Shown here in pieces: positions 1 to 64,000 of a DNA stretch of 64,000 bases (within the stretch, counting starts at the first letter, position 1; each line of letters begins with the position of its first letter). The stretch covers positions 1 to 64,000 of the forward strand of contig JANQKI010000166.1 of NCBI GenBank assembly GCA_028281165.1, read 5' to 3'. The stretch is from Opitutaceae bacterium. Its GTDB lineage: Bacteria > Verrucomicrobiota > Verrucomicrobiia > Opitutales > Opitutaceae. The notes beneath the pieces were generated by a model. It saw nothing but the letters and a program-made list of their open reading frames with translations, searched no databases and was not told where the DNA came from. The position numbers and the translations under genes were made by a program.

Positions 1-641
1 ATCTTAGTCGATTGCCAGCCTTTTTCGATCTTCACCGGGCTCATCACATGACGATGTCTGCCCCAGAATTCCAAATCGGGGCTCTCGCAGTAGAAGATAT
101 CTCCAAAGGGAGTATGGCCATTATCGCTGGGACGATTTAGCATAGCGAATCGATCACCGATCTTGCGAGGAAACAGCACGCCATTGCGGTTGAAAGGAAC
201 AAAGGCGTTTTCCCTTTGGTGAAATGTTCTGAAATCCTTTGTCCACGCCACGCCAATAGTGGGACCATGGTATCCATTGCACCAGGTCACGTAGTAGCGA
301 TCTTCGATCCAAGTGACGCGTGGATCGTATCCGTAAACGAAAGGGCCTGGCGCATCGCTGTCTGGAACGAATTCGATGGGATCCGGGTCAAGGTTCCAAT
401 TCACGCCATCCTCGCTAAAGCCAGCATGTATTCGCATTTCCATGGCGCGATTATCGACACGGAAAACGCCGGCGAAACCTTCTTCGAAGGGAACTACGGC
501 GCTATTGAAAACGCTATTGGAATTTGGCAGTATATTTCGGCCAATGATAGGATTGCGTGTGGAACGCCAGAGTACGCCTGGGTTTGAGCAACTAGGGTTC
601 TCCCATGGAATGTTGGGCAAAGGCTTAGCTAGGACTTTCAT
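1..641 (-). CDS. GH130-family glycosidase/phosphorylase, 3' end cut by window edge
   Basis: Reading the minus strand from the ATG at 641-639 gives 213 codons without a stop, running off the left edge. The product carries a five-bladed-propeller GH130 pattern: a VYGYDPR motif, the [11 protein letters not shown] block and a [11 protein letters not shown] block. All three are nearly identical to blocks in the divergent gene at 917, so the two are paralogues. GH130 enzymes are mostly beta-mannoside phosphorylases or hydrolases; the Asp of the DPR motif lies where the general acid is expected. There is no signal peptide, so it should act in the cytoplasm on imported oligosaccharides. Substrate and phosphorylase-versus-hydrolase status are not decidable here because the C-terminal half is missing. 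Confidence 0.88.
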
Positions 642-717
642 TATTTAAAGACACTTCGATTGTTCTAGTTTTAACGCAACATTGGAGGTTTGTATTCAAA
701 ATAACATAGCATCTCTG

Positions 718-813
718 CTCTCGAAATGAGATTGCTCTTCGAAAATTTGAGAATGCCAAACCGTCTTTTGGATACTCTCTTATATATGAGCGAAATATCT
801 CGAAGGTTTGAGA
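718..813. promoter_or_regulatory. Putative operator repeats between divergent GH130 genes
   Basis: The 275-bp divergent intergenic region contains a near-palindrome at 798-813 (TCTCGAAGGTTTGAGA, 6 of 7 arm positions complementary). A related direct copy lies at 738-752 (TTCGAAAATTTGAGA) and a shorter one at 718-730 (TCTCGAAATGAGA). The first two share CGAANNTTTGAGA about 61 bp apart, roughly six helical turns. A single repressor or activator could serve both GH130 genes. No regulator gene sits beside them, so the protein that binds is unknown. Confidence 0.4.
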
Positions 814-916
814 CCAACGATCTCATTCCAATACTTATGATCGAAGGCTATGCTTAGGTCGGTGGCCAATTGAGCGCGCGCATTGACCTGCATTTAGCTT
901 ATAAACTTATTTACCC

Positions 917-1927
917 ATGAGCCTTGTTGATATTTCCAATCCCAGCGTTGAAACGAAATCTTCCGTAAGCCCTATCCCTTGGCAGGCTCGTCCGACAGGA
1001 TCTTCCGAGATTATGTGGCGTTTCGATGCGAACCCCATCATAGACAGAAATCCCATTCCCTGCGGGGGGCGTATTTTCAACAGCGCGGTAGCTCGCTTTG
1101 AGGATGAATTTATTGGGATTATGCGTGTCGATTATCGCGACATGAAGCCGCAGCTTCATCTAGCTCGTAGCCAAGATGGCATAAACTGGGAAATCGAGCA
1201 CGAGATGATATCCTGGCTGAACGAACGGGGCGAGCCGGTTAAAAATTCCTATGCCTACGATCCTCGATTATGTCTGATCGACGGCGTTTATTATATTAAT
1301 TGGTGTGATGATTTTCCAGGGGCTTCAATCGGGATGGGGTTTACCAAAGACTTCAAGACTTTCGTAAAAATGGAAAACCCGCTCATGCCCTTTAACCGAA
1401 ATGGCGTGCTGTTTCCTAGGAAAGTGGGGGACGAGTACCTCTTGCTTAGCCGACCTAGTGATAGCGGGCATACTCCCTTTGGAGATATTATTTTAAGTCG
1501 AAGCCCAGATCTGACCTATTGGGGGAGACACCGCTTAGTCATGAGGGGAGGGGGCAGCGGCTGGTGGCAATCCGTAAAGGTCGGAGCAGGACCAGTCCCG
1601 ATAGAGACGAGCGAAGGTTGGCTGCTCTTTTATCATGGCGTAACTCAAACCTGTAACGGTCTTGTCTATAGTATTGGGGCGAGTTTGCTAGATCTGGAGG
1701 ATCCGTCTAAGGTCATGTATCGAACACGCGACTACCTGCTGACGCCCGAAGCATCCTATGAGACGATAGGCTTTGTGCCCAATGTTGCCTTTCCTTGCGC
1801 TGCCCTGCACGATGAAGCGACCGGCCGCATTGCCGTTTATTATGGGGCGGCGGATACCTGCACCGCCCTTGCCTTTGCCGAACGAGACGAGTTGATAGCT
1901 TATATCAAAGCTAATTCCGATGTTTGA
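917..1927 (+). CDS. GH130-family beta-mannoside phosphorylase/hydrolase-like protein
   Basis: A 336-residue GH130-type five-bladed beta-propeller without a signal peptide, so probably cytoplasmic. Diagnostic blocks are YDPR (114-117, candidate general acid Asp115), [11 protein letters not shown] (159-169), PSDSGHTPFGD (180-190), LLFYHGV (236-242) and a late YYGAAD. The Arg/Lys-rich central block and the His of YHGV resemble the phosphate site of GH130 phosphorylases, which favours phosphorolysis, but this is inference. It is a paralogue of the divergently transcribed partial gene at the window start. Its last 8 bases overlap the start of the next sulfatase gene (ATG at 1920), so translation of the two is probably coupled. 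Confidence 0.87.
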   Translation: MSLVDISNPSVETKSSVSPIPWQARPTGSSEIMWRFDANPIIDRNPIPCGGRIFNSAVARFEDEFIGIMRVDYRDMKPQLHLARSQDGINWEIEHEMISWLNERGEPVKNSYAYDPRLCLIDGVYYINWCDDFPGASIGMGFTKDFKTFVKMENPLMPFNRNGVLFPRKVGDEYLLLSRPSDSGHTPFGDIILSRSPDLTYWGRHRLVMRGGGSGWWQSVKVGAGPVPIETSEGWLLFYHGVTQTCNGLVYSIGASLLDLEDPSKVMYRTRDYLLTPEASYETIGFVPNVAFPCAALHDEATGRIAVYYGAADTCTALAFAERDELIAYIKANSDV

Positions 1928-3680
1928 GTTTCGCCACGTTTCAGTGGTCAGTTTCCTGGTTTGTCTACTGATGGTAGACGCATGGGCCGAGCGTCCAAAT
2001 ATTCTGGTCATCCTGAGCGACGATCAAGGTTTTGGCGATCTGGCTCGCCACGGAAATAAAGTGGTCGAGACGCCTCGTCTGGACCAGCTTTTCGCCGAAT
2101 CCTTTGAGCTCACCCAGTTTCACGCAGCTCCGGTTTGCGCGCCGACTCGAGCTTCGCTAATGACTGGTAAGCAGTTTTTAAGGACAGGAGTATGGGGCGT
2201 GCATGGCGGACGAGACTATTTGGATTTGAGAGAAACTACGGTCGCAGAACGCCTACAAAAATCCGGATACAGAACAGCTATGGCGGGAAAATGGCACTTG
2301 GGAAAGACCGATGCCTATATGCCGTACAATCGCGGCTTCGATGAAGCCTGGCCCATCGTTGATCGCCTCTACATGCACACTGATCCGGTTATCGATCACA
2401 ACGGCGAGATTGAGCGGCCACGAGGCTGGACGGTTGATATTCTGACCGATTACTTGCTCGACTGGATGGACAATGGCGATGATCGGCCTTTTTTCGCCTA
2501 TCTAGCTCATCCCTACATTCATGAACCGTACTATGCTCCTGAATTGCTGATTGAGAAGTATCGGAAGAAAGGTCTCAGCGATTCCTTTGCCCGACTTTGC
2601 GCGATGACCGAGCATCTGGACCAGGCTACGGGACGTTTGATGGACGCTTTGGAGGAGCGCGGCTTGAGTGGCAATACGGTTGTATTTTTTCTTGGGGACA
2701 ACGGACCGATTGGAAATCCTGTGAATGTTCCTCATTTGACGAAAGACGAGATGGCGTCTCGCAATCCGCTAGGCTTGAAAGGCGTCAAAGGTAATCTCTA
2801 CGAGAACGGCACACGAGTCCCCTTTATGGTCCGTTGGCCAGAAGTCTTTAAAGCCCAGGTTTCCGATCATGAAGCCGACATCACCGATGTGGTTCCTACG
2901 TTGCTCGACCTGGTCGGCATTGACTACAAAGAAGTGGATTTTGACGGACGAAGTTTGACGCCTCTCTTCAAAGGCGATGTTGAAAAGTTGAATACACCAG
3001 TTCGCTACTATGCCAATCACGAGGTTGTCTGGCCGGGGAGGAAGCGTCTTTACGATTTTCTGGAAGATCGAAATGTCTTGAGCTTTGAAGATCAGGTTTT
3101 GTCCCTGCGAGTCGGGGATTTAAAATATGTGATGGGGTTTGGAAACAGGGAACTCTACAACATTGCGCATGATCCCAAGGAGTCCGAAAATCTCGTTTCC
3201 TTGTATCCAGAAAAATCAAAAAAGCTCCATAATCAGCTTCGTGAATGGTGGGAAACCAATGTTTTTTCGGATAGCAAGAGTTACTCGATGCCGGTCTTTC
3301 CTCTTCCGAGTCAGACGGATCGTTCGATATTGCTCCATCCTTGCGCCCCGAGCGAGATCTTTGGGAATGTCGTCCAAGGCTCGCATTTCAGTCACCAGTG
3401 GAGGTCTAGTGGCGACGGGATCGGTTTTGCTGTCAAGGTCGAAAATTCCGGAGACTATCAAGTGAAAATAGATGCCGATATTGAAGAGAGAACTGGCGAA
3501 TTATTGGTATCTGTATCTGATGAAATGGTACAAATTTCATTGGAAAATTCGGATTCCGGAAATATGGGAACGATGAGTATTCCTGAAGGCGAGCATCGAC
3601 TTCTAGTGAAATTGGTCCGAGTAGAAGGGGATTCAGTGAAGATCGAGAATCTCAAGGCTGTTCACCTTACTCGGCTTTAG
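1920..3680 (+). CDS. Secreted S1-family sulfatase with C-terminal beta domain
   Basis: A 586-residue sulfatase with an N-terminal signal peptide (about residues 1-23, ending AWA). The metal-binding Asp pair is in LSDDQG (34-35) and the formylglycine motif is C73-A-P-T-R77 followed by ASLMTG. GKWHLG (123-128) and FFLGDNGP follow in the usual order. After the core, about 100 residues (from 480) form a beta-rich domain with alternating hydrophobic strands, possibly carbohydrate-binding. S1 sulfatases hydrolyse sulfate esters after Cys is oxidised to formylglycine; the maturase is not in this window. The 8-base overlap with the upstream GH130 gene ties it to the same oligosaccharide pathway. The exact S1 subfamily cannot be assigned by eye. 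Confidence 0.93.
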   Translation: MFEFRHVSVVSFLVCLLMVDAWAERPNILVILSDDQGFGDLARHGNKVVETPRLDQLFAESFELTQFHAAPVCAPTRASLMTGKQFLRTGVWGVHGGRDYLDLRETTVAERLQKSGYRTAMAGKWHLGKTDAYMPYNRGFDEAWPIVDRLYMHTDPVIDHNGEIERPRGWTVDILTDYLLDWMDNGDDRPFFAYLAHPYIHEPYYAPELLIEKYRKKGLSDSFARLCAMTEHLDQATGRLMDALEERGLSGNTVVFFLGDNGPIGNPVNVPHLTKDEMASRNPLGLKGVKGNLYENGTRVPFMVRWPEVFKAQVSDHEADITDVVPTLLDLVGIDYKEVDFDGRSLTPLFKGDVEKLNTPVRYYANHEVVWPGRKRLYDFLEDRNVLSFEDQVLSLRVGDLKYVMGFGNRELYNIAHDPKESENLVSLYPEKSKKLHNQLREWWETNVFSDSKSYSMPVFPLPSQTDRSILLHPCAPSEIFGNVVQGSHFSHQWRSSGDGIGFAVKVENSGDYQVKIDADIEERTGELLVSVSDEMVQISLENSDSGNMGTMSIPEGEHRLLVKLVRVEGDSVKIENLKAVHLTRL

Positions 3681-3717
3681 TTCTGATGTTCTCAGTATCC
3701 GTTTCGCCGTATTCCAA

Positions 3718-3822
3718 AGGTGGCGCGAGGCAGCCCGCCTCGGCGTAGCTGATAAACGAAGACGGGTCCTCGACTCGCGTTCAGTCACTGTAAAAACGCG
3801 TCGAGGACGCCGCGTTCCACCT
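3718..3822. repeat. Nested palindromic intergenic repeat
   Basis: Three layers of inverted repeat sit between convergent genes. The outer arms are AGGTGG (3718-3723) and CCACCT (3817-3822). The first inner hairpin is CGAGGC (3726-3731) with GCCTCG (3737-3742). The second is GTCCTCGACTCGCG (3766-3779) with CGCGTCGAGGAC (3797-3808), pairing with one bulged base. It is not protein-coding. It could be a mobile palindromic repeat, a structured RNA or a bidirectional terminator. Confidence 0.6.
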
Positions 3823-3894
3823 CTTCGGATACTTATCGTATATTCTTAGACATGCCGCTACTGTCTTCGCGTTAGAGATTCGTAGAGTGAGAGT

Positions 3895-3920
3895 GTAGCG
3901 GAACGTCTGGGACGTTCCGA
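3895..3920. repeat. REP-like palindrome, copy 1
   Basis: GTAGCGGAACGTCTGGGACG continues into TTCCGA. The core GGAACGTC-TGG-GACGTTCC is a perfect 8-bp stem with a 3-base loop. A diverged copy with the same flanking GTAGCGGA and TTCCGA lies at 17202-17227, which shows this is a dispersed element and not a chance palindrome. Confidence 0.6.
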
Positions 3921-3951
3921 TTTCTCGAATGCGATTTGCAAATTACTAATT

Positions 3952-4953
3952 CTACGCTTGCCATGCTTTGATGAGTAAATCTCGCGTCTTTTCGATTCCT
4001 TCTTCTTCAGAGAAATGGTTTCCTTCGTGCTCAACCCCTATGTAACCATTATAGCCCGACGTTTTAATGATGTCCGCCATCCGATGATAATCGATGGTTG
4101 TTTCCGAACCGTCTACATCGAAATCGTGAGACTTGGCGCTAACCGCCTGAGCCAGTGGCATCAGTTCTTCCACGCCTTTGTAGCGGTCGTAACGCGTATC
4201 GCTATGCCAGATACGCTCTTCAGACCAGGCGAAGTTATCAAAATCCACCATGGTTCCTAGCAGCGGGTGATCAGCGGACTTTAGCGTTTCGAGAAGCCAA
4301 GGCGGAAAGCTAGACAGGCCTCCATGATTTTCCACCAGTACCTTCACATCAAAAGGCTCCGCATGCTCCGCTAGAGTTCTGAGACTCTCTGCTGCAGCTT
4401 CTTTCTGTTCCTCATAGGAACCCATTCCGTGAGCGTTGACCCGAACCGCATCGCATCCGATTTTCGCTGACGCCTCGATCCACGGAAGGTGAGCTTGGAT
4501 CGATTGATGCCGCTGGTTGGTGTCCGAGTGACCAAGGTAGCCTGCTTCGTCTATCATCAGGAGCACGCTTTTCACTTCGTAGTCATCACAGCGAGTACGA
4601 AGTTGCTTAAGAAAAGAATCGTCCCGCGCCTTTCCGAAAATGAAAGTGTTCACATATTCGACCGCTTCGAATCCGAAACGCTCGCGAGCCACTTTGGGAA
4701 AATCCAAAGGCTTCAACCAACCTTCGAGAACCTCGTCCGGCGATTCGCGTAGCAAACGTTGCCATCGCTGGTAGTTGTCCTTGCTGGTTCCGAAATGAGC
4801 TCGATGCAGAGCCCATTGAGAAAGTGAAAGCTTGGGAAGCGCTTCATCTGGTTTGTCGCTTGAAGCTATGACTTTATTGGCTAGAGCTCCGACCGCTCCA
4901 AGCGCGGCAAACTCAATAAATCTTCGGCGATCGATCTTTTGTTTCCGATCCAT
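3952..4953 (-). CDS. Tat-exported sugar phosphate isomerase/epimerase-like TIM barrel
   Basis: The frame is open up to 5196, but the ATG at 4953 is chosen because it gives a clean twin-arginine leader: MDRKQKIDRRRFIEF followed by a hydrophobic stretch ending NKVIA. The 333-residue product then resembles the AP-endonuclease-2/xylose-isomerase-like TIM-barrel family. Candidate metal or acid-base residues are the Glu of VLVENHGG, Asp of MVDFDNF, His of AKSHDFD and Glu of GVEHEG. Such exported family members are common in polysaccharide loci of Planctomycetota and Verrucomicrobiota and are thought to isomerise or epimerise sugars; the real substrate is unknown. It is divergent from the TonB receptor at 5217, sharing a 263-bp upstream region. 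Confidence 0.85.
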   Translation of the reverse strand: MDRKQKIDRRRFIEFAALGAVGALANKVIASSDKPDEALPKLSLSQWALHRAHFGTSKDNYQRWQRLLRESPDEVLEGWLKPLDFPKVARERFGFEAVEYVNTFIFGKARDDSFLKQLRTRCDDYEVKSVLLMIDEAGYLGHSDTNQRHQSIQAHLPWIEASAKIGCDAVRVNAHGMGSYEEQKEAAAESLRTLAEHAEPFDVKVLVENHGGLSSFPPWLLETLKSADHPLLGTMVDFDNFAWSEERIWHSDTRYDRYKGVEELMPLAQAVSAKSHDFDVDGSETTIDYHRMADIIKTSGYNGYIGVEHEGNHFSEEEGIEKTRDLLIKAWQA

Positions 4954-5216
4954 TTCTTGCTTAGGATCGAGCCTAACAGGTTCAATTAGGCAGGAAAAGC
5001 GGTTTCCCGGTACAAAACTTGAGATTCTTTTCGGTCTGCTGGACAAGAGTCTCATGTGGTAGACGGGCGTTCGCATTGAGGGGCACAGCCGTTTTGGATA
5101 GAATCCTATCCCATCAGCCACGTCGCGAATCCCCTGTCGACGTTTGGCTCTATCCCAGAGGTTCGCTAATTCAGCGCTTCTCTCCTGTAACGACAAGCTA
5201 ACTACAGTTTAAGAAA

Positions 5217-8200
5217 ATGAATACTGACAACCAATCACTACCTTGCCCCTCAGCTTGGCGAATCGCTTTCTGTTTGGGCGTTTTCGCCTTCGCGTCCTTT
5301 TCTCTCTTTGCTCAGGACGAAGATGTGGGCGATGTTTACGAACTATCACCCTTCACAGTGGACGGCGGTGAAGACGAAGGTTATCGCGCCACTAGCACTC
5401 TTGCTGGGACTCGTATTCGCACTGATCTCAAGGATGTAGGCTCTGCCATATCGGTCATTACCGAACAATTCCTGCAGGATACGGCTGCTACGGATAACGA
5501 ATCGCTACTCATCTACACTACCAATACCGAAGCTGGCGGTGTTAACGGTACCTATCTTGGAACGTCCTCGAATAATGGTGACGAAGGACCGAATATCCAA
5601 AGGCCCAACAATGCTAATCGCGTTCGCGGATTAACTTCGGCCGATAATACTCGGGGCTTTTTTCTCACCGATATTCCGTGGGATGGCTATGCCGTTGACC
5701 GAGTCGATCTGCAACGGGGTCCCAACGCCATCCTATTTGGCATCGGAAGTCCCGCTGGTATTATCAATGCGAACCTCGTTACGGCGGCCTTCGATAATTC
5801 AAACAAAGTGGAATTTCGAATCGGTAGTAACGGAAGCACGAGGGCATCTATTAATCTAAACCGGGAATTGTTAGACAACGAGCTGGCTATTCGGGTTGCG
5901 GCTTTAAGAGATGACGAAGAGTTTCGTCAGGATCCGGCCTTTGAAAAGGATGAGCGCGTGTACGCGGCTATCAACTACGAGCCAAAGTTCCTCAAGAGCG
6001 ATAAGGCTCGAACTTCCCTAAAGGCCAATTTCGAGACCGGCGACATCACTTCGAATCGCCCTCGGATGCAAGCTCCCGAGGATCTGATCACGCCATGGTT
6101 TACCGAAGCCAATCAGGGCGCTTACAACATGGCCGACGCTTGGGCGACCAATGGCGTTCTAGATGGCGGAGGATCCGGCTTCGAACCTTCAGTTGGTCAG
6201 CTTTTTGGAGGTCCGCAAGTATATTTTCCCGATCCCAGTTCTCCCGCTTCTTCTCTGGTAACCGTTTCTGAAATACAAATGACGGATAATGGAGCGCTTG
6301 GTCCTGATGGAGCGGTTGACAATGGTTTCTCCAGCTTCCCGTTTCAACGTATGGTCCAGATTCGCAGCTATCCTGATTTTGCTCAAAATGCGAATCTCCA
6401 GTTCTCGGATACATTGAATCCGTATCGCAAGCAATCGCTTACTGATCGCAGCATTTTCGATTTCAAGAACAACCTCATCGATGGCCCTACCAAGAATGAA
6501 TGGCGAGAATTTGATGCCTATAATCTCTCGTTGTCGCAGACCTTCTTCGGCGACCGTTTGGGATTCGAGATCTCTATCGACGAGCAAGACTATGAAGATG
6601 GACGCGAATCGCACATGAACGGTGGAGCTATTACAGTCGACCTCAATACTCACTTGGCTGACGGATCTCCCAATCCGAACGTGGGCCGTCCTGTGATTTT
6701 CAATCGCGCCAATGGAGGAAACCAATCACGCGTTACGAATCGTAGTGGACAACGCCTTACCGGTTTCGGAATCATCGATTTTAGGGATACTATGAAAAGC
6801 GATTCGTTCCTGGCTCGCTTGTTAGGCAAGCACACTTTCACGGCCATGCTCAGCGAACAGGACAATGATACGGAAGATCGTGTTTGGCGTCGCTACGCTA
6901 CTGACAATGCTTTTGGCTCTGCTATCAGCTATCCTAATACAGGTTCGGCGGAACGCGAAATCGTCCTCTTCAGCTATCTCGGCGACTCGCTTCTAGGAGC
7001 CTCTTCGCCTGCGGGGGCTAATCTCTCCCGAATCATGTCGAATCAAGTTCCGACTTCCGGTTCTATCCGTTATTTCGATACGACTTGGACTGCTGGTTCA
7101 ATTGATCCCGGAGCTGATTGGGATGACAACGGAACACTTCGCACTCAATCGGAGAACCCGGCAAACTATGTTGGCTGGACGAATGGATCTTTCGGAATTC
7201 TGGATTCCGCGAACGGCGGTCGACTTGATCTGATGCGTACAGCGTTTCTGGAAAGAGATGAGATCGAGTCCGAAGCTTTCATCTGGCAAGGCAGCATTTG
7301 GGATGGTTTGTTGGTACCTACCTACGGCTATCGAGATGACACCGCTAGCAACTTCAAGGCTAGCGCCCCTCCACAGGCCATTACTGGTGTGGCAAACGTC
7401 TTGGATCCAAGCTACACTCTTGATGGAGTCGACCCTGTTGTGGTTTCGGGAATTTCCGAGTCGTGGAGTTTCGTCCTGCACACAGACAAGATTCTACCTG
7501 ACTTGCCAGGCGATACGCGGGTCAGCCTGTTCTACAACGAGTCGGAGAACTTCCAACCGCTTCCCGGTCGCGTGGATACCTTTGGCGATCCAATTGGCAA
7601 TCCGAGTGGTTCGACCAAGGACTATGGATTTATGGTTTCCGCCTTACGGGATCGCATCAATCTTCGGGTTAACTTCTACGAGTCCAGCGTTAAAGACGCC
7701 ACCTTCAATCCTGGCAATCTATGGTTCCTTGGTGGGGTTGAAACCCGGGCTTGGGTAGCTGCCAAGAAATTCGAAGCTGGCCTCTCTGGTGATCCCGCGT
7801 ATTCAGGACCTTCCTACAACTACGGTACAGGCTCTGGCGACGGATTTGTACAAACCGAAGCGGATCGAGCATTGCAGCAGCAGCATGTGGATGCCGTGCT
7901 TTCCAGTGTGGCTCCTGATTCGTTTTGGTCAGCCTGGGGCGCCAGCAAGTCGGATCAGCGTTGGCAGAGCAACTGGTGGGATCCTTGGGCGGAGCCAGGC
8001 GGTTCAGAGCCGCAAGGCCATACTTCAACAGCCGATCTTACTTCGGAAGGCGTGGAAATCGAACTGATGTTAAGACCGACCGACAACTGGGATATCTTCT
8101 TCAACGCCTCACGAGCGGAATCGGTTAACTCGAATGTCGCTGGCACCCTCACGGACTGGGTTGAGGAGCGGAATGCGATCTGGAATGGTCTTGCTGGCGA

Positions 8201-8690
8201 CATCCGCATGTGGAGCGGCACTGGTGGCGGATCTATCAAGCAGCAATGGAATAGCACCTTCTACTCCCGCTACCTGCTAGCCACCCAGAAGGATGGGACG
8301 AATGTCGATGAAATCCGCGAGTGGCGTTTCAACCTGATTTCCAACTATCGCTTCAACGAAGGTCGTTTTAAAGGCATGAACGTTGGCGGAAGCTTCCGCT
8401 GGGAAGACAGTGTTTCGCTAGGGTATCCAGTTTTCACTGACAGTAATGGCAACGATATCTTCGATATCGCCAATCCCCACATGGGCCCGAGCGAGACGCA
8501 CGTTGACCTTTGGGCTGGCTATCAAAAGAAACTGTCGGACAAGGTTGACTGGCGTATTCAGTTGAACTTGAGAGACGCTTTCGCGAGCGACGACTTGATA
8601 CCGGTAAGCGTGCAGTGGGACGGCTCTCCTGGAGAGTATCGCATCGCCCCCAGCGCTCGGTGGACCTTGACCAACACCTTCGAGTTCTAG
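5217..8690 (+). CDS. TonB-dependent outer-membrane receptor
   Basis: A 1157-residue receptor. The signal peptide ends near FAQ (30-33), followed by an acidic linker and ELSPFTV (42-48). The plug domain spans about residues 55-200 (TLAGTRIRT, VISVITEQFL-type region, VDLQRGPNAILFGIGSPAGI), then comes a long beta-barrel ending in the aromatic C-terminus TNTFEF expected of outer-membrane barrels. It should import an oligosaccharide or other large ligand using TonB-ExbBD energy. No SusD partner is adjacent, as is usual outside Bacteroidota. It probably starts the plus-strand unit that continues with the SMP-30-like, amidohydrolase and sulfatase genes, although a terminator at 8718 limits read-through. 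Confidence 0.95.
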   Translation: MNTDNQSLPCPSAWRIAFCLGVFAFASFSLFAQDEDVGDVYELSPFTVDGGEDEGYRATSTLAGTRIRTDLKDVGSAISVITEQFLQDTAATDNESLLIYTTNTEAGGVNGTYLGTSSNNGDEGPNIQRPNNANRVRGLTSADNTRGFFLTDIPWDGYAVDRVDLQRGPNAILFGIGSPAGIINANLVTAAFDNSNKVEFRIGSNGSTRASINLNRELLDNELAIRVAALRDDEEFRQDPAFEKDERVYAAINYEPKFLKSDKARTSLKANFETGDITSNRPRMQAPEDLITPWFTEANQGAYNMADAWATNGVLDGGGSGFEPSVGQLFGGPQVYFPDPSSPASSLVTVSEIQMTDNGALGPDGAVDNGFSSFPFQRMVQIRSYPDFAQNANLQFSDTLNPYRKQSLTDRSIFDFKNNLIDGPTKNEWREFDAYNLSLSQTFFGDRLGFEISIDEQDYEDGRESHMNGGAITVDLNTHLADGSPNPNVGRPVIFNRANGGNQSRVTNRSGQRLTGFGIIDFRDTMKSDSFLARLLGKHTFTAMLSEQDNDTEDRVWRRYATDNAFGSAISYPNTGSAEREIVLFSYLGDSLLGASSPAGANLSRIMSNQVPTSGSIRYFDTTWTAGSIDPGADWDDNGTLRTQSENPANYVGWTNGSFGILDSANGGRLDLMRTAFLERDEIESEAFIWQGSIWDGLLVPTYGYRDDTASNFKASAPPQAITGVANVLDPSYTLDGVDPVVVSGISESWSFVLHTDKILPDLPGDTRVSLFYNESENFQPLPGRVDTFGDPIGNPSGSTKDYGFMVSALRDRINLRVNFYESSVKDATFNPGNLWFLGGVETRAWVAAKKFEAGLSGDPAYSGPSYNYGTGSGDGFVQTEADRALQQQHVDAVLSSVAPDSFWSAWGASKSDQRWQSNWWDPWAEPGGSEPQGHTSTADLTSEGVEIELMLRPTDNWDIFFNASRAESVNSNVAGTLTDWVEERNAIWNGLAGDIRMWSGTGGGSIKQQWNSTFYSRYLLATQKDGTNVDEIREWRFNLISNYRFNEGRFKGMNVGGSFRWEDSVSLGYPVFTDSNGNDIFDIANPHMGPSETHVDLWAGYQKKLSDKVDWRIQLNLRDAFASDDLIPVSVQWDGSPGEYRIAPSARWTLTNTFEF

Positions 8691-8717
8691 TTTGGCAAAA
8701 ACTTAGCTTTTTAGCAG

Positions 8718-8753
8718 CGCCTTCAGCTTAACGGCTGGAGGCGTTTCATTTTT
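8718..8753 (+). terminator. Rho-independent terminator after TonB receptor
   Basis: A stem CGCCTTCAGC (8718-8727) pairs with GCTGGAGGCG (8734-8743) across a 6-base loop with one G-U pair, and is followed by TTTCATTTTT. It lies 27 bases after the receptor stop codon. Confidence 0.8.
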
Positions 8754-8823
8754 GCCTGGTTGCTTCGTGATTGCATAATGCCTTCCTGGCTTCATGCTTT
8801 AGTTATCTTATCTCCTCCAAGCT

Positions 8824-10629
8824 ATGCCCCTTTTAATTTACCCTTGCCATGTCTCGCTCGGATCGAGGCTGATGGTCTTTGTCAGTCTGCTTCTCTTTGT
8901 GGTGTCTAGCATCGGCTCGAAAGCTTCAACCTCCACTACGAGCGCGGCGCTGGAAGCGCTAATCGCCGACGGGGCCGAGCCTAAGTTGCTGGCTGACGGC
9001 TTTCGCTTTACGGAAGGGCCTGCCGCGGACAGCCAAGGTGGGGTCTATTTTACCGATATCGGCAGTAACCGTATACATTATTGGGATACGATTAAAGAAG
9101 AGCTTTCAACCATTCGTGAAAATTCTGGAGGCGCAGACGGATTGTTTGTTGATCGAAAAGGAGCTTTGTGGATTTGCGAGTTGCGAGAGAAGCGGCTGAC
9201 ACGACTAGACCAAGAAGGTCGTTATGATGTCATTGTCGATTCATTCGACGGACAACCCCTTACCGGCGCGAATGATCTTTGGATAGATCCCTATGGTGGT
9301 ATTTATTTCTCGGATTCCTACGGAGGTAGTCAGAGAAGAACCGACGATCATCGCGTTTTCTATTTTTCGCCTGATGGGGAGTTGAAACTAGTGGCTGACG
9401 ATTTTTATAAATCGAATGGTTTGCAGGGAACCGTTGATGGGAAATGGCTCTACGTTTCCGACTATATTGAGAATAAAGTCTATCGCTATCAGCTTCTCGA
9501 ACCGGGAAAGCTTGGCGAGCGATCCGTTTTTGCCGAGTACCGTTGCGACGGGATGACCCTCGACGAAAAAGGGAATCTCTACCTTTGCACAGGTAACCAA
9601 GGGTATGGCATTGTTGTATTCGACTCGCAAGGACAGGAATTGGGAAAAATTGAACTGCCGGAAAATCCAGTCAACGTATGCTTTGGAGGGAAGGACTACC
9701 AGACCCTCTTCATTTCCGCTACGAGTGGTTTCTATTCCCTCGAAATGGCGGTGCGAGGTAACGAATACAATTCACCGCAAAAGCCGATTTTCGAAGATGA
9801 AGGCGGACTGTGCGAATTGATAAAGCAGAACGTAGAGCCCGTCCGACTGGCCCATGGATTCCGTATTGCTCAGGGTCCAGCTACGGACGCGAACGGGGAT
9901 TTCTACTTCAGTGATATCTATCACCACAGAATCATGAAGTGGAAATTTGGAGACGCTTCACTGAGTGTGGTCCGCGAGCAGCCGGGAGGTCCCGATGGGC
10001 TTTATGTCGAGGCTGATGGCTCGGTCCTGGTTTGCGAGTTAACGGGGAAGCGTTTTGCTCGATTAAAGACCAATGGCGATTACGAAATCATCGCTGAGAC
10101 ATTTCGTGGCGAACCGCTAACGGGGGCCAATGATGTTTACGTGGATACAGAAGGAGGGATTTATTTTAGTGACTCGTACCCCGGAAGCAATATCCGGCAT
10201 CCACCTGAGTTTTGCGTATACTATATCGCTCCGGGATCCAGTGCATTGAAACGTATTGTAGACGATCACTACAAAACCAAAGGTATCCATGTGTCTGCGG
10301 ATGGAGAATGGATTTATATTGCGGACTACGGTGGGCGAAAAGTCTATCGCTATCAGCTTTTAGCTCCAGGTAAGCTCGGAAAAAAGGAGCTCTTTATCGA
10401 TACCCGTTGCGGTGGTCTAGCAGTCGACGAAAAGGGCAACGTCTACATTAGTACGGTGGGTGATCATAAAGGTATTCTGGTTTACAATTCCGAGGGGGCG
10501 TTTCTAGGTAGAATTCGGTATCCAGAAAATACTACCAATGCGACTTTTGCTGGTCCTAATCGCGATAAATTAATTGTGACTACTTTTAAGAGCGTCTACG
10601 CTTTGGATATGAATGTCAGGGGAATGTAG
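8824..10629 (+). CDS. Secreted tandem SMP-30/gluconolactonase-like protein
   Basis: A 601-residue exported protein with two consecutive SMP-30/LRE beta-propeller repeats, about residues 45-315 and 333-601. The first has the family metal-site pattern: EGP (Glu64), SNG (Asn198) and SDY (Asp213). In the second the equivalent positions read QGP (Gln350), TKG (Lys486) and ADY (Asp501), so two of three ligands are replaced. The repeats share blocks such as GANDxxxD and GGIYFSDSY and clearly arose by internal duplication. Family members hydrolyse sugar lactones; the second half may be a structural or ligand-binding remnant. An internal Met17 is an alternative start that leaves a shorter signal peptide. 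It lies between a TonB receptor and an amidohydrolase. Confidence 0.88.
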   Translation: MPLLIYPCHVSLGSRLMVFVSLLLFVVSSIGSKASTSTTSAALEALIADGAEPKLLADGFRFTEGPAADSQGGVYFTDIGSNRIHYWDTIKEELSTIRENSGGADGLFVDRKGALWICELREKRLTRLDQEGRYDVIVDSFDGQPLTGANDLWIDPYGGIYFSDSYGGSQRRTDDHRVFYFSPDGELKLVADDFYKSNGLQGTVDGKWLYVSDYIENKVYRYQLLEPGKLGERSVFAEYRCDGMTLDEKGNLYLCTGNQGYGIVVFDSQGQELGKIELPENPVNVCFGGKDYQTLFISATSGFYSLEMAVRGNEYNSPQKPIFEDEGGLCELIKQNVEPVRLAHGFRIAQGPATDANGDFYFSDIYHHRIMKWKFGDASLSVVREQPGGPDGLYVEADGSVLVCELTGKRFARLKTNGDYEIIAETFRGEPLTGANDVYVDTEGGIYFSDSYPGSNIRHPPEFCVYYIAPGSSALKRIVDDHYKTKGIHVSADGEWIYIADYGGRKVYRYQLLAPGKLGKKELFIDTRCGGLAVDEKGNVYISTVGDHKGILVYNSEGAFLGRIRYPENTTNATFAGPNRDKLIVTTFKSVYALDMNVRGM

Positions 10630-10703
10630 TTTCGCCAATGTTTTTAGGCTCGAGCAATCGGGAGATTGAAATTCAATAAAAAATATATCATTAAATTGGA
10701 TAC

Positions 10704-12065
10704 ATGAAACGGACTTTTATTTTTCTATTGTTTGGCTTGGCCATGGGTCTTCAAGCATTCTCCTCAAAAGGCGAATACGCTATCATTGGCGTGGACGTGA
10801 TTTCCATGCGAAGCGATGAGATAGATAGGAATCAGACCGTAATTATCAAAGATGGAAGAATCGAGCTCGTTGCTAATGCGGATGAGGCCAATGTTTCGGA
10901 GAATGCTTTCCAGATCGATGGTGTGGGCAAATTCCTGATACCGGGTTTAGCTGAGCTCCACGCCCACATTCCTATTCCGATTGAAGGAGATGTTGCTCCC
11001 GCTCATGAGGCGATGATGCTCTTTGTCGCTCACGGCATTACCACGATTCGCGGCATGAAGGGGGACGTCTACCACTTGAACTTGAGGGATCAAATTGCCG
11101 CTGGTGACGTTGTCGGTCCGCGCATTTTCACTTGCGGCGCTCGCTTAAATAGCGGAACCGTCAAGACGGTTGAAGGAGCCAAGAAGATCGTGGAAGAACA
11201 ATTCGATGCGGGTTTTGATTTTATTAAGATTCATAGAAATCTGAGCCCAGAGCTTTTCCATGCCATCGCTGATGCTGCGGATGCTCTGGACATGGGCATA
11301 GCGGGTCATGTGCCTGAGACGGTTGGGATACGCGAGGCGTTGAGTCGAAATTACCTGACTATCGATCACTTTGATGGATATATGGAAGGCCTGGCTCCTG
11401 ACAGCATGGAAATCATTCCTTTCAAATACGGAGGCCTATTCGCGGTTCCTCTAGCGACGAAAGCCGATGTATCCAAAATGGAAGCCCTCGTGCAGCTAAC
11501 CAAGAGCAAAAACACTTGGATGGTTCCGACGGCGGCCTGGCTGGAACGTCTCGTAACGCCAGCTGATCCTCAAGTCTACCTTTCAGAACCTGGTATGGCC
11601 TATGTATCCAAAAAGATGAGAGAGGGTTGGGCCAGAAGTAAGGCGAATCGCAATAGGAGTATCGATCCTCAAACGGCTAAAAAATATGTCGAAATTCGTC
11701 GAGCATTGTTGAAGAACATGCATGATGCTGGGGTTGGAATGCTCTTCGGCTGTGATGCTCCTCAATTTGCGAATGTACCCGGATTTTCGATGCATCACGA
11801 GATTGAATCTTATCAGGCTACCGGTTTAAGTAACATGGACATCCTGAAGATGGCTACGATTAACCCTGCCATTTTCTTTAAAAAGACGAACGTGTTTGGA
11901 ACTATTCAGGAAGGTCTCGATGCGGATTTAGCGCTTCTCGACGGCAATCCGCTGGAGGATATGGAAAATCTTCGCGATCCTGTGGGCGTGATGCTTCGCG
12001 GCAAATGGCTTTCGAGAGAGTACTTGGAAACTGAACTCGCAAAAATTGCTGAGAAATACCGCTAA
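10704..12065 (+). CDS. Secreted amidohydrolase-superfamily protein
   Basis: A 453-residue protein with a signal peptide (about 1-19) and the metal-dependent amidohydrolase fold. The first metal motif is LHAHIP (His86, His88). Later candidates are the Lys of FIKIHRN, His of IAGHVPE, His of TIDHFDGY and Asp of FGCDAPQF. The C-terminal DADLALLDGNPLEDMENL segment is typical of imidazolonepropionase-like and prolidase-like amidohydrolases. These hydrolyse cyclic amides or C-N bonds, and the physiological substrate is usually unknown. It is followed after 21 bases by the sulfatase start, so the two are probably cotranscribed. Confidence 0.88.
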   Translation: MKRTFIFLLFGLAMGLQAFSSKGEYAIIGVDVISMRSDEIDRNQTVIIKDGRIELVANADEANVSENAFQIDGVGKFLIPGLAELHAHIPIPIEGDVAPAHEAMMLFVAHGITTIRGMKGDVYHLNLRDQIAAGDVVGPRIFTCGARLNSGTVKTVEGAKKIVEEQFDAGFDFIKIHRNLSPELFHAIADAADALDMGIAGHVPETVGIREALSRNYLTIDHFDGYMEGLAPDSMEIIPFKYGGLFAVPLATKADVSKMEALVQLTKSKNTWMVPTAAWLERLVTPADPQVYLSEPGMAYVSKKMREGWARSKANRNRSIDPQTAKKYVEIRRALLKNMHDAGVGMLFGCDAPQFANVPGFSMHHEIESYQATGLSNMDILKMATINPAIFFKKTNVFGTIQEGLDADLALLDGNPLEDMENLRDPVGVMLRGKWLSREYLETELAKIAEKYR

Positions 12066-12086
12066 ATTTCAACTTTGAGATTCATC

Positions 12087-13637
12087 ATGAAAAGACTTTC
12101 GCTTGCTTTACTAATCCTGTCGGTGGAACTACTGGCAGCCGTGGTTCCCGTTCCAACCGAAGTCGAGCCCTCCGCCATTCCTGGAGCAAAACCGCTTAAC
12201 GTCGTTTTCATTTTGTCCGACGATCATCGATATGATGCTATGAGTTTTCTGGGCCATCAATTCGCCCGGACGCCTGAGATGGATAAGCTGGCGGAGAATG
12301 GCGTTTATCTAAAAAACGCATTTGTCACGACGTCTCTTTGCTCTCCGAGCCGAGCTTCGATTTTGACCGGACTTTATACTTTTCGTCATCGGGTCATAGA
12401 CAATCAGCGACTTGTTCCGGAAGGAACTCTCTACTTTCCTCAGTACCTGCAGAAGGCCGGTTACGCTACGGCTTTCATCGGTAAATGGCATATGGGCAGC
12501 CATACCGACGAACCGCGTCCGGGTTTCGATCATTGGGTGAGTTTCAAGGGACAAGGCGTTTATTTGCCTCCAAATCCCAACTACACGCTTAACGTCAATG
12601 GTCGTCGCGTTAAGCAGAAAGGCTACATCACCGACGAACTCACGGACTACGCTATCGATTGGCTGTCGGAGCGGAAACCAGACGAAAAGCCCTTCTTTCT
12701 CTATCTTTCCCACAAGGCCGTCCATTCGAATTTCACGCCCGCTGAAAGGCATGAGGGAAGTCTGAGTGAGCTTCCCTTTAAGAGATCCGCTAGCGAGGCT
12801 GATACCGATGAAAACTATGCTGGAAAGCCTCGTTGGCTTCGCGACCAGCGGAATTCCTGGCATGGGGTCGATTTCCCTTACCACAGCGACTTGGATATCG
12901 AGAAATACTACAAACGCTATTGCGAAGCTCTAAAAGGAGTTGATGATAGTATTGGTCGCGTCATGACACAGCTGGAAAAAATGGGTATCCGAGATGAGAC
13001 CTTGGTCATCTATATGGGTGATAATGGATTCATGTTTGGCGAGCACGGGTTGATCGATAAACGCGTGGCCTACGAGACCTCTATTCGAGTGCCAATGCTC
13101 ATGCACTGTCCCGAGCTCTTCGAGGGAGGCGCGGTCGTCGAGGAGATGGTGGCCAATATCGATATAGCTCCCACTATCATGCAAGCCATGGGATTGGAAA
13201 AACCTCCCCACATGGATGGAGATAGTTTCATTGCCTTGGCTCAAGGGTCCAAGATTCCTTGGCGCGACTATTTTCTCTACGTCTATTATTGGGAGAAGAA
13301 TTTCCCGCAGTCGCCCACCGTCTTCTCTCTGCGTAGCGACCGGTATAAGCTTATCAACTACTACGGATTGTGGGATGCGGATGAGCTCTACGATCTGCAA
13401 GCCGACCCACAGGAGGCCAATAATTTGTTATACGATCCTGAATACAGTGATGTCGTAACCCGGATGTCGCGAGACATGTACGCCATGATGGACGAGCTGG
13501 GTGGAATGCAGATTCCCCTCAACGCTCCACGCGGCCGCTCGAATAACAAGCGATTACGTTCAAGAGGTGGTGAGGAAGCCTCGCCGTTCCCAGCTCCAAT
13601 GGTTCTCGATGAGCCGAGGAATCGCAACGCGAAGTAA
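12087..13637 (+). CDS. Secreted S1-family sulfatase
   Basis: The frame opens at 12075, but the ATG at 12087 (MKRLSLALLIL) begins directly with the signal peptide and is preferred. The 516-residue product has LSDDHRYD (metal Asp pair 44-45), the formylglycine motif C85-S-P-S-R89 with ASILTG, FIGKWHMG and YMGDNGFMFGEHG. The order and spacing match S1 sulfatases of the large family acting on sugar sulfates. The C-terminus ends in an unusual Arg/Asn-rich, probably disordered tail (RGRSNNKRLRSRGG). It is the last gene of the first carbohydrate locus before the unrelated ATP-grasp operon. Confidence 0.93.
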   Translation: MKRLSLALLILSVELLAAVVPVPTEVEPSAIPGAKPLNVVFILSDDHRYDAMSFLGHQFARTPEMDKLAENGVYLKNAFVTTSLCSPSRASILTGLYTFRHRVIDNQRLVPEGTLYFPQYLQKAGYATAFIGKWHMGSHTDEPRPGFDHWVSFKGQGVYLPPNPNYTLNVNGRRVKQKGYITDELTDYAIDWLSERKPDEKPFFLYLSHKAVHSNFTPAERHEGSLSELPFKRSASEADTDENYAGKPRWLRDQRNSWHGVDFPYHSDLDIEKYYKRYCEALKGVDDSIGRVMTQLEKMGIRDETLVIYMGDNGFMFGEHGLIDKRVAYETSIRVPMLMHCPELFEGGAVVEEMVANIDIAPTIMQAMGLEKPPHMDGDSFIALAQGSKIPWRDYFLYVYYWEKNFPQSPTVFSLRSDRYKLINYYGLWDADELYDLQADPQEANNLLYDPEYSDVVTRMSRDMYAMMDELGGMQIPLNAPRGRSNNKRLRSRGGEEASPFPAPMVLDEPRNRNAK

Positions 13638-13707
13638 GGGCTCCCTTTCGTCTAAGTAAAATCCTCTTGCTCTTCTTCTGAGAGAGAGGAAGAGATGAAG
13701 ATGAAGT

Positions 13708-15207
13708 TTGGAAGTATTACCTATCGGCCTTTTCATCATCCTGGTACAGCTTCTGCTAGATTGCTTAGCTGTGTTTTCAGGTTACCAGAAGGAAGCGTTT
13801 TTCGATGAAATGTTCGCGAATGCCGATGGCAGGCATTTCGATCATTACCAAACGTTGCATGAGCGATTCGAGAGTCTTGGCGCCACTGAACTGGACGAAA
13901 AACGGCGCTTGGTGGAAAACGGATTCCTTGAGCAAGGTATTACTTTTACAGTTTATGGCGATGATCAAGGGACGGAGCGTATCTTTCCTTTCGACCTCAT
14001 TCCAAGGATTATTCCCGATCACGAATGGCAACTCATCGAAAAGGGGCTTACCCAGAGAATCCTGGCTTTGAATCTCTTTTTGCACGACATCTATCATGAG
14101 CGGAATATCATTAAAGATGGTTTGGTTCCGGAAGATGTGGTCGTTGGAGCGGCCCATTATCGACCTGAGATGGTTGGTGTGGATGTGCCGCAGGACATTT
14201 ACATTCATATTTGTGGCACTGACCTAATTCGCAATGGGGAGGGGCGCTATCTCGTTTTGGAGGACAATGGACGCTGCCCTTCAGGAGTTTCCTACCTTCT
14301 GGAAAATCGGGAGGCTATGAAACGAGCGTTTCCGGGAATGTATCGGCAGTACCGCGTACGTCCAGTCGACAACTATCCGGAGCTTCTCCTCAAGACGCTG
14401 CAAAACCTTTGTCCTCGTCCTGGACAGACTCCCGTTTGCGCGCTTTTGACACCTGGCGTTTATAATAGCGCCTATTTTGAGCATACGTTTCTGGCTCGCA
14501 AGATGGGCATCGAAATCGTGGAGGGGAGCGATCTTATCGCTATTGATGGCTATGTTTACATGCGCACCACCAAGGGACTGGTGCAAGTAGATGTGATCTA
14601 TCGACGTTTGGATGACGACTTTCTGGATCCAACTGTCTTTCGCGAAGATTCCGTTTTGGGAGTGCCAGGTATCATCGATGCGTACTTGAGAGGGAACGTG
14701 GCTCTGGCCAATGCGGTGGGAACGGGGGTGGCCGACGACAAGGTGACCTACGCCTTTGTGCCCGATATGATTCGCTACTATCTCGACCAGGATCCTATCT
14801 TGGAAAACGTTCCTACCTATCTGGCTTGGCGAGAGGACGATCGTAAGTTTATCTTGGAAAATCTCGAAAAGCTAGTGGTCAAGGCCGCCAATGAATCGGG
14901 TGGATATGGCATGCTGATGGGGCCAACTTCGACGTCCAAGGAGAGAGAGGAATTTGCTGCCAAGATTCGTCGTAATCCTCGTAATTTTATAGCCCAGCCT
15001 GTAGTTTCTCTTTCACGACACCCAACGATTTGCGACGAAAGGCAGATCGAGGGTCGTCATGTAGACCTTAGGCCATTCATTCTCTACGGGAAGAATATCG
15101 AGATCATACCGGGAGGCTTGACAAGAGTAGCGCTGCGCAAAGGTTCGCTCGTGGTTAACTCGTCACAAGGTGGTGGCAGCAAGGATACATGGGTATTGTA
15201 TCGATAA
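13708..15207 (+). CDS. Circularly permuted ATP-grasp (DUF404/DUF407) amidoligase-like protein
   Basis: About 480-500 residues. It is recognised by FFDEMF near the N-terminus, [22 protein letters not shown], the [11 protein letters not shown] block, [11 protein letters not shown] and the ATP-binding [13 protein letters not shown], followed by FIAQP and HVDLRPF near the end. These belong to circularly permuted ATP-grasp type 2 proteins, proposed amide/peptide ligases. The start is uncertain: the TTG at 13708 adds a hydrophobic lead, whereas the GTG at 13771 gives a family-like N-terminus just before FFDEMF. Purine-rich AGAGGAAGAG lies upstream of the TTG. It is followed after 17 bases by the alpha-E gene and then the transglutaminase, the classic conserved trio. 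Confidence 0.9.
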
Positions 15208-15224
15208 TTTGGATTTAGGATGTC

Positions 15225-16229
15225 ATGCTGTCCCGCGTTGCAAACAGTTTGTATTGGCTGAGTCGTTACCTTGAAAGAGCCGAAAATCTAGCTCGCCTGG
15301 TAGACGTGAACCGTTACGACGCTTTGGATGCAGCGGATACTGGCAAGGAAGACAGCGACACGCTTTGGAGGCCGCTGCTTTACGCTACCTGCTCGGAGGA
15401 GGTCTATAATGCCGCCAAGACTGCCAAAGATGATCTCGACGTAGGCTGGTTCATCACATTTTCGCCCAACAATCCGGACTCGATCCGTCAAAGCGTAGCT
15501 CAAGCGCGCGAGAATGCTCGCATGGCTCGCGACCAGATTTCCGAAGAAATGTGGCTGGAGCTTAATAGCATACATCTCTTCCTGCAATCCGCTAAAGCGG
15601 AGCGACTATGGAGGCGTCAACCGGAGTCGTTCTATCGAGAGATTATCAAGTTCTGCTTGCTGTTCGAGGGATTGATCGATGCGACTATCCTGCAAGACGA
15701 GGGCTGGAACTTCATCCAAGCTGGCAAGTATCTTGAGAGGGCCGATAAAACGACCCGCGTTCTGGACATGCTGGCGTTCATGGGTGATCCCGACCGTGGA
15801 AAGCTAGCTTCGGCCTTGCGTTCCTGTTCCGGTTTCTCTGCATTTCGTGACGAGTTTCGTAGTGATTTCACTTCAAGAAACGTCATGTCCTTTCTCCTCT
15901 TTTCTCAGTCATTTCCTCGCTCCGTTCGCTTTTGTCTGCGACAGTTGGATCGTCACTTGCACGCAATTTCGGGAACGCCAGAGGATGCCTATTCCAATGA
16001 GGCCGAGCGTCTGACTGGGAGCGCGCTGGCTCAGCTTAATTTCTCGAGCGTCGACAACGTCTGGGCTGCTGGCCAACACCAGTACATCGACGGCCTGCAG
16101 AAGCAGTTCAACGACATCGGCCAGAACATATTCGAAACCTATGTGCTGCTTCCCTCGGAGATTCGCAGCGTTACAAGGCAGGAAGCTTGGCAACTGCAAT
16201 GGCAGCAACAGCAACAACAGCAGCAGTAG
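15225..16229 (+). CDS. Alpha-E domain (DUF403) protein with poly-Gln tail
   Basis: A 334-residue alpha-helical protein starting MLSRVANSLYWLSRYLERAE, the signature of the alpha-E family. Further matches are YLERADKTTRVLDML and the RSVRFCLRQLD block near residue 230. An AGGA lies just upstream of the ATG. Alpha-E proteins almost always accompany circularly permuted ATP-grasp and transglutaminase genes and are thought to take part in peptide or amide-bond chemistry, although no reaction is established. The C-terminus is odd: after QEAWQLQW it ends in a run of eight glutamines encoded by CAG/CAA repeats, which could slip during replication. The next gene begins 7 bases after the stop codon. Confidence 0.9.
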   Translation: MLSRVANSLYWLSRYLERAENLARLVDVNRYDALDAADTGKEDSDTLWRPLLYATCSEEVYNAAKTAKDDLDVGWFITFSPNNPDSIRQSVAQARENARMARDQISEEMWLELNSIHLFLQSAKAERLWRRQPESFYREIIKFCLLFEGLIDATILQDEGWNFIQAGKYLERADKTTRVLDMLAFMGDPDRGKLASALRSCSGFSAFRDEFRSDFTSRNVMSFLLFSQSFPRSVRFCLRQLDRHLHAISGTPEDAYSNEAERLTGSALAQLNFSSVDNVWAAGQHQYIDGLQKQFNDIGQNIFETYVLLPSEIRSVTRQEAWQLQWQQQQQQQQ

Positions 16230-16236
16230 GTTTTCG

Positions 16237-17088
16237 ATGCGCCTCCGTCTCCATCACCGCACAGAATACCGGTACTCCGAACCTGTATCCAATAATGCGA
16301 ACGAATTGAGGCTCCAGCCGCCGACCACGCTTTGGCAATCTTGCGAGTCCAGTTTCATTAGCGTTTTGCCGGGAGTACGTTTATCTCACTACGAGGATCT
16401 TAATGTAAACGTAGTTCACTATTTCGAAATCTCCCAGCCGCATAGCCGTTTAGTGATAGATAGTAGGGTTACAGTGAATACAAAATGCAAAGTAAATTTC
16501 GACCGGCTTCCCTACGGATTCCTCCATCGCGACCTTGATTGCTGTCGTACTATGGAGGACTGCCACCCGTTTTTGCAGAACAGTTACCACGTGGAAGTGA
16601 CACCTGAAATTTGGCGCTATGCCCTCGATATCAAGGGCGAATCGGAAGACGTGTTCCAAACGAGCTATGCCATCATGGAACACATTTATAAGAATTATCA
16701 ATACCAGTCAGGCGCCACCAATGTATCCACTCACGCTAGCGAAGTGCTGGAGGGCCGAAAAGGAGTGTGCCAGGATTTCGCCCACGCCATGGTCGCTCTT
16801 TGTCGTTCCCTCAGCATTCCCGCTCGCTACGTGAGCGGCTATTTTTTCGATGCGACTCGGGATCACAGTCTTAGAGGCTCAGAGGCCTCGCATGCCTGGG
16901 TTGAAGTTTACATAGACAACTTTGGTTGGGTAGGACTAGACCCTACTAACAATAAAGTCGTTGACGACACTTACATTATTTTGGCTCGAGGGCGTGACTA
17001 TCGCGACGTGGCGCCCGTCATTGGCGCCTACTACGGAGCGGGCAAGAGCGCTATGAACGTGAATGTTGACGTTCAGCGTTTGGATTGA
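16237..17088 (+). CDS. Transglutaminase-like cysteine protease-fold protein
   Basis: The frame is open from 16141, but that part overlaps the alpha-E gene. The ATG at 16237 (MRLRLHHRTEYRYSEPV) gives the normal family N-terminus and 283 residues. It has the bacterial transglutaminase N-terminal beta domain, then the catalytic region GVCQDFAH (Cys), ASHAWVEVY (His) and LDPTNN (Asp), and a C-terminal GRDYRDVAP block. In this conserved operon the enzyme probably cleaves or transfers the peptide or amide product made by the ATP-grasp ligase. There is no signal peptide, so it should be cytoplasmic. It is followed by a 9-bp inverted repeat that may end the operon. Confidence 0.92.
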   Translation: MRLRLHHRTEYRYSEPVSNNANELRLQPPTTLWQSCESSFISVLPGVRLSHYEDLNVNVVHYFEISQPHSRLVIDSRVTVNTKCKVNFDRLPYGFLHRDLDCCRTMEDCHPFLQNSYHVEVTPEIWRYALDIKGESEDVFQTSYAIMEHIYKNYQYQSGATNVSTHASEVLEGRKGVCQDFAHAMVALCRSLSIPARYVSGYFFDATRDHSLRGSEASHAWVEVYIDNFGWVGLDPTNNKVVDDTYIILARGRDYRDVAPVIGAYYGAGKSAMNVNVDVQRLD

Positions 17089-17110
17089 TCCGTTCGGATT
17101 TTTGTATTCA

Positions 17111-17131
17111 AAAATCGATTATATCGATTTT
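17111..17131. terminator. Perfect 9-bp inverted repeat after transglutaminase gene
   Basis: AAAATCGAT (17111-17119), the 3-base loop TAT and ATCGATTTT (17123-17131) are perfectly complementary and lie 22 bases after the stop codon. The stem is AT-rich but ends in T residues, so it may be a weak terminator, or a protein-binding palindrome. Confidence 0.45.
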
Positions 17132-17201
17132 AATTATCATTAACATCTTCTTCTCCTTCTTCATCTTCCATAAATCCACATCATAAAGATGCAGCAGCCA
17201 C

Positions 17202-17227
17202 GTAGCGGAGCATCTGAGATGTTCCGA
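17202..17227. repeat. REP-like palindrome, copy 2
   Basis: GTAGCGGAGCATCTGAGATG followed by TTCCGA matches the element at 3895-3920 in its ends and loop layout. The stem is imperfect here (GGAGCATC/GATGTTCC). Confidence 0.55.
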
Positions 17228-17275
17228 AGCAAAAGTTGAAGAATAAAGAGAGAGGCTAATTAGCGTGAAGATTTT

Positions 17276-17376
17276 AACCACAGAATTCACTACCGAGGTC
17301 TTTGATCGACGTCATTCGAAGAGTCCAAATTCACATAAGGAATACCGGGTGTTTATCTTATGTGATTTCTGTGGTT
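17276..17376. repeat. AACCACAG-type long inverted repeat, copy 1
   Basis: The left arm AACCACAGAATTCAC (17276-17290) pairs with the right arm GTGATTTCTGTGGTT (17362-17376) at 14 of 15 positions. An inner pair TCACATAAG/CTTATGTGA nests inside. Related elements lie near 59273 and 61537. No transposase is encoded. Confidence 0.65.
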
Positions 17377-17436
17377 TCAAAAAATGCTAGTCCTGGCCTA
17401 TTGCTATTTGGCGAGTAACAAGCAAGATCTTTCCCT

Positions 17437-17916
17437 ATGACATGGAATTTGATTAGCCTTTGTGCCCTGTTAGTTTTTTTACCTGTGGTTCTCGTTGCTC
17501 AGGATGATGCTGATCAATCTCAAGCCGAAGAGGATCTGGGCGAAGTGTTGATCGAGCGTTTCAATGCTTCACCCCTCGAAGATGAAATCGGCTATTCGCA
17601 AGCGGTGAGGGTAGGGCAGCTCGTATTTGTATCCGGTACAACGGCTGCTGGCAAAACGCTCCAAGAGCAACTCAAGACCATTTACATCCGTATCCAATCC
17701 ACGTTGGCTCAATTCGATTGCAGTATGGATGACGTCGTTCAAGAGCGTATTCAAACAACGGATATGGAAGCTTTGAAGAAAGCCCGGAACCTGAGAAAAC
17801 GCTTCTACAAGCCAGGAGCCTATCCCACCTCAACTTGGACAGAGGTAGAGCGATTGTATGATGAGGCTCATTTTGTTGCCGTGGACCTCGTGGCGGTCAT
17901 CAGGAAATTCGAGTAA
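17437..17916 (+). CDS. Exported RidA/YjgF-family protein lacking the catalytic Arg
   Basis: A 159-residue protein with a signal peptide (about 1-21, ending VLVAQ), an acidic linker and a RidA-like trimeric fold domain: YSQAVRVGQLVFVSGT, a central helix with MDDVVQERIQTTDM, and the C-terminal AVDLVAVI strand. Cytosolic RidA deaminates reactive enamines using an Arg in a P-A-R-S-type motif. The matching site here reads YPTSTWTEVERL, so that Arg is absent and imine deaminase activity is unlikely. An exported, Arg-less member may bind a small ligand instead. A decayed copy of the gene lies at 23154-23389. The downstream permease gene converges on it. Confidence 0.85.
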   Translation: MTWNLISLCALLVFLPVVLVAQDDADQSQAEEDLGEVLIERFNASPLEDEIGYSQAVRVGQLVFVSGTTAAGKTLQEQLKTIYIRIQSTLAQFDCSMDDVVQERIQTTDMEALKKARNLRKRFYKPGAYPTSTWTEVERLYDEAHFVAVDLVAVIRKFE

Positions 17917-17969
17917 ATCTATTTGCGTTCTGAGCGTTCGATGTATTGAGGAATAAACCCAATACGCAA

Positions 17970-20675
17970 CTACGTCCTAAGCGCCTTAACGGGATCAAGC
18001 CTTGTCGCCTTGAGGGATGGGGCGAGCAATGATAGAATTACGGTCGCTAGAATCAGCATGACTGCGATCAACGAAGTTACCCAAACCGATGGCAGGCCCA
18101 CTAGTTGCATGGACTCTGATAGATGGAGGGTGAGGGCTTGACCGAGCGTGATGCCGGCTGCGAGACCGAGGATCGCTTGAATGATACCTGTTTGGGCTAC
18201 TGAGAAAATAATGTCTCTCGCATGCGCTCCTAGGGCCATTCGTACTCCAAATTCCCTTACACGTTGCGATGCGGAAAAGGAAACGACCGCATAAAGACCT
18301 ATGCTCGCAACGATAAAAGACATGATTCCGAAGAACCCGAAGAGTTGACGGATAAGCGTATCAAACATCCCTTTGAATGACTCTTCGTCTCGTAATGTTC
18401 TCACTACATTGATCATGGAAAATGGCGCGAGTTTTCGCATTTCGCTGCTTAGGGACGTGGTCCATTGGTTTTCGTTTTCTCGAATCTTTAGCGCGACACC
18501 TGTGAAAAAACGTTGTTGGTTTTGAGCATATGGACGATAAACCATCGCATAATCGTTCCAAGTCTCTCCGAGCAGAAGTTTGTCTACATAGTTATCGACC
18601 ACGCCAACAATTTGGAGCCATGGGGAAGCCTTCCCATTTTTTTCGTAAACTTTGACTTGCCTTCCAATGGGATCAGCCTGGCTAAAATACGTCTCGACAA
18701 ACGCCTGGTTGACAATGGCTACGGGTTGGCTGTCCACGGTATCGGCGTGCGTAAAAAGGCGTCCGGCAAGCGGCTTATGCAAGCCGTAGACATCGAAATA
18801 CTCTGGACTGACGGAGTGGATGCTCGTTTGCGGTCTCAAAGAAGCATCATCATACAGCGTACCTAATATTTCAATACGTTGAGGATCTCCTCCTCGTTCT
18901 CCTATGCCGCCGCCGAGCCAAAAGCACACATCTTGGGCTCCCTTTTCGATCATCGTTTCTCTCAAGTTTCGCTGAAACTGAAGCAGGTCTCCTTCCTCTT
19001 CGTAACCCGGTCCGCCCAACCAGAGGCGTCCTACCACTAGCTTTTCAGCGTCATAGGTCTTTTCTTGGGATTCCATTGCTTGTTGAGCGAAGATCATGGC
19101 CGTCGCCACCATAGCAAGGGAAAGGGCGAAAGCGATCTGCACGCCCACGAGGATTTTGGACAATCTTCCCATGTAGAGAGAAGACGAGGTTCTGGAATCA
19201 TCTCGCAGCAATGCGAAACTATCGCGTCGCGCGCAGCGAATTGCTGGAATAATCGAACCGAGAAAAGAAGCTGTCGCCATGGCCCCCAATGCCACGAAAA
19301 TCGTGGTTGTATCCACCTTGACCTGCCACCAGAAGGGGAGATGAAAAAAGTCTAGCTTATAGATATTCCATACATAGCTGCTGGCGAATGAAGCGAAAAA
19401 CAATCCCAAGATTCCTCCTAAGAGCGTCAATAGGAATCCGTCCAAGACAACCTGATACATGATATGGACTTTTGAAGCGCCCACCGCATGGCGTGTCGCC
19501 AATTCGAAACTGCGTCGAGCTGCTCTGGCCAACATCAGGTTGGAAACATTGGCACTCGAAACGAATAGAACGAGGATACCGCAGAACAACAGCGTATAGA
19601 GAAGCTTTCTGTCGGAACTATCCAGTTTGTCTGCCGTATGATTCCTTACGCGAATTCCACGAAGCGTGTCGTTGCCGAGCGGATACTCTTCGGCGAGTCG
19701 AGCAGCGATGGACTCGAAGTCCGACTCGACTTGCTGGTAGGAGATGCCCTTTTTTGCTTTGCCTAGAACATAGTGCAAATTGCGCCTCTCTTGTCGTGGC
19801 AGTTCCAGCTTCCTTTCGAGATAGAAATCGACTCCCATCCAATAGCGAGCCCCAACGGGGAAATAGGAAAACTTTGGGGGCATTATCCCAATGATGCGAG
19901 CCGGTTTCGACCCGATCGTACCAGTGGCGTTCAAAATGCTCAGGTCGCCTCCGAATCTGCTTTGCCAGAAATCGAAGGACAGAACGACAGGTATTTCTCC
20001 TCCCATTTCCAAATCCTCAGAAGCGAAGGTTCGGCCGTACAAAGATGGAATGGACAAAAAGCTGAAGAAATTCGGCGTAACCGCGGCGGCTGGAATTCTC
20101 CCTTGATTACTATCGGCAGAGCCAAAGCGAAAGACGGGGGCGTATTGCACGATACCAATGATCGATTCCAAAGTTCGATTGCTCTCCTCAAACTGCTTAT
20201 AGTCATCGATGCGAATGCGACGCGGAGAAGTCCGGCTAGCCTTGATGTCGGGATCCCACATTATATGGACGATACGATCCTCGTCGGGAAATCCCATTTC
20301 GCTCCAAAGCACGCCCTTTACGAAGGCGAACATAGTCATGCTGACCCCGATTCCGAATGCCATGATGAGAACGACCAGAAAGCTCGAACCGGGGGTCGAT
20401 TGCGCATTGCGCAAAGCGAATCCAATATCGCGTATCAGATCCGTAACGACGCGAAAGCCCAAGGAGTCCCGACTCCTCTCCTTCGATGCCTCCAGATTGC
20501 CAAACTCCTTGAGGGCCGCTTTTCGAGCCGCCTTCGCATTCATCCCGTTTTGGATATGCTGCTCTGTGAGCATATCCAAATGGAAGCTCATTTCTCGTTG
20601 TAATTCGTTTTCGACCACGCGATTTTGGAATAAGGCTCGAAGCTTTATTCGCAGGGCCTTCAGCCAACCACTCAT
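17970..20675 (-). CDS. ADOP-type duplicated ABC permease (MacB/FtsX family)
   Basis: A 901-residue permease starting with the ADOP prefix domain (LKALRIKLRALFQNR, VENELQREMSFHLDM). Then come a transmembrane segment near residue 90-115, a MacB-type periplasmic domain, three central membrane segments (near 365-480), a second periplasmic domain, and three C-terminal membrane segments with the FtsX-family ending KATRLDPVKALRT. ADOP proteins are orphan permeases without their own ATPase gene; their cargo is unknown, with lipid, peptide or signalling roles proposed. The ATG follows the PadR stop codon with no gap, so the two genes form an operon. Confidence 0.92.
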   Translation of the reverse strand: MSGWLKALRIKLRALFQNRVVENELQREMSFHLDMLTEQHIQNGMNAKAARKAALKEFGNLEASKERSRDSLGFRVVTDLIRDIGFALRNAQSTPGSSFLVVLIMAFGIGVSMTMFAFVKGVLWSEMGFPDEDRIVHIMWDPDIKASRTSPRRIRIDDYKQFEESNRTLESIIGIVQYAPVFRFGSADSNQGRIPAAAVTPNFFSFLSIPSLYGRTFASEDLEMGGEIPVVLSFDFWQSRFGGDLSILNATGTIGSKPARIIGIMPPKFSYFPVGARYWMGVDFYLERKLELPRQERRNLHYVLGKAKKGISYQQVESDFESIAARLAEEYPLGNDTLRGIRVRNHTADKLDSSDRKLLYTLLFCGILVLFVSSANVSNLMLARAARRSFELATRHAVGASKVHIMYQVVLDGFLLTLLGGILGLFFASFASSYVWNIYKLDFFHLPFWWQVKVDTTTIFVALGAMATASFLGSIIPAIRCARRDSFALLRDDSRTSSSLYMGRLSKILVGVQIAFALSLAMVATAMIFAQQAMESQEKTYDAEKLVVGRLWLGGPGYEEEGDLLQFQRNLRETMIEKGAQDVCFWLGGGIGERGGDPQRIEILGTLYDDASLRPQTSIHSVSPEYFDVYGLHKPLAGRLFTHADTVDSQPVAIVNQAFVETYFSQADPIGRQVKVYEKNGKASPWLQIVGVVDNYVDKLLLGETWNDYAMVYRPYAQNQQRFFTGVALKIRENENQWTTSLSSEMRKLAPFSMINVVRTLRDEESFKGMFDTLIRQLFGFFGIMSFIVASIGLYAVVSFSASQRVREFGVRMALGAHARDIIFSVAQTGIIQAILGLAAGITLGQALTLHLSESMQLVGLPSVWVTSLIAVMLILATVILSLLAPSLKATRLDPVKALRT

Positions 20676-21017
20676 TTAGTCTACGCCCTTTAGGCTAAGA
20701 ATGGAAGAGACGGAACCGGCAAAGCTAAGCCAGGTTTCAACCTCCCGCTCAAGCTGAGCTTTCCCTTTCTTGGTAAGGCGATAGAACTTGGCGCTTCGAC
20801 CTGCTTCCGAAACGCCCCACTTGGAATCAATGAAGTTCTTCAATTCGAGGCGATGCAGGGCTGGATAAAGAGACCCTTGTTTCACTAGTATCCGATCGCC
20901 GGAGACAACATGGATGCGCTTCGAAATATCCCAACCATGAAGTTCGCTTGTCGAGAGAACCTTGAGAATGAGAAGATCGAGAGCTCCTCTAAGAAGATCG
21001 TTACTAGTGCTTTCCAT
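20676..21017 (-). CDS. PadR-family transcriptional regulator
   Basis: A 113-residue PadR protein: LLRGALDLLILKVL, the winged-helix GSLYPALHRLELKNFI and the FYRLTKKGKAQLEREVETW block that ends the domain. PadR proteins are repressors released by small ligands. Linked to ADOP permeases, as here with zero spacing, they are believed to control the permease. The start ATG at 21017 has no visible Shine-Dalgarno sequence. A candidate promoter and operator region lies just upstream at 21018-21067. Confidence 0.93.
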   Translation of the reverse strand: MESTSNDLLRGALDLLILKVLSTSELHGWDISKRIHVVSGDRILVKQGSLYPALHRLELKNFIDSKWGVSEAGRSAKFYRLTKKGKAQLEREVETWLSFAGSVSSILSLKGVD

Positions 21018-21067
21018 ATATTATTTACGGTTGTCGACAATAAGGTTTCATTGTTGTCGGCAGTCAA
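21018..21067 (-). promoter_or_regulatory. Candidate promoter/operator of padR-permease operon
   Basis: On the minus strand a TTGACT hexamer (21067-21062) precedes a weak TTATTG-like -10. The region also contains the palindrome TTGTCGACAA (21031-21040) and a second TTGTCG in the same orientation at 21053-21058. These would suit PadR autoregulation, but the site is inferred only from position and symmetry. Confidence 0.35.
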
Positions 21068-21180
21068 TAATAATGTTTCTCGATCTACTCCTAGCTGATA
21101 GCTATAGTGACCAGATGCGCTGGTCGAAACCGGAGATCAGGGCTTGAGCAGTTTATAGGACGAGTCTCCCGTAATTCTAT

Positions 21181-23043
21181 TCAAGGCTGGCTATCCTCAA
21201 TCTCGCGAGCCCGGTAAAAGCGGTTTTCTGCATCGAGAGCTTCTTGGTCCACTACTTTGAGGGGATCGCTTTGAATGGTCTCCACAGATAGCTGATTCCA
21301 ATTTTCTAGATCGGTAGAGGTCTGGATCTCCACCTTTGTTCCTGGAGTGGCTTCGAACGATAACTCAACCCCGTTTTCCATAGGATCGGCGATTTGCGAA
21401 ATCGAAATATCCGGTTTTTCAGGCGTTTCCCAGAACTGCCTGCCGATTTTTTCGTTTAGTACGGCTTGAAGATCAGTCGTCGTGTAGTCTTCGACTATGG
21501 TGTAAAGTGTATCCAGAGTTTCGATCGCTTCGAAGGGTTGAACAAATAGCTCCGGCGTATTGGCGACGGATAGCCACTGATCAAGGGTGGCTCGAACGGC
21601 AGCCACTTGGCTTTCGTCCACTTGAGTTGCAACGCTTTGAACTGTAGTCGCAGGGCTTGCGGTCTGCTCTTCCAGGACCGACCTGATCAGATCATCGTCA
21701 ACCGATTCGATGGCGCTCAAGGCGCGGGAAAGATCGAAGTCGATCTCGAGAGCGGGGTCGTTCAGAAGATCGGAGATTTCGGATTCGTAGAATCGGGCGC
21801 TTTCCTTCGCTAGTTCTCTGGCGATGCTCATGAGCTCTTCGTAGTTGTTTAGTTGGAGAGCTTGAGCTTCGACGTCTTCAAGAATTTCCGCTCCTTGGAA
21901 TCGCTCGAAGGCGTCAAGGACAGCTGACATGACCAAGGCAATCTTGATGTCTCGTTCGGCTGCGGCGGATAATGCTTCACCGACTGGCGAGTTGATTACC
22001 GGAGGCACTTCGATCCCATCAAGCAGCTCAGCGGGATTGATGGTAGTGGTTACATCGAAATCGGGAGGATCCGCTGCAAGGCAACTGGCCACAATGTTGG
22101 TCACCGTAGCTGCCAGACCGATGGACCCCATGAAAGAACTGCCTGGCTTGCTTGGCCCTGCCGGGCTGGGAATTGATTTTGCAATGAGCTCTTTAGCCGC
22201 TGCGCTGATCGCTCCTGTGGCGCAAGGATCGCCGGTGAAGAGTCGCTGAGCCGCCGCTTCGGCCGCGTCTAGTGAAATGTCTGCAACCGGATTGTCGCTC
22301 GAAGCTAAGGACAAGACGGCAAGTCGACTGCCGAATTCATCTGAGGTGTCTCGAAGAAATTCGGCGAAATCCTTTCCCGTTTTGACTCGATAGGTTTGCG
22401 TGATGAGAATGTCGCCCGTTACCGTTACTTGACCGCTACCGTGGGCAGGGTTGCTGATCGTCACTTCCGTTACTGAAAAGGCCTGGCCCACCTCTTCGCC
22501 GCCATCACTTACTTGGACGTTGTTCCTTACTCCGCCCACAGAGCCGCTACCGAGTGCAGGATCTCCTAGCGGGCAGCCTTCCTCCGAGTCGCATTCGTAG
22601 GGAAAGGAATCCGAGGTGGAAAAGACTGAGTTGTTGGGGTTGGTTATGATGCCGTCGGTTGTCTGTAGCTGTAGAAACACGCTCGTTGAAAGAGAAACCG
22701 AGCCACTTGTGCCTTCTGGCCAATTCCCGCCTCCCCAGAAAGCGACGCCGTCTGCGTCGATATCCAAAGTCATCAAGCTTACCCCGTGGATGAAGTCAGC
22801 GGTGAATTCCTCGCCGAGCGTGATCATTTTGACAATACCGGAGCCACCAGTGCTCGTTGATGACCCGAAGGGAACCTTGTAGTTGAATTGTCCTGCCGTT
22901 TTCGAGATTAATAGGGGCCCTGCTAGGGCGAATGGACTAAGGGCCAGGATTGAGAATATGATTATTCCCAATAGGACATAAGGCCGATGGCAAAAATCTT
23001 TTTGCCGATCGAATAGCGCATTGACTGACAATGAAATTGGCAT
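21181..23043 (-). CDS. Secreted protein of unknown function with Opitutia-type C-terminal module
   Basis: A 620-residue protein with a long N-terminal signal/anchor (hydrophobic residues near 21-44, ending LAGP). The first 200 residues are beta-rich, with Gly/Ser-rich strands and a short Cys-containing loop (YECDSEEGCPLGD). The middle is helical, with many DAAE/ALSAAE segments and Asp/Glu. The end, TSTDLENWNQL followed by ENRFYRARE, matches a small beta-module found at the C-termini of many exported Verrucomicrobiota proteins. I do not recognise a catalytic domain. The PadR-permease operon lies downstream on the same strand after a 160-bp gap, so cotranscription is unlikely. Confidence 0.75.
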   Translation of the reverse strand: MPISLSVNALFDRQKDFCHRPYVLLGIIIFSILALSPFALAGPLLISKTAGQFNYKVPFGSSTSTGGSGIVKMITLGEEFTADFIHGVSLMTLDIDADGVAFWGGGNWPEGTSGSVSLSTSVFLQLQTTDGIITNPNNSVFSTSDSFPYECDSEEGCPLGDPALGSGSVGGVRNNVQVSDGGEEVGQAFSVTEVTISNPAHGSGQVTVTGDILITQTYRVKTGKDFAEFLRDTSDEFGSRLAVLSLASSDNPVADISLDAAEAAAQRLFTGDPCATGAISAAAKELIAKSIPSPAGPSKPGSSFMGSIGLAATVTNIVASCLAADPPDFDVTTTINPAELLDGIEVPPVINSPVGEALSAAAERDIKIALVMSAVLDAFERFQGAEILEDVEAQALQLNNYEELMSIARELAKESARFYESEISDLLNDPALEIDFDLSRALSAIESVDDDLIRSVLEEQTASPATTVQSVATQVDESQVAAVRATLDQWLSVANTPELFVQPFEAIETLDTLYTIVEDYTTTDLQAVLNEKIGRQFWETPEKPDISISQIADPMENGVELSFEATPGTKVEIQTSTDLENWNQLSVETIQSDPLKVVDQEALDAENRFYRAREIEDSQP

Positions 23044-23153
23044 CGTTCGACGTGGCTAGGGTTCCTGGCTGATTAGTTGATGAAAAAGTAACAGACAGAT
23101 CTTAGCATCAGCTAAATAGGCTGAGGCCTGCATCATCAAGCTAGTATTGGCCA

Positions 23154-23389
23154 TTGGTCGAGCGTTTCAACCCTTTCCCCTTCGAGGATAAGATCCGCTA
23201 TTCGCAAGCAGTTAGAGTAGGATCGTCTTAGTTTCTGGAACGACGACTGCGGGTAAGAAGCTCGAAGAACAGCTCAAGAAGATTTACATCAATGTCCCAT
23301 TCACACTAGCTCAACTCGATTGTGCGATGGATGATGCGGTGCAGCAACGTATTCATACGACGGATATGGAAACCCTAAAGAAAGCTTAG
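23154..23389 (+). pseudogene. Decayed copy of the ridA-like gene at 17437
   Basis: Translated in two frames, this stretch aligns with the RidA-like protein. First VERFN...RYSQAVRVG, then, after a 4-base deletion near 23222 creates a frameshift and a TAG, VLVSGTTTAGKKLEEQLKKI, LAQLDCAMDDAVQQRIHTTD and METLKKA ending at a premature TAG (23387-23389). The last 45 codons and the signal-peptide coding part are missing. The flanking GGTAGG palindrome begins 13 bases later. It is a duplicated, inactivated paralogue 5.7 kb from the intact gene and in the same orientation. Confidence 0.88.
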
Positions 23390-23401
23390 AAGGCAAGTAG
23401 A

Positions 23402-23436
23402 GGTAGGAAGGCGCGAAGAAGAAACGCCTCCCTACC
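23402..23436. repeat. GGTAGGGAGGC-type inverted repeat, copy 1
   Basis: GGTAGGAAGGCG (23402-23413) pairs with CGCCTCCCTACC (23425-23436) with one mismatch across an 11-base loop. Related sequence recurs at 26766-26786 and, as a half-site, at 27561-27571. It marks the broken end of the RidA-like pseudogene. Confidence 0.6.
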
Positions 23437-23575
23437 GTGTCATACTTTTTAGTCAGTCTCAAAAGCCGTAAAGATGTAATGGAAGATGGATCGCAAGAGT
23501 CGGAAAGAAATAAATGGGCGCCCGACGCGGACGCCCATGTTTTTAGTCGGCAGTAGTCATAGGATTAATCAATAC

Positions 23576-24451
23576 TCAGTTGTCAAAATTGCGCTTTGTG
23601 TCGTCTGCTTCGCTCAGAAGCCTATTTGCGGTTGAAAGTAGATTGTCGTCGAATTCGAAATAGGGATCGAAATTGTAGACGCTCGTTTCCTCTGCCGTTT
23701 TCTTTGATAAGTAGAGAATGTGGAATATGAAGTTCTCTCTGTCGCTAAGCGATTCGCCTTCGATATTACCATGAGTTTCCTCGAATTCTATTGCCCTGGA
23801 ATGGATTGGAGGCAGACCCCACTTCTTAACGATCGCTTTGCCTATTTCGTAATGATTGGTTCCAAATACGCGTTTCTCTTTTTCCGCGATAGACAGCTTC
23901 CAATTGGAATTCAGAATGGTTTCATACAATTGAGGCTCCGCTTGGAGAAGGCCTGAAATTCCAATCTTCTGAAGCATGGAAATATAGAAGATTTCGTTGG
24001 CGATGGTTTCTGACTTGGCCTGGGCTAGATTCGAAGCTTGTTTGCTGATCCCATAGGTCGCGAGCCATAGAGAGGAATAGACGCTTCTGCCTTCCGACGA
24101 CAAGGAATTCGGAATGGTCTCGGAGAACGCTATGAAATAGAAAATCAATCTTTTGACCTCTTCGCATCCGAGTCTGAGTAGGGCGTAATTCAATGCCTCA
24201 TTGATCGAGTCGTTTTCTTCGTCGTAGTCCATGTTGGCTTGTTTGAATAGAAAGCTATAAAAATCGCTATTGAGATGGATGAGTCCGTTTTCGATTGAAT
24301 GCGTATGAACTTCTTGCGGCTTGGACAGCAGGCCTAAAACTTTTCTTGATCGTTGGAGTGCGCGCAGCGATCGTGGCAAGGGAGAATTTGCAATTCTATT
24401 GATGTACCTTAAAATTTTTTGGCTTTGTGGGAGCGTTTGCATTTGGTTCAT
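23576..24451 (-). CDS. HDOD-domain signalling protein
   Basis: A 291-residue protein without a signal peptide. The pattern INEALNYALLRLGCEEVKRLIF, the helix EIFYISMLQKIGISGLL and the NHYEIGKAIVKKWGLPPIHSRAIEFEE segment match the HDOD domain, an HD-like helical fold that has lost phosphohydrolase metal ligands; the position normally HH near the end reads EE here. HDOD proteins relay signals, often to cyclic-di-GMP or cell-cycle pathways, through protein contacts. No other signalling gene is adjacent, so the partner is unknown. The region upstream of it also leads to the ribbon-helix-helix gene on the opposite strand. Confidence 0.8.
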   Translation of the reverse strand: MNQMQTLPQSQKILRYINRIANSPLPRSLRALQRSRKVLGLLSKPQEVHTHSIENGLIHLNSDFYSFLFKQANMDYDEENDSINEALNYALLRLGCEEVKRLIFYFIAFSETIPNSLSSEGRSVYSSLWLATYGISKQASNLAQAKSETIANEIFYISMLQKIGISGLLQAEPQLYETILNSNWKLSIAEKEKRVFGTNHYEIGKAIVKKWGLPPIHSRAIEFEETHGNIEGESLSDRENFIFHILYLSKKTAEETSVYNFDPYFEFDDNLLSTANRLLSEADDTKRNFDN

Positions 24452-24684
24452 TTGCCAATTTTGGAGAAGCTGCTCACAAGCGTAACTCAGTGACCTTCAG
24501 CTCCTCAATTTCAGCAATCTAAGCACCTCTTTAATGCTACGAAGTTACGAGAGTCGTCTGTTTTCTCAAACCCAGTTTCTTACTAATTTTAATAACTCAT
24601 TTTTTTTACTAAGATATGTTGGCAGTAAAAACGGCCAAAAGAAAAAGTTCTTTAACTCATTCTAAAGCTTTATAATTAAAAACC

Positions 24685-25011
24685 ATGACCACGAATCCTA
24701 TGGGTCAGAACAAGATTAACCTAACGGTAAACGTAGATAAAGCTCTCCACAGTGAGATAAAGCGCCTCTCTGAGCTTTCAGATTTGAAAATGAGCGAGTA
24801 CGTTCGCGGCATTCTGCACCACGCTATCGATCAAGGCTGGCTAATCCGAAAGTCGGTCAAAAAATGGGTTGAAGAGAAATTCGAAGTTGTTGAATCGATT
24901 GATGAGTCTGAAGAACAGGGACACCCCTTTGGCAGTCCTTCAGGTCCGCCCGAAGTGAGGATAGTCCGGGGAGAGGGGAGACGGCAGGGCGATGGGGAGC
25001 GAGGCGCTTGA
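24685..25011 (+). CDS. Small ribbon-helix-helix-like DNA-binding protein
   Basis: A 108-residue protein whose residues 9-52 fit a ribbon-helix-helix (CopG/Arc-like) domain: the strand INLTVNVDKALHSEI, then helix, then LKMSEYVRGILHHAID. The rest is a basic helix (IRKSVKKWVEEKF) and a Gly/Pro/Arg-rich disordered tail. TATAAT-like DNA (TTTATAAT, 24669-24676) lies close upstream of the ATG. Such proteins bind palindromic operators as dimers and often regulate themselves or a toxin; no toxin gene is evident here. A minus-strand open frame (24831-25175) overlaps its 3' half in antisense. Confidence 0.7.
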   Translation: MTTNPMGQNKINLTVNVDKALHSEIKRLSELSDLKMSEYVRGILHHAIDQGWLIRKSVKKWVEEKFEVVESIDESEEQGHPFGSPSGPPEVRIVRGEGRRQGDGERGA

Positions 25012-25561
25012 ACTGTCTCTATCCTGTAATCCGACTTCTTTAGCGTTTCTTCGATCCAATACAGTAATTCGAAACCGGGGCAATTCGGACATTTCTTCAT
25101 CTCTGAACGATTCATCCTCTCAAGCCAGTAGTGAAACCAGCTTTCACCTGCTAATGGGATGATATCTTTGCTCATCAGAGTCTAAAGATTTGGCTAACGT
25201 CTAAATTATAATACCTAATTATAAATACCTAAATTATTCCTTTGAGGGCTGAAGAGTTAGAGGGGTTGTAATACATACGAATCATAAAAAGTTAAAAAAT
25301 TCAATTCAAATCGGTAAAATTAACCTATTTGACTTAAATTTATACCCTTATTATTAGGGTAAAATTTGCAATGAAGGTTACACTGCCTTAGTAAAGTCAA
25401 TGGCGACTCTAATTATGGGGAAACCTCTATTCTTGGATTCAGCAGAATTTGATTCCGTCACTATAGGACTTCACCTTTGAGAGATTCGCTCAATTTTCGA
25501 GTATCCAAGAAATGCTTTCTGAGTCTTGCCTTGATTTACCGATTCTCCGATATGAAGCGGC
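25012..25561. other. AT-rich intergenic region with a hairpin
   Basis: This 550-bp gap is markedly more AT-rich than the genes. Near 25343-25361 a perfect 6-bp stem TACCCT/AGGGTA encloses a 7-base loop. The left third overlaps a 114-codon minus-strand frame whose N-terminal part (MSKDIIPLAGESWFHYWLER, then a CPNC pair) is not obviously noise but has no known family or ribosome-binding site. The rest shows no gene; it may hold the promoter of the M29 peptidase gene. Confidence 0.5.
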
Positions 25562-26764
25562 ATGGGTTATCATCCGTCGGAAGAGGTTTTAGAGAAGTAT
25601 GCGGATATTCTGATCAATTTCGCATTGAATAGCGGGGAGGGCGTCAAGGCTGGCGAAGTGGTGCAACTGAGAGTGCCGGAATGCGCCAAGCCGATGCTGG
25701 TCGCATTGCGTCGTTCGGTTCTTAAGGCAGGAGCCCATCCGGTCATCTTTTTCACGCCAGACGATTTCTCGCGGGAGTTCTTTGAATTGGCCAGCGAAGA
25801 GCAGCTCAATTATTTCCCGGAAATCTTCATGAAGGGGGTGGTGGATCAGATTGACCACACGGTGGCCATTTTAGCTGAGACGGATAAGCGAGAGCTCGAC
25901 GGCATCGACAGCAAGAAGATCATGGCTCAACAAAAGGCCTTTAAACCTTACATGGACTGGCGTCGGGACAAGGAAAGCGCGGGCGACTACACGTGGACTT
26001 TAGCCATGTATGGCACAAAGGCTATGGCGGACGAGGTCGATATGAGCGAGGAGGAATACTGGGGCGAGATCATCAACGCTTGCTATTTGGATGATGACGA
26101 TCCGGTTACCCGTTGGAGCGAACTGCACAAAAGCCAAGAGGAAATCAAAGCCAAGCTGGACGCTTTGCCAATTGATAAACTGCATATTGAAGCGTTGGAT
26201 ACGGATCTATGGGTTAAGATTGGCAAGAATCGCAGATGGCTTGGAGGATCCGGTCGCAACATTCCCAGTTTCGAGCTTTTCATTTCTCCTGATTGGCGGG
26301 GCACTAGCGGAAAGATTCAGTTTACCGAGCCGCTTTATCGCTATGGCTCGTTGATTGAAAGGGCGTATTTGGAATTCGAGGACGGCTTGATCACGAAAGC
26401 GACAGCCGAAAAAGGCGAGGATCTGCTCAAGGAAATGGTGGCGGTTGAGAATGCCGATAAAATAGGCGAGTTTTCGCTGACCGATAGGCGTTTCTCTCGT
26501 ATCACCAAATTCATGGGAGAGACGCTCTTCGACGAAAACGTAGGCGGGGACAATGGCAATACACACATTGCTGTCGGCATGGCGTATCGAGATTCTTACG
26601 ACGGCGATCCGATGTCAGTTTCCGATGAACAATGGGCCGAAATGGGCTTCAACAACTCCGTAGTCCACACCGATATCGTGGCCACCTCCAATCGTGCCGT
26701 CACGGCGTATCTAGAAGATGGATCCAGTCGAGTGATCTACCAAGATGGAGAATTCCGGATTTGA
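25562..26764 (+). CDS. M29-family (thermophilic-type) metalloaminopeptidase
   Basis: A 400-residue cytoplasmic peptidase matching family M29. The N-terminal domain contains KAGEVVQLRVPECAKPM and the catalytic domain holds the dinuclear metal site: the Glu of NIPSFELF, a Glu in GEFSLTD, the His and Tyr of NGNTHIAVGMAY, and the His/Asp pair of VHTDIVAT. All ligands expected for the family are present and the length is normal (about 400-415). It should remove N-terminal residues from peptides. It stands alone, with an inverted-repeat element right after its stop and a convergent gene downstream. Confidence 0.92.
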   Translation: MGYHPSEEVLEKYADILINFALNSGEGVKAGEVVQLRVPECAKPMLVALRRSVLKAGAHPVIFFTPDDFSREFFELASEEQLNYFPEIFMKGVVDQIDHTVAILAETDKRELDGIDSKKIMAQQKAFKPYMDWRRDKESAGDYTWTLAMYGTKAMADEVDMSEEEYWGEIINACYLDDDDPVTRWSELHKSQEEIKAKLDALPIDKLHIEALDTDLWVKIGKNRRWLGGSGRNIPSFELFISPDWRGTSGKIQFTEPLYRYGSLIERAYLEFEDGLITKATAEKGEDLLKEMVAVENADKIGEFSLTDRRFSRITKFMGETLFDENVGGDNGNTHIAVGMAYRDSYDGDPMSVSDEQWAEMGFNNSVVHTDIVATSNRAVTAYLEDGSSRVIYQDGEFRI

Positions 26765-26765
26765 G

Positions 26766-26786
26766 GGTAGGGAGGGCCTCCCTGCC
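26766..26786. terminator. GGTAGGGAGG inverted repeat (copy 2), likely terminator
   Basis: GGTAGGGAGG (26766-26775) pairs with CCTCCCTGCC (26777-26786) with one mismatch, starting one base after the M29 stop codon and lying between convergent genes. It belongs to the same repeat family as 23402-23436. It lacks a strong T-run, so termination is only likely. Confidence 0.5.
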
Positions 26787-26801
26787 AAGCTCCCCAAAAC
26801 C

Positions 26802-27485
26802 TTAAAAACCGTATTTCGCCAAGGTCTTATCCAGAATCTCTCGCCCGTTTCCGAAGATGGGCTGCCCGTGTCCTACGATTAGACATTCGAATTCCAAGGC
26901 GCGTAATTGATCAATGCTTTCCTGAAAAACCTGCTTGTCTCGAATCAACGCTCGATACATGCGGCTTATGCCTGGGTATTCTTTGATTCCCGCTAGAACC
27001 CTCATAAAACCTCGTGTCCATCCGCTTGCATCTGGGCCAAAATTGAAGAGGAGATCGGCAATTACTAATATCCCATTCAGCCCATCGTGAAAGGCGACTT
27101 CGTTAACTTTAGGCATTCCATTAATTGGAATCATTTTGATCGAATCTCCTAAAACCGGTTTCAGATCTTCAATGGGCTTCAAGCGATCGTTCTTAAGCGG
27201 AAATCCCTTAGGCGCGTAGAAATCCGCTCCAGTCATCGCCTGCAGAACTCTTTTTGTGAAACTGTCATGAAAGCAAGTTGCATCCACAAAATGGATGCGT
27301 TCTCCAATGCTTTGGAGAAAGGAGTAATCTTCCTCGCTGAACGGTCCCGTCGAATGTACGAGGACTTCACCTTTGCGAATCGTGAATGCTGTGACCGTTC
27401 TATTGAAATCGGCGCCCATCACTTTTAGAGGAAACCACTTCAGCCAGACTCCTTCTCCAATCTGTTGCCATGTCTCTTGCTGCAT
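26802..27485 (-). CDS. DUF4336/MBL-fold-like protein
   Basis: A 227-residue soluble protein without a signal peptide. It resembles the DUF4336 branch of metallo-beta-lactamase-fold proteins: IGEGVWLKWFPLKVMG, VHSTGPFSEEDY, GILVIADLLFNFGPD and the closing FECLIVGHGQPIFGNG. The canonical HxHxDH metal motif is absent in the expected place (the sequence there is STGPFSEED), so enzymatic activity is doubtful, although the late His of VGHGQP and Asp of IADLLF survive. The function of this family is unknown. It converges with the M29 peptidase gene. Confidence 0.65.
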   Translation of the reverse strand: MQQETWQQIGEGVWLKWFPLKVMGADFNRTVTAFTIRKGEVLVHSTGPFSEEDYSFLQSIGERIHFVDATCFHDSFTKRVLQAMTGADFYAPKGFPLKNDRLKPIEDLKPVLGDSIKMIPINGMPKVNEVAFHDGLNGILVIADLLFNFGPDASGWTRGFMRVLAGIKEYPGISRMYRALIRDKQVFQESIDQLRALEFECLIVGHGQPIFGNGREILDKTLAKYGF

Positions 27486-27661
27486 GATTTTTCTAACTGA
27501 ACAGACCTAAAAAGATAAACGCGTCTCAAATCAACACTTCTGCGAATCTAGTCAATCAAAGGTAGGGAGGCTCAACTCTGCGAACCTCAATAGACTAACT
27601 GAAAAAGCTCGAACTTCAATCAGAAGTTCGAGCTAGCGTATCCGAAAGTTGGATTAGTGGA

Positions 27662-28072
27662 CTAACATTCAGCGTCTGACGATTGCCAAAATGCGATCAC
27701 TGCATTCTGCGGATCGGCGATCACCGCGAAGCTGCCCATGGGCAAATCGACTCGATCCTTTAAGACGGCGCCCCCCAACTCCTTTGTCTTCTCAATAGAG
27801 GCATCCAAGTCTTCCACATTCACATAGCTTAGCCACATGGGATGCGCCCCTGGCTCGCCTTCCGGCAGCTCTACGCAGCCTGCAATCGGTCTCTCGCCTA
27901 ACTTGAACATCGTGTAGGTCATGTCGTTGGGCATCTGCATTTCCTCTACTGTCCAGCCGAAAAGCTTGCTGTAAAAATCCTTGCTGGCCTCCTTGTTAGT
28001 CGTAGCTAGTTCCGTCCAGGGAATGGTGCCCGGCGTTGTGTCAGGCTGTTGCTGTTGTTCTACTTCGCTCAT
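27662..28072 (-). CDS. VOC-family glyoxalase/bleomycin-resistance-like protein
   Basis: A 136-residue protein of the vicinal-oxygen-chelate fold: PWTELATTNKEASKDFYSKL, LFGWTVEEM, YTMFKLGERPIAG, then the second module LSYVNVEDLDASIEKTKELGG and SFAVIADPQNAVIAFWQ. This resembles the small one-domain VOC proteins often annotated as glyoxalase-like. Their substrates are usually unknown. The N-terminus starts with a short Gln-rich stretch (EQQQQPDTTPG). It is isolated from neighbours by intergenic gaps on both sides. Confidence 0.88.
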   Translation of the reverse strand: MSEVEQQQQPDTTPGTIPWTELATTNKEASKDFYSKLFGWTVEEMQMPNDMTYTMFKLGERPIAGCVELPEGEPGAHPMWLSYVNVEDLDASIEKTKELGGAVLKDRVDLPMGSFAVIADPQNAVIAFWQSSDAEC

Positions 28073-28440
28073 AGATCAATTGAGTTAGAGTTGTTGAATG
28101 TAAGGTTGTTTGATCGGCGGTGTATTCTGCCGACTATCAAGGACAGGCTAGCGCGCCAATCGGGCAAAAAGCCACAACTTTGACGTTTCATTCCTGTGAA
28201 AACACAATCGCGAACCATGCCTCTGGCGAATTTCACAACCTGAATTGACGCTTTCCCGAGCGAATGTGTACTTGTTCAAACCGAGGCTGTCTTATCGGAC
28301 TGGAGGTTTAAAAAGCGAAAACTATTCGTTTTGTATCCATTGTACAATCACCTTTATTATCGTGTAACAAAAAGCCGCCTCCTTCAGGAGGCGGCCAATT
28401 ATCAATAGGCAACTGCCACTATAATATACTACAATTTGAT
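28073..28440. other. Gene-free region downstream of TonB receptor
   Basis: This 368-bp stretch contains no credible gene. It holds the TonB receptor terminator at 28374-28395 and, to its left, about 250 bases that probably include the upstream region of the VOC gene. No other repeat or operator stands out. Confidence 0.6.
28374..28395 (-). terminator. Strong Rho-independent terminator of TonB receptor gene
   Basis: GCCGCCTCCT (28374-28383) and AGGAGGCGGC (28386-28395) form a perfect 10-bp stem, realistically with a four-base loop. On the minus strand it is followed by TTTTTGTTAC. It lies about 45 bases past the receptor stop. Confidence 0.88.
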
Positions 28441-31400
28441 CTAAAATGATATCGTGTTCGTTAGGATTAGTTGACGAGGCATTTCTTGCACGAAAATCAC
28501 GGGGAAATATTCTTCGCGCGTGTCGACGAGAGCCGCTTTCGTGTCATCTTCGTCGAATAGATTACGAATGTTGAGCTGTACCTTCCAATCCAGCTTATCG
28601 TTGTAAATCTTTTGGCGATAGCCTATTTTTAGATCGAAGAGCAATTCATCGCTGCCTTCCCAAGGACGCGTGAAGTCGGGCACCTCGATGGGCGTTCCGT
28701 CAGGATTGAGCTCTATATTTCCGTCGGCATCCAAAATGTTCTTGGGCCTGTGGCCTATCACGGGAGCCGAGCGGTAGCGGAAGCCACCGCCGACACTGAA
28801 ACCTTTGAATCTTCCTTCGTTGAATTTGTAATTCGTGAAGTAATTGACGCGCCATTCGATGGCCTGGTCAATAGGCTGGCCATTCTGGTTCTCTTGTAGA
28901 TTAATACGCTGGAACAGATTAGCCGCGCTACGGGTGCCGCCGGATTGGAGAGAATTGAATGTATTCTCGAAGTACATATCGGCCAAGCTACCTGGGATGC
29001 CGCCTGCCGATGCGTCAACCAAACCATCGCCGTTTTCGTCAACCCCATCGAAGTCGATGTTTTCCCAGCCAGTAGCTCCAGACGTGAAGCTGCCGGGGCG
29101 ACGGTCCGTTACGGCTGACCATGCAGGAACGCGCTGGTTAACCCAATCGATGAAGGTCGTGGTTACGTTGTTTGTAATGGTTTCCTGGCGACCGGCATTC
29201 AGCTTCATCACCCAATTGTCATTCACATTGTAAGTGATTTCAGCGTCCAGACCTTCAGACGTAATGTCCTTGCGAACGCCCCATTGGTCTGGGCCAAAAT
29301 CTTCGCCAACATCGTCGATGGGATCAAAACCGCCCGCGAAGCCTGCAAGCTGCGGATCGATGGCTCCCAAATTGTCGTCGCCGAAGTTGCCATCCCAGTA
29401 CTGGTCAGCGCGAATAGCCTGCTCGATGTCACCAGCGTAGTTGCGAACCTCGCGATCCACGTTGGATCCGTTTTGCAGCCTGTTATCTAGCTCGAACCAG
29501 TTGAGGCGGATATTCAGTCGATTTTCCATCAAGCCGAAGCGAACACCGAAATCCTTACCGTCGCCGAACTCGCCTGGAATGGTCACGTTGGTAAAGGGAT
29601 CCGCGTCTCCGTTCGGAGTGCCAAAATTCTCGGACTCGTTGTAGTGGAATGAAAGCCAATTTGTAGCGTGAAGCACAATACCTCTATTTACAGTCGAATC
29701 CTTGAATTCGTCCGGCGTTTCTTCCCACTGGAAACCGCTGAAGTCGAAAGTTCCATCGTAGGCGATGGCTGGTCGAGAGGCAGGAACATCGTCAAAGTTT
29801 TCAACGGTGTCGCGACGTTCGCCCCAGAAAGGAACGGCTTGCATGCCGAATGGCAGGTCGAAGAATCCCTGCCAGACCAGCACCTGGGATTCTTCTTCAG
29901 ACAGAAGGTCCCCTTCAAGAGGTTCAACGGAAGTTCCGGTTACTACGTTCGCGCCCCCGCCATTTGGAAATGTCAGATTATAGGGTCCTCTAACATCGGT
30001 TACCCCTGGGAAAGCCCCATCGAGGGTCGGCCCGAAAGTGCCATTAGGCGTTGTTCTTGGATCGTCCAGGTAGTAGCGGATACCGGCTCGATTCCGCGCG
30101 TTATTGGGAGAAGGATGGGGTGTACGGCCGTCCGAATACACGACAGGCAAATCATCCGTAATCAGAAGACGATTGTTTCCTAGGTCGTACTCTTCCTCTT
30201 CCACTTCTTGATAGAGGAAAGCGATGTTGTGGCGACCAAGGTTCTTCACCCAGCTATCCTTGTCGGTGAAGTCTAGCTCGTAGGCCGCTTGGGCTCGCCA
30301 GGTTTCCCACTCGCGATTCTCGATGCCACCACGCACGCGGTCAGTCACGTAGAAGCGGTTCAGATTAGGATTGGGAGTGACGCCATCGGGCAAGTATTGA
30401 TTAGGGTCCACTCGGATAAGGTGGAAGTTGTTGCCGCAAATATTGCAGAAGTGAGTGTTGAATTCCTCTTCCTTGTTGTAGGCGACTTCGATGAAGAAAT
30501 CTTCCGTGATCTGCTGCTCAAGCGAAAAGGTATTGGTCTGGGTATCGATTTCGCGAAGGTTGTATCCCCATGAATTCGATGTGTAAAGCGGCTCGAGATC
30601 GGAGCCAGGGATGGCAGGACTGGTGCCAAAGCCGACGACACTTACGCCGTGGAAGCGAGCAAACGTCACCGGAACGGCGGTGAGGTTGGTGTTCCACATG
30701 TCTAGCGGAGGCAAGCTGCCATCGGCTAGGGTGTTGGCGCGGCCACCTACGAACATGGGTCGATTGGGAGCTATGTCTGGGTTCGCGCCGCCGCTTCGTA
30801 ACAGGACTCCTTCGAAGCCCTGAGCTCTGATTTGATTGTTGATTTCAGCGGTGGAGATCGAGCCGTTTCCGTTCTCGTCGAGAGTGGCGAGCGAGTTGTC
30901 GAATCCGCCGGCCAGTGAGGGATTAGCCGCAATGGTATCAAGATAAACGCTGGCCCCATCATAGCTTAAGCGTTGATTGGAGCGATTTGAGTTTTCTCGG
31001 AAATTTTCAAGGTAATAGCGAAACGTAGTTCCTTTCCAAGGACGATAAGTCAGGGTGAGAAAGAGGCCATCCTTGTCATCCGCGCTCGGCTTCTGCAGGG
31101 TTTCATTTCGATCCCATAATGAAGATAAGCGAATCGCGAACTTCTCGCCTATCGCTTTGTTGTAGTCGAACACTAGACGGTTGTGGCCGTTGTCATCGAT
31201 TCGGTATGACAGCGAGCCGAAGTTTTCTCCAGTCACTGCTTTTTTAAGCGTAGTATCAACGACACCCGCAGGGTCGCCACGACTGAAGAGGATTGAATTC
31301 GGTCCACTGGAGATAGTGGTTCTTTCTGTACTGTAGCCGTCTTGTTGAAGTCGTGTCTTGAAGAAATTTCTAGACTTGGTGACTGAAGATCCGAAGCCGC

Positions 31401-31782
31401 GATTGCGAGCGTCGTTGTTGAAGTTGATCACACCAAATCCAGCGGTGCTCTGGCTGAACTCCAAACGGCCTTCAAGGTTGGTGGAATACATGAAGGCTTC
31501 CTGAGCGTCAACGGCTCCTATGTCCTCCATGAATTCAGGAGTGAACACCTGGATTTGAGAAGAGATGTCTTTGATTTGAGTACGCATACGAGTTCCCGAG
31601 AGAGTATCCGTAGCTAGGTAGCCTTGCTCGTCTGCTGAAACTTCGAATGGCGATAGCTCGTAAATATCTTCTTCCTCTGTATCTTGACCTTGAACGTAGA
31701 TCGAACTCGAAGCCAATATCATTGCTAAACTAAATCGTCTAAGAACGACTCGTTGTTTTATGAACGTGGGTTTTGTATCCAT
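28441..31782 (-). CDS. TonB-dependent outer-membrane receptor
   Basis: A 1113-residue receptor with a signal peptide (about 1-32), acidic linker TEEEDIYELSPFEV (42-48), plug domain with LSGTRMRTQIKDISSQIQVF and SGPNSILFSRGDPAGVVDTT, and a beta-barrel ending TNTISF. It is more distant from the other three receptors than the 37.7/41.8-kb pair are from each other. The divergent araC gene at 32165 suggests local control. Imported ligand is probably an oligosaccharide, from its position beside a sulfatase/transporter operon, but this is inference. Confidence 0.94.
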   Translation of the reverse strand: MDTKPTFIKQRVVLRRFSLAMILASSSIYVQGQDTEEEDIYELSPFEVSADEQGYLATDTLSGTRMRTQIKDISSQIQVFTPEFMEDIGAVDAQEAFMYSTNLEGRLEFSQSTAGFGVINFNNDARNRGFGSSVTKSRNFFKTRLQQDGYSTERTTISSGPNSILFSRGDPAGVVDTTLKKAVTGENFGSLSYRIDDNGHNRLVFDYNKAIGEKFAIRLSSLWDRNETLQKPSADDKDGLFLTLTYRPWKGTTFRYYLENFRENSNRSNQRLSYDGASVYLDTIAANPSLAGGFDNSLATLDENGNGSISTAEINNQIRAQGFEGVLLRSGGANPDIAPNRPMFVGGRANTLADGSLPPLDMWNTNLTAVPVTFARFHGVSVVGFGTSPAIPGSDLEPLYTSNSWGYNLREIDTQTNTFSLEQQITEDFFIEVAYNKEEEFNTHFCNICGNNFHLIRVDPNQYLPDGVTPNPNLNRFYVTDRVRGGIENREWETWRAQAAYELDFTDKDSWVKNLGRHNIAFLYQEVEEEEYDLGNNRLLITDDLPVVYSDGRTPHPSPNNARNRAGIRYYLDDPRTTPNGTFGPTLDGAFPGVTDVRGPYNLTFPNGGGANVVTGTSVEPLEGDLLSEEESQVLVWQGFFDLPFGMQAVPFWGERRDTVENFDDVPASRPAIAYDGTFDFSGFQWEETPDEFKDSTVNRGIVLHATNWLSFHYNESENFGTPNGDADPFTNVTIPGEFGDGKDFGVRFGLMENRLNIRLNWFELDNRLQNGSNVDREVRNYAGDIEQAIRADQYWDGNFGDDNLGAIDPQLAGFAGGFDPIDDVGEDFGPDQWGVRKDITSEGLDAEITYNVNDNWVMKLNAGRQETITNNVTTTFIDWVNQRVPAWSAVTDRRPGSFTSGATGWENIDFDGVDENGDGLVDASAGGIPGSLADMYFENTFNSLQSGGTRSAANLFQRINLQENQNGQPIDQAIEWRVNYFTNYKFNEGRFKGFSVGGGFRYRSAPVIGHRPKNILDADGNIELNPDGTPIEVPDFTRPWEGSDELLFDLKIGYRQKIYNDKLDWKVQLNIRNLFDEDDTKAALVDTREEYFPVIFVQEMPRQLILTNTISF

Positions 31783-32164
31783 TTTCCAGTTTGGTTGATG
31801 TACTTTGTTTTGGATTTTCCGATGTTCCTTCGTAACGGTTTGGGGCTAAGAAATCAGAACAATCAGACACCCTATTTAATATGATTTTGCAGGCTTTCGC
31901 TGTAGTGCCATTCTGCAATTTCAATAGGCAGGGTTGCAATTGTTGCTCGCTTTGGTAGCCCTCTCGTTTATCAAATTTTCGCTCGTGCTCGTTTAGTTTG
32001 TAAAACGTGCGAAATTTATGTGTCTTCTAGTTTGGAATTGGTGTATCTAAGACTGATCGAAGAGGATTAAGAGATTGATAGTTTCCCTAACATCGTTGAA
32101 ACTTGGTTCGGTCTGATAAGGGCAACATTAAGGGGTGTGTGTGTTCTTGGTATAAATCGAGATT
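31783..32164. promoter_or_regulatory. Divergent intergenic region between TonB receptor and araC genes
   Basis: A 382-bp gene-free region between the oppositely oriented receptor (start 31782) and araC-type gene (start 32165), so it must carry both promoters. I see AT-rich tracts, but no symmetric operator that I can defend. A GATGT...GTTTTGGATTTT stretch at 31797-31818 is only loosely similar to the conserved element upstream of the other receptors. Confidence 0.5.
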
Positions 32165-33064
32165 GTGAGGAAAATGAATTCATCGTTTGGATATGATCAG
32201 CTGCTGGATTCTTCGTTCGACATCACTTTTTCTCAAAGCGCGAATCTACGAGGTTCAAAAGCGGTTGTAGACGAAGCGGAATATAAGCGGATTCCCGAGC
32301 TGAGAAGACTGGGTTTAGATGCGGTTTGCCTTAAGATTTTTCCAGATGGATCCTTCTGCGCTAGGCCGAATCCCATTGCATATAAACTACTGGTAACGAC
32401 GAAAGGGTCCGGCTGGGTCTTGGTAAATGGAAAGTGGCAGGAGTGTATGCCTGGAGAGGCTTATTTGACTCCTATTGGCAAGCCACACGCTTATTTTTCA
32501 AAGGACTCTGCGGAATGGGAATATGTAATGGTCCGTATCCACGACGAGGGTCTTGGAAGGAAGCTAGTTCCCTTCAATGCTCCCACCTTGCTCAAAGTGA
32601 AATACCGGTCGTTGGAATGCTTGGTAAATGGCTTTCTGGCGAGTGTTCGCGAATCTCAAGATGCCAATCGCATCCAAGCCTGGTTGCAACTGCTGTTGCA
32701 GGAATTCAAGCGAAGTTGTTCAAGTCAGGGCGGGGATTCCATAATCCACGATGCATGGGAACGTGTATCCAAAAAATTGGCCTATAATTGGCGTTTGAAC
32801 GAAATTGCGGCAATTGCAGGAGTGAACAGAGAAATTTTCAGACGGAAGTGTATCGAGATCTTCGGAAGAAGCCCTATCGACCACCTTATCCATTTACGCA
32901 TGGTGGCTGCCGCTCAGCTGATTACATTAAGCATGGAGAGTATCGAGTCTATCGCCTTCAAAGTGGGCTACACGGATTATTGTTCTTTCAGTCGAGCTTT
33001 TAAGAGAGTAATGAATTTCACTCCCAGCGAGTATCGTAATCAGCAATACAAATTAACCGTTTAA
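32165..33064 (+). CDS. AraC-family transcriptional regulator
   Basis: A 296-299-residue AraC protein. The N-terminal cupin-like sensor half contains ARPNPIAYKLL, the GxGWVLVNGKW and AYLTPIGKPHAYF strands; the C-terminal half has the double helix-turn-helix, with WRLNEIAAIAGVNREIFRRK and SIAFKVGYTDYCSFSRAFKR. The sensor type is typical of sugar-responsive AraC activators. The start is either GTG at 32165 or ATG at 32174; GAGG lies only three bases before the ATG. It is divergent from the TonB receptor at 28441-31782, its most likely target. Confidence 0.9.
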   Translation: MRKMNSSFGYDQLLDSSFDITFSQSANLRGSKAVVDEAEYKRIPELRRLGLDAVCLKIFPDGSFCARPNPIAYKLLVTTKGSGWVLVNGKWQECMPGEAYLTPIGKPHAYFSKDSAEWEYVMVRIHDEGLGRKLVPFNAPTLLKVKYRSLECLVNGFLASVRESQDANRIQAWLQLLLQEFKRSCSSQGGDSIIHDAWERVSKKLAYNWRLNEIAAIAGVNREIFRRKCIEIFGRSPIDHLIHLRMVAAAQLITLSMESIESIAFKVGYTDYCSFSRAFKRVMNFTPSEYRNQQYKLTV

Positions 33065-33109
33065 GGCTAGCCGTTTTGCAAATCAGCTGATGCTATCTTA
33101 TATTTCCTG

Positions 33110-34549
33110 CTAGGGTAGCAGGCGTCCCATCATTGTATCGATAAGAGCGTTCTGCATTCGATTGATGGCCTCTTGGCACTCTGGATCTTTTATAGCATTT
33201 CTATAGCAGCCGGGATCATTTTCCATATCGAAGAATTCGTAAATAGGCTCTCCGGTATTCCGGTCGGCTGCCCGTATGTATTTGTAGCGATCATCGCTTA
33301 AACAAAAGAAGCCCTCCCCTTCGGCCAAAGCGTATTCGTAGCCACCGTCTTCAATCGTTTTGGAAATGGGCGAGCCATCCAGTTCAGGCATTTCCAGGCC
33401 AATCGTCTCTATTACAGTTGGCAGAATATCTATCGATTGAGTGCGTTGACCGATTCGCTTTGCCTGATCTGTTTCTCCTGGTTTCTTCATGAGAAAAGGA
33501 ACTTTCAGCACCTCATCGTAACCGCAGTTGTTTTTCCCCCAAAGTTTATGATTGCCCAGCATGTCGCCATGATCGGAGGTGTAGATTACAAGCGTATCGT
33601 CGCCAAACGCGTTCTCGGCCGCCTGCAAAACATTTCCAACCTGGTCATCTATTAAAGCCATATTGGCCAGATAATGCTGCCGCATACGCGCCCAGTATTC
33701 ATCGTCATAGGCGGCGCAAGCTCCACTTTCATTGTAGCCACAACCGTCAATGCCACCGTTTCCGTTGTAACTGCTATAGTGGATACGGTCATTTAGACCC
33801 CACTCGCCTTCGCGATATTCCATGGGTGGAAGCCTATCGGTTCGAACGCGATCTAGGTATTCTTTGGGCGGATCGATAGGGTAGTGCGGTCCCGAGAAAG
33901 ACACCCACATGAAAAGAGGTTTTTCACGATCCCAATTTTCTATGTATTGCGTGGCTTTCTTTCCGACCCAAGCGTCTGGATGCCATTCTTTCGGTCCTGG
34001 AAAAATGAATACAGATCCATCCTTTCGATTCCACGCCTCTTTGCGATAGGCTGCTAGGTAGCCCGCTTCATCTAGTTCGCGACTGTAGTCGTCGTATTGC
34101 CAGATGGATACGTTTTTGTCGTCTTGTAAAGCGAGATGGTCCATTCCGAGACTCAAATAGTATTCTTTGGTCTCCGGTCTTTCGCTAGTGAAGTCTGGAG
34201 AAAAGCTGCCGTACTTAACCGGTTCGAAGTGGCACTTGCCGAAGTGCGAAGCCGTGTAGCCTGCTTCTTTCGCGACACTATAGAGAGTAGGCCTGTCCGG
34301 CGTCATCAGCGCCTTGCGGAAATTGCTGTAAGCGCCGTGAGTATGGGGATAGCAGCCTGATAATATGGAACAGCGGCTGGGGAGACACCAAGGGCTGACA
34401 GCGTAGGCGTTGTCGAAGCAGGCTCCCATTTTGCCAATGCGGTCGATGTTTGGGGTATCAATCGCCTCGCACCCATAGATGCCTAGGGTGTCCCTGCGTT
34501 GCTCGTCCGTAGAAATTAATATAATCGCTTTGGGTGATCGTTGGCTCAT
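33110..34549 (-). CDS. S1-family sulfatase without signal peptide
   Basis: A 479-residue sulfatase beginning MSQRSPKAIILISTDEQRRD, with no room for a signal peptide, so it should be cytoplasmic. The formylglycine motif is C55-L-P-S-R59 followed by CSILSG; FGKCHFEP replaces the usual GKWHxG, and YTSDHGDMLGNH is the second metal region. It is the last gene of the minus-strand unit that starts at the GPH symporter and continues with another leaderless sulfatase only 4 bases upstream. This implies desulfation of imported sulfated sugars in the cytoplasm. The Cys for His/Trp change in the GKCHF block is worth noting. Confidence 0.92.
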   Translation of the reverse strand: MSQRSPKAIILISTDEQRRDTLGIYGCEAIDTPNIDRIGKMGACFDNAYAVSPWCLPSRCSILSGCYPHTHGAYSNFRKALMTPDRPTLYSVAKEAGYTASHFGKCHFEPVKYGSFSPDFTSERPETKEYYLSLGMDHLALQDDKNVSIWQYDDYSRELDEAGYLAAYRKEAWNRKDGSVFIFPGPKEWHPDAWVGKKATQYIENWDREKPLFMWVSFSGPHYPIDPPKEYLDRVRTDRLPPMEYREGEWGLNDRIHYSSYNGNGGIDGCGYNESGACAAYDDEYWARMRQHYLANMALIDDQVGNVLQAAENAFGDDTLVIYTSDHGDMLGNHKLWGKNNCGYDEVLKVPFLMKKPGETDQAKRIGQRTQSIDILPTVIETIGLEMPELDGSPISKTIEDGGYEYALAEGEGFFCLSDDRYKYIRAADRNTGEPIYEFFDMENDPGCYRNAIKDPECQEAINRMQNALIDTMMGRLLP

Positions 34550-34553
34550 ATTT

Positions 34554-36068
34554 TCAAGAACTTACACTTACTGGTTTCGAATCGTCGCGATGGCGTAAGA
34601 AATTACGTTCAATTTCTTCAACCGCTTTGTTGAGCCTTTCCTCGGAATCGCGGCCCCTCCACTCTCTGACACGCTGGCCCACGCGATGGGAGACCAGGAT
34701 ATTTCGAGTTTCAGGCAAGGAAACCCTCTCCTTGTAGTCGCGCACGTTTTCGAGATCCGAGCGCCACTTTAAGAGTGCCAGCAATAGTTGGGATAACAGC
34801 TCTGAATGTTCTGGGCTATGCCATAAATTAGTTCGCTCATAGGGATCTTGAATCCTGTCAAATAAGCGCCCTGAGGACTCCTCGACATAGTATTCAATTT
34901 TCCAGTACGATGTCACTAAGGCGAATGATTTGAAAAGCGTTCCCGCGACGCAATGCCGCAAAGGAGATATCTTGTGGACGAGCGGTCCATGGAGATCATA
35001 GCCTTGTACGTCATCCGATTCGAGACCCGCCGTCCCTAGAATTGTAGCCGTAATGTCCAGCCAACTGGCGAACGTCCGAGATTCTCCAGCCGGGAGTGTT
35101 CCGTTTTGCCGCAGAACTAAGGGCACTCTCCAAGACTCGTCATACCAGCAATGCTTATCATTAAAGCCATGGTCGAAATACTGTTGTCCATGGTCGGAAG
35201 TGAAGATGACCAGTGTGTTCTCGGAAAGTCCAGCTTCGTCCAAATAGTCGAGCGCTCTTCCAAGCAGTTCGTCAGCGTAAAGCGAATACGCGTAGTAGCG
35301 GCGTCTCCAGTCATCAATGACCTGTTTGAATTCGGGATCATAAGTCCGCCCAAGGGCTTCGATCCAGTGTTCTGGATCGGCTGGCGTCTTTCCTTCAACA
35401 ACCTGCTTTTCTCCGTCAAGTCCAAGAAGATGCCTCTGGTGTTCGGGAAGCTCGTTCTCTTCTCCTTCAACGTAATTGAGTGGGGGAAGCTTTCGTTGGC
35501 TGATTTCCTCCACACAGCGTCGAGGAGGAAGCATTGGAGTGTGGGGCGCGTTTATTGAGCAGAACGCGAAAAAGGGAACGTCCTTCTCATTGGCCTTATC
35601 CATTGCCTCAATACAATGATTAACGACCACGGCATCCGGAATGATTTGTTTCTCATCCGCAAATGACCTATCGTCTTCAAATTTTCCCAAGCGGGACAAT
35701 TCCTCTAGCTCGTTGCCAGTCGGAGCAATGATGGTATCAAAGTCGGGACATTCTCCGAAATGCTGTTTGCCAGCCATAATGGTGTGGTATCCAGCTTCTT
35801 TCAGCTTATCTGGAAATGTATCCAATTTTTTACGACGTTGCAGACCATTTTCCAGGCATCCATGTACAGGCGCGTGTAAACCTGTTATCAGACTGGATCG
35901 AGCAGGAGAGCAAACAGGACTGGTGGTGTGGGCTTGCGTAAAATAGACTCCCTCTGCGGCCAGTCGATCTGCATTGGGAGACAGCGCATTTTCATTGCCC
36001 ATGAAGCGAAGTGCGTCGCAGCGCAGCGAATCCGTACAGAAAAGCAGAATGTTAGGAGGTCTTTCCAT
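34554..36068 (-). CDS. S1-family sulfatase without signal peptide
   Basis: A 504-residue sulfatase starting MERPPNILLFCTDSLRCDAL, again without a signal peptide. The formylglycine motif is C53-S-P-A-R57 with SSLITGLHAPVHG; MAGKQHFGE and FTSDHGQQYFDHG follow. It lies 17 bases after the GPH symporter gene and 4 bases before the next sulfatase, so all three are surely one operon. The family hydrolyses sulfate esters of sugars; the cytoplasmic location suggests a mono- or oligosaccharide substrate delivered by the symporter. The precise substrate is unknown. Confidence 0.93.
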   Translation of the reverse strand: MERPPNILLFCTDSLRCDALRFMGNENALSPNADRLAAEGVYFTQAHTTSPVCSPARSSLITGLHAPVHGCLENGLQRRKKLDTFPDKLKEAGYHTIMAGKQHFGECPDFDTIIAPTGNELEELSRLGKFEDDRSFADEKQIIPDAVVVNHCIEAMDKANEKDVPFFAFCSINAPHTPMLPPRRCVEEISQRKLPPLNYVEGEENELPEHQRHLLGLDGEKQVVEGKTPADPEHWIEALGRTYDPEFKQVIDDWRRRYYAYSLYADELLGRALDYLDEAGLSENTLVIFTSDHGQQYFDHGFNDKHCWYDESWRVPLVLRQNGTLPAGESRTFASWLDITATILGTAGLESDDVQGYDLHGPLVHKISPLRHCVAGTLFKSFALVTSYWKIEYYVEESSGRLFDRIQDPYERTNLWHSPEHSELLSQLLLALLKWRSDLENVRDYKERVSLPETRNILVSHRVGQRVREWRGRDSEERLNKAVEEIERNFLRHRDDSKPVSVSS

Positions 36069-36085
36069 TTATTTGCTGCTGGGGA

Positions 36086-37522
36086 TCAGTCGATAGCTCC
36101 TCTTCGCTTTTCGAGTTCCGAGCGCATTTCGTTGCACTTTTTCTCATCTAGCGAATAGCCGCGGAAAATGATATAGGCGAGGATGCACGCTATGATGGGT
36201 GTAATGGTAAAGCTGACACGCATTCCCATGAAGGCTTCCGCGGTTTGGTTGCCGTTCAGTGTGGAATCGAATCCAATCCACGCCAATAGGTATAGGTTGA
36301 AAGCTCCGGCAATTCCGTTTCCAAATTTTTGGCTAAATGAGAGGGCAGCCCCATAAATGCCTTCGCGGCGCTTGCCTGTTTTAATTTCATCGTAATCGAC
36401 GACATCCGCCATCATTGACTGCATTACCACGATAAGACACGACTGGCCTGGTCCCATGAATGCCGCCACGATCAGTTGCAGGTACCAGCCATCGGGAGTA
36501 TAGCAGAAGAATTTCAGAAAACTGGCGAAAGAAACGATGAGAAAACCCAGGTTTACTGTGGCTTTTTTCCCAATACGCTTCGATAGGCCAGCTACGACTG
36601 GAATCAAGGACAAGGCTACTACATGTTGTCCGATTCCGTAGATGAACTGATAGCCTGAGCCAACGAGCTTATCTCCGTCTGCAATATAGTAGACATTGAG
36701 AAAGAAACCTAGAAAATCGACGAGTGAGATACCGAACCAGAACAAAGTATGTGACACTAGAATGAATACAAAAGGCCGATTCTTGAAGGTTTCGATGAAC
36801 ATCATCCGAAGCGACGATTTTCCCTCTTTCTTGGCTATGTTGAAGTAGCGTTCTTTGCAGAATATTCCTGAAAAGATGCCACTTGAGAGAATGCCGATTC
36901 CGACGATGATTCCTAAAATGCGGGCTCCCCAGAGAGTCGCTGTATCCACGGATTGACCCGTGGCGTTTATGTACTCGACTGCTCCCTCAGCAAAGAAAAG
37001 CGCTCCGATTTGAGCGGCAAACCAGGGCATGCCTTGGTTTATCGGTCCGGAAATTTTCGCTCCTGCAGCTCGGTAAGCTGAAATCGAAGTCCGCTCGTGG
37101 TAGTTGGAAGTCATCTCCTTCCCCAACGCCAGGTAGGGAACAATGAATACAGTTGAGGCCGTAAAGAGCAGCAAAGCTCCGATCAGCCACCACCAGAAGT
37201 ACTGGTTCTCAGTTAGTCCAAGCGGCAAAAACCACATGACTGCGAATATCAATCCTGCGGATACAGCTCCGACTACGATGAAGGGTCGCCGCCTTCCCCA
37301 GCGGGTAAGCGCGTTATCGGAAACCTGTCCCATGACTGGATCCGAAATGGCGTCCCACAGGCGAAAGACCAGCATCGCCGTCCCCATCAAATTTGGACTC
37401 ACATGCAGCGTAGCGACGAAAACGAGATTCATCAGTCGCGTTGCCGCGTTATTCATGAAATTCATGGCGCAGCCGCCGAGACCGTAGATGAATTTTTCTT
37501 TAACTGAGATTTGATCGTTCAA
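36086..37522 (-). CDS. GPH-family (MelB-like) sugar:cation symporter
   Basis: A 478-residue inner-membrane protein of the major facilitator superfamily with about 12 hydrophobic segments. The GPH signature is clear: LWDAISDPVMGQVSDN followed by RWGRRRPFI, and DYDEIKTGKRREGIYGA in the second half. GPH members carry glycosides, galactosides, uronides or sulfoquinovose-like sugars with Na+ or H+. Cotranscription with two cytoplasmic sulfatases indicates that the cargo may be a sulfated sugar. A hairpin separates it from the upstream TonB receptor gene on the same strand, so the unit may be partly coupled to receptor transcription. Confidence 0.93.
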   Translation of the reverse strand: MNDQISVKEKFIYGLGGCAMNFMNNAATRLMNLVFVATLHVSPNLMGTAMLVFRLWDAISDPVMGQVSDNALTRWGRRRPFIVVGAVSAGLIFAVMWFLPLGLTENQYFWWWLIGALLLFTASTVFIVPYLALGKEMTSNYHERTSISAYRAAGAKISGPINQGMPWFAAQIGALFFAEGAVEYINATGQSVDTATLWGARILGIIVGIGILSSGIFSGIFCKERYFNIAKKEGKSSLRMMFIETFKNRPFVFILVSHTLFWFGISLVDFLGFFLNVYYIADGDKLVGSGYQFIYGIGQHVVALSLIPVVAGLSKRIGKKATVNLGFLIVSFASFLKFFCYTPDGWYLQLIVAAFMGPGQSCLIVVMQSMMADVVDYDEIKTGKRREGIYGAALSFSQKFGNGIAGAFNLYLLAWIGFDSTLNGNQTAEAFMGMRVSFTITPIIACILAYIIFRGYSLDEKKCNEMRSELEKRRGAID

Positions 37523-37634
37523 CTCGATTGCTAAGGTTTCGCTTGTTTGAAGGTTTGGTAACTGTGTGTACTTGAAATTCCGATGTAAGAGCTCTTTTTG
37601 GCTGTGTTTTTCTTTTTCTCGTTCCGAATGATTT

Positions 37635-37658
37635 GCGCCCCGCTAAATTGCGGGGCGC
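37635..37658 (-). terminator. GC-rich hairpin between TonB receptor and symporter genes
   Basis: GCGCCCCGC (37635-37643) and GCGGGGCGC (37650-37658) form a perfect 9-bp stem with a 6-base loop. The minus-strand flank (AAATCATTC) has few T residues, so it may attenuate or stabilise the receptor mRNA and not fully end transcription. Confidence 0.65.
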
Positions 37659-37711
37659 GAATAACAACTAGAATATATCTTACTACACTTTCTACCCTGT
37701 AGTTGTGCTGG

Positions 37712-40700
37712 CTAGAACCTGAAAGTATTCGTGATAAAGGTTTCCGTAGGTAAGGAATTTCTGAATACTGCCAACTGTCCATCTGGATTCGTAATGACCG
37801 GGATGATATCATCATCGCCAAACGCGTTACGGATGTTCAGCTGAACCTTCCAGTCGACCTTATCGTTAAGCAAAGGCCTGCCATAGCTAATCCAAATGTC
37901 TCCATTGAGTTGACTTGGACCCCAGAACGGATTGTCGAGGTCAGGCAACGGAATACCCTCCGCATTGAGAACTAGCGGATAACCAGTGGCCGCCTGGTCT
38001 TGCCAACGGGCTGCCGCGCCAATGCCAAGGCCCTTGAACTTGCCTTCGGAGAACGAATAATTCGTTACTGCATTCCAACGCCACTCGCGTTGCTCGAGCG
38101 ATTTCGTGCCTTCCTGCGAGAGCGTCGCCAAGAGGGAGTTGAAGTTCTCGTTCTGCCAGCGAGTCGTGAAGGTGAAGCTTTCCGCGAGAATCGGAGCATC
38201 CCATACATTCGCGAAAGGAGACGCTAGGATATTGGCGTTAATGGTTGCTGCGAGCGATGCCACCTTCGGAGCGATATTGTTCTGAATCGTCTCCTGCTGG
38301 CCAGCATTGAACATCAGGCGCCAATTCTCGGTGATATTCGCGATTATATCGATTTCGAAACCCTCTGAGCTGAAGCTGCGGGTGGCCGACGGATTGGCTA
38401 TCTGGTCGAGGTCGTCCTGGTTGTCGCCATCTTCAATGCGATAATTGTAGATCGCCTGAATGTCGGCAGGAAGCAAAGCAACGATGTCATCGTAGGCGTC
38501 TTGGTAGCTGCTCCATCCAGAGAACGAGTTATTCGGCGTGACTGCCAAGGCTTCCTCGATCGTCATACCCGCGTTTTCCGCATCGTTCCAACGGCTGAGC
38601 CAGTTGCCGATACGGTTGTGGATGTTCGCGTTTACGTCAGCGGTATCGTTGTCGATGTTCGTTTCGAACCAGTTGAAGCGCATAGACACTCGATTCTCCA
38701 ATAGTTCGAGACTAAAACCGTATTCCTTCGTGTCGCCTGCTGGCGAAGCAATCTGGAATCCTTCCACGTCCGTGCGCACGCCAACCGGGTTGAAGTTTTC
38801 AGATTCGTTGTAATGGAAGCTGATACGTGGAGCCCCCGGAAGGTTCAGACCTTCCAGCCATGCATCAGGTGTGTGAGCTACGATACTCCAGGTCGTTGTG
38901 TCGCCCTCCTCAGGAGGTAGAATCGCATCCGTTACTGGATCGCGTAGACGATCCAATATATTCGACTCCTCGAGATTGCCCTCGCCATTCGCGTTGCGAA
39001 CGAAGCTCTTGTTTTTCCAATTCGTCTGCTCGTCGCTACGGAAGCCGATAAGACCCACGATGTGGTCGTCGAAAAGGAAACTTTGCACGCTGAAGATTTC
39101 CGTATCGATTTCCCTACGATTGCGCTCGAAACTGTTAAGGTAGTGGCGAGTGGTCATTTCACCCGTGAAGAACGTATCTTCTCTACGATTGTAGGTCTTC
39201 GCGTTATACACGCTGCCATTGCTCGGCAGATCGATATCGATGTAGTTGACGATCTTCACGTCGTTGATCGATTGCACGCTAGAATCGTTGTGCAATGGCG
39301 GAGTCAGGTAGACTTGAGACACTACTTGACGACGGCCGATATTGAGGTTGCCGAAGTGATAGGGGTCGCCTCCCAAATCGATATCCTCTGAAATCCATGC
39401 GCCGCCGACACCCATTTTTGTGATGTCTCGGCTCTGGCTGCTCATCACGCCCGTAAATACATGGCGACCCAACCAGCCAAGGCTGTCGCTCTCGGAGAAG
39501 TCTAGATTGTAGAATGCGGTCGTACGGTTCGCTTCGCGATCAGTGTCGCTTGTTTCGAATCCAAGAAGATTGGACGTGCGATTACCCGATGTGAACGCCA
39601 TCAAACGTCCAACGTTCGGGTTTGGCGTTTCGTCGTTACGATACTCGTTGATATCAACAACAACATCGTTGAAGCTGACCTGAAAGCCACCACTATTGAA
39701 CGGAAAACGGCGGAAGGTCGCGTAGCTCTGGCGATCGTAGTTGAATTCGATACCAGCCTTGCCGTCCCAGAACGTTTGCTCCAAGGTGAAGTTGGTCGTG
39801 TCGAAATCTTGCGTCGCCAAATTCGTGGTACCTGAGAGAGACATGTTTTCATTATCGAAAACGCTCAATGGTAAGGACGCCGTCACGAAGTTCGGCATAT
39901 AGCCTTCGTGAGCAAGAGAGCTATTCACGAAATAGTCCCAAGTCTTGTTTGGAGCGCGCCCCGCAAAACCGCGCACGGCGCGCATTACGCTCGCATCCAG
40001 ATCCGTTCCCCTAAGCCCGGTACCGAAACTTGGTTCCTCGTAGATGAGTGAAATCTGAATGAAGTTCGGCAGCGCCGCTACGCCGTTGATATCCCCGCGC
40101 GTCAAACCTGGGCGACGTTGATCGATCGTGTACTTGGGTTGAAAACTGCCATCGCTGAAGAACGCCGGGAAGGTCGTGCCTGTGATAGCTTCAAGCGGAC
40201 CAGGAGCGGGAAGCGAGAACCAGCTTGAAACGCCGTCGCCCGGAGGTGTGACTTGTGGTGGGTTGCTTTCGATGTCGCCGGACTCGAAATTCGCCCGCAA
40301 TGTCGTTTTATCGAGCCAATCGATATTCTCGTTATTCAGGAGAACTGATTCTAGTGTAACATACCCGCGCTTCTTCTCGCTATAAGTCGGACGTTGTTGG
40401 TATTCAAAATGATCATACAATCCCGCAACACGAACCGCCAGGCGGTCTTCGATCAGCACTTTATTGTAGTTGAAGGACTCACGATGGCTGTAACGCTCGC
40501 CAATACGCACGCTGACTTCGCCGAAGTCGCGATTGAGCGATGCCCGCATGGTAGAGTTGTTGATCACCCCGCCCGCGCTGCCGATACCGAAGAGAAGCGA
40601 ATTGGGACCGCGATTAATGGTGACACGATCCGTGTTGTAGCTATCGAAAGCGATGTCCGTTTCGAAGTAGTTGCGCGTCAATTGAGCTGTCGCCAGGCCG

Positions 40701-41110
40701 CGCACACGTTGACCTTGTTGCGGATTGGTTCGCGAATCCGCGAGATCCACACGCTGACCACCCGCAATGACGTCGTTACCGCCAACGAAATTGCCTTGAG
40801 CTCCAGAGGTCTCCGTATTCAAAGCGTAGGATAAAAGCGTTTCGGAATCGGTTGCTCCTGTGTCTTCGAAGAATTCGGAGGTCATTACCGATATAGCGGC
40901 TCCAACGTCGCGCAGTTGCGTGTTAAGGCGTGTTCCGGCGAGTGTGGTGGTGGCGCGATAGCCCTCGTCGCCACTAGCATCAACAGTGAAAGGGCTTAGT
41001 TCGAATACTTCGTCCTCCTCATCATCCTGGGCCAAGACCAAGATTGGGGGTACAAAAGCCAGCGAAAGGCCGACTCGAATGATTCGTTTGATCAATGAGT
41101 TAGTAATCAT
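37712..41110 (-). CDS. TonB-dependent outer-membrane receptor (paralogue A)
   Basis: A 1132-residue receptor: signal peptide ending VLAQ, acidic DDEEDE and ELSPFTV (37-43), plug domain with LAGTRLNTQLRDVGAAISVM and INRGPNSLLFGIGSAGGVIN, and barrel ending TNTFRF. It is closely related along its length to the gene at 41819-45271, sharing for example DVGAAISVMTSE and RDYFETD-like blocks, so the two arose by tandem duplication. It heads the unit leading to the GPH symporter and cytoplasmic sulfatases. The 5' leader carries a run of ten T residues about 60 bases before the start. Confidence 0.95.
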   Translation of the reverse strand: MITNSLIKRIIRVGLSLAFVPPILVLAQDDEEDEVFELSPFTVDASGDEGYRATTTLAGTRLNTQLRDVGAAISVMTSEFFEDTGATDSETLLSYALNTETSGAQGNFVGGNDVIAGGQRVDLADSRTNPQQGQRVRGLATAQLTRNYFETDIAFDSYNTDRVTINRGPNSLLFGIGSAGGVINNSTMRASLNRDFGEVSVRIGERYSHRESFNYNKVLIEDRLAVRVAGLYDHFEYQQRPTYSEKKRGYVTLESVLLNNENIDWLDKTTLRANFESGDIESNPPQVTPPGDGVSSWFSLPAPGPLEAITGTTFPAFFSDGSFQPKYTIDQRRPGLTRGDINGVAALPNFIQISLIYEEPSFGTGLRGTDLDASVMRAVRGFAGRAPNKTWDYFVNSSLAHEGYMPNFVTASLPLSVFDNENMSLSGTTNLATQDFDTTNFTLEQTFWDGKAGIEFNYDRQSYATFRRFPFNSGGFQVSFNDVVVDINEYRNDETPNPNVGRLMAFTSGNRTSNLLGFETSDTDREANRTTAFYNLDFSESDSLGWLGRHVFTGVMSSQSRDITKMGVGGAWISEDIDLGGDPYHFGNLNIGRRQVVSQVYLTPPLHNDSSVQSINDVKIVNYIDIDLPSNGSVYNAKTYNRREDTFFTGEMTTRHYLNSFERNRREIDTEIFSVQSFLFDDHIVGLIGFRSDEQTNWKNKSFVRNANGEGNLEESNILDRLRDPVTDAILPPEEGDTTTWSIVAHTPDAWLEGLNLPGAPRISFHYNESENFNPVGVRTDVEGFQIASPAGDTKEYGFSLELLENRVSMRFNWFETNIDNDTADVNANIHNRIGNWLSRWNDAENAGMTIEEALAVTPNNSFSGWSSYQDAYDDIVALLPADIQAIYNYRIEDGDNQDDLDQIANPSATRSFSSEGFEIDIIANITENWRLMFNAGQQETIQNNIAPKVASLAATINANILASPFANVWDAPILAESFTFTTRWQNENFNSLLATLSQEGTKSLEQREWRWNAVTNYSFSEGKFKGLGIGAAARWQDQAATGYPLVLNAEGIPLPDLDNPFWGPSQLNGDIWISYGRPLLNDKVDWKVQLNIRNAFGDDDIIPVITNPDGQLAVFRNSLPTETFITNTFRF

Positions 41111-41313
41111 AGTAGGATGTCGTTTCCAGTAAAGGGACCCGTTCAGCCTGACCGAAAAAGCTCAAAAAAAAAAGAGCCAATAGCTTACGGGGAGGGTGGT
41201 GGGGAGGTCCTTTTTGTTGGTTGTAGCTGAAAAACGCTGGGAATTCTTAGAGGGGATGTCTCTTTGATGCGCCAGCGGAAGTGTGGCACCAGAATATGAA
41301 ATTTCTCTCTATC

Positions 41314-41360
41314 CGTCTATTCCCTGAGCACACTGAAAAATATCCAAAACCCACATCATT
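41314..41360 (-). promoter_or_regulatory. Conserved TonB-receptor upstream element, copy A
   Basis: This 47-bp block is about 80 per cent identical to 45444-45490 upstream of the paralogous receptor. On the minus strand the best-conserved part reads AATGATGTGGGTTTTGGATA. It lies about 205-250 bp upstream of the receptor start. Nothing coding is conserved there, so it is most simply a regulator-binding site or shared promoter segment. Confidence 0.6.
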
Positions 41361-41587
41361 ATGAAAAAAACAGCTTCAAAGTCAGGAACTTCGAATTGCT
41401 TTCGACTAAAATCATGCAAGCAGTGATTCTAACTGTCGTTTTTCCTTTCGAACAGTCGAGGGTTCCTGCAACCGCGATGTTGCATTTTCCAATCTCATTC
41501 TGAAGTAGAGGTAACATCATCTTCTCAATCTAAACGAGCTTGCTGAAACCCACTTTCCAGGATTCTGATCAGCAAACTAGGTGGTTT

Positions 41588-41616
41588 CGCATTTTGGCTA
41601 TTTTCTAGCCAATGCG
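41588..41616. repeat. Imperfect hairpin CGCATTTTGGCTA / TAGCCAATGCG
   Basis: TTGGCTA (41594-41600) and TAGCCAA (41606-41612) form a perfect stem with a 5-base loop, extended by CGCA/TGCG with two unpaired T residues. GCCAATGCG occurs again at 41641-41649. No T-run follows, so an operator is as likely as a terminator. Confidence 0.45.
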
Positions 41617-41761
41617 AGTAGCGTTCTGGCTCTTAAAGCTGCCAATGCGCTTCATTTTCCTGAAAACCTCAATTCGACGTTAGCCTATTTGGGTTAGATG
41701 CTGTGACCGACTGGCAATAGCAATAGACGTGCGTAGCTCTTACCTGCCGTTTCGAAAACAA

Positions 41762-41789
41762 GCGCCTCGCGCTGATAGGCGCGAGGCGC
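41762..41789 (-). terminator. Strong Rho-independent terminator of TonB receptor B gene
   Basis: GCGCCTCGCGC (41762-41772) and GCGCGAGGCGC (41779-41789) are perfectly complementary over 11 bp with a 6-base loop, and on the minus strand TTGTTTTCG follows. It starts 30 bases past the stop codon. Confidence 0.88.
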
Positions 41790-41818
41790 GATAAGTCCTA
41801 TGTGTCAAGAGCGTCCGG

Positions 41819-44800
41819 CTAGAAGCTGAACGTGTTAGTCAAGAAGGTCTCCCGTGGCAGCGAATTTCTGAATATCGCCAGCTCGCCGTTCGGATTCGTG
41901 ATGACTGGAATCGGATCATTGTCGCCAAACGCGTTGCGCATGTTGAGCTGAATTTTCCAATCCACCTTGTCGTTGAAGAGCTTTTTGCCGTAGCTAACCC
42001 AAAGATCTCCATTGAACTGATCAGGTCCCCAGAAAGGCTGATCCAACACTGGCAAGGCGATGCCGTTTTCGTCCAAGGAAAGCGGATACCCTGTAGAAGC
42101 CTTGCTTTGGTAGCGAATGGCTCCACCCACGCCTAGACCGGCAAACCTGCCTTCCGAGAAGGTGTAATTGGAAACCGCATTGATGCGCCATTCCCGAAGC
42201 TCCTGGGCGACCGTGCCCTCTTGCGACAGCGATGCCAGCAACGGTATGAATTGAAACGAATTCCACATGGAGATATAGTTCCCGTCACCCAAAGAAGGCG
42301 TCGTCGCCATGTATAGCAAAGGAGAGTTCTTCAAGTTTTGGTCCATCTCCTTGGCTACCTGAGCCACCAGCGGCGCGATTTGGCTTTGAACCGATTCCTG
42401 CTGGCCGATATTCAACATGGTGCGCCAATTCTCTGTGATGTTCGCGACCATTTCGACCTCGAATCCTTCCGTGGTGAATTGGCGTGTGGCGCTCTGATTC
42501 GGAATCAAGTCATTGTCGTTCCGAGGCTCGCCATCTGGATCGACCCGATAGTTATAGATGCCATGGAGACGCGAAGGAAGCAGGTTGATGATTTCCTGGA
42601 ATCCTTCCTCGTAAGAGCTCCAAAGACCGGTGTAATCAAGGCCTCTTGCTATATTGTCGGCAGAATTGGTCGACACAGCGAGGGCTTCCTCGATGGTCAG
42701 TCCTTCGTCGCGGGCTCTATCGAAGCGAGTGAGCCAGTTTCCAATCTGCGTGTGAACATTTGGGACGCCCGTTGCCGTATCGTTTTCGAGGTTGGTTTCA
42801 AACCAGTTGAAGCGGGCCGAGTAACGGCCGTTACGCGATTCGACGCTGAAGCCCATTTCTTCGGTGGTCCCTTTAGGCGAATCGATTACGAAGCCTTCGA
42901 TGTCGGTTCTGACCCCAACGGGATTGAAGTTTTCCGATTCACTGTAGTGAAAACTTAAGCGCGGACCTTCCGACCAGATGTTGTCAAGCCAAGCGTCTGG
43001 AACGTGAGCGACCAGACTGAAGGTTTCGGTGCTGCCCTTTTCCGGAGCTACTACTTCGCCCGTCGCCGCATCGAGTGATGGCGATAGGCTATTGAAGGAG
43101 GTCTCGAAATCGCGGGCTCCATTCGGGAATTCGGCATCTACCAAATTATTGAAGTTCTGCTGGGTGTCCGTTCTGTATCCATAAAGGGCTACAACGTGAT
43201 CGTTGAACAGGTAGCTTTGCATGCTAAGGACCTCCGTCTCGATTTCCCTTCGTTCGCGGGAAAACGCTCTGGGATAGACTCTCGTTTCCATTGGGCCCAC
43301 GAAGATCTCATTTGTAATCTTGTGGTAAGTACGGGCGTTGAAGACGTCTCCATCTTCGGGAATCGGTATCGTCAAATAGTTGGATATCGTTACGTCGGAG
43401 GGAGATTGGATGCTCGCGTCGTTGTGCAATGGCGGCGTCAAGTAGACGCGCGATACCACTTGGCGACGGCTGCCGCTGAGATTGTGATTGTGGTACTCGT
43501 TCGCGCCGACATCGATGTCTTCCGAATCCCAAGCAGCGGCCCACGATCTGTTGGTCGTATCTCTGCTTTGCTGCCCTACGACGCCGGTAATTATATGGCG
43601 TCCTAGCCATCCGAAACGGTCGCCTTCGGTGAAGTCTAGATCGTAGAACGCCGTTGCCCGGCTCGCTTCGCGCGAAGTCTCCTCCGAGTCAGCCCCCATC
43701 AGCTCCGAAGCTCGGGGCTCCCCGACTGAGGAAACGAGCACAGCTCTTCCAACATTCGGATTCGGTGTGCCATCATTGTTGTATTCTTGGATGTCGATCA
43801 AAACGTCGTTGAAGCTGATAGCGAATCCTCCTGCCGTGAATGGCAAGCGAGCCAAGGTGTCGTATTGCTGCTTGTCGTAATTGAGCTCGATACCCGCCTT
43901 GCCGCCGAAGAAAGTCTGCTCGAGTCCAATGTTGTTCACATAGAAATCGGATTCTACGCGATTAGTCGTTCCAGAAAGCGACATGTTTTCATTGTCGAAA
44001 ATTTCAAGCGGCAAGGACGCCGTCTTGAAACTTGGATACCAATCTTGGTGGTAGAAGGATGAATTCAAATAATAGTCCCATGTTGGGAGATTGATGCTGC
44101 TATTGAAGCGATAGAGAACGCGCTCAACAACGGCCTCGATTTCGGAGCCGTAGGTATTGGCTGATCCGGTCTGACCCGGCAGGGCGTTAGGCTCCTCGTA
44201 CACTAGAGCGATTTGGATGAAGTTCGGCGGCGCAACCGAACCAGGATAATCTCCCCTTCCAGCTAGTCCTGGTCTCTGGTCTGCCGTCCATTTTGGTTGG
44301 AACGTTCCGTCATCCACCCAGCTAGGAAATGTGGTTCCGGTCATCGCTTCATCCGCTCGATTCGGCGTTTCGAACCAACTGGTGACTCCATCGCCCGGAG
44401 GAGTGATCATCGGCGGAGTGCTCGTCACTTCACCGGTCTCATAGTTTCCGCGAAGGACAGTCCTATCGAAGACCTCGCTTTGCTCATTCTCGAATAGAAT
44501 GCTCTCCAATGCAACATACGCGCGTCGCTTCTCCTCGAAGGTTGGGCGCTGCTGGTATTCGAACCTATCATACAGGCCTGCGACACGCACAGCAAGACGG
44601 TCTTCGAGAATCACCTTGTTATAGTTAAATGATTCGCGATGGCTCCAACGCTCGCCCAAGCGAAAGCTGACTTCCCCGAAATCATCGTTCAGCGAAGCGC
44701 GCATGGTAGCATTATTAATAATGCCTCCAGGGCTGCCAATACCGAATAAAAGCGAGTTCGGACCACGACTTACCGTGATACGGTCGGTGTTGTAGCTATC

Positions 44801-45271
44801 GAAAGCGACATCGGTCTCAAAGAAGTTCCTCGTCAAGTCGGCCGTCGCTAGACCGCGAATACGCTGTCCGCGCTGCGGATTGGTGCGTTCATTGGATAGA
44901 TCCACGTTTTGCCCGCGCGAACCCGGCTGGCCACCGGCAAAATTCCCCTGCGCTCCGGAAGTCTCGGTATTCAAGCCGTACGACAAAAGCGTTTGCGAAT
45001 CGGTCGCGCCCGTGTCCTCGAAAAGCTCGGAGGTCATTACAGAGATAGCTGCTCCGACATCCCGCAGCTTCGTGTTAAGGCGACTGCCGGCAAGGGTAGA
45101 ATTCGCCCGATAGCCTGTGTCGTCTCTAGCGTCGACAGTGAAGGGGCTCAATTCGAAGACTTCCTCTTCTGTCTCGTCATCTTGTCCCAGGAGAAGTGGA
45201 ACGAAAGCCAGCATCAAGCCAGCTGCAGCATATCGATTGTTATGTAGTAATGTAGTCATTTTAGTATTCAT
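41819..45271 (-). CDS. TonB-dependent outer-membrane receptor (paralogue B)
   Basis: The frame is open to 45502, but the ATG at 45271 (MNTKMTTLLHNNRYAAAG) gives a normal signal peptide and is preferred; a second Met lies four codons on. The 1150-residue product has acidic DDETEEE, ELSPFTV (40-46), the plug with LAGSRLNTKLRDVGAAISVM and VSRGPNSLLFGIGSPGGIIN, and a barrel ending TNTFSF. It is a tandem paralogue of the receptor at 37712. The divergent araC gene at 45646 and the shared upstream element suggest common regulation of both copies. Confidence 0.94.
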   Translation of the reverse strand: MNTKMTTLLHNNRYAAAGLMLAFVPLLLGQDDETEEEVFELSPFTVDARDDTGYRANSTLAGSRLNTKLRDVGAAISVMTSELFEDTGATDSQTLLSYGLNTETSGAQGNFAGGQPGSRGQNVDLSNERTNPQRGQRIRGLATADLTRNFFETDVAFDSYNTDRITVSRGPNSLLFGIGSPGGIINNATMRASLNDDFGEVSFRLGERWSHRESFNYNKVILEDRLAVRVAGLYDRFEYQQRPTFEEKRRAYVALESILFENEQSEVFDRTVLRGNYETGEVTSTPPMITPPGDGVTSWFETPNRADEAMTGTTFPSWVDDGTFQPKWTADQRPGLAGRGDYPGSVAPPNFIQIALVYEEPNALPGQTGSANTYGSEIEAVVERVLYRFNSSINLPTWDYYLNSSFYHQDWYPSFKTASLPLEIFDNENMSLSGTTNRVESDFYVNNIGLEQTFFGGKAGIELNYDKQQYDTLARLPFTAGGFAISFNDVLIDIQEYNNDGTPNPNVGRAVLVSSVGEPRASELMGADSEETSREASRATAFYDLDFTEGDRFGWLGRHIITGVVGQQSRDTTNRSWAAAWDSEDIDVGANEYHNHNLSGSRRQVVSRVYLTPPLHNDASIQSPSDVTISNYLTIPIPEDGDVFNARTYHKITNEIFVGPMETRVYPRAFSRERREIETEVLSMQSYLFNDHVVALYGYRTDTQQNFNNLVDAEFPNGARDFETSFNSLSPSLDAATGEVVAPEKGSTETFSLVAHVPDAWLDNIWSEGPRLSFHYSESENFNPVGVRTDIEGFVIDSPKGTTEEMGFSVESRNGRYSARFNWFETNLENDTATGVPNVHTQIGNWLTRFDRARDEGLTIEEALAVSTNSADNIARGLDYTGLWSSYEEGFQEIINLLPSRLHGIYNYRVDPDGEPRNDNDLIPNQSATRQFTTEGFEVEMVANITENWRTMLNIGQQESVQSQIAPLVAQVAKEMDQNLKNSPLLYMATTPSLGDGNYISMWNSFQFIPLLASLSQEGTVAQELREWRINAVSNYTFSEGRFAGLGVGGAIRYQSKASTGYPLSLDENGIALPVLDQPFWGPDQFNGDLWVSYGKKLFNDKVDWKIQLNMRNAFGDNDPIPVITNPNGELAIFRNSLPRETFLTNTFSF

Positions 45272-45443
45272 TATCCAGTCATGGATAGTCCTCTGCTTTC
45301 CGAAGCGACTACATCTTTCTTGGGAGCGTCGCTTCGTTAGGCATGAGCTATCTATTAACCTAGAGGGAGAAATGCAGGCGTCTGCGGGGTACGACTCGTA
45401 AAGCGCCAGCGAGATATCTAATACTATGGAATACCTTGTCTTT

Positions 45444-45490
45444 CGTCTATTTCTGAGGCACACGGAAAAATATCCGAAATCCACACCATT
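45444..45490 (-). promoter_or_regulatory. Conserved TonB-receptor upstream element, copy B
   Basis: Aligned base for base with 41314-41360; the 20-bp core on the minus strand is AATGGTGTGGATTTCGGATA, with 17 of 20 matches to copy A. It is about 175-220 bp upstream of the receptor start. Confidence 0.6.
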
Positions 45491-45590
45491 GTAAAAAGCC
45501 ATATTGCGAGACGCTTATAGGAACTGGGTTGAATTTGCATTGCTCTATCAACGCTGAATTCCGACTTTAATGTGGCCTTTTGCCGTTTGG

Positions 45591-45614
45591 AATGATGTGG
45601 ATTTTGGGCAATTT
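45591..45614 (+). promoter_or_regulatory. Inverted copy of the receptor element near araC start
   Basis: AATGATGTGGATTTTGGGCA on the plus strand matches the minus-strand cores of copies A (17 of 20) and B (16 of 20). It ends about 30 bases before the araC start, where an autoregulating AraC protein would be expected to bind. Confidence 0.55.
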
Positions 45615-45645
45615 GAAATCTTGAAAATTCATTTACGATTAACCC

Positions 45646-46548
45646 TTGAATACGATAAATTACTCTTTCCCAGATCCCGATAAACTTACCCAAACCCACT
45701 TAATTGGTTCTGATACTACTCGAAAAGTCGTCGAATATTTCGATTTCCCTTTCATGCTTGAAAAACACGGGATCGTTTCTGCCGGACATACTCTTGCTCG
45801 AAAGGGGAATTTCTTTGTCAGAATCAAACCGCTGTTTAGTCAGATTCTCGTCTGCGTCTCCGGGGAGGGAATCATTCTTCTCGATGGGCGCTGGCATCCT
45901 TGCCGCCCGGGTACTGCCTATATTACTCCAGCTCATGCGAAACATGCCTATTTCGCAGCGCCCGGCAAAAGTTGGGAATTTTCATGGATCATCTATCAGG
46001 ATACTGGACCGGAAAATTTCGCCGAAGCCTTCTCCAAAGAGCAGCCCTACCAAAAGCAGGTTGAGCCGGAGCTGCTTTCGTTTCCCTTGCAGGGTCTTTA
46101 TGAGGAAGCCGTTCACTGGCAAGACGAAATTGTCATGAATTCATGGATACATCTGGCTAATACTTATGTGCGCAGAGCATTGGTCGGCGATCAGATCGAT
46201 CCGCGTTTGCGACGTCTCTGGATGCTTGTCGAAAACGAGTTGGCTCAACCTTGGAATTGCTCCGCAATGTCTCGTATAGCCAATATAAGCGAAGAGCACT
46301 TGAGGCGCCTCTGCTGGCAGGCCTACTCGAAAAGTCCTATGCAGCGTCTCAAATGGTTGCGAATCAGGTATGCCTCGGAACTGCTGCTGTATTCGAATTA
46401 TAGCATCGAAAAAATTGCTGAAGAAGTTGGATACAATGATGCTGCCTCCTTAACGCGAGCCTTCAAGAAATCGCACGGAGTGTCGCCTGCTAAATACCGT
46501 CGAAACATTCGGACCCAGTCGTTCGAAAAAGCGGCTCTAGCGCCATAA
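45646..46548 (+). CDS. AraC-family transcriptional regulator
   Basis: A 300-residue AraC protein with a cupin-like sensor (FFVRIKPLFSQILVCVSGEG, YITPAHAKHAYFA) and a C-terminal double helix-turn-helix (WNCSAMSRIANISEEHLRR and KIAEEVGYNDAASLTRAFKK). The start shown is TTG at 45646, the only one that preserves the full sensor; no Shine-Dalgarno sequence is visible. It is related in layout to the AraC gene at 32165 but clearly diverged. The repeated element in its upstream region is the best candidate binding site, which would place the two tandem TonB receptors under its control. Confidence 0.9.
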   Translation: MNTINYSFPDPDKLTQTHLIGSDTTRKVVEYFDFPFMLEKHGIVSAGHTLARKGNFFVRIKPLFSQILVCVSGEGIILLDGRWHPCRPGTAYITPAHAKHAYFAAPGKSWEFSWIIYQDTGPENFAEAFSKEQPYQKQVEPELLSFPLQGLYEEAVHWQDEIVMNSWIHLANTYVRRALVGDQIDPRLRRLWMLVENELAQPWNCSAMSRIANISEEHLRRLCWQAYSKSPMQRLKWLRIRYASELLLYSNYSIEKIAEEVGYNDAASLTRAFKKSHGVSPAKYRRNIRTQSFEKAALAP

Positions 46549-46731
46549 GATGATATCATGGAAACGAAAAGATGACACTCATGCTTCCATTCCTCATTCT
46601 TGGCGCCTTCACCTATCGATACCTCAATAAGCCCTTCAGCAGTTAACACCTGGCCCCGCGCGAAAACGGCGAATAACTGGATTCCTGTCGTTTCGCTATT
46701 AACGTAATTGGCCCATTCTCACGTCTACTGA

Positions 46732-49185
46732 TTGTTAACCAGCAAGCCCGTGACAATCTCTTCCATATCCCTTGTTTTCCTGCTTCGACGCCCAACCGGT
46801 GTCGCCGTCGCGTCTCTCCTTCTCTCACAATTCGTAATTCCTAATTCATCATTCTCGTCTGCGTACGCAGATGAGCGGCCGCCCGCGGTGAGCCAGCTTG
46901 GCCTGAGTTTATCGAATGGGTTGAAGCCGAACGTCGTCATGATCATCCTCGACGACATGAACGGCTACGGCACGCTCGATCACTATCCGGCCATCAAGAC
47001 GCCCTACCTCGACCGTTTCCGAGACCAGTCTCTCAATTTTATCACCGCCGCCTGCAACACCCCCGTCTGCGGTCCCTCTCGCGCTTCCTTCTTCAGCGGG
47101 CTCGCGCCGCATACTACCGGCGCCTATTACAATCGCTGCACGCCCTTTATGCGATCGGAGTTGCTCCAGCAAGTGGAAACCATTCCGGAATGGTTTAAGC
47201 GAAATGGATACACCACCTGGGGTGGCGGAAAGATCTTCCACGGTCCGCTCCAAGAAGGTCGCGAAGCCGCCATGTTCGACAACGAAGAGGTCAAGCACGG
47301 CGGATTCGGCCCCTTCCCTGAAGAAGAATATTGGATCAACGGTTCGAGATTCGCTGGTATCCAGCCCTGGACGGGTCCCGACACGGATTTCCCGGATGTC
47401 ATCAACGCCAACGATGCCATCGAATTTCTCAAGCAAGACCACGACAAGCCCTTCTTCATGGTCTACGGCCTGTGGCGTCCCCATTCTCCTTATACAGCTC
47501 CCAAACGTTTCTTCGACCAATACGAAATAGAGGACATGCCTATCCCCGAAGGCATGAAGTCCAACGATCTAGACGACATTACCGACATGGGCGAAGCCCT
47601 TTTGAGCCATCTCCCGAGTCACCGCAAGATGGGCGTTCCGCTCGAGACTGCCGTCAAAACCTACCTCCGTGCCTATTGCGCCAATACAACTTTCGCTGAC
47701 TGGAACGTCGGTCGCGTCATCGAAGCTCTAGACGCCGGTCCCTATGGCGATAATACACTCGTCATCATCTTTTCCGATAACGGCTTTCACACCGGCGAAA
47801 AAGACCACTGGGGTAAAGCCACCCTCTGGGAGGCCGCCGATTATGTGCCGCTCATGATTCGATCCCCCGAAGGTCACTTTGCTACTTGCAAGCAAACCGT
47901 CACTCTCCTCGATCTGTATCCAACTCTTGCTGACTACTGTAGCATCGCTCCACCCGAGCACACCCTCGATGGCGATAGCTTCGCTGCTGTCATCAAAGAT
48001 CCCACGACAAACTGGGACCGCCCTAGCTTCACTTCCTACGGTCCTCGGTATTCATCCGTTCGTGACGAACGCTGGCGCTATCTTCACTATCCCGACGGCT
48101 CCGAAGAGCTCTACGATCTAGACGCCGATCCCTGGGAATTCCAGAATCTCGCTGCCTACGCCAAATACACCAGTGTCAAGCAGCGTCTCTCGAGCTACAT
48201 TCCCAAGTCCTGGGCCGCCTCCCTAGGCGGAGGCTTTGAAGTGTCTCAGGACCCCAAGCCAGCTCAACTGTCTTCCAAGAATCCTTCCTCGAACACGTCA
48301 TCAGAATTTCACTACCTGTATGTATGCTTCAAGCCTCCCGGAAGAGAAGGAGTTTGGTTCGCTCACAGCGAAGATGGCTACAACTGGAAGGCGCTCAACA
48401 GCGGCAATGCGTGGATACTTCCCCGCGAGGGTGGCGAAACGATGCGCGATCCCTTCATCGCTCGCGGACCTGACGGCGTATTCCACATGGTGTATACGAC
48501 AGGAAACTACAAGATCGGTCACATTGCATCTCCCGACCTCGTAAACTGGGAGGAACGCAATCATATTCCCTTATTCGAAGGAACGCCTGGGGTCCTGAAT
48601 TGCTGGGCGCCCGAGATTTATTACCATTCGAACCGGGAGGAATGGCTGATCATTTGGTCATCCACCATCGAAGGTCGCTTCCCCGAAACCGAGGGTCAGG
48701 TTAAGAACGACAAGAATCATCGCATTTACGGAGCCTGGACAAAAGACTTCGTTACGGCGAGAGAGCCCTTCCTTTTTTTCGACCCAGGTTACCCAATCAT
48801 CGATGCATCTCTGTATCCAGATCCTCAAAACAATCGTGTTTTCATGATCTTCAAAGACGAACGCGATTTCCCCACGAGAAAACTTCTCAAAGCGGCTATC
48901 GGACCCACCTTGACGGGTCCCTGGACAGAGATCTCCGAACCTTTCACCAAGAGCTGGGCGGAAGGTCCCTCTATCGTATCAGTCGATGATTCCTACCTCA
49001 TCTTCTACGATCAATACAACCGACCACAACACATGAGGGTCGCCCAAACCAAGGACTTCAAATCGTTCACAGACATTACGGATCAAGCGACTTTCCCCGA
49101 AGTATCCAAACACGGCGGATTCATCCCCATTACCACCCAAGAAGCCAACCGCCTCCTCTCCTATCAGAAAGGCTCCCAAAACTAA
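46732..49185 (+). CDS. Bifunctional secreted S1 sulfatase - GH43-like glycosidase
   Basis: An 817-residue two-domain enzyme. After a repeat-derived signal region ending SSAYADE comes an iduronate-2-sulfatase-like S1 domain (about 65-505): LDDMNGYGTLDHYPAIKTP, formylglycine motif C113-G-P-S-R117, GGGKIFHGP and FSDNGFHTGEKDHWGKATLWE. A linker leads to a five-bladed GH43-like domain (about 520-810) with candidate base Asp573 (MRDPF), pKa-modulating Asp691 (IDASLY) and acid Glu744 (AEGPSI). Their spacing fits GH43. One polypeptide could therefore remove a sulfate and then cleave the exposed glycoside. TTG at 46732 is a weak start; GTG at 46750 is an alternative. Confidence 0.9.
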   Translation: MLTSKPVTISSISLVFLLRRPTGVAVASLLLSQFVIPNSSFSSAYADERPPAVSQLGLSLSNGLKPNVVMIILDDMNGYGTLDHYPAIKTPYLDRFRDQSLNFITAACNTPVCGPSRASFFSGLAPHTTGAYYNRCTPFMRSELLQQVETIPEWFKRNGYTTWGGGKIFHGPLQEGREAAMFDNEEVKHGGFGPFPEEEYWINGSRFAGIQPWTGPDTDFPDVINANDAIEFLKQDHDKPFFMVYGLWRPHSPYTAPKRFFDQYEIEDMPIPEGMKSNDLDDITDMGEALLSHLPSHRKMGVPLETAVKTYLRAYCANTTFADWNVGRVIEALDAGPYGDNTLVIIFSDNGFHTGEKDHWGKATLWEAADYVPLMIRSPEGHFATCKQTVTLLDLYPTLADYCSIAPPEHTLDGDSFAAVIKDPTTNWDRPSFTSYGPRYSSVRDERWRYLHYPDGSEELYDLDADPWEFQNLAAYAKYTSVKQRLSSYIPKSWAASLGGGFEVSQDPKPAQLSSKNPSSNTSSEFHYLYVCFKPPGREGVWFAHSEDGYNWKALNSGNAWILPREGGETMRDPFIARGPDGVFHMVYTTGNYKIGHIASPDLVNWEERNHIPLFEGTPGVLNCWAPEIYYHSNREEWLIIWSSTIEGRFPETEGQVKNDKNHRIYGAWTKDFVTAREPFLFFDPGYPIIDASLYPDPQNNRVFMIFKDERDFPTRKLLKAAIGPTLTGPWTEISEPFTKSWAEGPSIVSVDDSYLIFYDQYNRPQHMRVAQTKDFKSFTDITDQATFPEVSKHGGFIPITTQEANRLLSYQKGSQN
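46827..46874 (+). repeat. Heptad array plus hairpin in signal-peptide coding region
   Basis: Four heptanucleotides ACAATTC, GTAATTC, CTAATTC, ATCATTC (46827-46854) are followed at once by TCGTCTGC-GTAC-GCAGATGA (46855-46874; seven of eight stem pairs). The hairpin is in frame and encodes S-S-A-Y-A-D-E, the predicted cleavage site. Confidence 0.75.
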
Positions 49186-49212
49186 ACACTCCCCCATCCG
49201 ACATCCGTCCAA

Positions 49213-50763
49213 ATGAAAGCAATACCCGTACTACTATTTGTTCCGCTTTGCTTCGCGAAGCCGGGTTATGTCCTCGTCCTGCTCCTCGGCACACTATCTC
49301 TAGCTCACCATTCACTATTCTCATCTGCTTCCGCAGATGAACTCCCCGTCAAGATTCTATTTCCAGGAAACTGGGCTGACCCAACTGTTACGAAAGTAGG
49401 GGATACTTACTACCTGACTTCCAACAACGATCACTACACGCCGTCGATTATGGTATTTAAGTCCAAGGATCTTAAACATTGGGAGCCCACGGTTTATACC
49501 AGTCCCAACCAACCTCAAGGTCCCGCCACCGACATAATCAATCACAACGAAAGGCTCTTCATCTATGGCGGCGGTGGAAGAAGGGTGTGGGCTCAGTATT
49601 CGGATGCTCCCTACACGGAATGGTCTGAGCGCATCCGCATCTCGCCAGACGTTCCCCTCCTGATTGATGCCGGACACGTCGTGGGCCGGGACGGCAAGCG
49701 ATATCTCTATGTCGCCAAGGGCGAAATGGTCGAATTAAGCGACGACGGCTTGAGAGTTACGACTCATCCCAAACGTCTCTACCAAGGTTGGGAAATTCCC
49801 GAAGACCTGGCCGTCGAATGCGAGTGCTTGGAAAGCCCGAAATTTTTCTGGCGAGGCGACTACGTCTATCTCGTTAGCGCGGCTGGCGGCACCGTCGGTC
49901 CATCGACCAGTCACATGGCTATCGTAGCCCGAGCGAAGCATCCTGAAGGCCCCTGGGAAAACGCTCCCAACAATCCTGTGATCTGGACGCCTAGCTCGGA
50001 AGAGCCCTATTGGTCAAAGGGTCACGCCACTTTCATCGAAGGACCTGAGGGCGACTGGTTCGCGATCTATCACGGTTATGTTAGAAACCAACGTTCTTGG
50101 GGGCGAGCTACCCTGATCTCTCCACTTAAGTGGACAGACGATGATTGGCCGATGGTAGCGGATGAATGGCCTGAGGATTGGAAGGACGCTCGGGTAGGCT
50201 TCGAATGGCCGATGAGTGACGAATTTGATGGCCAGGAACTCGGTATCCAGTGGCAAGCCTACGAGACTTTCGATAGGGATCGGTATTCATTCAGCAATGA
50301 CGCTCTAACGGTAAAAGCCATCGGCACGGCTCCCGGCGAATCCAATCCCATCACCCTCAACCCGAAGCATCTTTCCTACGAAGTCGAAACCGAGCTATCC
50401 CTCGATGCAAACGTCGAAGCAGGCGTAATCTTTTTCTACAACAAGATCGCGTGGATAACCTTCGGAGTGAAAGACGGTCAGCTTGTTTACACTTTTCGTA
50501 GAGGAAACGGTTACCCAAGGAGAGAGATCGACCTTCCAGATGCCAGCGCCAAGGTTCGCGTCAAGGCCATAAACATGAACCAAGATGTCATCTTCTACTA
50601 TGCCATCGACGAAGGTGATTGGAAAAAATTCGAGCGCTCCAACGACATACAAGGCTTTCAGCACAACGTCTTTGGATCCTTCAGCTCAGTCCGCCCCGGT
50701 ATCTACGCCGTCGGCGATGGAGATGCCCGATTTGAATACTTCCGCTACAGCCAATCCGATTGA
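49213..50763 (+). CDS. Secreted GH43-like glycosidase with C-terminal lectin-like domain
   Basis: A 516-residue protein with an unusually long, two-part hydrophobic leader (about 1-40) ending SSASADE. The catalytic five-bladed propeller has the GH43 triad pattern: Asp56 (NWADPTV), Asp152 (LLIDAGH) and Glu207 (ECLESPKFF). The C-terminal part (about 340-516) begins MSDEFDG and looks like a concanavalin-A-like DUF1349 jelly roll, a common partner of GH43 beta-xylosidase/arabinosidase-type enzymes. It probably cleaves a pentose- or galactose-type side chain outside the cytoplasm. It follows the sulfatase-GH43 fusion by 27 bases and precedes the next sulfatase by 25, consistent with one operon. 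Confidence 0.9.
   Translation: MKAIPVLLFVPLCFAKPGYVLVLLLGTLSLAHHSLFSSASADELPVKILFPGNWADPTVTKVGDTYYLTSNNDHYTPSIMVFKSKDLKHWEPTVYTSPNQPQGPATDIINHNERLFIYGGGGRRVWAQYSDAPYTEWSERIRISPDVPLLIDAGHVVGRDGKRYLYVAKGEMVELSDDGLRVTTHPKRLYQGWEIPEDLAVECECLESPKFFWRGDYVYLVSAAGGTVGPSTSHMAIVARAKHPEGPWENAPNNPVIWTPSSEEPYWSKGHATFIEGPEGDWFAIYHGYVRNQRSWGRATLISPLKWTDDDWPMVADEWPEDWKDARVGFEWPMSDEFDGQELGIQWQAYETFDRDRYSFSNDALTVKAIGTAPGESNPITLNPKHLSYEVETELSLDANVEAGVIFFYNKIAWITFGVKDGQLVYTFRRGNGYPRREIDLPDASAKVRVKAINMNQDVIFYYAIDEGDWKKFERSNDIQGFQHNVFGSFSSVRPGIYAVGDGDARFEYFRYSQSD
49293..49340 (+). repeat. Heptad array plus hairpin in signal-peptide coding region
   Basis: ACTATCT, CTAGCTC, ACCATTC, ACTATTC (49293-49320) abut TCATCTGC-TTCC-GCAGATGA (49321-49340), a perfect 8-bp stem that encodes S-S-A-S-A-D-E in frame. 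A separate self-complementary GCTTCGCGAAGC (49250-49261) lies earlier in the same leader. Confidence 0.75.
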
Positions 50764-50788
50764 GCAAGCTGACCGAGATCCTTACGTC

Positions 50789-52147
50789 ATGAGATTCTTA
50801 CTACTTACCCTTTTACTATTTTCCATTCACCATTTACTATTCTCGGCTGATCGGAACGATCAGCCGAACGTCCTCATGATCATCGTCGATGATCTCAATC
50901 AGTACGTCGGCTACCTCAATCACTACCCCAACGCCAAGACGCCGCACATCGACGCCCTCGCCGAACGCGGTCTCGCTTTTACGCGGGCCTACTGCGCCTC
51001 CCCGCAATGTAATCCCTCTAGGACAGCTGCCTTCTCAGGTCAGCGTCCCTCGACAACCGGCGTCTATGCCAACGGAAGTCGTCATGAAAATGTACTTACA
51101 AAGGATCAGATGCTGACGACCGTCTTCCACAAGGCCGGCTACTATATGGCAGGCGCGGGTAAAATCCATCGCGACGTCGAAGCCGACTTCGGCCACCTCG
51201 ACGCCTACCAGCCCAAGAAATCCGCCATCAAGCCCATCATGGAAAACAAGGGCAATCTCGGCCACCACCGCTGGTCGGAGATCACTAACGGCGTCGAAGC
51301 AGCCGAGGACGAGATGACCGTACGCTTCACCATCGAGCAACTCGAGAAAAAGCGCGACGACCCCTTCTTCCTCATCTGCGGCATCTACAAGCCGCACCTC
51401 TCTTGGAATATCCCGCAAAAGTACTTCGACATGCATCCGCCGGAAAGCCTCCAGCTTCCGCCCATCCTCGAAAACGATCTCGATGACGTCCCCTGGGAAA
51501 GCGCCCAAAAGATCATCAACAAGGGCGATAACATCGAAGGAGCGAAACCTGAAGATTTTCGCGAAGCTCTCCGCGCCTACCTCGCCGCCTCGTCCTATGC
51601 GGATGCTTGCGTAGGCCGCGTCATCGATGCCCTCGATAGAAGTCCCTACGCAGATAATACCGTCATCGTTCTGTGGGGAGATCATGGATACCACCTCGGC
51701 GAGAAGAATCAGCTCGCCAAACGCAAACTCTGGGAAGACGCTAACCGCATCCCTTACCTCTGGATCGCTCCCGGCATCACAACCCCCGGCACTACCAGCA
51801 ATCGCCCCGTCGATCTCATGAGCCTGTATCCAACGCTTTGCGACATAGTAGGTATTCCGCTCCCCGGCCACCTTGAAGGCCCAAGCGTCCGACCCCTTCT
51901 CGAGAATCCTCGCGCCGAGTGGGATCGTCCTGCGGTCATGACCTACTTCCAAAACAACCACGCCGTGCGTACCCAAGAGTGGCGCTACATCCGCTATGCC
52001 GACGGGGAAGAAGAACTCTACGATGTCCTCTCCGATCCCTACGAATGGAACAATCTCGCCGCCCGCCCCGAACTTGAGCCCGTTAAAAAGCAACTCGCCC
52101 AGCGCTTTCCCAAAATCAACGCTCCCGATACCAAGCCCAAAGATTGA
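50789..52147 (+). CDS. Secreted iduronate-2-sulfatase-like S1 sulfatase
   Basis: The frame is open from 50585, inside the previous gene, but the ATG at 50789 starts a clean signal peptide (MRFLLLTLLLFSIHHLLFSA). The 452-residue enzyme has VDDLNQYVGYLNHYPNAKTP, formylglycine motif C74-N-P-S-R78 followed by TAAFSG, GAGKIHRDV, LWGDHGYHLGEKNQLAKRKLWE and a YDVLSDPYEWNNLA end. It resembles the sulfatase half of the fusion protein at 46732. This subfamily acts on 2-O-sulfated uronates and other sugar sulfates in many marine loci; specificity cannot be fixed here. It lies in the co-directional enzyme block. Confidence 0.94.
   Translation: MRFLLLTLLLFSIHHLLFSADRNDQPNVLMIIVDDLNQYVGYLNHYPNAKTPHIDALAERGLAFTRAYCASPQCNPSRTAAFSGQRPSTTGVYANGSRHENVLTKDQMLTTVFHKAGYYMAGAGKIHRDVEADFGHLDAYQPKKSAIKPIMENKGNLGHHRWSEITNGVEAAEDEMTVRFTIEQLEKKRDDPFFLICGIYKPHLSWNIPQKYFDMHPPESLQLPPILENDLDDVPWESAQKIINKGDNIEGAKPEDFREALRAYLAASSYADACVGRVIDALDRSPYADNTVIVLWGDHGYHLGEKNQLAKRKLWEDANRIPYLWIAPGITTPGTTSNRPVDLMSLYPTLCDIVGIPLPGHLEGPSVRPLLENPRAEWDRPAVMTYFQNNHAVRTQEWRYIRYADGEEELYDVLSDPYEWNNLAARPELEPVKKQLAQRFPKINAPDTKPKD
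50815..50867 (+). repeat. Heptad array plus hairpin in signal-peptide coding region
   Basis: ACTATTT, TCCATTC, ACCATTT, ACTATTC (50815-50842) abut TCGGCTGATCG-GAA-CGATCAGCCGA (50843-50867), a perfect 11-bp stem, the longest of the set. It encodes S-A-D-R-N-D-Q-P-N at the start of the mature protein. Confidence 0.8.
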
Positions 52148-52177
52148 GTTCGCGCGCCAAGGATTTTATTTATCGTA

Positions 52178-53863
52178 ATGAAAACTAAACTACAACCTTT
52201 TTCGTTCATCACCATCTTGACCGTCATAGCCTTGGCGACGACGGTTCACCATTCACTATATTCGGCCGAAAGGCCGTCTGTAGCGAGCTCGCCCGGCCTG
52301 AGTCAATCGAATGGGTCGAGACCGAATGTAGTTCTCATCATGGCCGACGATATGGGTTACTCCGACATCGGCTGTTATGGTGGAGAGATTCCGACACCTC
52401 ATATCGACCGGCTTGCCGCTAACGGAATTCGGTTTACTCAATTCTACAACACGGCTCGCTGTTCTCAAACACGCGCCTCTCTTCTCACAGGTCTTTATCA
52501 ACATCAGACGGGCATGGGAGTCCTATCTGAAACGCCCCAGGAAGAGATTTATCCCGAGTCTCAAGCCTATGGATACACACGTTCTCTCAATTACAATTGC
52601 GTCACCATCGCAGAGGTTCTTGGCGAAGCAGGCTATCGCGCCTACATAGGAGGGAAATGGCATCTTGGCTACCACGGTCAACACAAGTGGCCCAATCAGC
52701 GTGGTTTTGAAAAATTCTATGGTTCTATCGCCGGGGCCACTAGCTACTTTCGTCCCAGCGGTCTTCGATCTGTATCGCTAAACAATGATATGCTGCCTCC
52801 TCCGACAGATCCGGATTACTACACCACAGACGCCTTTACTGACCACCTCATCAAGTTTATTGAAGAGCAGGAGGACGATGCGCCTTTCTTCGGCTACCTA
52901 GCTTTTACCGCCCCGCACTGGCCGCTTCACGCCCGAGAAGAGGACATTCGGAAATTCGTGGGAAAATACCTCGATGGCTGGGACGCTCTCCGGGCAGAGC
53001 GTTGGCAGCGGCAGTTGGCTATGGGCATCGTAAAGCCCGAATGGGGATTATCCCAGCGCGACGATGGAGCCCGTAGTTGGAACATGCTTACGGATCAGCA
53101 AAAGAAAGAGCTCGATTATCGTATGGCCGTCTATGCTGCTATGGTCCATCGCATGGACTATAATATAGGCAAGCTGCTAGATTTTCTCGAAAGAAAGGGC
53201 GAACTGGAAAACACCCTGATCTTCTTTCTCTCCGACAATGGGGGTTGCGCCGAGCCCTACAAAGATCTTGGTGGGGGCAAATTCGAAAACATAAACGATC
53301 CCAGCAAAGGTGGAGCTGCTAAAGACAACGGCTCATCTTACGGAACAGGCTGGGCCAATGCCTCTAACACCCCTTTCCGCCGCTACAAGGCCCGTCTGCA
53401 TGAAGGCGGTATAGCAACCCCGCTCATTATTCACTGGCCATCAGGAATGGAAGCCCAGCCCGGTTCGTTGACAGATGCTCCCGGATTCGTTGCGGATGTT
53501 ATGCCTACTATTCTTGATGCGACAGGAGCGAAGTATCCGAAAACATATCACAATGGCAGCAAAATCCACCCGCTTCGATCCACAAGCCTGATGCCCGTTA
53601 TCAAGACGGGGACTCGCGAGCAGCCCGCATGGATGCATTGGGAGCACTACGGAGACCGCGCCGCTCGCCACCAGGACTGGAAAGCCCTCTTCAACAAGAA
53701 AACCAAACAATGGGAGCTCTACGACCTCGCCAGCGATCGCACTGAATCCATCAATCTTGCCGAGAAAGAACCTGAGCTGCTCGCCGTGATGATCGAAAAG
53801 TGGGAGACTTGGGCCAACGCTAACCACGTGCTTCCAAAAAATCTATCGACCTCGCGTCACTAG
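52178..53863 (+). CDS. Secreted arylsulfatase-A-like S1 sulfatase with CSQTR motif
   Basis: A 561-residue sulfatase. The signal peptide (about 1-30) ends HSLYSAE. A low-complexity segment (SSPGLSQSNGSRPN) precedes the core MADDMGYSDIGCYGGEIPTP. The expected formylglycine motif reads C95-S-Q-T-R99 followed by ASLLTG, with Gln where Pro or Ala is normal. GGKWHLGYHG, FLSDNGGC and NASNTPFRRYKARLHEGG are otherwise intact. It is a close paralogue of the gene at 55415, which has C-C-P-T-R. The Gln could impair maturation or reflect a different maturase. It is co-directional with the surrounding secreted enzymes. Confidence 0.92.
   Translation: MKTKLQPFSFITILTVIALATTVHHSLYSAERPSVASSPGLSQSNGSRPNVVLIMADDMGYSDIGCYGGEIPTPHIDRLAANGIRFTQFYNTARCSQTRASLLTGLYQHQTGMGVLSETPQEEIYPESQAYGYTRSLNYNCVTIAEVLGEAGYRAYIGGKWHLGYHGQHKWPNQRGFEKFYGSIAGATSYFRPSGLRSVSLNNDMLPPPTDPDYYTTDAFTDHLIKFIEEQEDDAPFFGYLAFTAPHWPLHAREEDIRKFVGKYLDGWDALRAERWQRQLAMGIVKPEWGLSQRDDGARSWNMLTDQQKKELDYRMAVYAAMVHRMDYNIGKLLDFLERKGELENTLIFFLSDNGGCAEPYKDLGGGKFENINDPSKGGAAKDNGSSYGTGWANASNTPFRRYKARLHEGGIATPLIIHWPSGMEAQPGSLTDAPGFVADVMPTILDATGAKYPKTYHNGSKIHPLRSTSLMPVIKTGTREQPAWMHWEHYGDRAARHQDWKALFNKKTKQWELYDLASDRTESINLAEKEPELLAVMIEKWETWANANHVLPKNLSTSRH
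52248..52276 (+). repeat. Partial heptad array plus hairpin in signal-peptide coding region
   Basis: ACCATTC then ACTATATTC (a heptad with two extra bases) run into CGGCC-GAAA-GGCCG (52263-52276), a perfect 5-bp stem with a GAAA tetraloop. It encodes S-A-E-R-P. The array is shorter than in neighbouring genes. Confidence 0.6.
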
Positions 53864-53925
53864 TTACTACGAGTCGTTGTGCAGCTAATGACCCTATTTG
53901 CCTCATAAGGTTGCCCCCATTTGTC

Positions 53926-55350
53926 ATGAATTTCAAATTACATCTAGTCCTCACCCTCTTTTCGCTATTCACTGCTTGCAATACGCTCTTCGCGTCCGCC
54001 TCGGACGCTCCAAACATCCTTATTTTCGTCGGCGACGATATGACCTATCGCGATTGCGGACCTTACGGCAACGCCGACATGGTGACGCCCAACATCGACC
54101 GTTTCGCCTCAGAGGGCATGTGTTTCGATTCCATGTACACTTCCACTGCGATGTGCGTTCCGACTCGCGCTCAGTTATGGTCGGGAATGTATCCAGTTCG
54201 TGGAGGTTGCTACCCAAATCACAGCCAACTCTACGACGAAGCGAAGCCGCTTTCCCTTCACCTCAAGGAACTCGGCTACCGCGTTGGGGCCATGGGCAAG
54301 AAGGGCTCCAACCCGACCCCTCTCTACGAATTCGATTGGACCAGCGGCATGCTCAAGCCCGAGACCATCGAAGAAGCCCGTCAATTCATCCAAGCGCCTG
54401 CCGATCAGCCCTACATGCTCTGGGTCGGCTCTAATCAGCCGCACACGCCCTACAACACGGGAGACCGCAGTCTCTACCCGGCGGACGAAATCACCGTTCC
54501 ACCCTACATGGCCGACACCCCCGAAACCCGAGCCGAGCTCGTCAAATACTACGCCGAAATCTCAGAGCTCGACCGCGAGTTCGGTCTATTCCTCGAATTT
54601 GTCGAAGATTCCGGCAAGGCCGACAACACCATTGTAATCTTCACCAGCGAGCAGGGTAGTTCCATCCCTTTCGGCGGTAAGTGGTCCTGTTACGAAAATG
54701 GTCTCAAGACCGCTTGGATCATGCGTTGGCCTGGTAAAATAAAACCCGGCACCCGCACGTCCGCCCAAACTCAATACGTCGACTTCGCCCCGACCATGAT
54801 CGAAATCGCGGGTGGCGATCCTACCAAAGCCTCTGCAGGAATTCCTGACGCCGACGGTAAGATCACCATGGACGGCAAGAGCTTCCTTTCCGTTATGACC
54901 GGAAAGTCCAAAAAACTCCGCAACCACGTCTTCGGCTGCCATACCACCATTGGCGTAGCAGGCGCTACTGAAGAAGGCTATGGCATCCGTTCCATCAGCG
55001 ACGGCAAATACAAGCTCATCGTCAACCTGCAGAACGAAAACACCTTCTCTTGCGCTAACGCCCGCCCCAATAACCAGCCTCTCAAAAGCTGGCGCGAAGC
55101 TGATGACACATGGGCTAACCAACGAGCTGCCTTCTATGTCAATCGCCCTCATCGAGAATTCTACAAGATCAAAGCTGATCCCTACGAACTCGAAAACCTG
55201 ATCGACAAAAGGAAACATGCCAAACGAATCGCCAAACTCCAATCCGTATTGGACGAATGGATGCGCCAACAAGGCGACCTCGGCATCGAAACCGAACTTA
55301 ACGGTCAATACCGCCTCCAACGCTACATCAGATCTCTAAACGAATCCTAA
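53926..55350 (+). CDS. Secreted S1-family sulfatase
   Basis: TTG at 53911 is possible, but the ATG at 53926 (MNFKLHLVLTLFSLF) starts a normal signal peptide ending LFASASDA. The 474-residue product contains VGDDMTYRDCGPYG, formylglycine motif C77-V-P-T-R81 with AQLWSGMYP, AMGKKGSNPTPL in place of GKWHLG, and IFTSEQGSSIPFGGKW in place of the usual SDNG/SDHG. These substitutions mark a distinct S1 subfamily. It is probably extracellular or periplasmic. A repeat-like hairpin after its stop codon may separate it from the next sulfatase gene. Confidence 0.92.
   Translation: MNFKLHLVLTLFSLFTACNTLFASASDAPNILIFVGDDMTYRDCGPYGNADMVTPNIDRFASEGMCFDSMYTSTAMCVPTRAQLWSGMYPVRGGCYPNHSQLYDEAKPLSLHLKELGYRVGAMGKKGSNPTPLYEFDWTSGMLKPETIEEARQFIQAPADQPYMLWVGSNQPHTPYNTGDRSLYPADEITVPPYMADTPETRAELVKYYAEISELDREFGLFLEFVEDSGKADNTIVIFTSEQGSSIPFGGKWSCYENGLKTAWIMRWPGKIKPGTRTSAQTQYVDFAPTMIEIAGGDPTKASAGIPDADGKITMDGKSFLSVMTGKSKKLRNHVFGCHTTIGVAGATEEGYGIRSISDGKYKLIVNLQNENTFSCANARPNNQPLKSWREADDTWANQRAAFYVNRPHREFYKIKADPYELENLIDKRKHAKRIAKLQSVLDEWMRQQGDLGIETELNGQYRLQRYIRSLNES
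53992..54008 (+). repeat. Hairpin at signal-peptide junction
   Basis: GCGTCCG-CCT-CGGACGC is a perfect 7-bp stem (53992-53998 with 54002-54008) encoding A-S-A-S-D-A in the same phase as in the neighbouring genes. The preceding heptads are weak (GCTATTC and GCTCTTC recognisable). Confidence 0.6.
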
Positions 55351-55363
55351 ACTGCAAAGGTGG

Positions 55364-55411
55364 AGCTCGACCTTCCATCCTGAGCCTGCCGAAGGGCGGG
55401 CGAGCTTTCTT
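55364..55411 (+). terminator. Repeat-derived hairpin between sulfatase genes
   Basis: AGCTCG (55364-55369) with CCTTC pairs with GAAGG and CGAGCT (55401-55406), followed by TTTCTT. Its centre, CCTGAGCCTGCCGAAGGG, is a common dispersed bacterial repeat word. It ends only three bases before the next start codon. Confidence 0.5.
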
Positions 55412-55414
55412 GTC

Positions 55415-57049
55415 ATGAAAATCAGAATACTTCTACTAATTTCACTATTCTTAATTTACCATTTCACATTCTCATCTGCTCAAGCAGATGACCGTCCGAA
55501 TATAGTGCTCATCATGGCCGACGACATGGGCTATTCCGACATCGGCTGCTACGGCGGTGAAATTCCCACGCCCCACATCGACCGGCTTGCCGCTGAAGGC
55601 GTTCGCTTTTCCCAGTTCTACAATACCTCTCGCTGTTGTCCTACCCGTGCATCACTCCTCACCGGACTCTACCAGCATCAAGCGGGTATCGGCGAAATGA
55701 CCGGCCGCAAGCCAGACTCCACTGAAGGCTTCATCGGCCACCTCAACGAACACTGTGTCACTATCGCCGAAGCCCTTCGTCCCGCCGGCTACCGCACCTA
55801 CATGGCGGGCAAATGGCATGTCGGCTCCAAGGAAAAAGCCTGGTGGCCCATGCAACGCGGCTTCGATCGCTTCTATGGTCTAACTGGCGGTTCTTCGAGC
55901 TTCTTCCGTCCTAAGGGCCTCTACGACGGTAATGAGCTTCTCCCTATCCCCGACGATCCGAACTACTACATCACGGACCGTTTCACTGATCACGCCCTCA
56001 AGTATCTTCGAGAACACAACAGTGAAACGCCGTTCTTCCTCTACCTTGCTTTTACCGCTCCTCACTGGCCGCTGCATGCTCGGGACGAGGATATCGCGAA
56101 GTTCCGCGGCAAATATACGCAGGGATGGGACGAACTACGCAAAAGCCGCTTCGCTAGACAGGTCGAACTCGGTCTTGTATCCGAGGAGCAAGGACTCTCG
56201 CCACGCGACTTCGAGGTGCCCGCTTGGGACACCCTAGCCGACCAAGAGAAAGACGACCTCGACCACCGTATGGCCGTTTACGCGGCCATGATCTATCGCA
56301 TGGACCACAACATCGGTCGCGTCATCGATCAACTCGAAGAAAGCGGCGAGCTGGACAATACGCTCATCGTTTTCCTTTCCGACAACGGCGGCTGCCCGGA
56401 ACCTTGGAACACGACCACCCCACGCGGCAACTCTCACCTCGGCGGCGGTACCATCGAAGACATCTACAATCCGGATAAAGGCGGAGCCATCTCCTACGGC
56501 CAAGGCTGGGCTAACGCCTCCAACACTCCCTTCCGACGCTACAAGACGCAAAGCCACGAAGGTGGTATCTCGACTCCCTTCATCATGCATTGGCCAAAGG
56601 GCATGAAAATCGACAAAGGCCAAGTCGTCCACACCCCTGGCCATCTCATCGACGTCATGCCGACCTTTCTCGAACTGGCTGGGGCCACGTATCCAAGATT
56701 CGTCGACGGTCATCACATTCATCCGCTTTCAGGCAAGTCCCTCACTCCCGTTCTCGAAACTGGCGACCGCGATCCGCATGACTGGCTCTTTTGGGAGCAC
56801 CGTCTCGAAGCGGCTGTCCGTCACGGAGACTGGAAAGCCATCCATCGTCAGCCCACCGACCGTTGGTTCCTCTTCAATCTCGGTCAAGACCGCACCGAGA
56901 CCAACGATCTCGCCGAAGCGTATCCAGAAATTCTAGATCTCATGAAACGCAAATGGTGGGACTGGGCCCTTACCCACAACGTCACCCCCGAAAAGCTCCC
57001 TCCCAGACCAACCCCCACAGAAGCCATCGATTTCAGAGCCAAACCATAG
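55415..57049 (+). CDS. Secreted arylsulfatase-A-like S1 sulfatase
   Basis: A 544-residue sulfatase with signal peptide MKIRILLLISLFLIYHFTF ending SSAQADD. It has MADDMGYSDIGCYGGEIPTP, formylglycine motif C74-C-P-T-R78 and ASLLTGLYQHQAG, MAGKWHVGSKEKAWW, FLSDNGGCPEPW and NTPFRRYKTQSHEGGI. All expected active-site blocks are present. It is closely similar to the protein at 52178, except that the canonical Pro is retained here, which makes the pair a natural comparison. It is followed after 37 bases by the GH67/GH20-like gene. The substrate is likely a sulfated sugar at a chain end. Confidence 0.95.
   Translation: MKIRILLLISLFLIYHFTFSSAQADDRPNIVLIMADDMGYSDIGCYGGEIPTPHIDRLAAEGVRFSQFYNTSRCCPTRASLLTGLYQHQAGIGEMTGRKPDSTEGFIGHLNEHCVTIAEALRPAGYRTYMAGKWHVGSKEKAWWPMQRGFDRFYGLTGGSSSFFRPKGLYDGNELLPIPDDPNYYITDRFTDHALKYLREHNSETPFFLYLAFTAPHWPLHARDEDIAKFRGKYTQGWDELRKSRFARQVELGLVSEEQGLSPRDFEVPAWDTLADQEKDDLDHRMAVYAAMIYRMDHNIGRVIDQLEESGELDNTLIVFLSDNGGCPEPWNTTTPRGNSHLGGGTIEDIYNPDKGGAISYGQGWANASNTPFRRYKTQSHEGGISTPFIMHWPKGMKIDKGQVVHTPGHLIDVMPTFLELAGATYPRFVDGHHIHPLSGKSLTPVLETGDRDPHDWLFWEHRLEAAVRHGDWKAIHRQPTDRWFLFNLGQDRTETNDLAEAYPEILDLMKRKWWDWALTHNVTPEKLPPRPTPTEAIDFRAKP
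55444..55491 (+). repeat. Heptad array plus hairpin in signal-peptide coding region
   Basis: ACTATTC, TTAATTT, ACCATTT, CACATTC (55444-55471) abut TCATCTGC-TCAA-GCAGATGA (55472-55491), a perfect 8-bp stem encoding S-S-A-Q-A-D-D. Arms match those at 49321-49340 but the loop differs. Confidence 0.75.
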
Positions 57050-57086
57050 AGTAGGGCGGCATCGCCGAAGCAGCCTTCCTGATCCA

Positions 57087-59234
57087 ATGAAACACGCCAT
57101 TCTTTTCATCTTTCTCGTCTCCTCGCTATCAGCAGAGGTGAAGCTGCCCCCAGAATGGAGGGATGATCCTGTCGCGAAATATGCGGTCGATCGATGGAGC
57201 GAAAAGACAAGACAAGTCTCGATCCATTCGATAAACTCAGGCCAAGCGAGCTCCCCCACTATAGAAGTGGATCTAGTATCCAATGATCTAGTACAGGCTG
57301 AAGGTTTCGCCCTGGAACCAGCAAGCGATAATGGCGCGGCTGAATTTACGCTGTCCGTCAGCGATAGGCGCGGCCTTCTCTACGGCCTCGACGATTTCGC
57401 CGAACAATGGAATGCGGCCAAGGGCGACTCGGCTCTTGTTTTATCGCGTGAACGAAGTCCGCGCGTATCGTTTCGAGCGCTGAAATTCAATCTGCCCTGG
57501 CTGTCCTACCGTCGTGGCGAAGCCCTGCAAACCCACACTGAAACCGCGAGGGATCTTGAAATGTGGGAGGATTACCTCGACATGATGGTGGCCAATCGCT
57601 TCAATACTCTCACTCTTTGGAGCCTGCATCCTTTCGCTTTTATGGTGAAAGCTCCTGGGTATCCGGAAACCAATGACTTTTCTCCCGAAGAAATGGCGGA
57701 TTGGCAGAATTTCTGGAAAAGCCTCTTCGCTCTGGCCGACCAACGCGACATCGACGTCTATGTATTCAATTGGAACATCTTCACGACCTCGACCTTCGCG
57801 AAAAAGCATAACATCGGCAGCGACGGCGGATTTTTTGGTGAAGCGACCCACAGCGAAGTCCTCGAAGATTATACACGAAAGATCGTCGCCGAAACATTGA
57901 AGACCTACCCGAGTCTCGATGGAATCGGCATCACGCTTGGCGAACGCATGGGCGGGATGACGCCTGAAGAACGTAAAGACTGGCTCGGCCGAACGATCAT
58001 TGCCGGGATCAGAGAATCCGGTCGCCCCGTCGATTTCTTCTATCGCGCCCCGCTGTCGGCCAATAAGGGTTCAGGCGGCTCCACCGATCCCGTTGTCGAA
58101 CGCATGACCCGCGCTCAAGTGGAAGGCATGGACGATTTTCCAGGCAAGATCCATTTCGGTCTCAAGTTCAACCAGTCTCACGGACATGGGTCGCCATTTC
58201 TTGAATACGTCCATGGCGGACCCGTTACAGACGCCTATTGGAAGCCCTTGCCCAAGAATTACGATGTCGTCTTCACCATTCGAAACGAGGAGTTTTTCAT
58301 CCTGCGTTGGGGACAGCCTGACTTCATCCGGGAGTTGCTCGTCAACAATACGGCCCCTTGGGTCGGTGGATTTATCATCGGATCAGAGGTCTACATACCA
58401 GCGAAAGACTACATAACGCCATCCGGTTTCCCGAAGGACTGGCGCTGGGCGTTCGAGCGCCAATGGCTTTTCTACGATCTCTGGGGTCGCCTCCTCTACG
58501 ATCCCGCTACGCCGGATTCTGTATTCGGACAACACCTTGCGAGTCGATTCGACCTGCCTCTCTCCGAGGGAAGGGAAATCCTGGATGCGTTCAGTGCGGC
58601 GTCTCTCGCTCAATTGCACACCACGCGCATGATCAAGGCCACAGCGGATGGCTGGCTCTACAGCGAAGGCCATCTCGGGAAGAGCGCCCGAAAAACGCGC
58701 AACGCCGCTTTCTTGACGATCGATACCTTCGTCACTCGCAAACCCCAGGATCGACGTTACATAAGTATCCATGATTATGTGACGCAAAACTTGGAAATCG
58801 CGAAAAACAGGGTGGCCCCTCCAGCGGTTGCCGAGGATCTCGAGCGCAACGCTCGCGTTGCCTTGGAAACAGTTGCCGGTGTAATTGGGAGAAATCCCAA
58901 CAACACCTTGCTCGAACACGAATTGAACGACGTTCGAGCGTGGGGCCATCTAGGACTATTTCTAGCCGACAAGATCAGAGGCGGCATCGCCCTGGAGCGC
59001 TTTCGCGCAGGACACGGAAAACCCTACAAAGACGAAGCCATTGCGCATCTTTCGGCAGCTCGCGATCACTGGGCGGATCTTTCCGAGGTAACCCAGCAAA
59101 ACTATCCCGACCCCATCCCTTACCTATGGGATGACGCGTTCTCATGGGCGAAATTCCTGCCGGAAGCGGAAGCTGACATTGAAATCGCTCGCAAAGCCAA
59201 AGTCGGATTCTTCCCGGAGGTCATCACGCCATAA
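57087..59234 (+). CDS. Secreted alpha-glucuronidase/hexosaminidase-like TIM-barrel enzyme
   Basis: A 715-residue exported protein (signal peptide about 1-16). The N-terminal alpha/beta domain ends SDRRGLLYGLDDFAEQWN, as in the non-catalytic domain that precedes the barrel in GH20 and GH67 enzymes. The barrel follows with ALKFNLPWLSY, NRFNTLTLWSLHPF, DVYVFNWNIF and GIGITLGERMGGMTPEERKDWL, whose Glu is a catalytic candidate. The C-terminal third is helical. It is homologous in plan to the protein at 59368. Similar proteins are usually annotated as alpha-glucuronidase-family glycosyl hydrolases, but true activity is unproven. It lacks the heptad-hairpin seen in the preceding genes. Confidence 0.75.
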   Translation: MKHAILFIFLVSSLSAEVKLPPEWRDDPVAKYAVDRWSEKTRQVSIHSINSGQASSPTIEVDLVSNDLVQAEGFALEPASDNGAAEFTLSVSDRRGLLYGLDDFAEQWNAAKGDSALVLSRERSPRVSFRALKFNLPWLSYRRGEALQTHTETARDLEMWEDYLDMMVANRFNTLTLWSLHPFAFMVKAPGYPETNDFSPEEMADWQNFWKSLFALADQRDIDVYVFNWNIFTTSTFAKKHNIGSDGGFFGEATHSEVLEDYTRKIVAETLKTYPSLDGIGITLGERMGGMTPEERKDWLGRTIIAGIRESGRPVDFFYRAPLSANKGSGGSTDPVVERMTRAQVEGMDDFPGKIHFGLKFNQSHGHGSPFLEYVHGGPVTDAYWKPLPKNYDVVFTIRNEEFFILRWGQPDFIRELLVNNTAPWVGGFIIGSEVYIPAKDYITPSGFPKDWRWAFERQWLFYDLWGRLLYDPATPDSVFGQHLASRFDLPLSEGREILDAFSAASLAQLHTTRMIKATADGWLYSEGHLGKSARKTRNAAFLTIDTFVTRKPQDRRYISIHDYVTQNLEIAKNRVAPPAVAEDLERNARVALETVAGVIGRNPNNTLLEHELNDVRAWGHLGLFLADKIRGGIALERFRAGHGKPYKDEAIAHLSAARDHWADLSEVTQQNYPDPIPYLWDDAFSWAKFLPEAEADIEIARKAKVGFFPEVITP

Positions 59235-59272
59235 GAATAATAGAAACCTCACTTAAACTCGACTTATTAAAA

Positions 59273-59351
59273 TAACCATAGAAAGCACAAGAAACACAAA
59301 ACGAAATAATAGTCCGTATCGAATTCTGTGTCTTTTGTGAATTTTGTGGTT
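59273..59351. repeat. AACCACAG-type inverted repeat, copy 2
   Basis: TAACCATAGAAAGCACAAGA at the left and its imperfect complement ending TTTTGTGGTTA at 59351 form a long AT-rich hairpin between two genes. It belongs to the same family as 17276-17376 and 61537-61662. Confidence 0.65.
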
Positions 59352-59367
59352 AAAAAAACAATTACAA

Positions 59368-61536
59368 GTGAAACGTGCAATTCTCCCATTTTTCTTCTTA
59401 GCTTCTCTCCAAGCGGAGCCAGTCACGCTCTACTACGACGAAACCTCGCCGCAGATTTCCTTCGCCGCGGATGATCTGGAAATCGCTCTCGAAAAGCGCG
59501 GTTTCGACGTAAAGGTCAGTGCTCTCGGTACCCTCGGCTCGCATCAAGAAAACCCCTTCGTCGTTCTAGCTCTCGATGACAATCGGCTCCTCCTCGATTC
59601 TCTCGACAAAGCCGACGGCGACCGCGTCGAGCCGCTGGCAGACCAAGGCTACGCCCTCCGCACGACGCGCGACGGCGTATCCGGATACTGGATCTTCGGC
59701 GGCGACGAAACCGGCGCCATGTATGGCGGCCTCGAAATCGCCGAACGCATCGAGCGTCACGGCTTTGCGGAACGCTACAACGAAGACCACGAGCCCTACA
59801 TCGCCAAGCGCGGCATCAAGCTCAATATCCCTCTCGATTCCCGAGCTCCCAGCTACGACAGCGACGGCGACTCCGCCCACTTCAACGTCAAGCACATGTG
59901 GGACCTGTCCTTCTGGCATGAATACATCGATACGCTCGCCCGCTATCGCTACAATGTGATTTCCCTCTGGAACTCCCACCCCTTCAACGCGCTTTGCTCC
60001 ATCCCCGAGTATCCCGATACCGCTCTGCCCGACGTCCATGATTACGACGGTCTGGTCAAGAAGATGACCATGGAAGAGAAGGTCGCTTTCTGGCGCGAGG
60101 TTTTCGACTACGCCACCGATCGCGGCTTCGACATCTATTGGTTCAATTGGAACGTCTATGCCTATGGCGCCAACGGCAAATACGGTATCGAAGACAACCC
60201 ACGCAACGAGGCTGTCAAAGAGTACTCCCGCAAAGCCCTCTACGCCTTCCTCAAGACCTATCCGCAAATCGATGCTTTCGGAGTTAGCGCGGGCGAGCAC
60301 TTCGCTGGCTTTCCCGCCGCGGATCGCGAAAAATGGATGCGCGAGGTCTGGGGCGAAGCGATGCTCGACTACAAGCGCGATCATCCAGAGCACGGCTTCT
60401 TCTTCATCCACCGTTTCCTCATGACCGACATCACTCCGATAGCGGATCACTGGAACGACTTCCCGCTGCCCTGGGACATTTCCTTCAAATATGGCGTCGG
60501 CCACATGCACGGCTACCACAATCCCGACTTCATTTACGCCAAAGGCGTGATGCGAGGACTCGACGACCACAACAAAAAGACCTGGCTCAACCTCCGCAAC
60601 GACGACATCTTCTATTTTCGCTGGGGAGATCCCGAATACGCTCGCAAGTACGTGATTAACTTCCCGGTAAAAGACCGCTACCTCGCCGGTTACTACATGG
60701 GCACCGACGGCTACGTATTCGCCAAAACTTTCTCGTATCAGGAAAAGTACGACAACCTCAATAACCGACTCGAAATCGACAAGCACTGGTACAATTTCCT
60801 CATCTGGGGCCGCATGGGCTATGATCCGAAAACCGCCGAGTCCTTCTTCATAGAGCAGCTCGCCGAACGTTTTCCCGATATAAATACCCGTCGACTCTAT
60901 AATGCATGGAAAATCGCCTCCAACATCTTTCCCACCGTCAGTCAAACCATCTGTCGCGACAACGACGCCCAATGGTGGGTCGAAGGCTGCCACTCGAAAT
61001 TTGGATACATCGACATCGAGCGACTACTCGGCTTCGCACCCCAACCGGGAACGCCCGTTCACAGCATCGCCGACTACGCCCAGCTCGTTTCCAGCGGGAA
61101 AGCGGTGACTAAGACAACACCTCTGCAAAAAGCCGAAGACCTCCACTCCCTCGCCGACGAAACGGAATTTCTCATCCGAGACCTGAACGCTTCTGATGGA
61201 AGCGAACTGTATTTGCTCCTCAACGACATGCGAGCCATGGCAAACGCTAGTCGCTTCTACGCGGAAAAGATCAGAGGAGCCCTATATCACAAGCTCGGCG
61301 ACAAGAAAAAAGCCATCTCCAGTCTCGAAAAAGCCCTCGTTCACGCCACCGAATACGCCGATCTCGCCTCTGCAGTCTACAAGGACCAGCACATGGCTCG
61401 CCACAACCCTGAAGGCAAAAATTCCGGCATAAAGGAAAACAAATTCACTTGGGCCGGCTTCGTCGAAGGCGCCCGCCAAGACCTTGAAATCGCAAAATCT
61501 AAAAGGCAGGGACGGACCGCCCACTTGAAATTTTGA
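59368..61536 (+). CDS. Secreted alpha-glucuronidase/hexosaminidase-like TIM-barrel enzyme
   Basis: The frame is open from a TTG at 59344 inside a repeat, but GTG at 59368 yields a proper signal peptide (MKRAILPFFFLASLQA) and 722 residues. The N-terminal domain includes ISFAADDLEIALEKRGF and GYALRTTRDGVSGYWIFGGD, then comes a barrel with RGIKLNIPLDSRAPSYD, RYNVISLWNSHPF, DIYWFNWNVYAYG and DAFGVSAGEHFAGFP (candidate catalytic Glu), plus a helical C-terminus. It is a diverged homologue of the neighbour at 57087; both have a WNSHPF/WSLHPF strand and an FNWN strand. It may remove uronic acid or related residues from oligosaccharides. Codons are strongly C-ending. Confidence 0.78.
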   Translation: MKRAILPFFFLASLQAEPVTLYYDETSPQISFAADDLEIALEKRGFDVKVSALGTLGSHQENPFVVLALDDNRLLLDSLDKADGDRVEPLADQGYALRTTRDGVSGYWIFGGDETGAMYGGLEIAERIERHGFAERYNEDHEPYIAKRGIKLNIPLDSRAPSYDSDGDSAHFNVKHMWDLSFWHEYIDTLARYRYNVISLWNSHPFNALCSIPEYPDTALPDVHDYDGLVKKMTMEEKVAFWREVFDYATDRGFDIYWFNWNVYAYGANGKYGIEDNPRNEAVKEYSRKALYAFLKTYPQIDAFGVSAGEHFAGFPAADREKWMREVWGEAMLDYKRDHPEHGFFFIHRFLMTDITPIADHWNDFPLPWDISFKYGVGHMHGYHNPDFIYAKGVMRGLDDHNKKTWLNLRNDDIFYFRWGDPEYARKYVINFPVKDRYLAGYYMGTDGYVFAKTFSYQEKYDNLNNRLEIDKHWYNFLIWGRMGYDPKTAESFFIEQLAERFPDINTRRLYNAWKIASNIFPTVSQTICRDNDAQWWVEGCHSKFGYIDIERLLGFAPQPGTPVHSIADYAQLVSSGKAVTKTTPLQKAEDLHSLADETEFLIRDLNASDGSELYLLLNDMRAMANASRFYAEKIRGALYHKLGDKKKAISSLEKALVHATEYADLASAVYKDQHMARHNPEGKNSGIKENKFTWAGFVEGARQDLEIAKSKRQGRTAHLKF

Positions 61537-61662
61537 TTAACCACAGAAAGCGCAAGAAACACATAAATTACAGCCATAACGTTATCATCTTCGTGATTCT
61601 TTGCGCCTCTTCGTGGCCAAAACTAATCGCATATTTTGTGCCTTCTGCGCTTTTTGTGGTTA
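61537..61662. repeat. AACCACAG-type inverted repeat, copy 3
   Basis: TTAACCACAGAAAGCGCAAG on the left faces CTTCTGCGCTTTTTGTGGTT on the right (end near 61662), with a related CTTCGTGATTCTTTGCGCCT stretch between them. It fills the gap between two genes, and it explains the false upstream extension of the next reading frame. Confidence 0.7.
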
Positions 61663-61676
61663 AAAATATACTACAC

Positions 61677-63485
61677 ATGAAACTCTATAAATCACTCTTT
61701 CTTCCAATGGCGTTACTCGTCGTATCCGCCTACGCCAACTACAACGCCGATCCCGATTCCAAGCCCGCCCAAACCGTTCTCGACGAGGAACTCTACGACC
61801 TCTCCGTCCTCAACGCTTCCGACGGGAGCTACTACCTAAGCGGCACCTGGATCGGCAACGAAACCAAAACGCCTTTATATAAATCCGACGACCTCAAGAA
61901 CTGGTCCTTCATTGGCGAGATCCTTTCCGCCAAAGGTATGCTCTCCAATCCAGAGCTTTACCAGCATGACGGTCAATTCTACCTCCTTGTCACCGAACGC
62001 GAAGGCGCCTCTCTGTACGTATCCAAAAAGCCAAGCGGCAAGTACAAGCGCCACGCCCGTCTCGGCGAAGGCATCAAAAACGCGTCATTGTTTTTCGATG
62101 ACAACCAGGCCTATCTCGTCTATGGCGGCGGACACATCGTCAAGCTCTCCAACGATCTCAGGCAAACCGTCGGCTCCACCGAATGGCTCCATCCTTCCTT
62201 CGACCGTCCGCGTCCCGCCTCTCCCGGCTGGGCCACTGAACGGGCTCAGATGCTGCGCATCGGCAGCGAAGCCGCCCAGATCATTAAGGAAAACGGCCGC
62301 TACTACCTGCTGGCCAGTGAACGCATCACCCGCCTCAACGACGTGATGTACGATATTCTCTGCGCGTCCTCAGATTCTCTATACGGCCCGTACACCGAGC
62401 GACGCCTCGCCTTCATGCACGCTGGCAGCGGCAGCGTCTTCAAGGCAAAGGATGGCCAGTACTACTGCGCTTTTTCTGGCCAAGCCGACGACAAGTATGT
62501 CATCGAAACCAAGAAACCCTTCATAGCTCCCGCTCAGTTTATTCGTGACAACCAGTCGATGGGCTTCACTGGCGAATTCTTCTACGAAAAGCCACCCATT
62601 GGCAACACCCGGAACCGCCTTCCACACGTTGAAGTGCGCGACCCCTCTATCTGCAAGGGACCCGACGGCTGGTACTATCAAGTCGGAACTGAGAACTGGG
62701 TGGATATCGAGTTCGGCAAGCCTCGCATCATGATGCGCCGCTCCAAGGATCTCTGGAATTGGGAAGACGTCGGTCACCTCGTCGATACCGACGATATCGG
62801 AGACCAGTTCGACGGACAGCCCTTGCGTGTCGAGAAAGGTCAGCGGCTCAACATGTGGGCTCCAGAAATTCAATACATCCAGTCGAGGGACGTTTTCATG
62901 CTATCGGTCAGCATTCCTCGCCTGCCGCGAGACCCAGGCACTTTGAATCGCGGGGACGGTACGCTTTCCCAAACCTGGATCTTCAAGGGCAAAGGCCCGA
63001 AGGGTCCCTTCAAGAACATCTTCGACCGAGCCGCCCACGACGGCATCGACGGCTTCTTCTTTGAAGAGGATGACGGACGTGTCTACTATCTCTACGGCTC
63101 GAACTACATTGCTGAGATGAATGACGATCTCACCGGCTTTAAAGAAGAGTTCCGCGAGCTCAAAGGCCTGCATGGTATCGAAGGCATGTCGCTGGTCAAA
63201 ATCGACGGCAAGTACCTGCTCGCCCGTGCCGACAACACCGGCGGTCCCGGTACGGCCAGCTACGAAGCCATCTACGGCGTATCTGACAATGTGTATGGAC
63301 CCTACAAATACAGAGGGTCCGTTCCGCATTGCGGCCACACCACCATGTTCGCCGGACACGACGGAAAATGGCGCCTCACCATGTTCGGCAGCGATTCCCA
63401 CGCCCCCGTTCGCCACGGCATGGGCATCCTCCAATTCGAACTCGACCAATACGACCGCATCATCGTGAAAGAGGACACTCCCTAA
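61677..63485 (+). CDS. Secreted GH43-like protein with two beta-propellers
   Basis: The frame extends up to 61533 through a repeat, but the ATG at 61677 starts a signal peptide (MKLYKSLFLPMALLVVSAYA). The 602-residue product has two GH43-like propellers, about 28-295 and 310-600. The second has a full candidate triad: Asp322 (VEVRDPS), Asp458 (GIDGFFF) and Glu502 (GIEGMSL). In the first, the pKa-modulating Asp is replaced by Asn135 (KNASLFF) and the acid site may be Glu188 (TERAQM), so it may bind rather than cleave. It is exported and codirectional with the other enzymes of the block. Confidence 0.85.
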   Translation: MKLYKSLFLPMALLVVSAYANYNADPDSKPAQTVLDEELYDLSVLNASDGSYYLSGTWIGNETKTPLYKSDDLKNWSFIGEILSAKGMLSNPELYQHDGQFYLLVTEREGASLYVSKKPSGKYKRHARLGEGIKNASLFFDDNQAYLVYGGGHIVKLSNDLRQTVGSTEWLHPSFDRPRPASPGWATERAQMLRIGSEAAQIIKENGRYYLLASERITRLNDVMYDILCASSDSLYGPYTERRLAFMHAGSGSVFKAKDGQYYCAFSGQADDKYVIETKKPFIAPAQFIRDNQSMGFTGEFFYEKPPIGNTRNRLPHVEVRDPSICKGPDGWYYQVGTENWVDIEFGKPRIMMRRSKDLWNWEDVGHLVDTDDIGDQFDGQPLRVEKGQRLNMWAPEIQYIQSRDVFMLSVSIPRLPRDPGTLNRGDGTLSQTWIFKGKGPKGPFKNIFDRAAHDGIDGFFFEEDDGRVYYLYGSNYIAEMNDDLTGFKEEFRELKGLHGIEGMSLVKIDGKYLLARADNTGGPGTASYEAIYGVSDNVYGPYKYRGSVPHCGHTTMFAGHDGKWRLTMFGSDSHAPVRHGMGILQFELDQYDRIIVKEDTP

Positions 63486-63528
63486 TGTAAACGCGATCAC
63501 CGACTGCATTCATAGATTCGCCCATACC

Positions 63529-64000
63529 ATGAAAACAGCCAAGCTACTAGCCACACTAATAGGAATATCCCTTTTTTCCCTATGCCACGCTTCTGACATC
63601 GCTAAGTTCGGAGAAGACAAAACGCCTTACCCGCTTTACGCGGTCACCTTCGGGCTCGATCACCAATTTTCGGATACGGATATCGAGCTGCTCGCCGATC
63701 ACTTCGACGGGCTCTTTGGAGGAATCAGCGTCCCTCCAGAAACCGCAGCCAAATTGCGAGGCAAGCGTCCTGATTTCGACATTCTTCGCTACTACGGCGG
63801 ATGGAACCTGGACAGAAACGCCTTCAGCTCGATCGCCGAATCGAAGTTGCAGCGCGAAGTCTTGCACTACCATTACGCCGATCTGGCGAATAGTATCGAT
63901 TCAACAACTACACGCATTCCGTTCAAAGACGCGTTTGGCTCCATAAAGATCTTCGAGCAACACGCGGACGCCTACGCTTGGATACTCGTCGATAGCGAAC
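63529..64000 (+). CDS. Secreted protein, N-terminal part only (cut by window edge)
   Basis: From the ATG at 63529 there are 157 codons without a stop. A signal peptide (about 1-22, ending SLCHA) is followed by a region with YPLYAVTFGLDHQFSDTD, LLADHFDGLFGG and ILRYYGGWNLDRNAFS. This looks like the first strands of a TIM-barrel glycosidase-like domain, but I do not recognise a defined family. It lies 43 bases after the double-propeller gene, in the same direction, and so probably belongs to the same catabolic unit. The function is left open because only the start is visible. Confidence 0.6.
   Translation, partial: MKTAKLLATLIGISLFSLCHASDIAKFGEDKTPYPLYAVTFGLDHQFSDTDIELLADHFDGLFGGISVPPETAAKLRGKRPDFDILRYYGGWNLDRNAFSSIAESKLQREVLHYHYADLANSIDSTTTRIPFKDAFGSIKIFEQHADAYAWILVDSE

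Follow-up and report, generated by a model that had tools for sequence, protein, structure and literature searches.

Among relatives of known structure, the closest to the gene pair analysed here belongs to glycoside hydrolase family GH138; it is BPa0997, an α-galacturonidase that targets rhamnogalacturonan II and has E294 and E361 as its catalytic residues. The same broad fold is found in the GH67 α-glucuronidases, where the glutamate that acts as acid is located on strand 4, and in the GH20 and GH84 hexosaminidases, which carry a catalytic acid pair on strand 4. The paper on GH138 is that of Labourel et al. (2019), to which PMC12282258 refers.

The window (the whole 64,000-nucleotide stretch of an Opitutaceae contig that was analysed) contains two neighbouring open reading frames, A and B, which almost certainly encode kin of the GH138 superfamily. 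The explanation that we prefer, and to which we assign a probability of about 0.5, is that A and B are an exported pair of this superfamily, acting as exo-α-uronidases on a sulfated, pentose-containing polysaccharide and using acids after strands 7 and 8 in place of the E361 carboxylate. The observations behind it are homology, predicted fold, clade structure, residue states, co-occurrence, adjacency and a natural fusion. An initial annotation of the window had described the pair as GH67/GH20-like TIM-barrel enzymes of unclear specificity that could be new families acting on uronate-containing sulfated glycans, and the present analysis partly supports that description.

Gene setting and architecture of A and B

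Both reading frames are open at the coordinates first proposed for them (Table 1). ORF B can also be read from a TTG at 59344, which gives 730 aa (frame 59344-61536 open); we consider the GTG at 59368 the likelier start because the resulting N-terminus, MKRAILPFFFLASLQAEP, resembles that of A, MKHAILFIFLVSSLSAE. Residue numbers of B are counted from the TTG. Judged by eye, both N-termini likely hold putative signal peptides, and the two proteins would be exported. Aligned end to end, A and B are 25% identical across 762 columns (E 2e-55), in keeping with the strong divergence noted before, and the LW[S/N].HPF and FNWN strands that had been described are present in both translated ORFs. The strand-4 motifs are TLGERMGG in A and SAGEHFAG in B.

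Table 1. Coordinates of the A and B reading frames, their candidate active-site residues and the surrounding genes of the window.
Feature	Position	Strand	Remarks
AraC-family regulator	45646..46548	+	head of same-strand cluster
Sulfatase with GH43-like domain, one ORF	46732..49185	+	same-strand cluster
GH43, β-xylosidase-type C-terminal domain	49213..50763	+	same-strand cluster
Sulfatase	50585..52147	+	listed ORF overlaps upstream GH43 by 179 bases; real start probably further in than listed
Sulfatase	52178..53863	+
Sulfatase	53911..55350	+
Sulfatase	55415..57049	+	directly upstream of A
ORF A	57087..59234	+	715 aa from ATG; GH138-related clade A; open reading frame confirmed
A E286	57942..57944	+	follows strand 4; corresponds to BPa0997 E294; likely general acid
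A S364	58176..58178	+	after strand 6; BPa0997 E361 position; no carboxylate
A E401	58287..58289	+	follows strand 7, in an RNE motif; candidate for nucleophile or base
A E434	58386..58388	+	follows strand 8, in a GSE motif; candidate for the base
ORF B	59368..61536	+	722 aa, likelier GTG start; GH138-related clade B
B E318	60295..60297	+	after strand 4; equivalent of BPa0997 E294
B G386	60499..60501	+	BPa0997 E361 position; no carboxylate
B D420	60601..60603	+	after strand 7, RND motif
B D455	60706..60708	+	after strand 8, GTD motif
GH43-like protein	61533..63485	+	directly downstream of B
547-aa protein	63529 to window end		L066:2030-3673; no Pfam or NCBIfam match; adjoins the A/B cluster
1113-aa protein	28441..31782	-	no Pfam match; weakly TonB-dependent receptor-like

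No Pfam or NCBIfam model reached its cut-off in either protein. The Pfam scan of A returned zero matches, and that of B returned sub-threshold matches to Glyco_hydro_67N (18.1 bits against a cut-off of 24.3), to Glyco_hydro_20b as the sole GH20 domain (13.2 against 26.1) and to a TPR model. AlphaFold models built from alignments of 17 A-type and 15 B-type sequences (A, pLDDT 80.3 and pTM 0.85; B, pLDDT 85.6 and pTM 0.88) each have an N-terminal α/β domain, then a barrel, then a helical C-terminal part. A is thus composed of a GH67N/GH20b-like N-terminal domain, a TIM barrel and a helical C-terminal part, and the architecture of B is the same. The non-catalytic N-terminal domain predicted earlier is borne out by this α/β domain together with the weak matches of B. 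The initial annotation was also right to see in A and B two diverged TIM-barrel enzymes, glycosidases that belong by fold to the group of uronidases and hexosaminidases.

The same-strand run that holds A and B also contains five sulfatases, one of which carries a GH43-like domain, together with a GH43 and a further protein that is GH43-like. Pfam identifies nine sulfatase genes in the window, which agrees with the sulfated-glycan setting suggested before, and the contig continues with two more. In the genome as a whole (G000, a 5.1-Mb draft), the Pfam sulfatase model has 124 matches. The genome encodes two A-type proteins, three B-type proteins and one C-like protein (clade C is described below), and no match in it comes near the GH138 cut-off, the best scoring 103 bits.

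Relationship to GH138 and distribution of the two clades

The NCBIfam GH138 model NF049878 matches A at 126 bits and B at 91 bits, scores that are significant and lie 10-14 fold under its cut-off of 1300; as a yardstick, the eight of nine GH138-type rows that were scanned score 890-1020 bits, which is also below 1300, all nine rows being cut by locus ends. Single-sequence searches of the PDB returned BPa0997 as the sole significant relative (E 7e-21 for A and 3e-11 for B), and profiles of the 17 A-type and 15 B-type sequences matched it at E 6e-48 and 6e-44, respectively; the A profile also matched GH20 enzymes in their N-terminal domain, with E values of 6e-6 and weaker. GH138 was likewise the best Foldseek match of the A model (E 2.3e-25). 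Superposed on BPa0997, A gives a VIA Z of 26.6 (rmsd 3.5, 624 residues aligned) and B a VIA Z of 29.1 (rmsd 3.2, 639 residues aligned). Among the families in the matches listed, the runners-up are GH115 (Z 14.8 for A, 17.5 for B) and GH67 (Z 14.7 and 17.0). No GH67 or GH20 domain exceeds its Pfam cut-off in A or B, and a GH115 domain is absent from the Pfam matches of both.

The comparison with GH67 and GH20 made in the initial annotation therefore placed the pair in the right fold group and missed GH138, its nearest relative by profile and by fold. Assignment to GH67 or GH20 was rejected because of the fold ranking and the curated cut-offs. Plain membership of GH138, the best fold in the structure-based assignment that had been proposed as a check, was rejected as well, because the scores stay far below the cut-off and the strand-6 glutamate is missing, and assignment to a family of known function was not reached. 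That A and B are new families is plausible, given these two departures from GH138 and the absence of any Pfam or NCBIfam match above cut-off, a judgement made against those two collections rather than the CAZy list. The available excerpts of five open-licence PMC papers (PMC12282258, PMC8910321, PMC8857213, PMC6499787 and PMC11036162) describe neither clade, and GH138 is absent among the matches listed in the portions of the marine-glycan literature covered.

In a maximum-likelihood tree of 42 rows, the A (17), B (15) and GH138-type (9) sequences each form one side of a well-supported branch, and the A and B clades have long stems. The branch that separates A and B from GH138 and the L008 protein has a support of 96/88, a value to be read with caution, as the branches of GH138 and of L008 are long and meet there. 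The nine GH138-type rows, eight of which were scored, come from the same bacterial family, and the N-termini of four were trimmed; truncated A sequences (L011/L050) and L028 were excluded from A1/A2. A second tree, of 45 rows and including other phyla, keeps GH138 and the further clade C apart, and in it A and B need two changes each because the L134 protein, labelled B, is an A-B fusion that groups with A. Clade C consists of more distant proteins of about 870-920 aa that adjoin A, often on both sides, at L090, L092, L095, L100, L103 and L117 (Spirosoma), with L008 on contig C93 of the present genome; a glutamate lies one column past the GH138 E361 position in 14 of its 14 rows.

A relative of A (E up to 0.001, a threshold that includes GH138 and B types) occurs in 51 of 150 genomes of the same bacterial family. 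In a collection of 84,980 genomes, a single-sequence scan of contigs found no relative whereas a profile scan did, and 328 of the 352 candidate stretches encode one; with both counts in hand, A and B are not chance reading frames. The best 80 of the 328 stretches were kept, making 79 loci from Bacteroidota, Planctomycetota, Verrucomicrobiota, Acidobacteriota and others. Archaeal plasmids carry relatives too, and the archaeal copies that are annotated bear the label 'hypothetical protein'.

With A called at 440 bits or more and B at E up to 1e-60, the 150 family genomes contain A in 15, B in 12 and both in 8, such that B is present in 8 of the 15 genomes with A and in 4 of the 135 others (Fisher p 5e-7, kinship ignored). 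At these frequencies the group is a common one, yet neither A nor B scores above any Pfam or NCBIfam cut-off. B is present at 13 of 77 A loci of the wider scan and, where more than 5 kb is available on either side of A, at 9 of 47, and the majority of A genes thus lack a nearby B; at eight loci, mostly from Spirosoma, A adjoins clade C proteins and not B. Where A and B are neighbours, which they are in several phyla, the arrangement is tight: in each of the 12 unfused pairs the two genes share a strand, in 7 pairs they lie within 55 bp of each other, and both gene orders occur. A 4.3-kb contig of Bacteroidia bacterium PG1894_40 (L134:96-4340, plus strand) encodes a 1415-aa natural fusion in which A spans residues 6-713 (854 bits) and B residues 713-1403 (772 bits), each half with its own motifs. 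B is also found with no A nearby, on a 15-kb contig (L061). Taken together, we regard A and B as likely functional partners.

Candidate active-site residues

Residue states were counted across 41 aligned rows, of which 17 are A, 15 are B and 9 are GH138-type; L008 was excluded. The strand-4 glutamate is present in every row of each group (17/17, 15/15 and 9/9). At the position of BPa0997 E361 after strand 6, all 17 A rows have serine, all 15 B rows alanine or glycine and all 9 GH138-type rows glutamate, and this register is the same in other alignments too. The column of A E401 holds glutamate in 17/17 A rows, aspartate in 15/15 B rows and leucine in 9/9 GH138-type rows, and the column of A E434 has the same three states in the same counts, with glutamine in BPa0997 by profile alignment. 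In the column that follows A E401, glutamate occupies 9/9 GH138-type rows, aspartate or glutamate 17/17 A rows and aspartate 13/15 B rows, and a second alignment sets the strand-7 register differently. Given this acid beside the E401 column and the shift in register, GH138 may have a strand-7 acid too. The differences from GH138 that are firm across the aligned sequences are the loss of the strand-6 glutamate and the gain of a strand-8 acid. The two glutamates singled out by the initial annotation, A E286 and B E318, do lie at the end of strand 4 and are likely acids, but they are shared with GH138, and the distinguishing acids are instead E401 and E434 in A and D420 and D455 in B.

These states extend beyond the first alignment. 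R320 and K360 are kept in 41/41 rows and in all 81 further A rows from the wider scan, and E286, E401, D402 and E434 are each present in 81/81. We note that the search patterns of that scan covered S364/H365, whose state in the 81 rows is thus partly by construction, and did not cover E286, E401, D402 or E434; 4 rows of the A set and 2 B rows duplicate earlier ones, and the L134 fusion is counted twice, once with the 81 A rows and once with the 16 B rows. Fifteen further stand-alone B rows have aspartate after both strand 7 and strand 8 in 15/15 and the strand-4 glutamate in 14/15, which brings the stand-alone B rows overall to 30/30 for both aspartates and 29/30 for the glutamate; in the exception, L081:5579-7771, aspartate replaces the glutamate. 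Two A-type proteins of a Haladaptatus plasmid have aspartate and serine at the strand-4 position and retain the acids that follow strands 7 and 8; conservation of these acids is therefore no poorer than that of the strand-4 glutamate. The Haladaptatus copies and the L081 protein weigh against the explanation that we prefer.

By predicted secondary structure, the carboxylates of A and B lie 2-4 residues past strands 4, 7 and 8 in both models. The corresponding loops of the A model are poorly predicted, with block pLDDT values of 68 (E286), 61 (S364), 56 (E401) and 58 (E434). One BPa0997 chain in the PDB is named as an E361S construct. On these alignments we give roughly even odds that the catalytic site is rearranged relative to GH138, the odds being held down by the GH138 acid beside the E401 column and by the low pLDDT of the A loops.

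Substrate, alternative explanations and comparison with known families

Sulfatases lie near the A/B pair at L068, L085 and L097 (by Pfam) and at L046 and L049 (by clustering with the sulfatases of the window). Other pairs are found near GH78, apiosidase-like and Sde182-like genes (G024), near GH78 and Sde182-like genes (Seonamhaeicola L125), or near an enolase-type gene and a GH141-type insertion-domain protein (L084). A B paralogue of the same genome (L061:11130-15473, contig C157) is flanked by two GH28 genes, and an island on the plasmid of Haladaptatus sp. QDMS2 (NZ_CP119793.1; L166 and L167) encodes two proteins of A type and three of C type; also in the island are GH88, a sugar ABC transporter and four mandelate racemase/muconate lactonizing enzymes. 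Several other A loci have no obvious carbohydrate genes among the neighbours scanned. Few families recur in the neighbour scan (apiosidase-like 4, DUF5060 4, sulfatase 3 and enolase-type 2, among 25 of 113 families listed), which covered 105 representatives of 198 same-strand neighbours after exclusion of clusters 0 and 1, which from their size and order are presumably SusC and SusD, and of proteins outside 220-1000 aa; accordingly, the scan names no single substrate. The varied neighbourhoods suggest several specificities among the relatives. GH28, GH88 and dehydratases of the mandelate racemase/muconate lactonizing type serve the breakdown of uronic and other sugar acids, and these neighbours, together with the kinship to GH138, favour α-uronides, galacturonic acid first. 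We lean towards a putative specificity of A and B for uronides.

A and B are very probably active glycosidases, and they probably work like GH138, GH115 and GH67 enzymes. In the explanation that we prefer, the exported pair would remove an α-linked uronic acid (galacturonic favoured, glucuronic possible) from the end of a sulfated, pentose-containing polysaccharide, from which the adjoining sulfatases would take off sulfate and the GH43 enzymes pentoses. The strand-4 glutamate, A E286 or B E318 at the GH138 E294 position, probably protonates the leaving group. The role of the missing E361 carboxylate would then be taken, probably, by E401/E434 in A and D420/D455 in B, and the conserved arginine of strand 5, lysine of strand 6 and arginine after strand 7 could hold the carboxylate of the substrate. 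We infer these activities, substrates, residue roles and the export from the observations above; the open-licence PMC literature, in the excerpts available, yielded no activity for any A or B member. A wider proposal, which we advance only tentatively, is that A and B are two unclassified families, sisters of GH138, whose second carboxylate moved from strand 6 to strands 7 and 8, that they act as partners on two linkages of one acidic, often sulfated glycan, and that with C they make up a four-clade superfamily rewired more than once. Should the explanation that we prefer be right, the pair would add two enzyme classes for dismantling polysaccharides that are both sulfated and acidic, a carbon pool of large size and poorly explained, and would be an example of catalytic residues shifting position inside one fold.

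A more conservative explanation is that A and B are distant GH138 α-galacturonidases of near-identical chemistry, in which a strand-7 acid common to the three clades is the working residue and the remaining acids only bind substrate. The GH138 fold over most of the length, the strand-4 glutamate, the Arg and Lys positions kept in all 41 rows and the acid beside the A E401 column in every GH138-type row would all fit it; the 10-14 fold deficit in score, the Ser, Ala or Gly at the E361 position in all 32 A and B rows and the separate clades with long stems weigh against it, and we consider it rather unlikely. Less probable again is that the pair are α-glucuronidases in the manner of GH67 and GH115, acting on glucuronic acid side chains. 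For such an activity speak the next-best ranking of the GH115 and GH67 folds, the weak GH67N match of B and the finding that the genome has no GH115 match, so that this job could be vacant, but GH138 is closer by about 11 Z units and the GH28 genes adjoining the B paralogue point to galacturonic acid.

The tight pairing and the single fusion would also be compatible with one member being a non-enzyme that binds or scaffolds the other. We think this very unlikely, since the strand-4 glutamate and both aspartates of B are retained in the stand-alone rows at the frequencies given above and B occurs on the L061 contig with no A nearby. Hexosaminidase-type catalysis, substrate-assisted as in GH20 and GH84, would draw on the N-terminal domain and fold group in common; it is the least credible of the alternatives, the strand-4 motif being LGE or AGE instead of an acid pair and the GH20/GH84 chains ranking far under GH138 in the fold search.

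Set against the known families, the A/B pair resembles the GH20/GH84 hexosaminidases distantly in fold, with lower similarity than to GH138, and differs from them in missing the catalytic acid pair. The likeness to the GH67 α-glucuronidases lies in the N-terminal domain, the barrel and the glutamate acid on strand 4, whereas the fold Z is 14.7 for A and 17.0 for B and the GH67N match is sub-threshold in B and absent from A. The GH115 α-glucuronidases, whose substrates are uronic acids, share the N-terminal domain, TIM barrel and helical part, yet match much more weakly in fold and have no Pfam match in either protein. With GH138 (BPa0997, PDB 6HZE/6HZF/6HZG), A and B have in common the fold over about 620-640 residues, the strand-4 glutamate and the positions of the arginine on strand 5 and the lysine on strand 6; they are set apart from it by an identity of 17-19%, by separate clades, by scores far under the family cut-off, by the replacement of the strand-6 glutamate with Ser or Ala/Gly and by their extra acids after strands 7 and 8.
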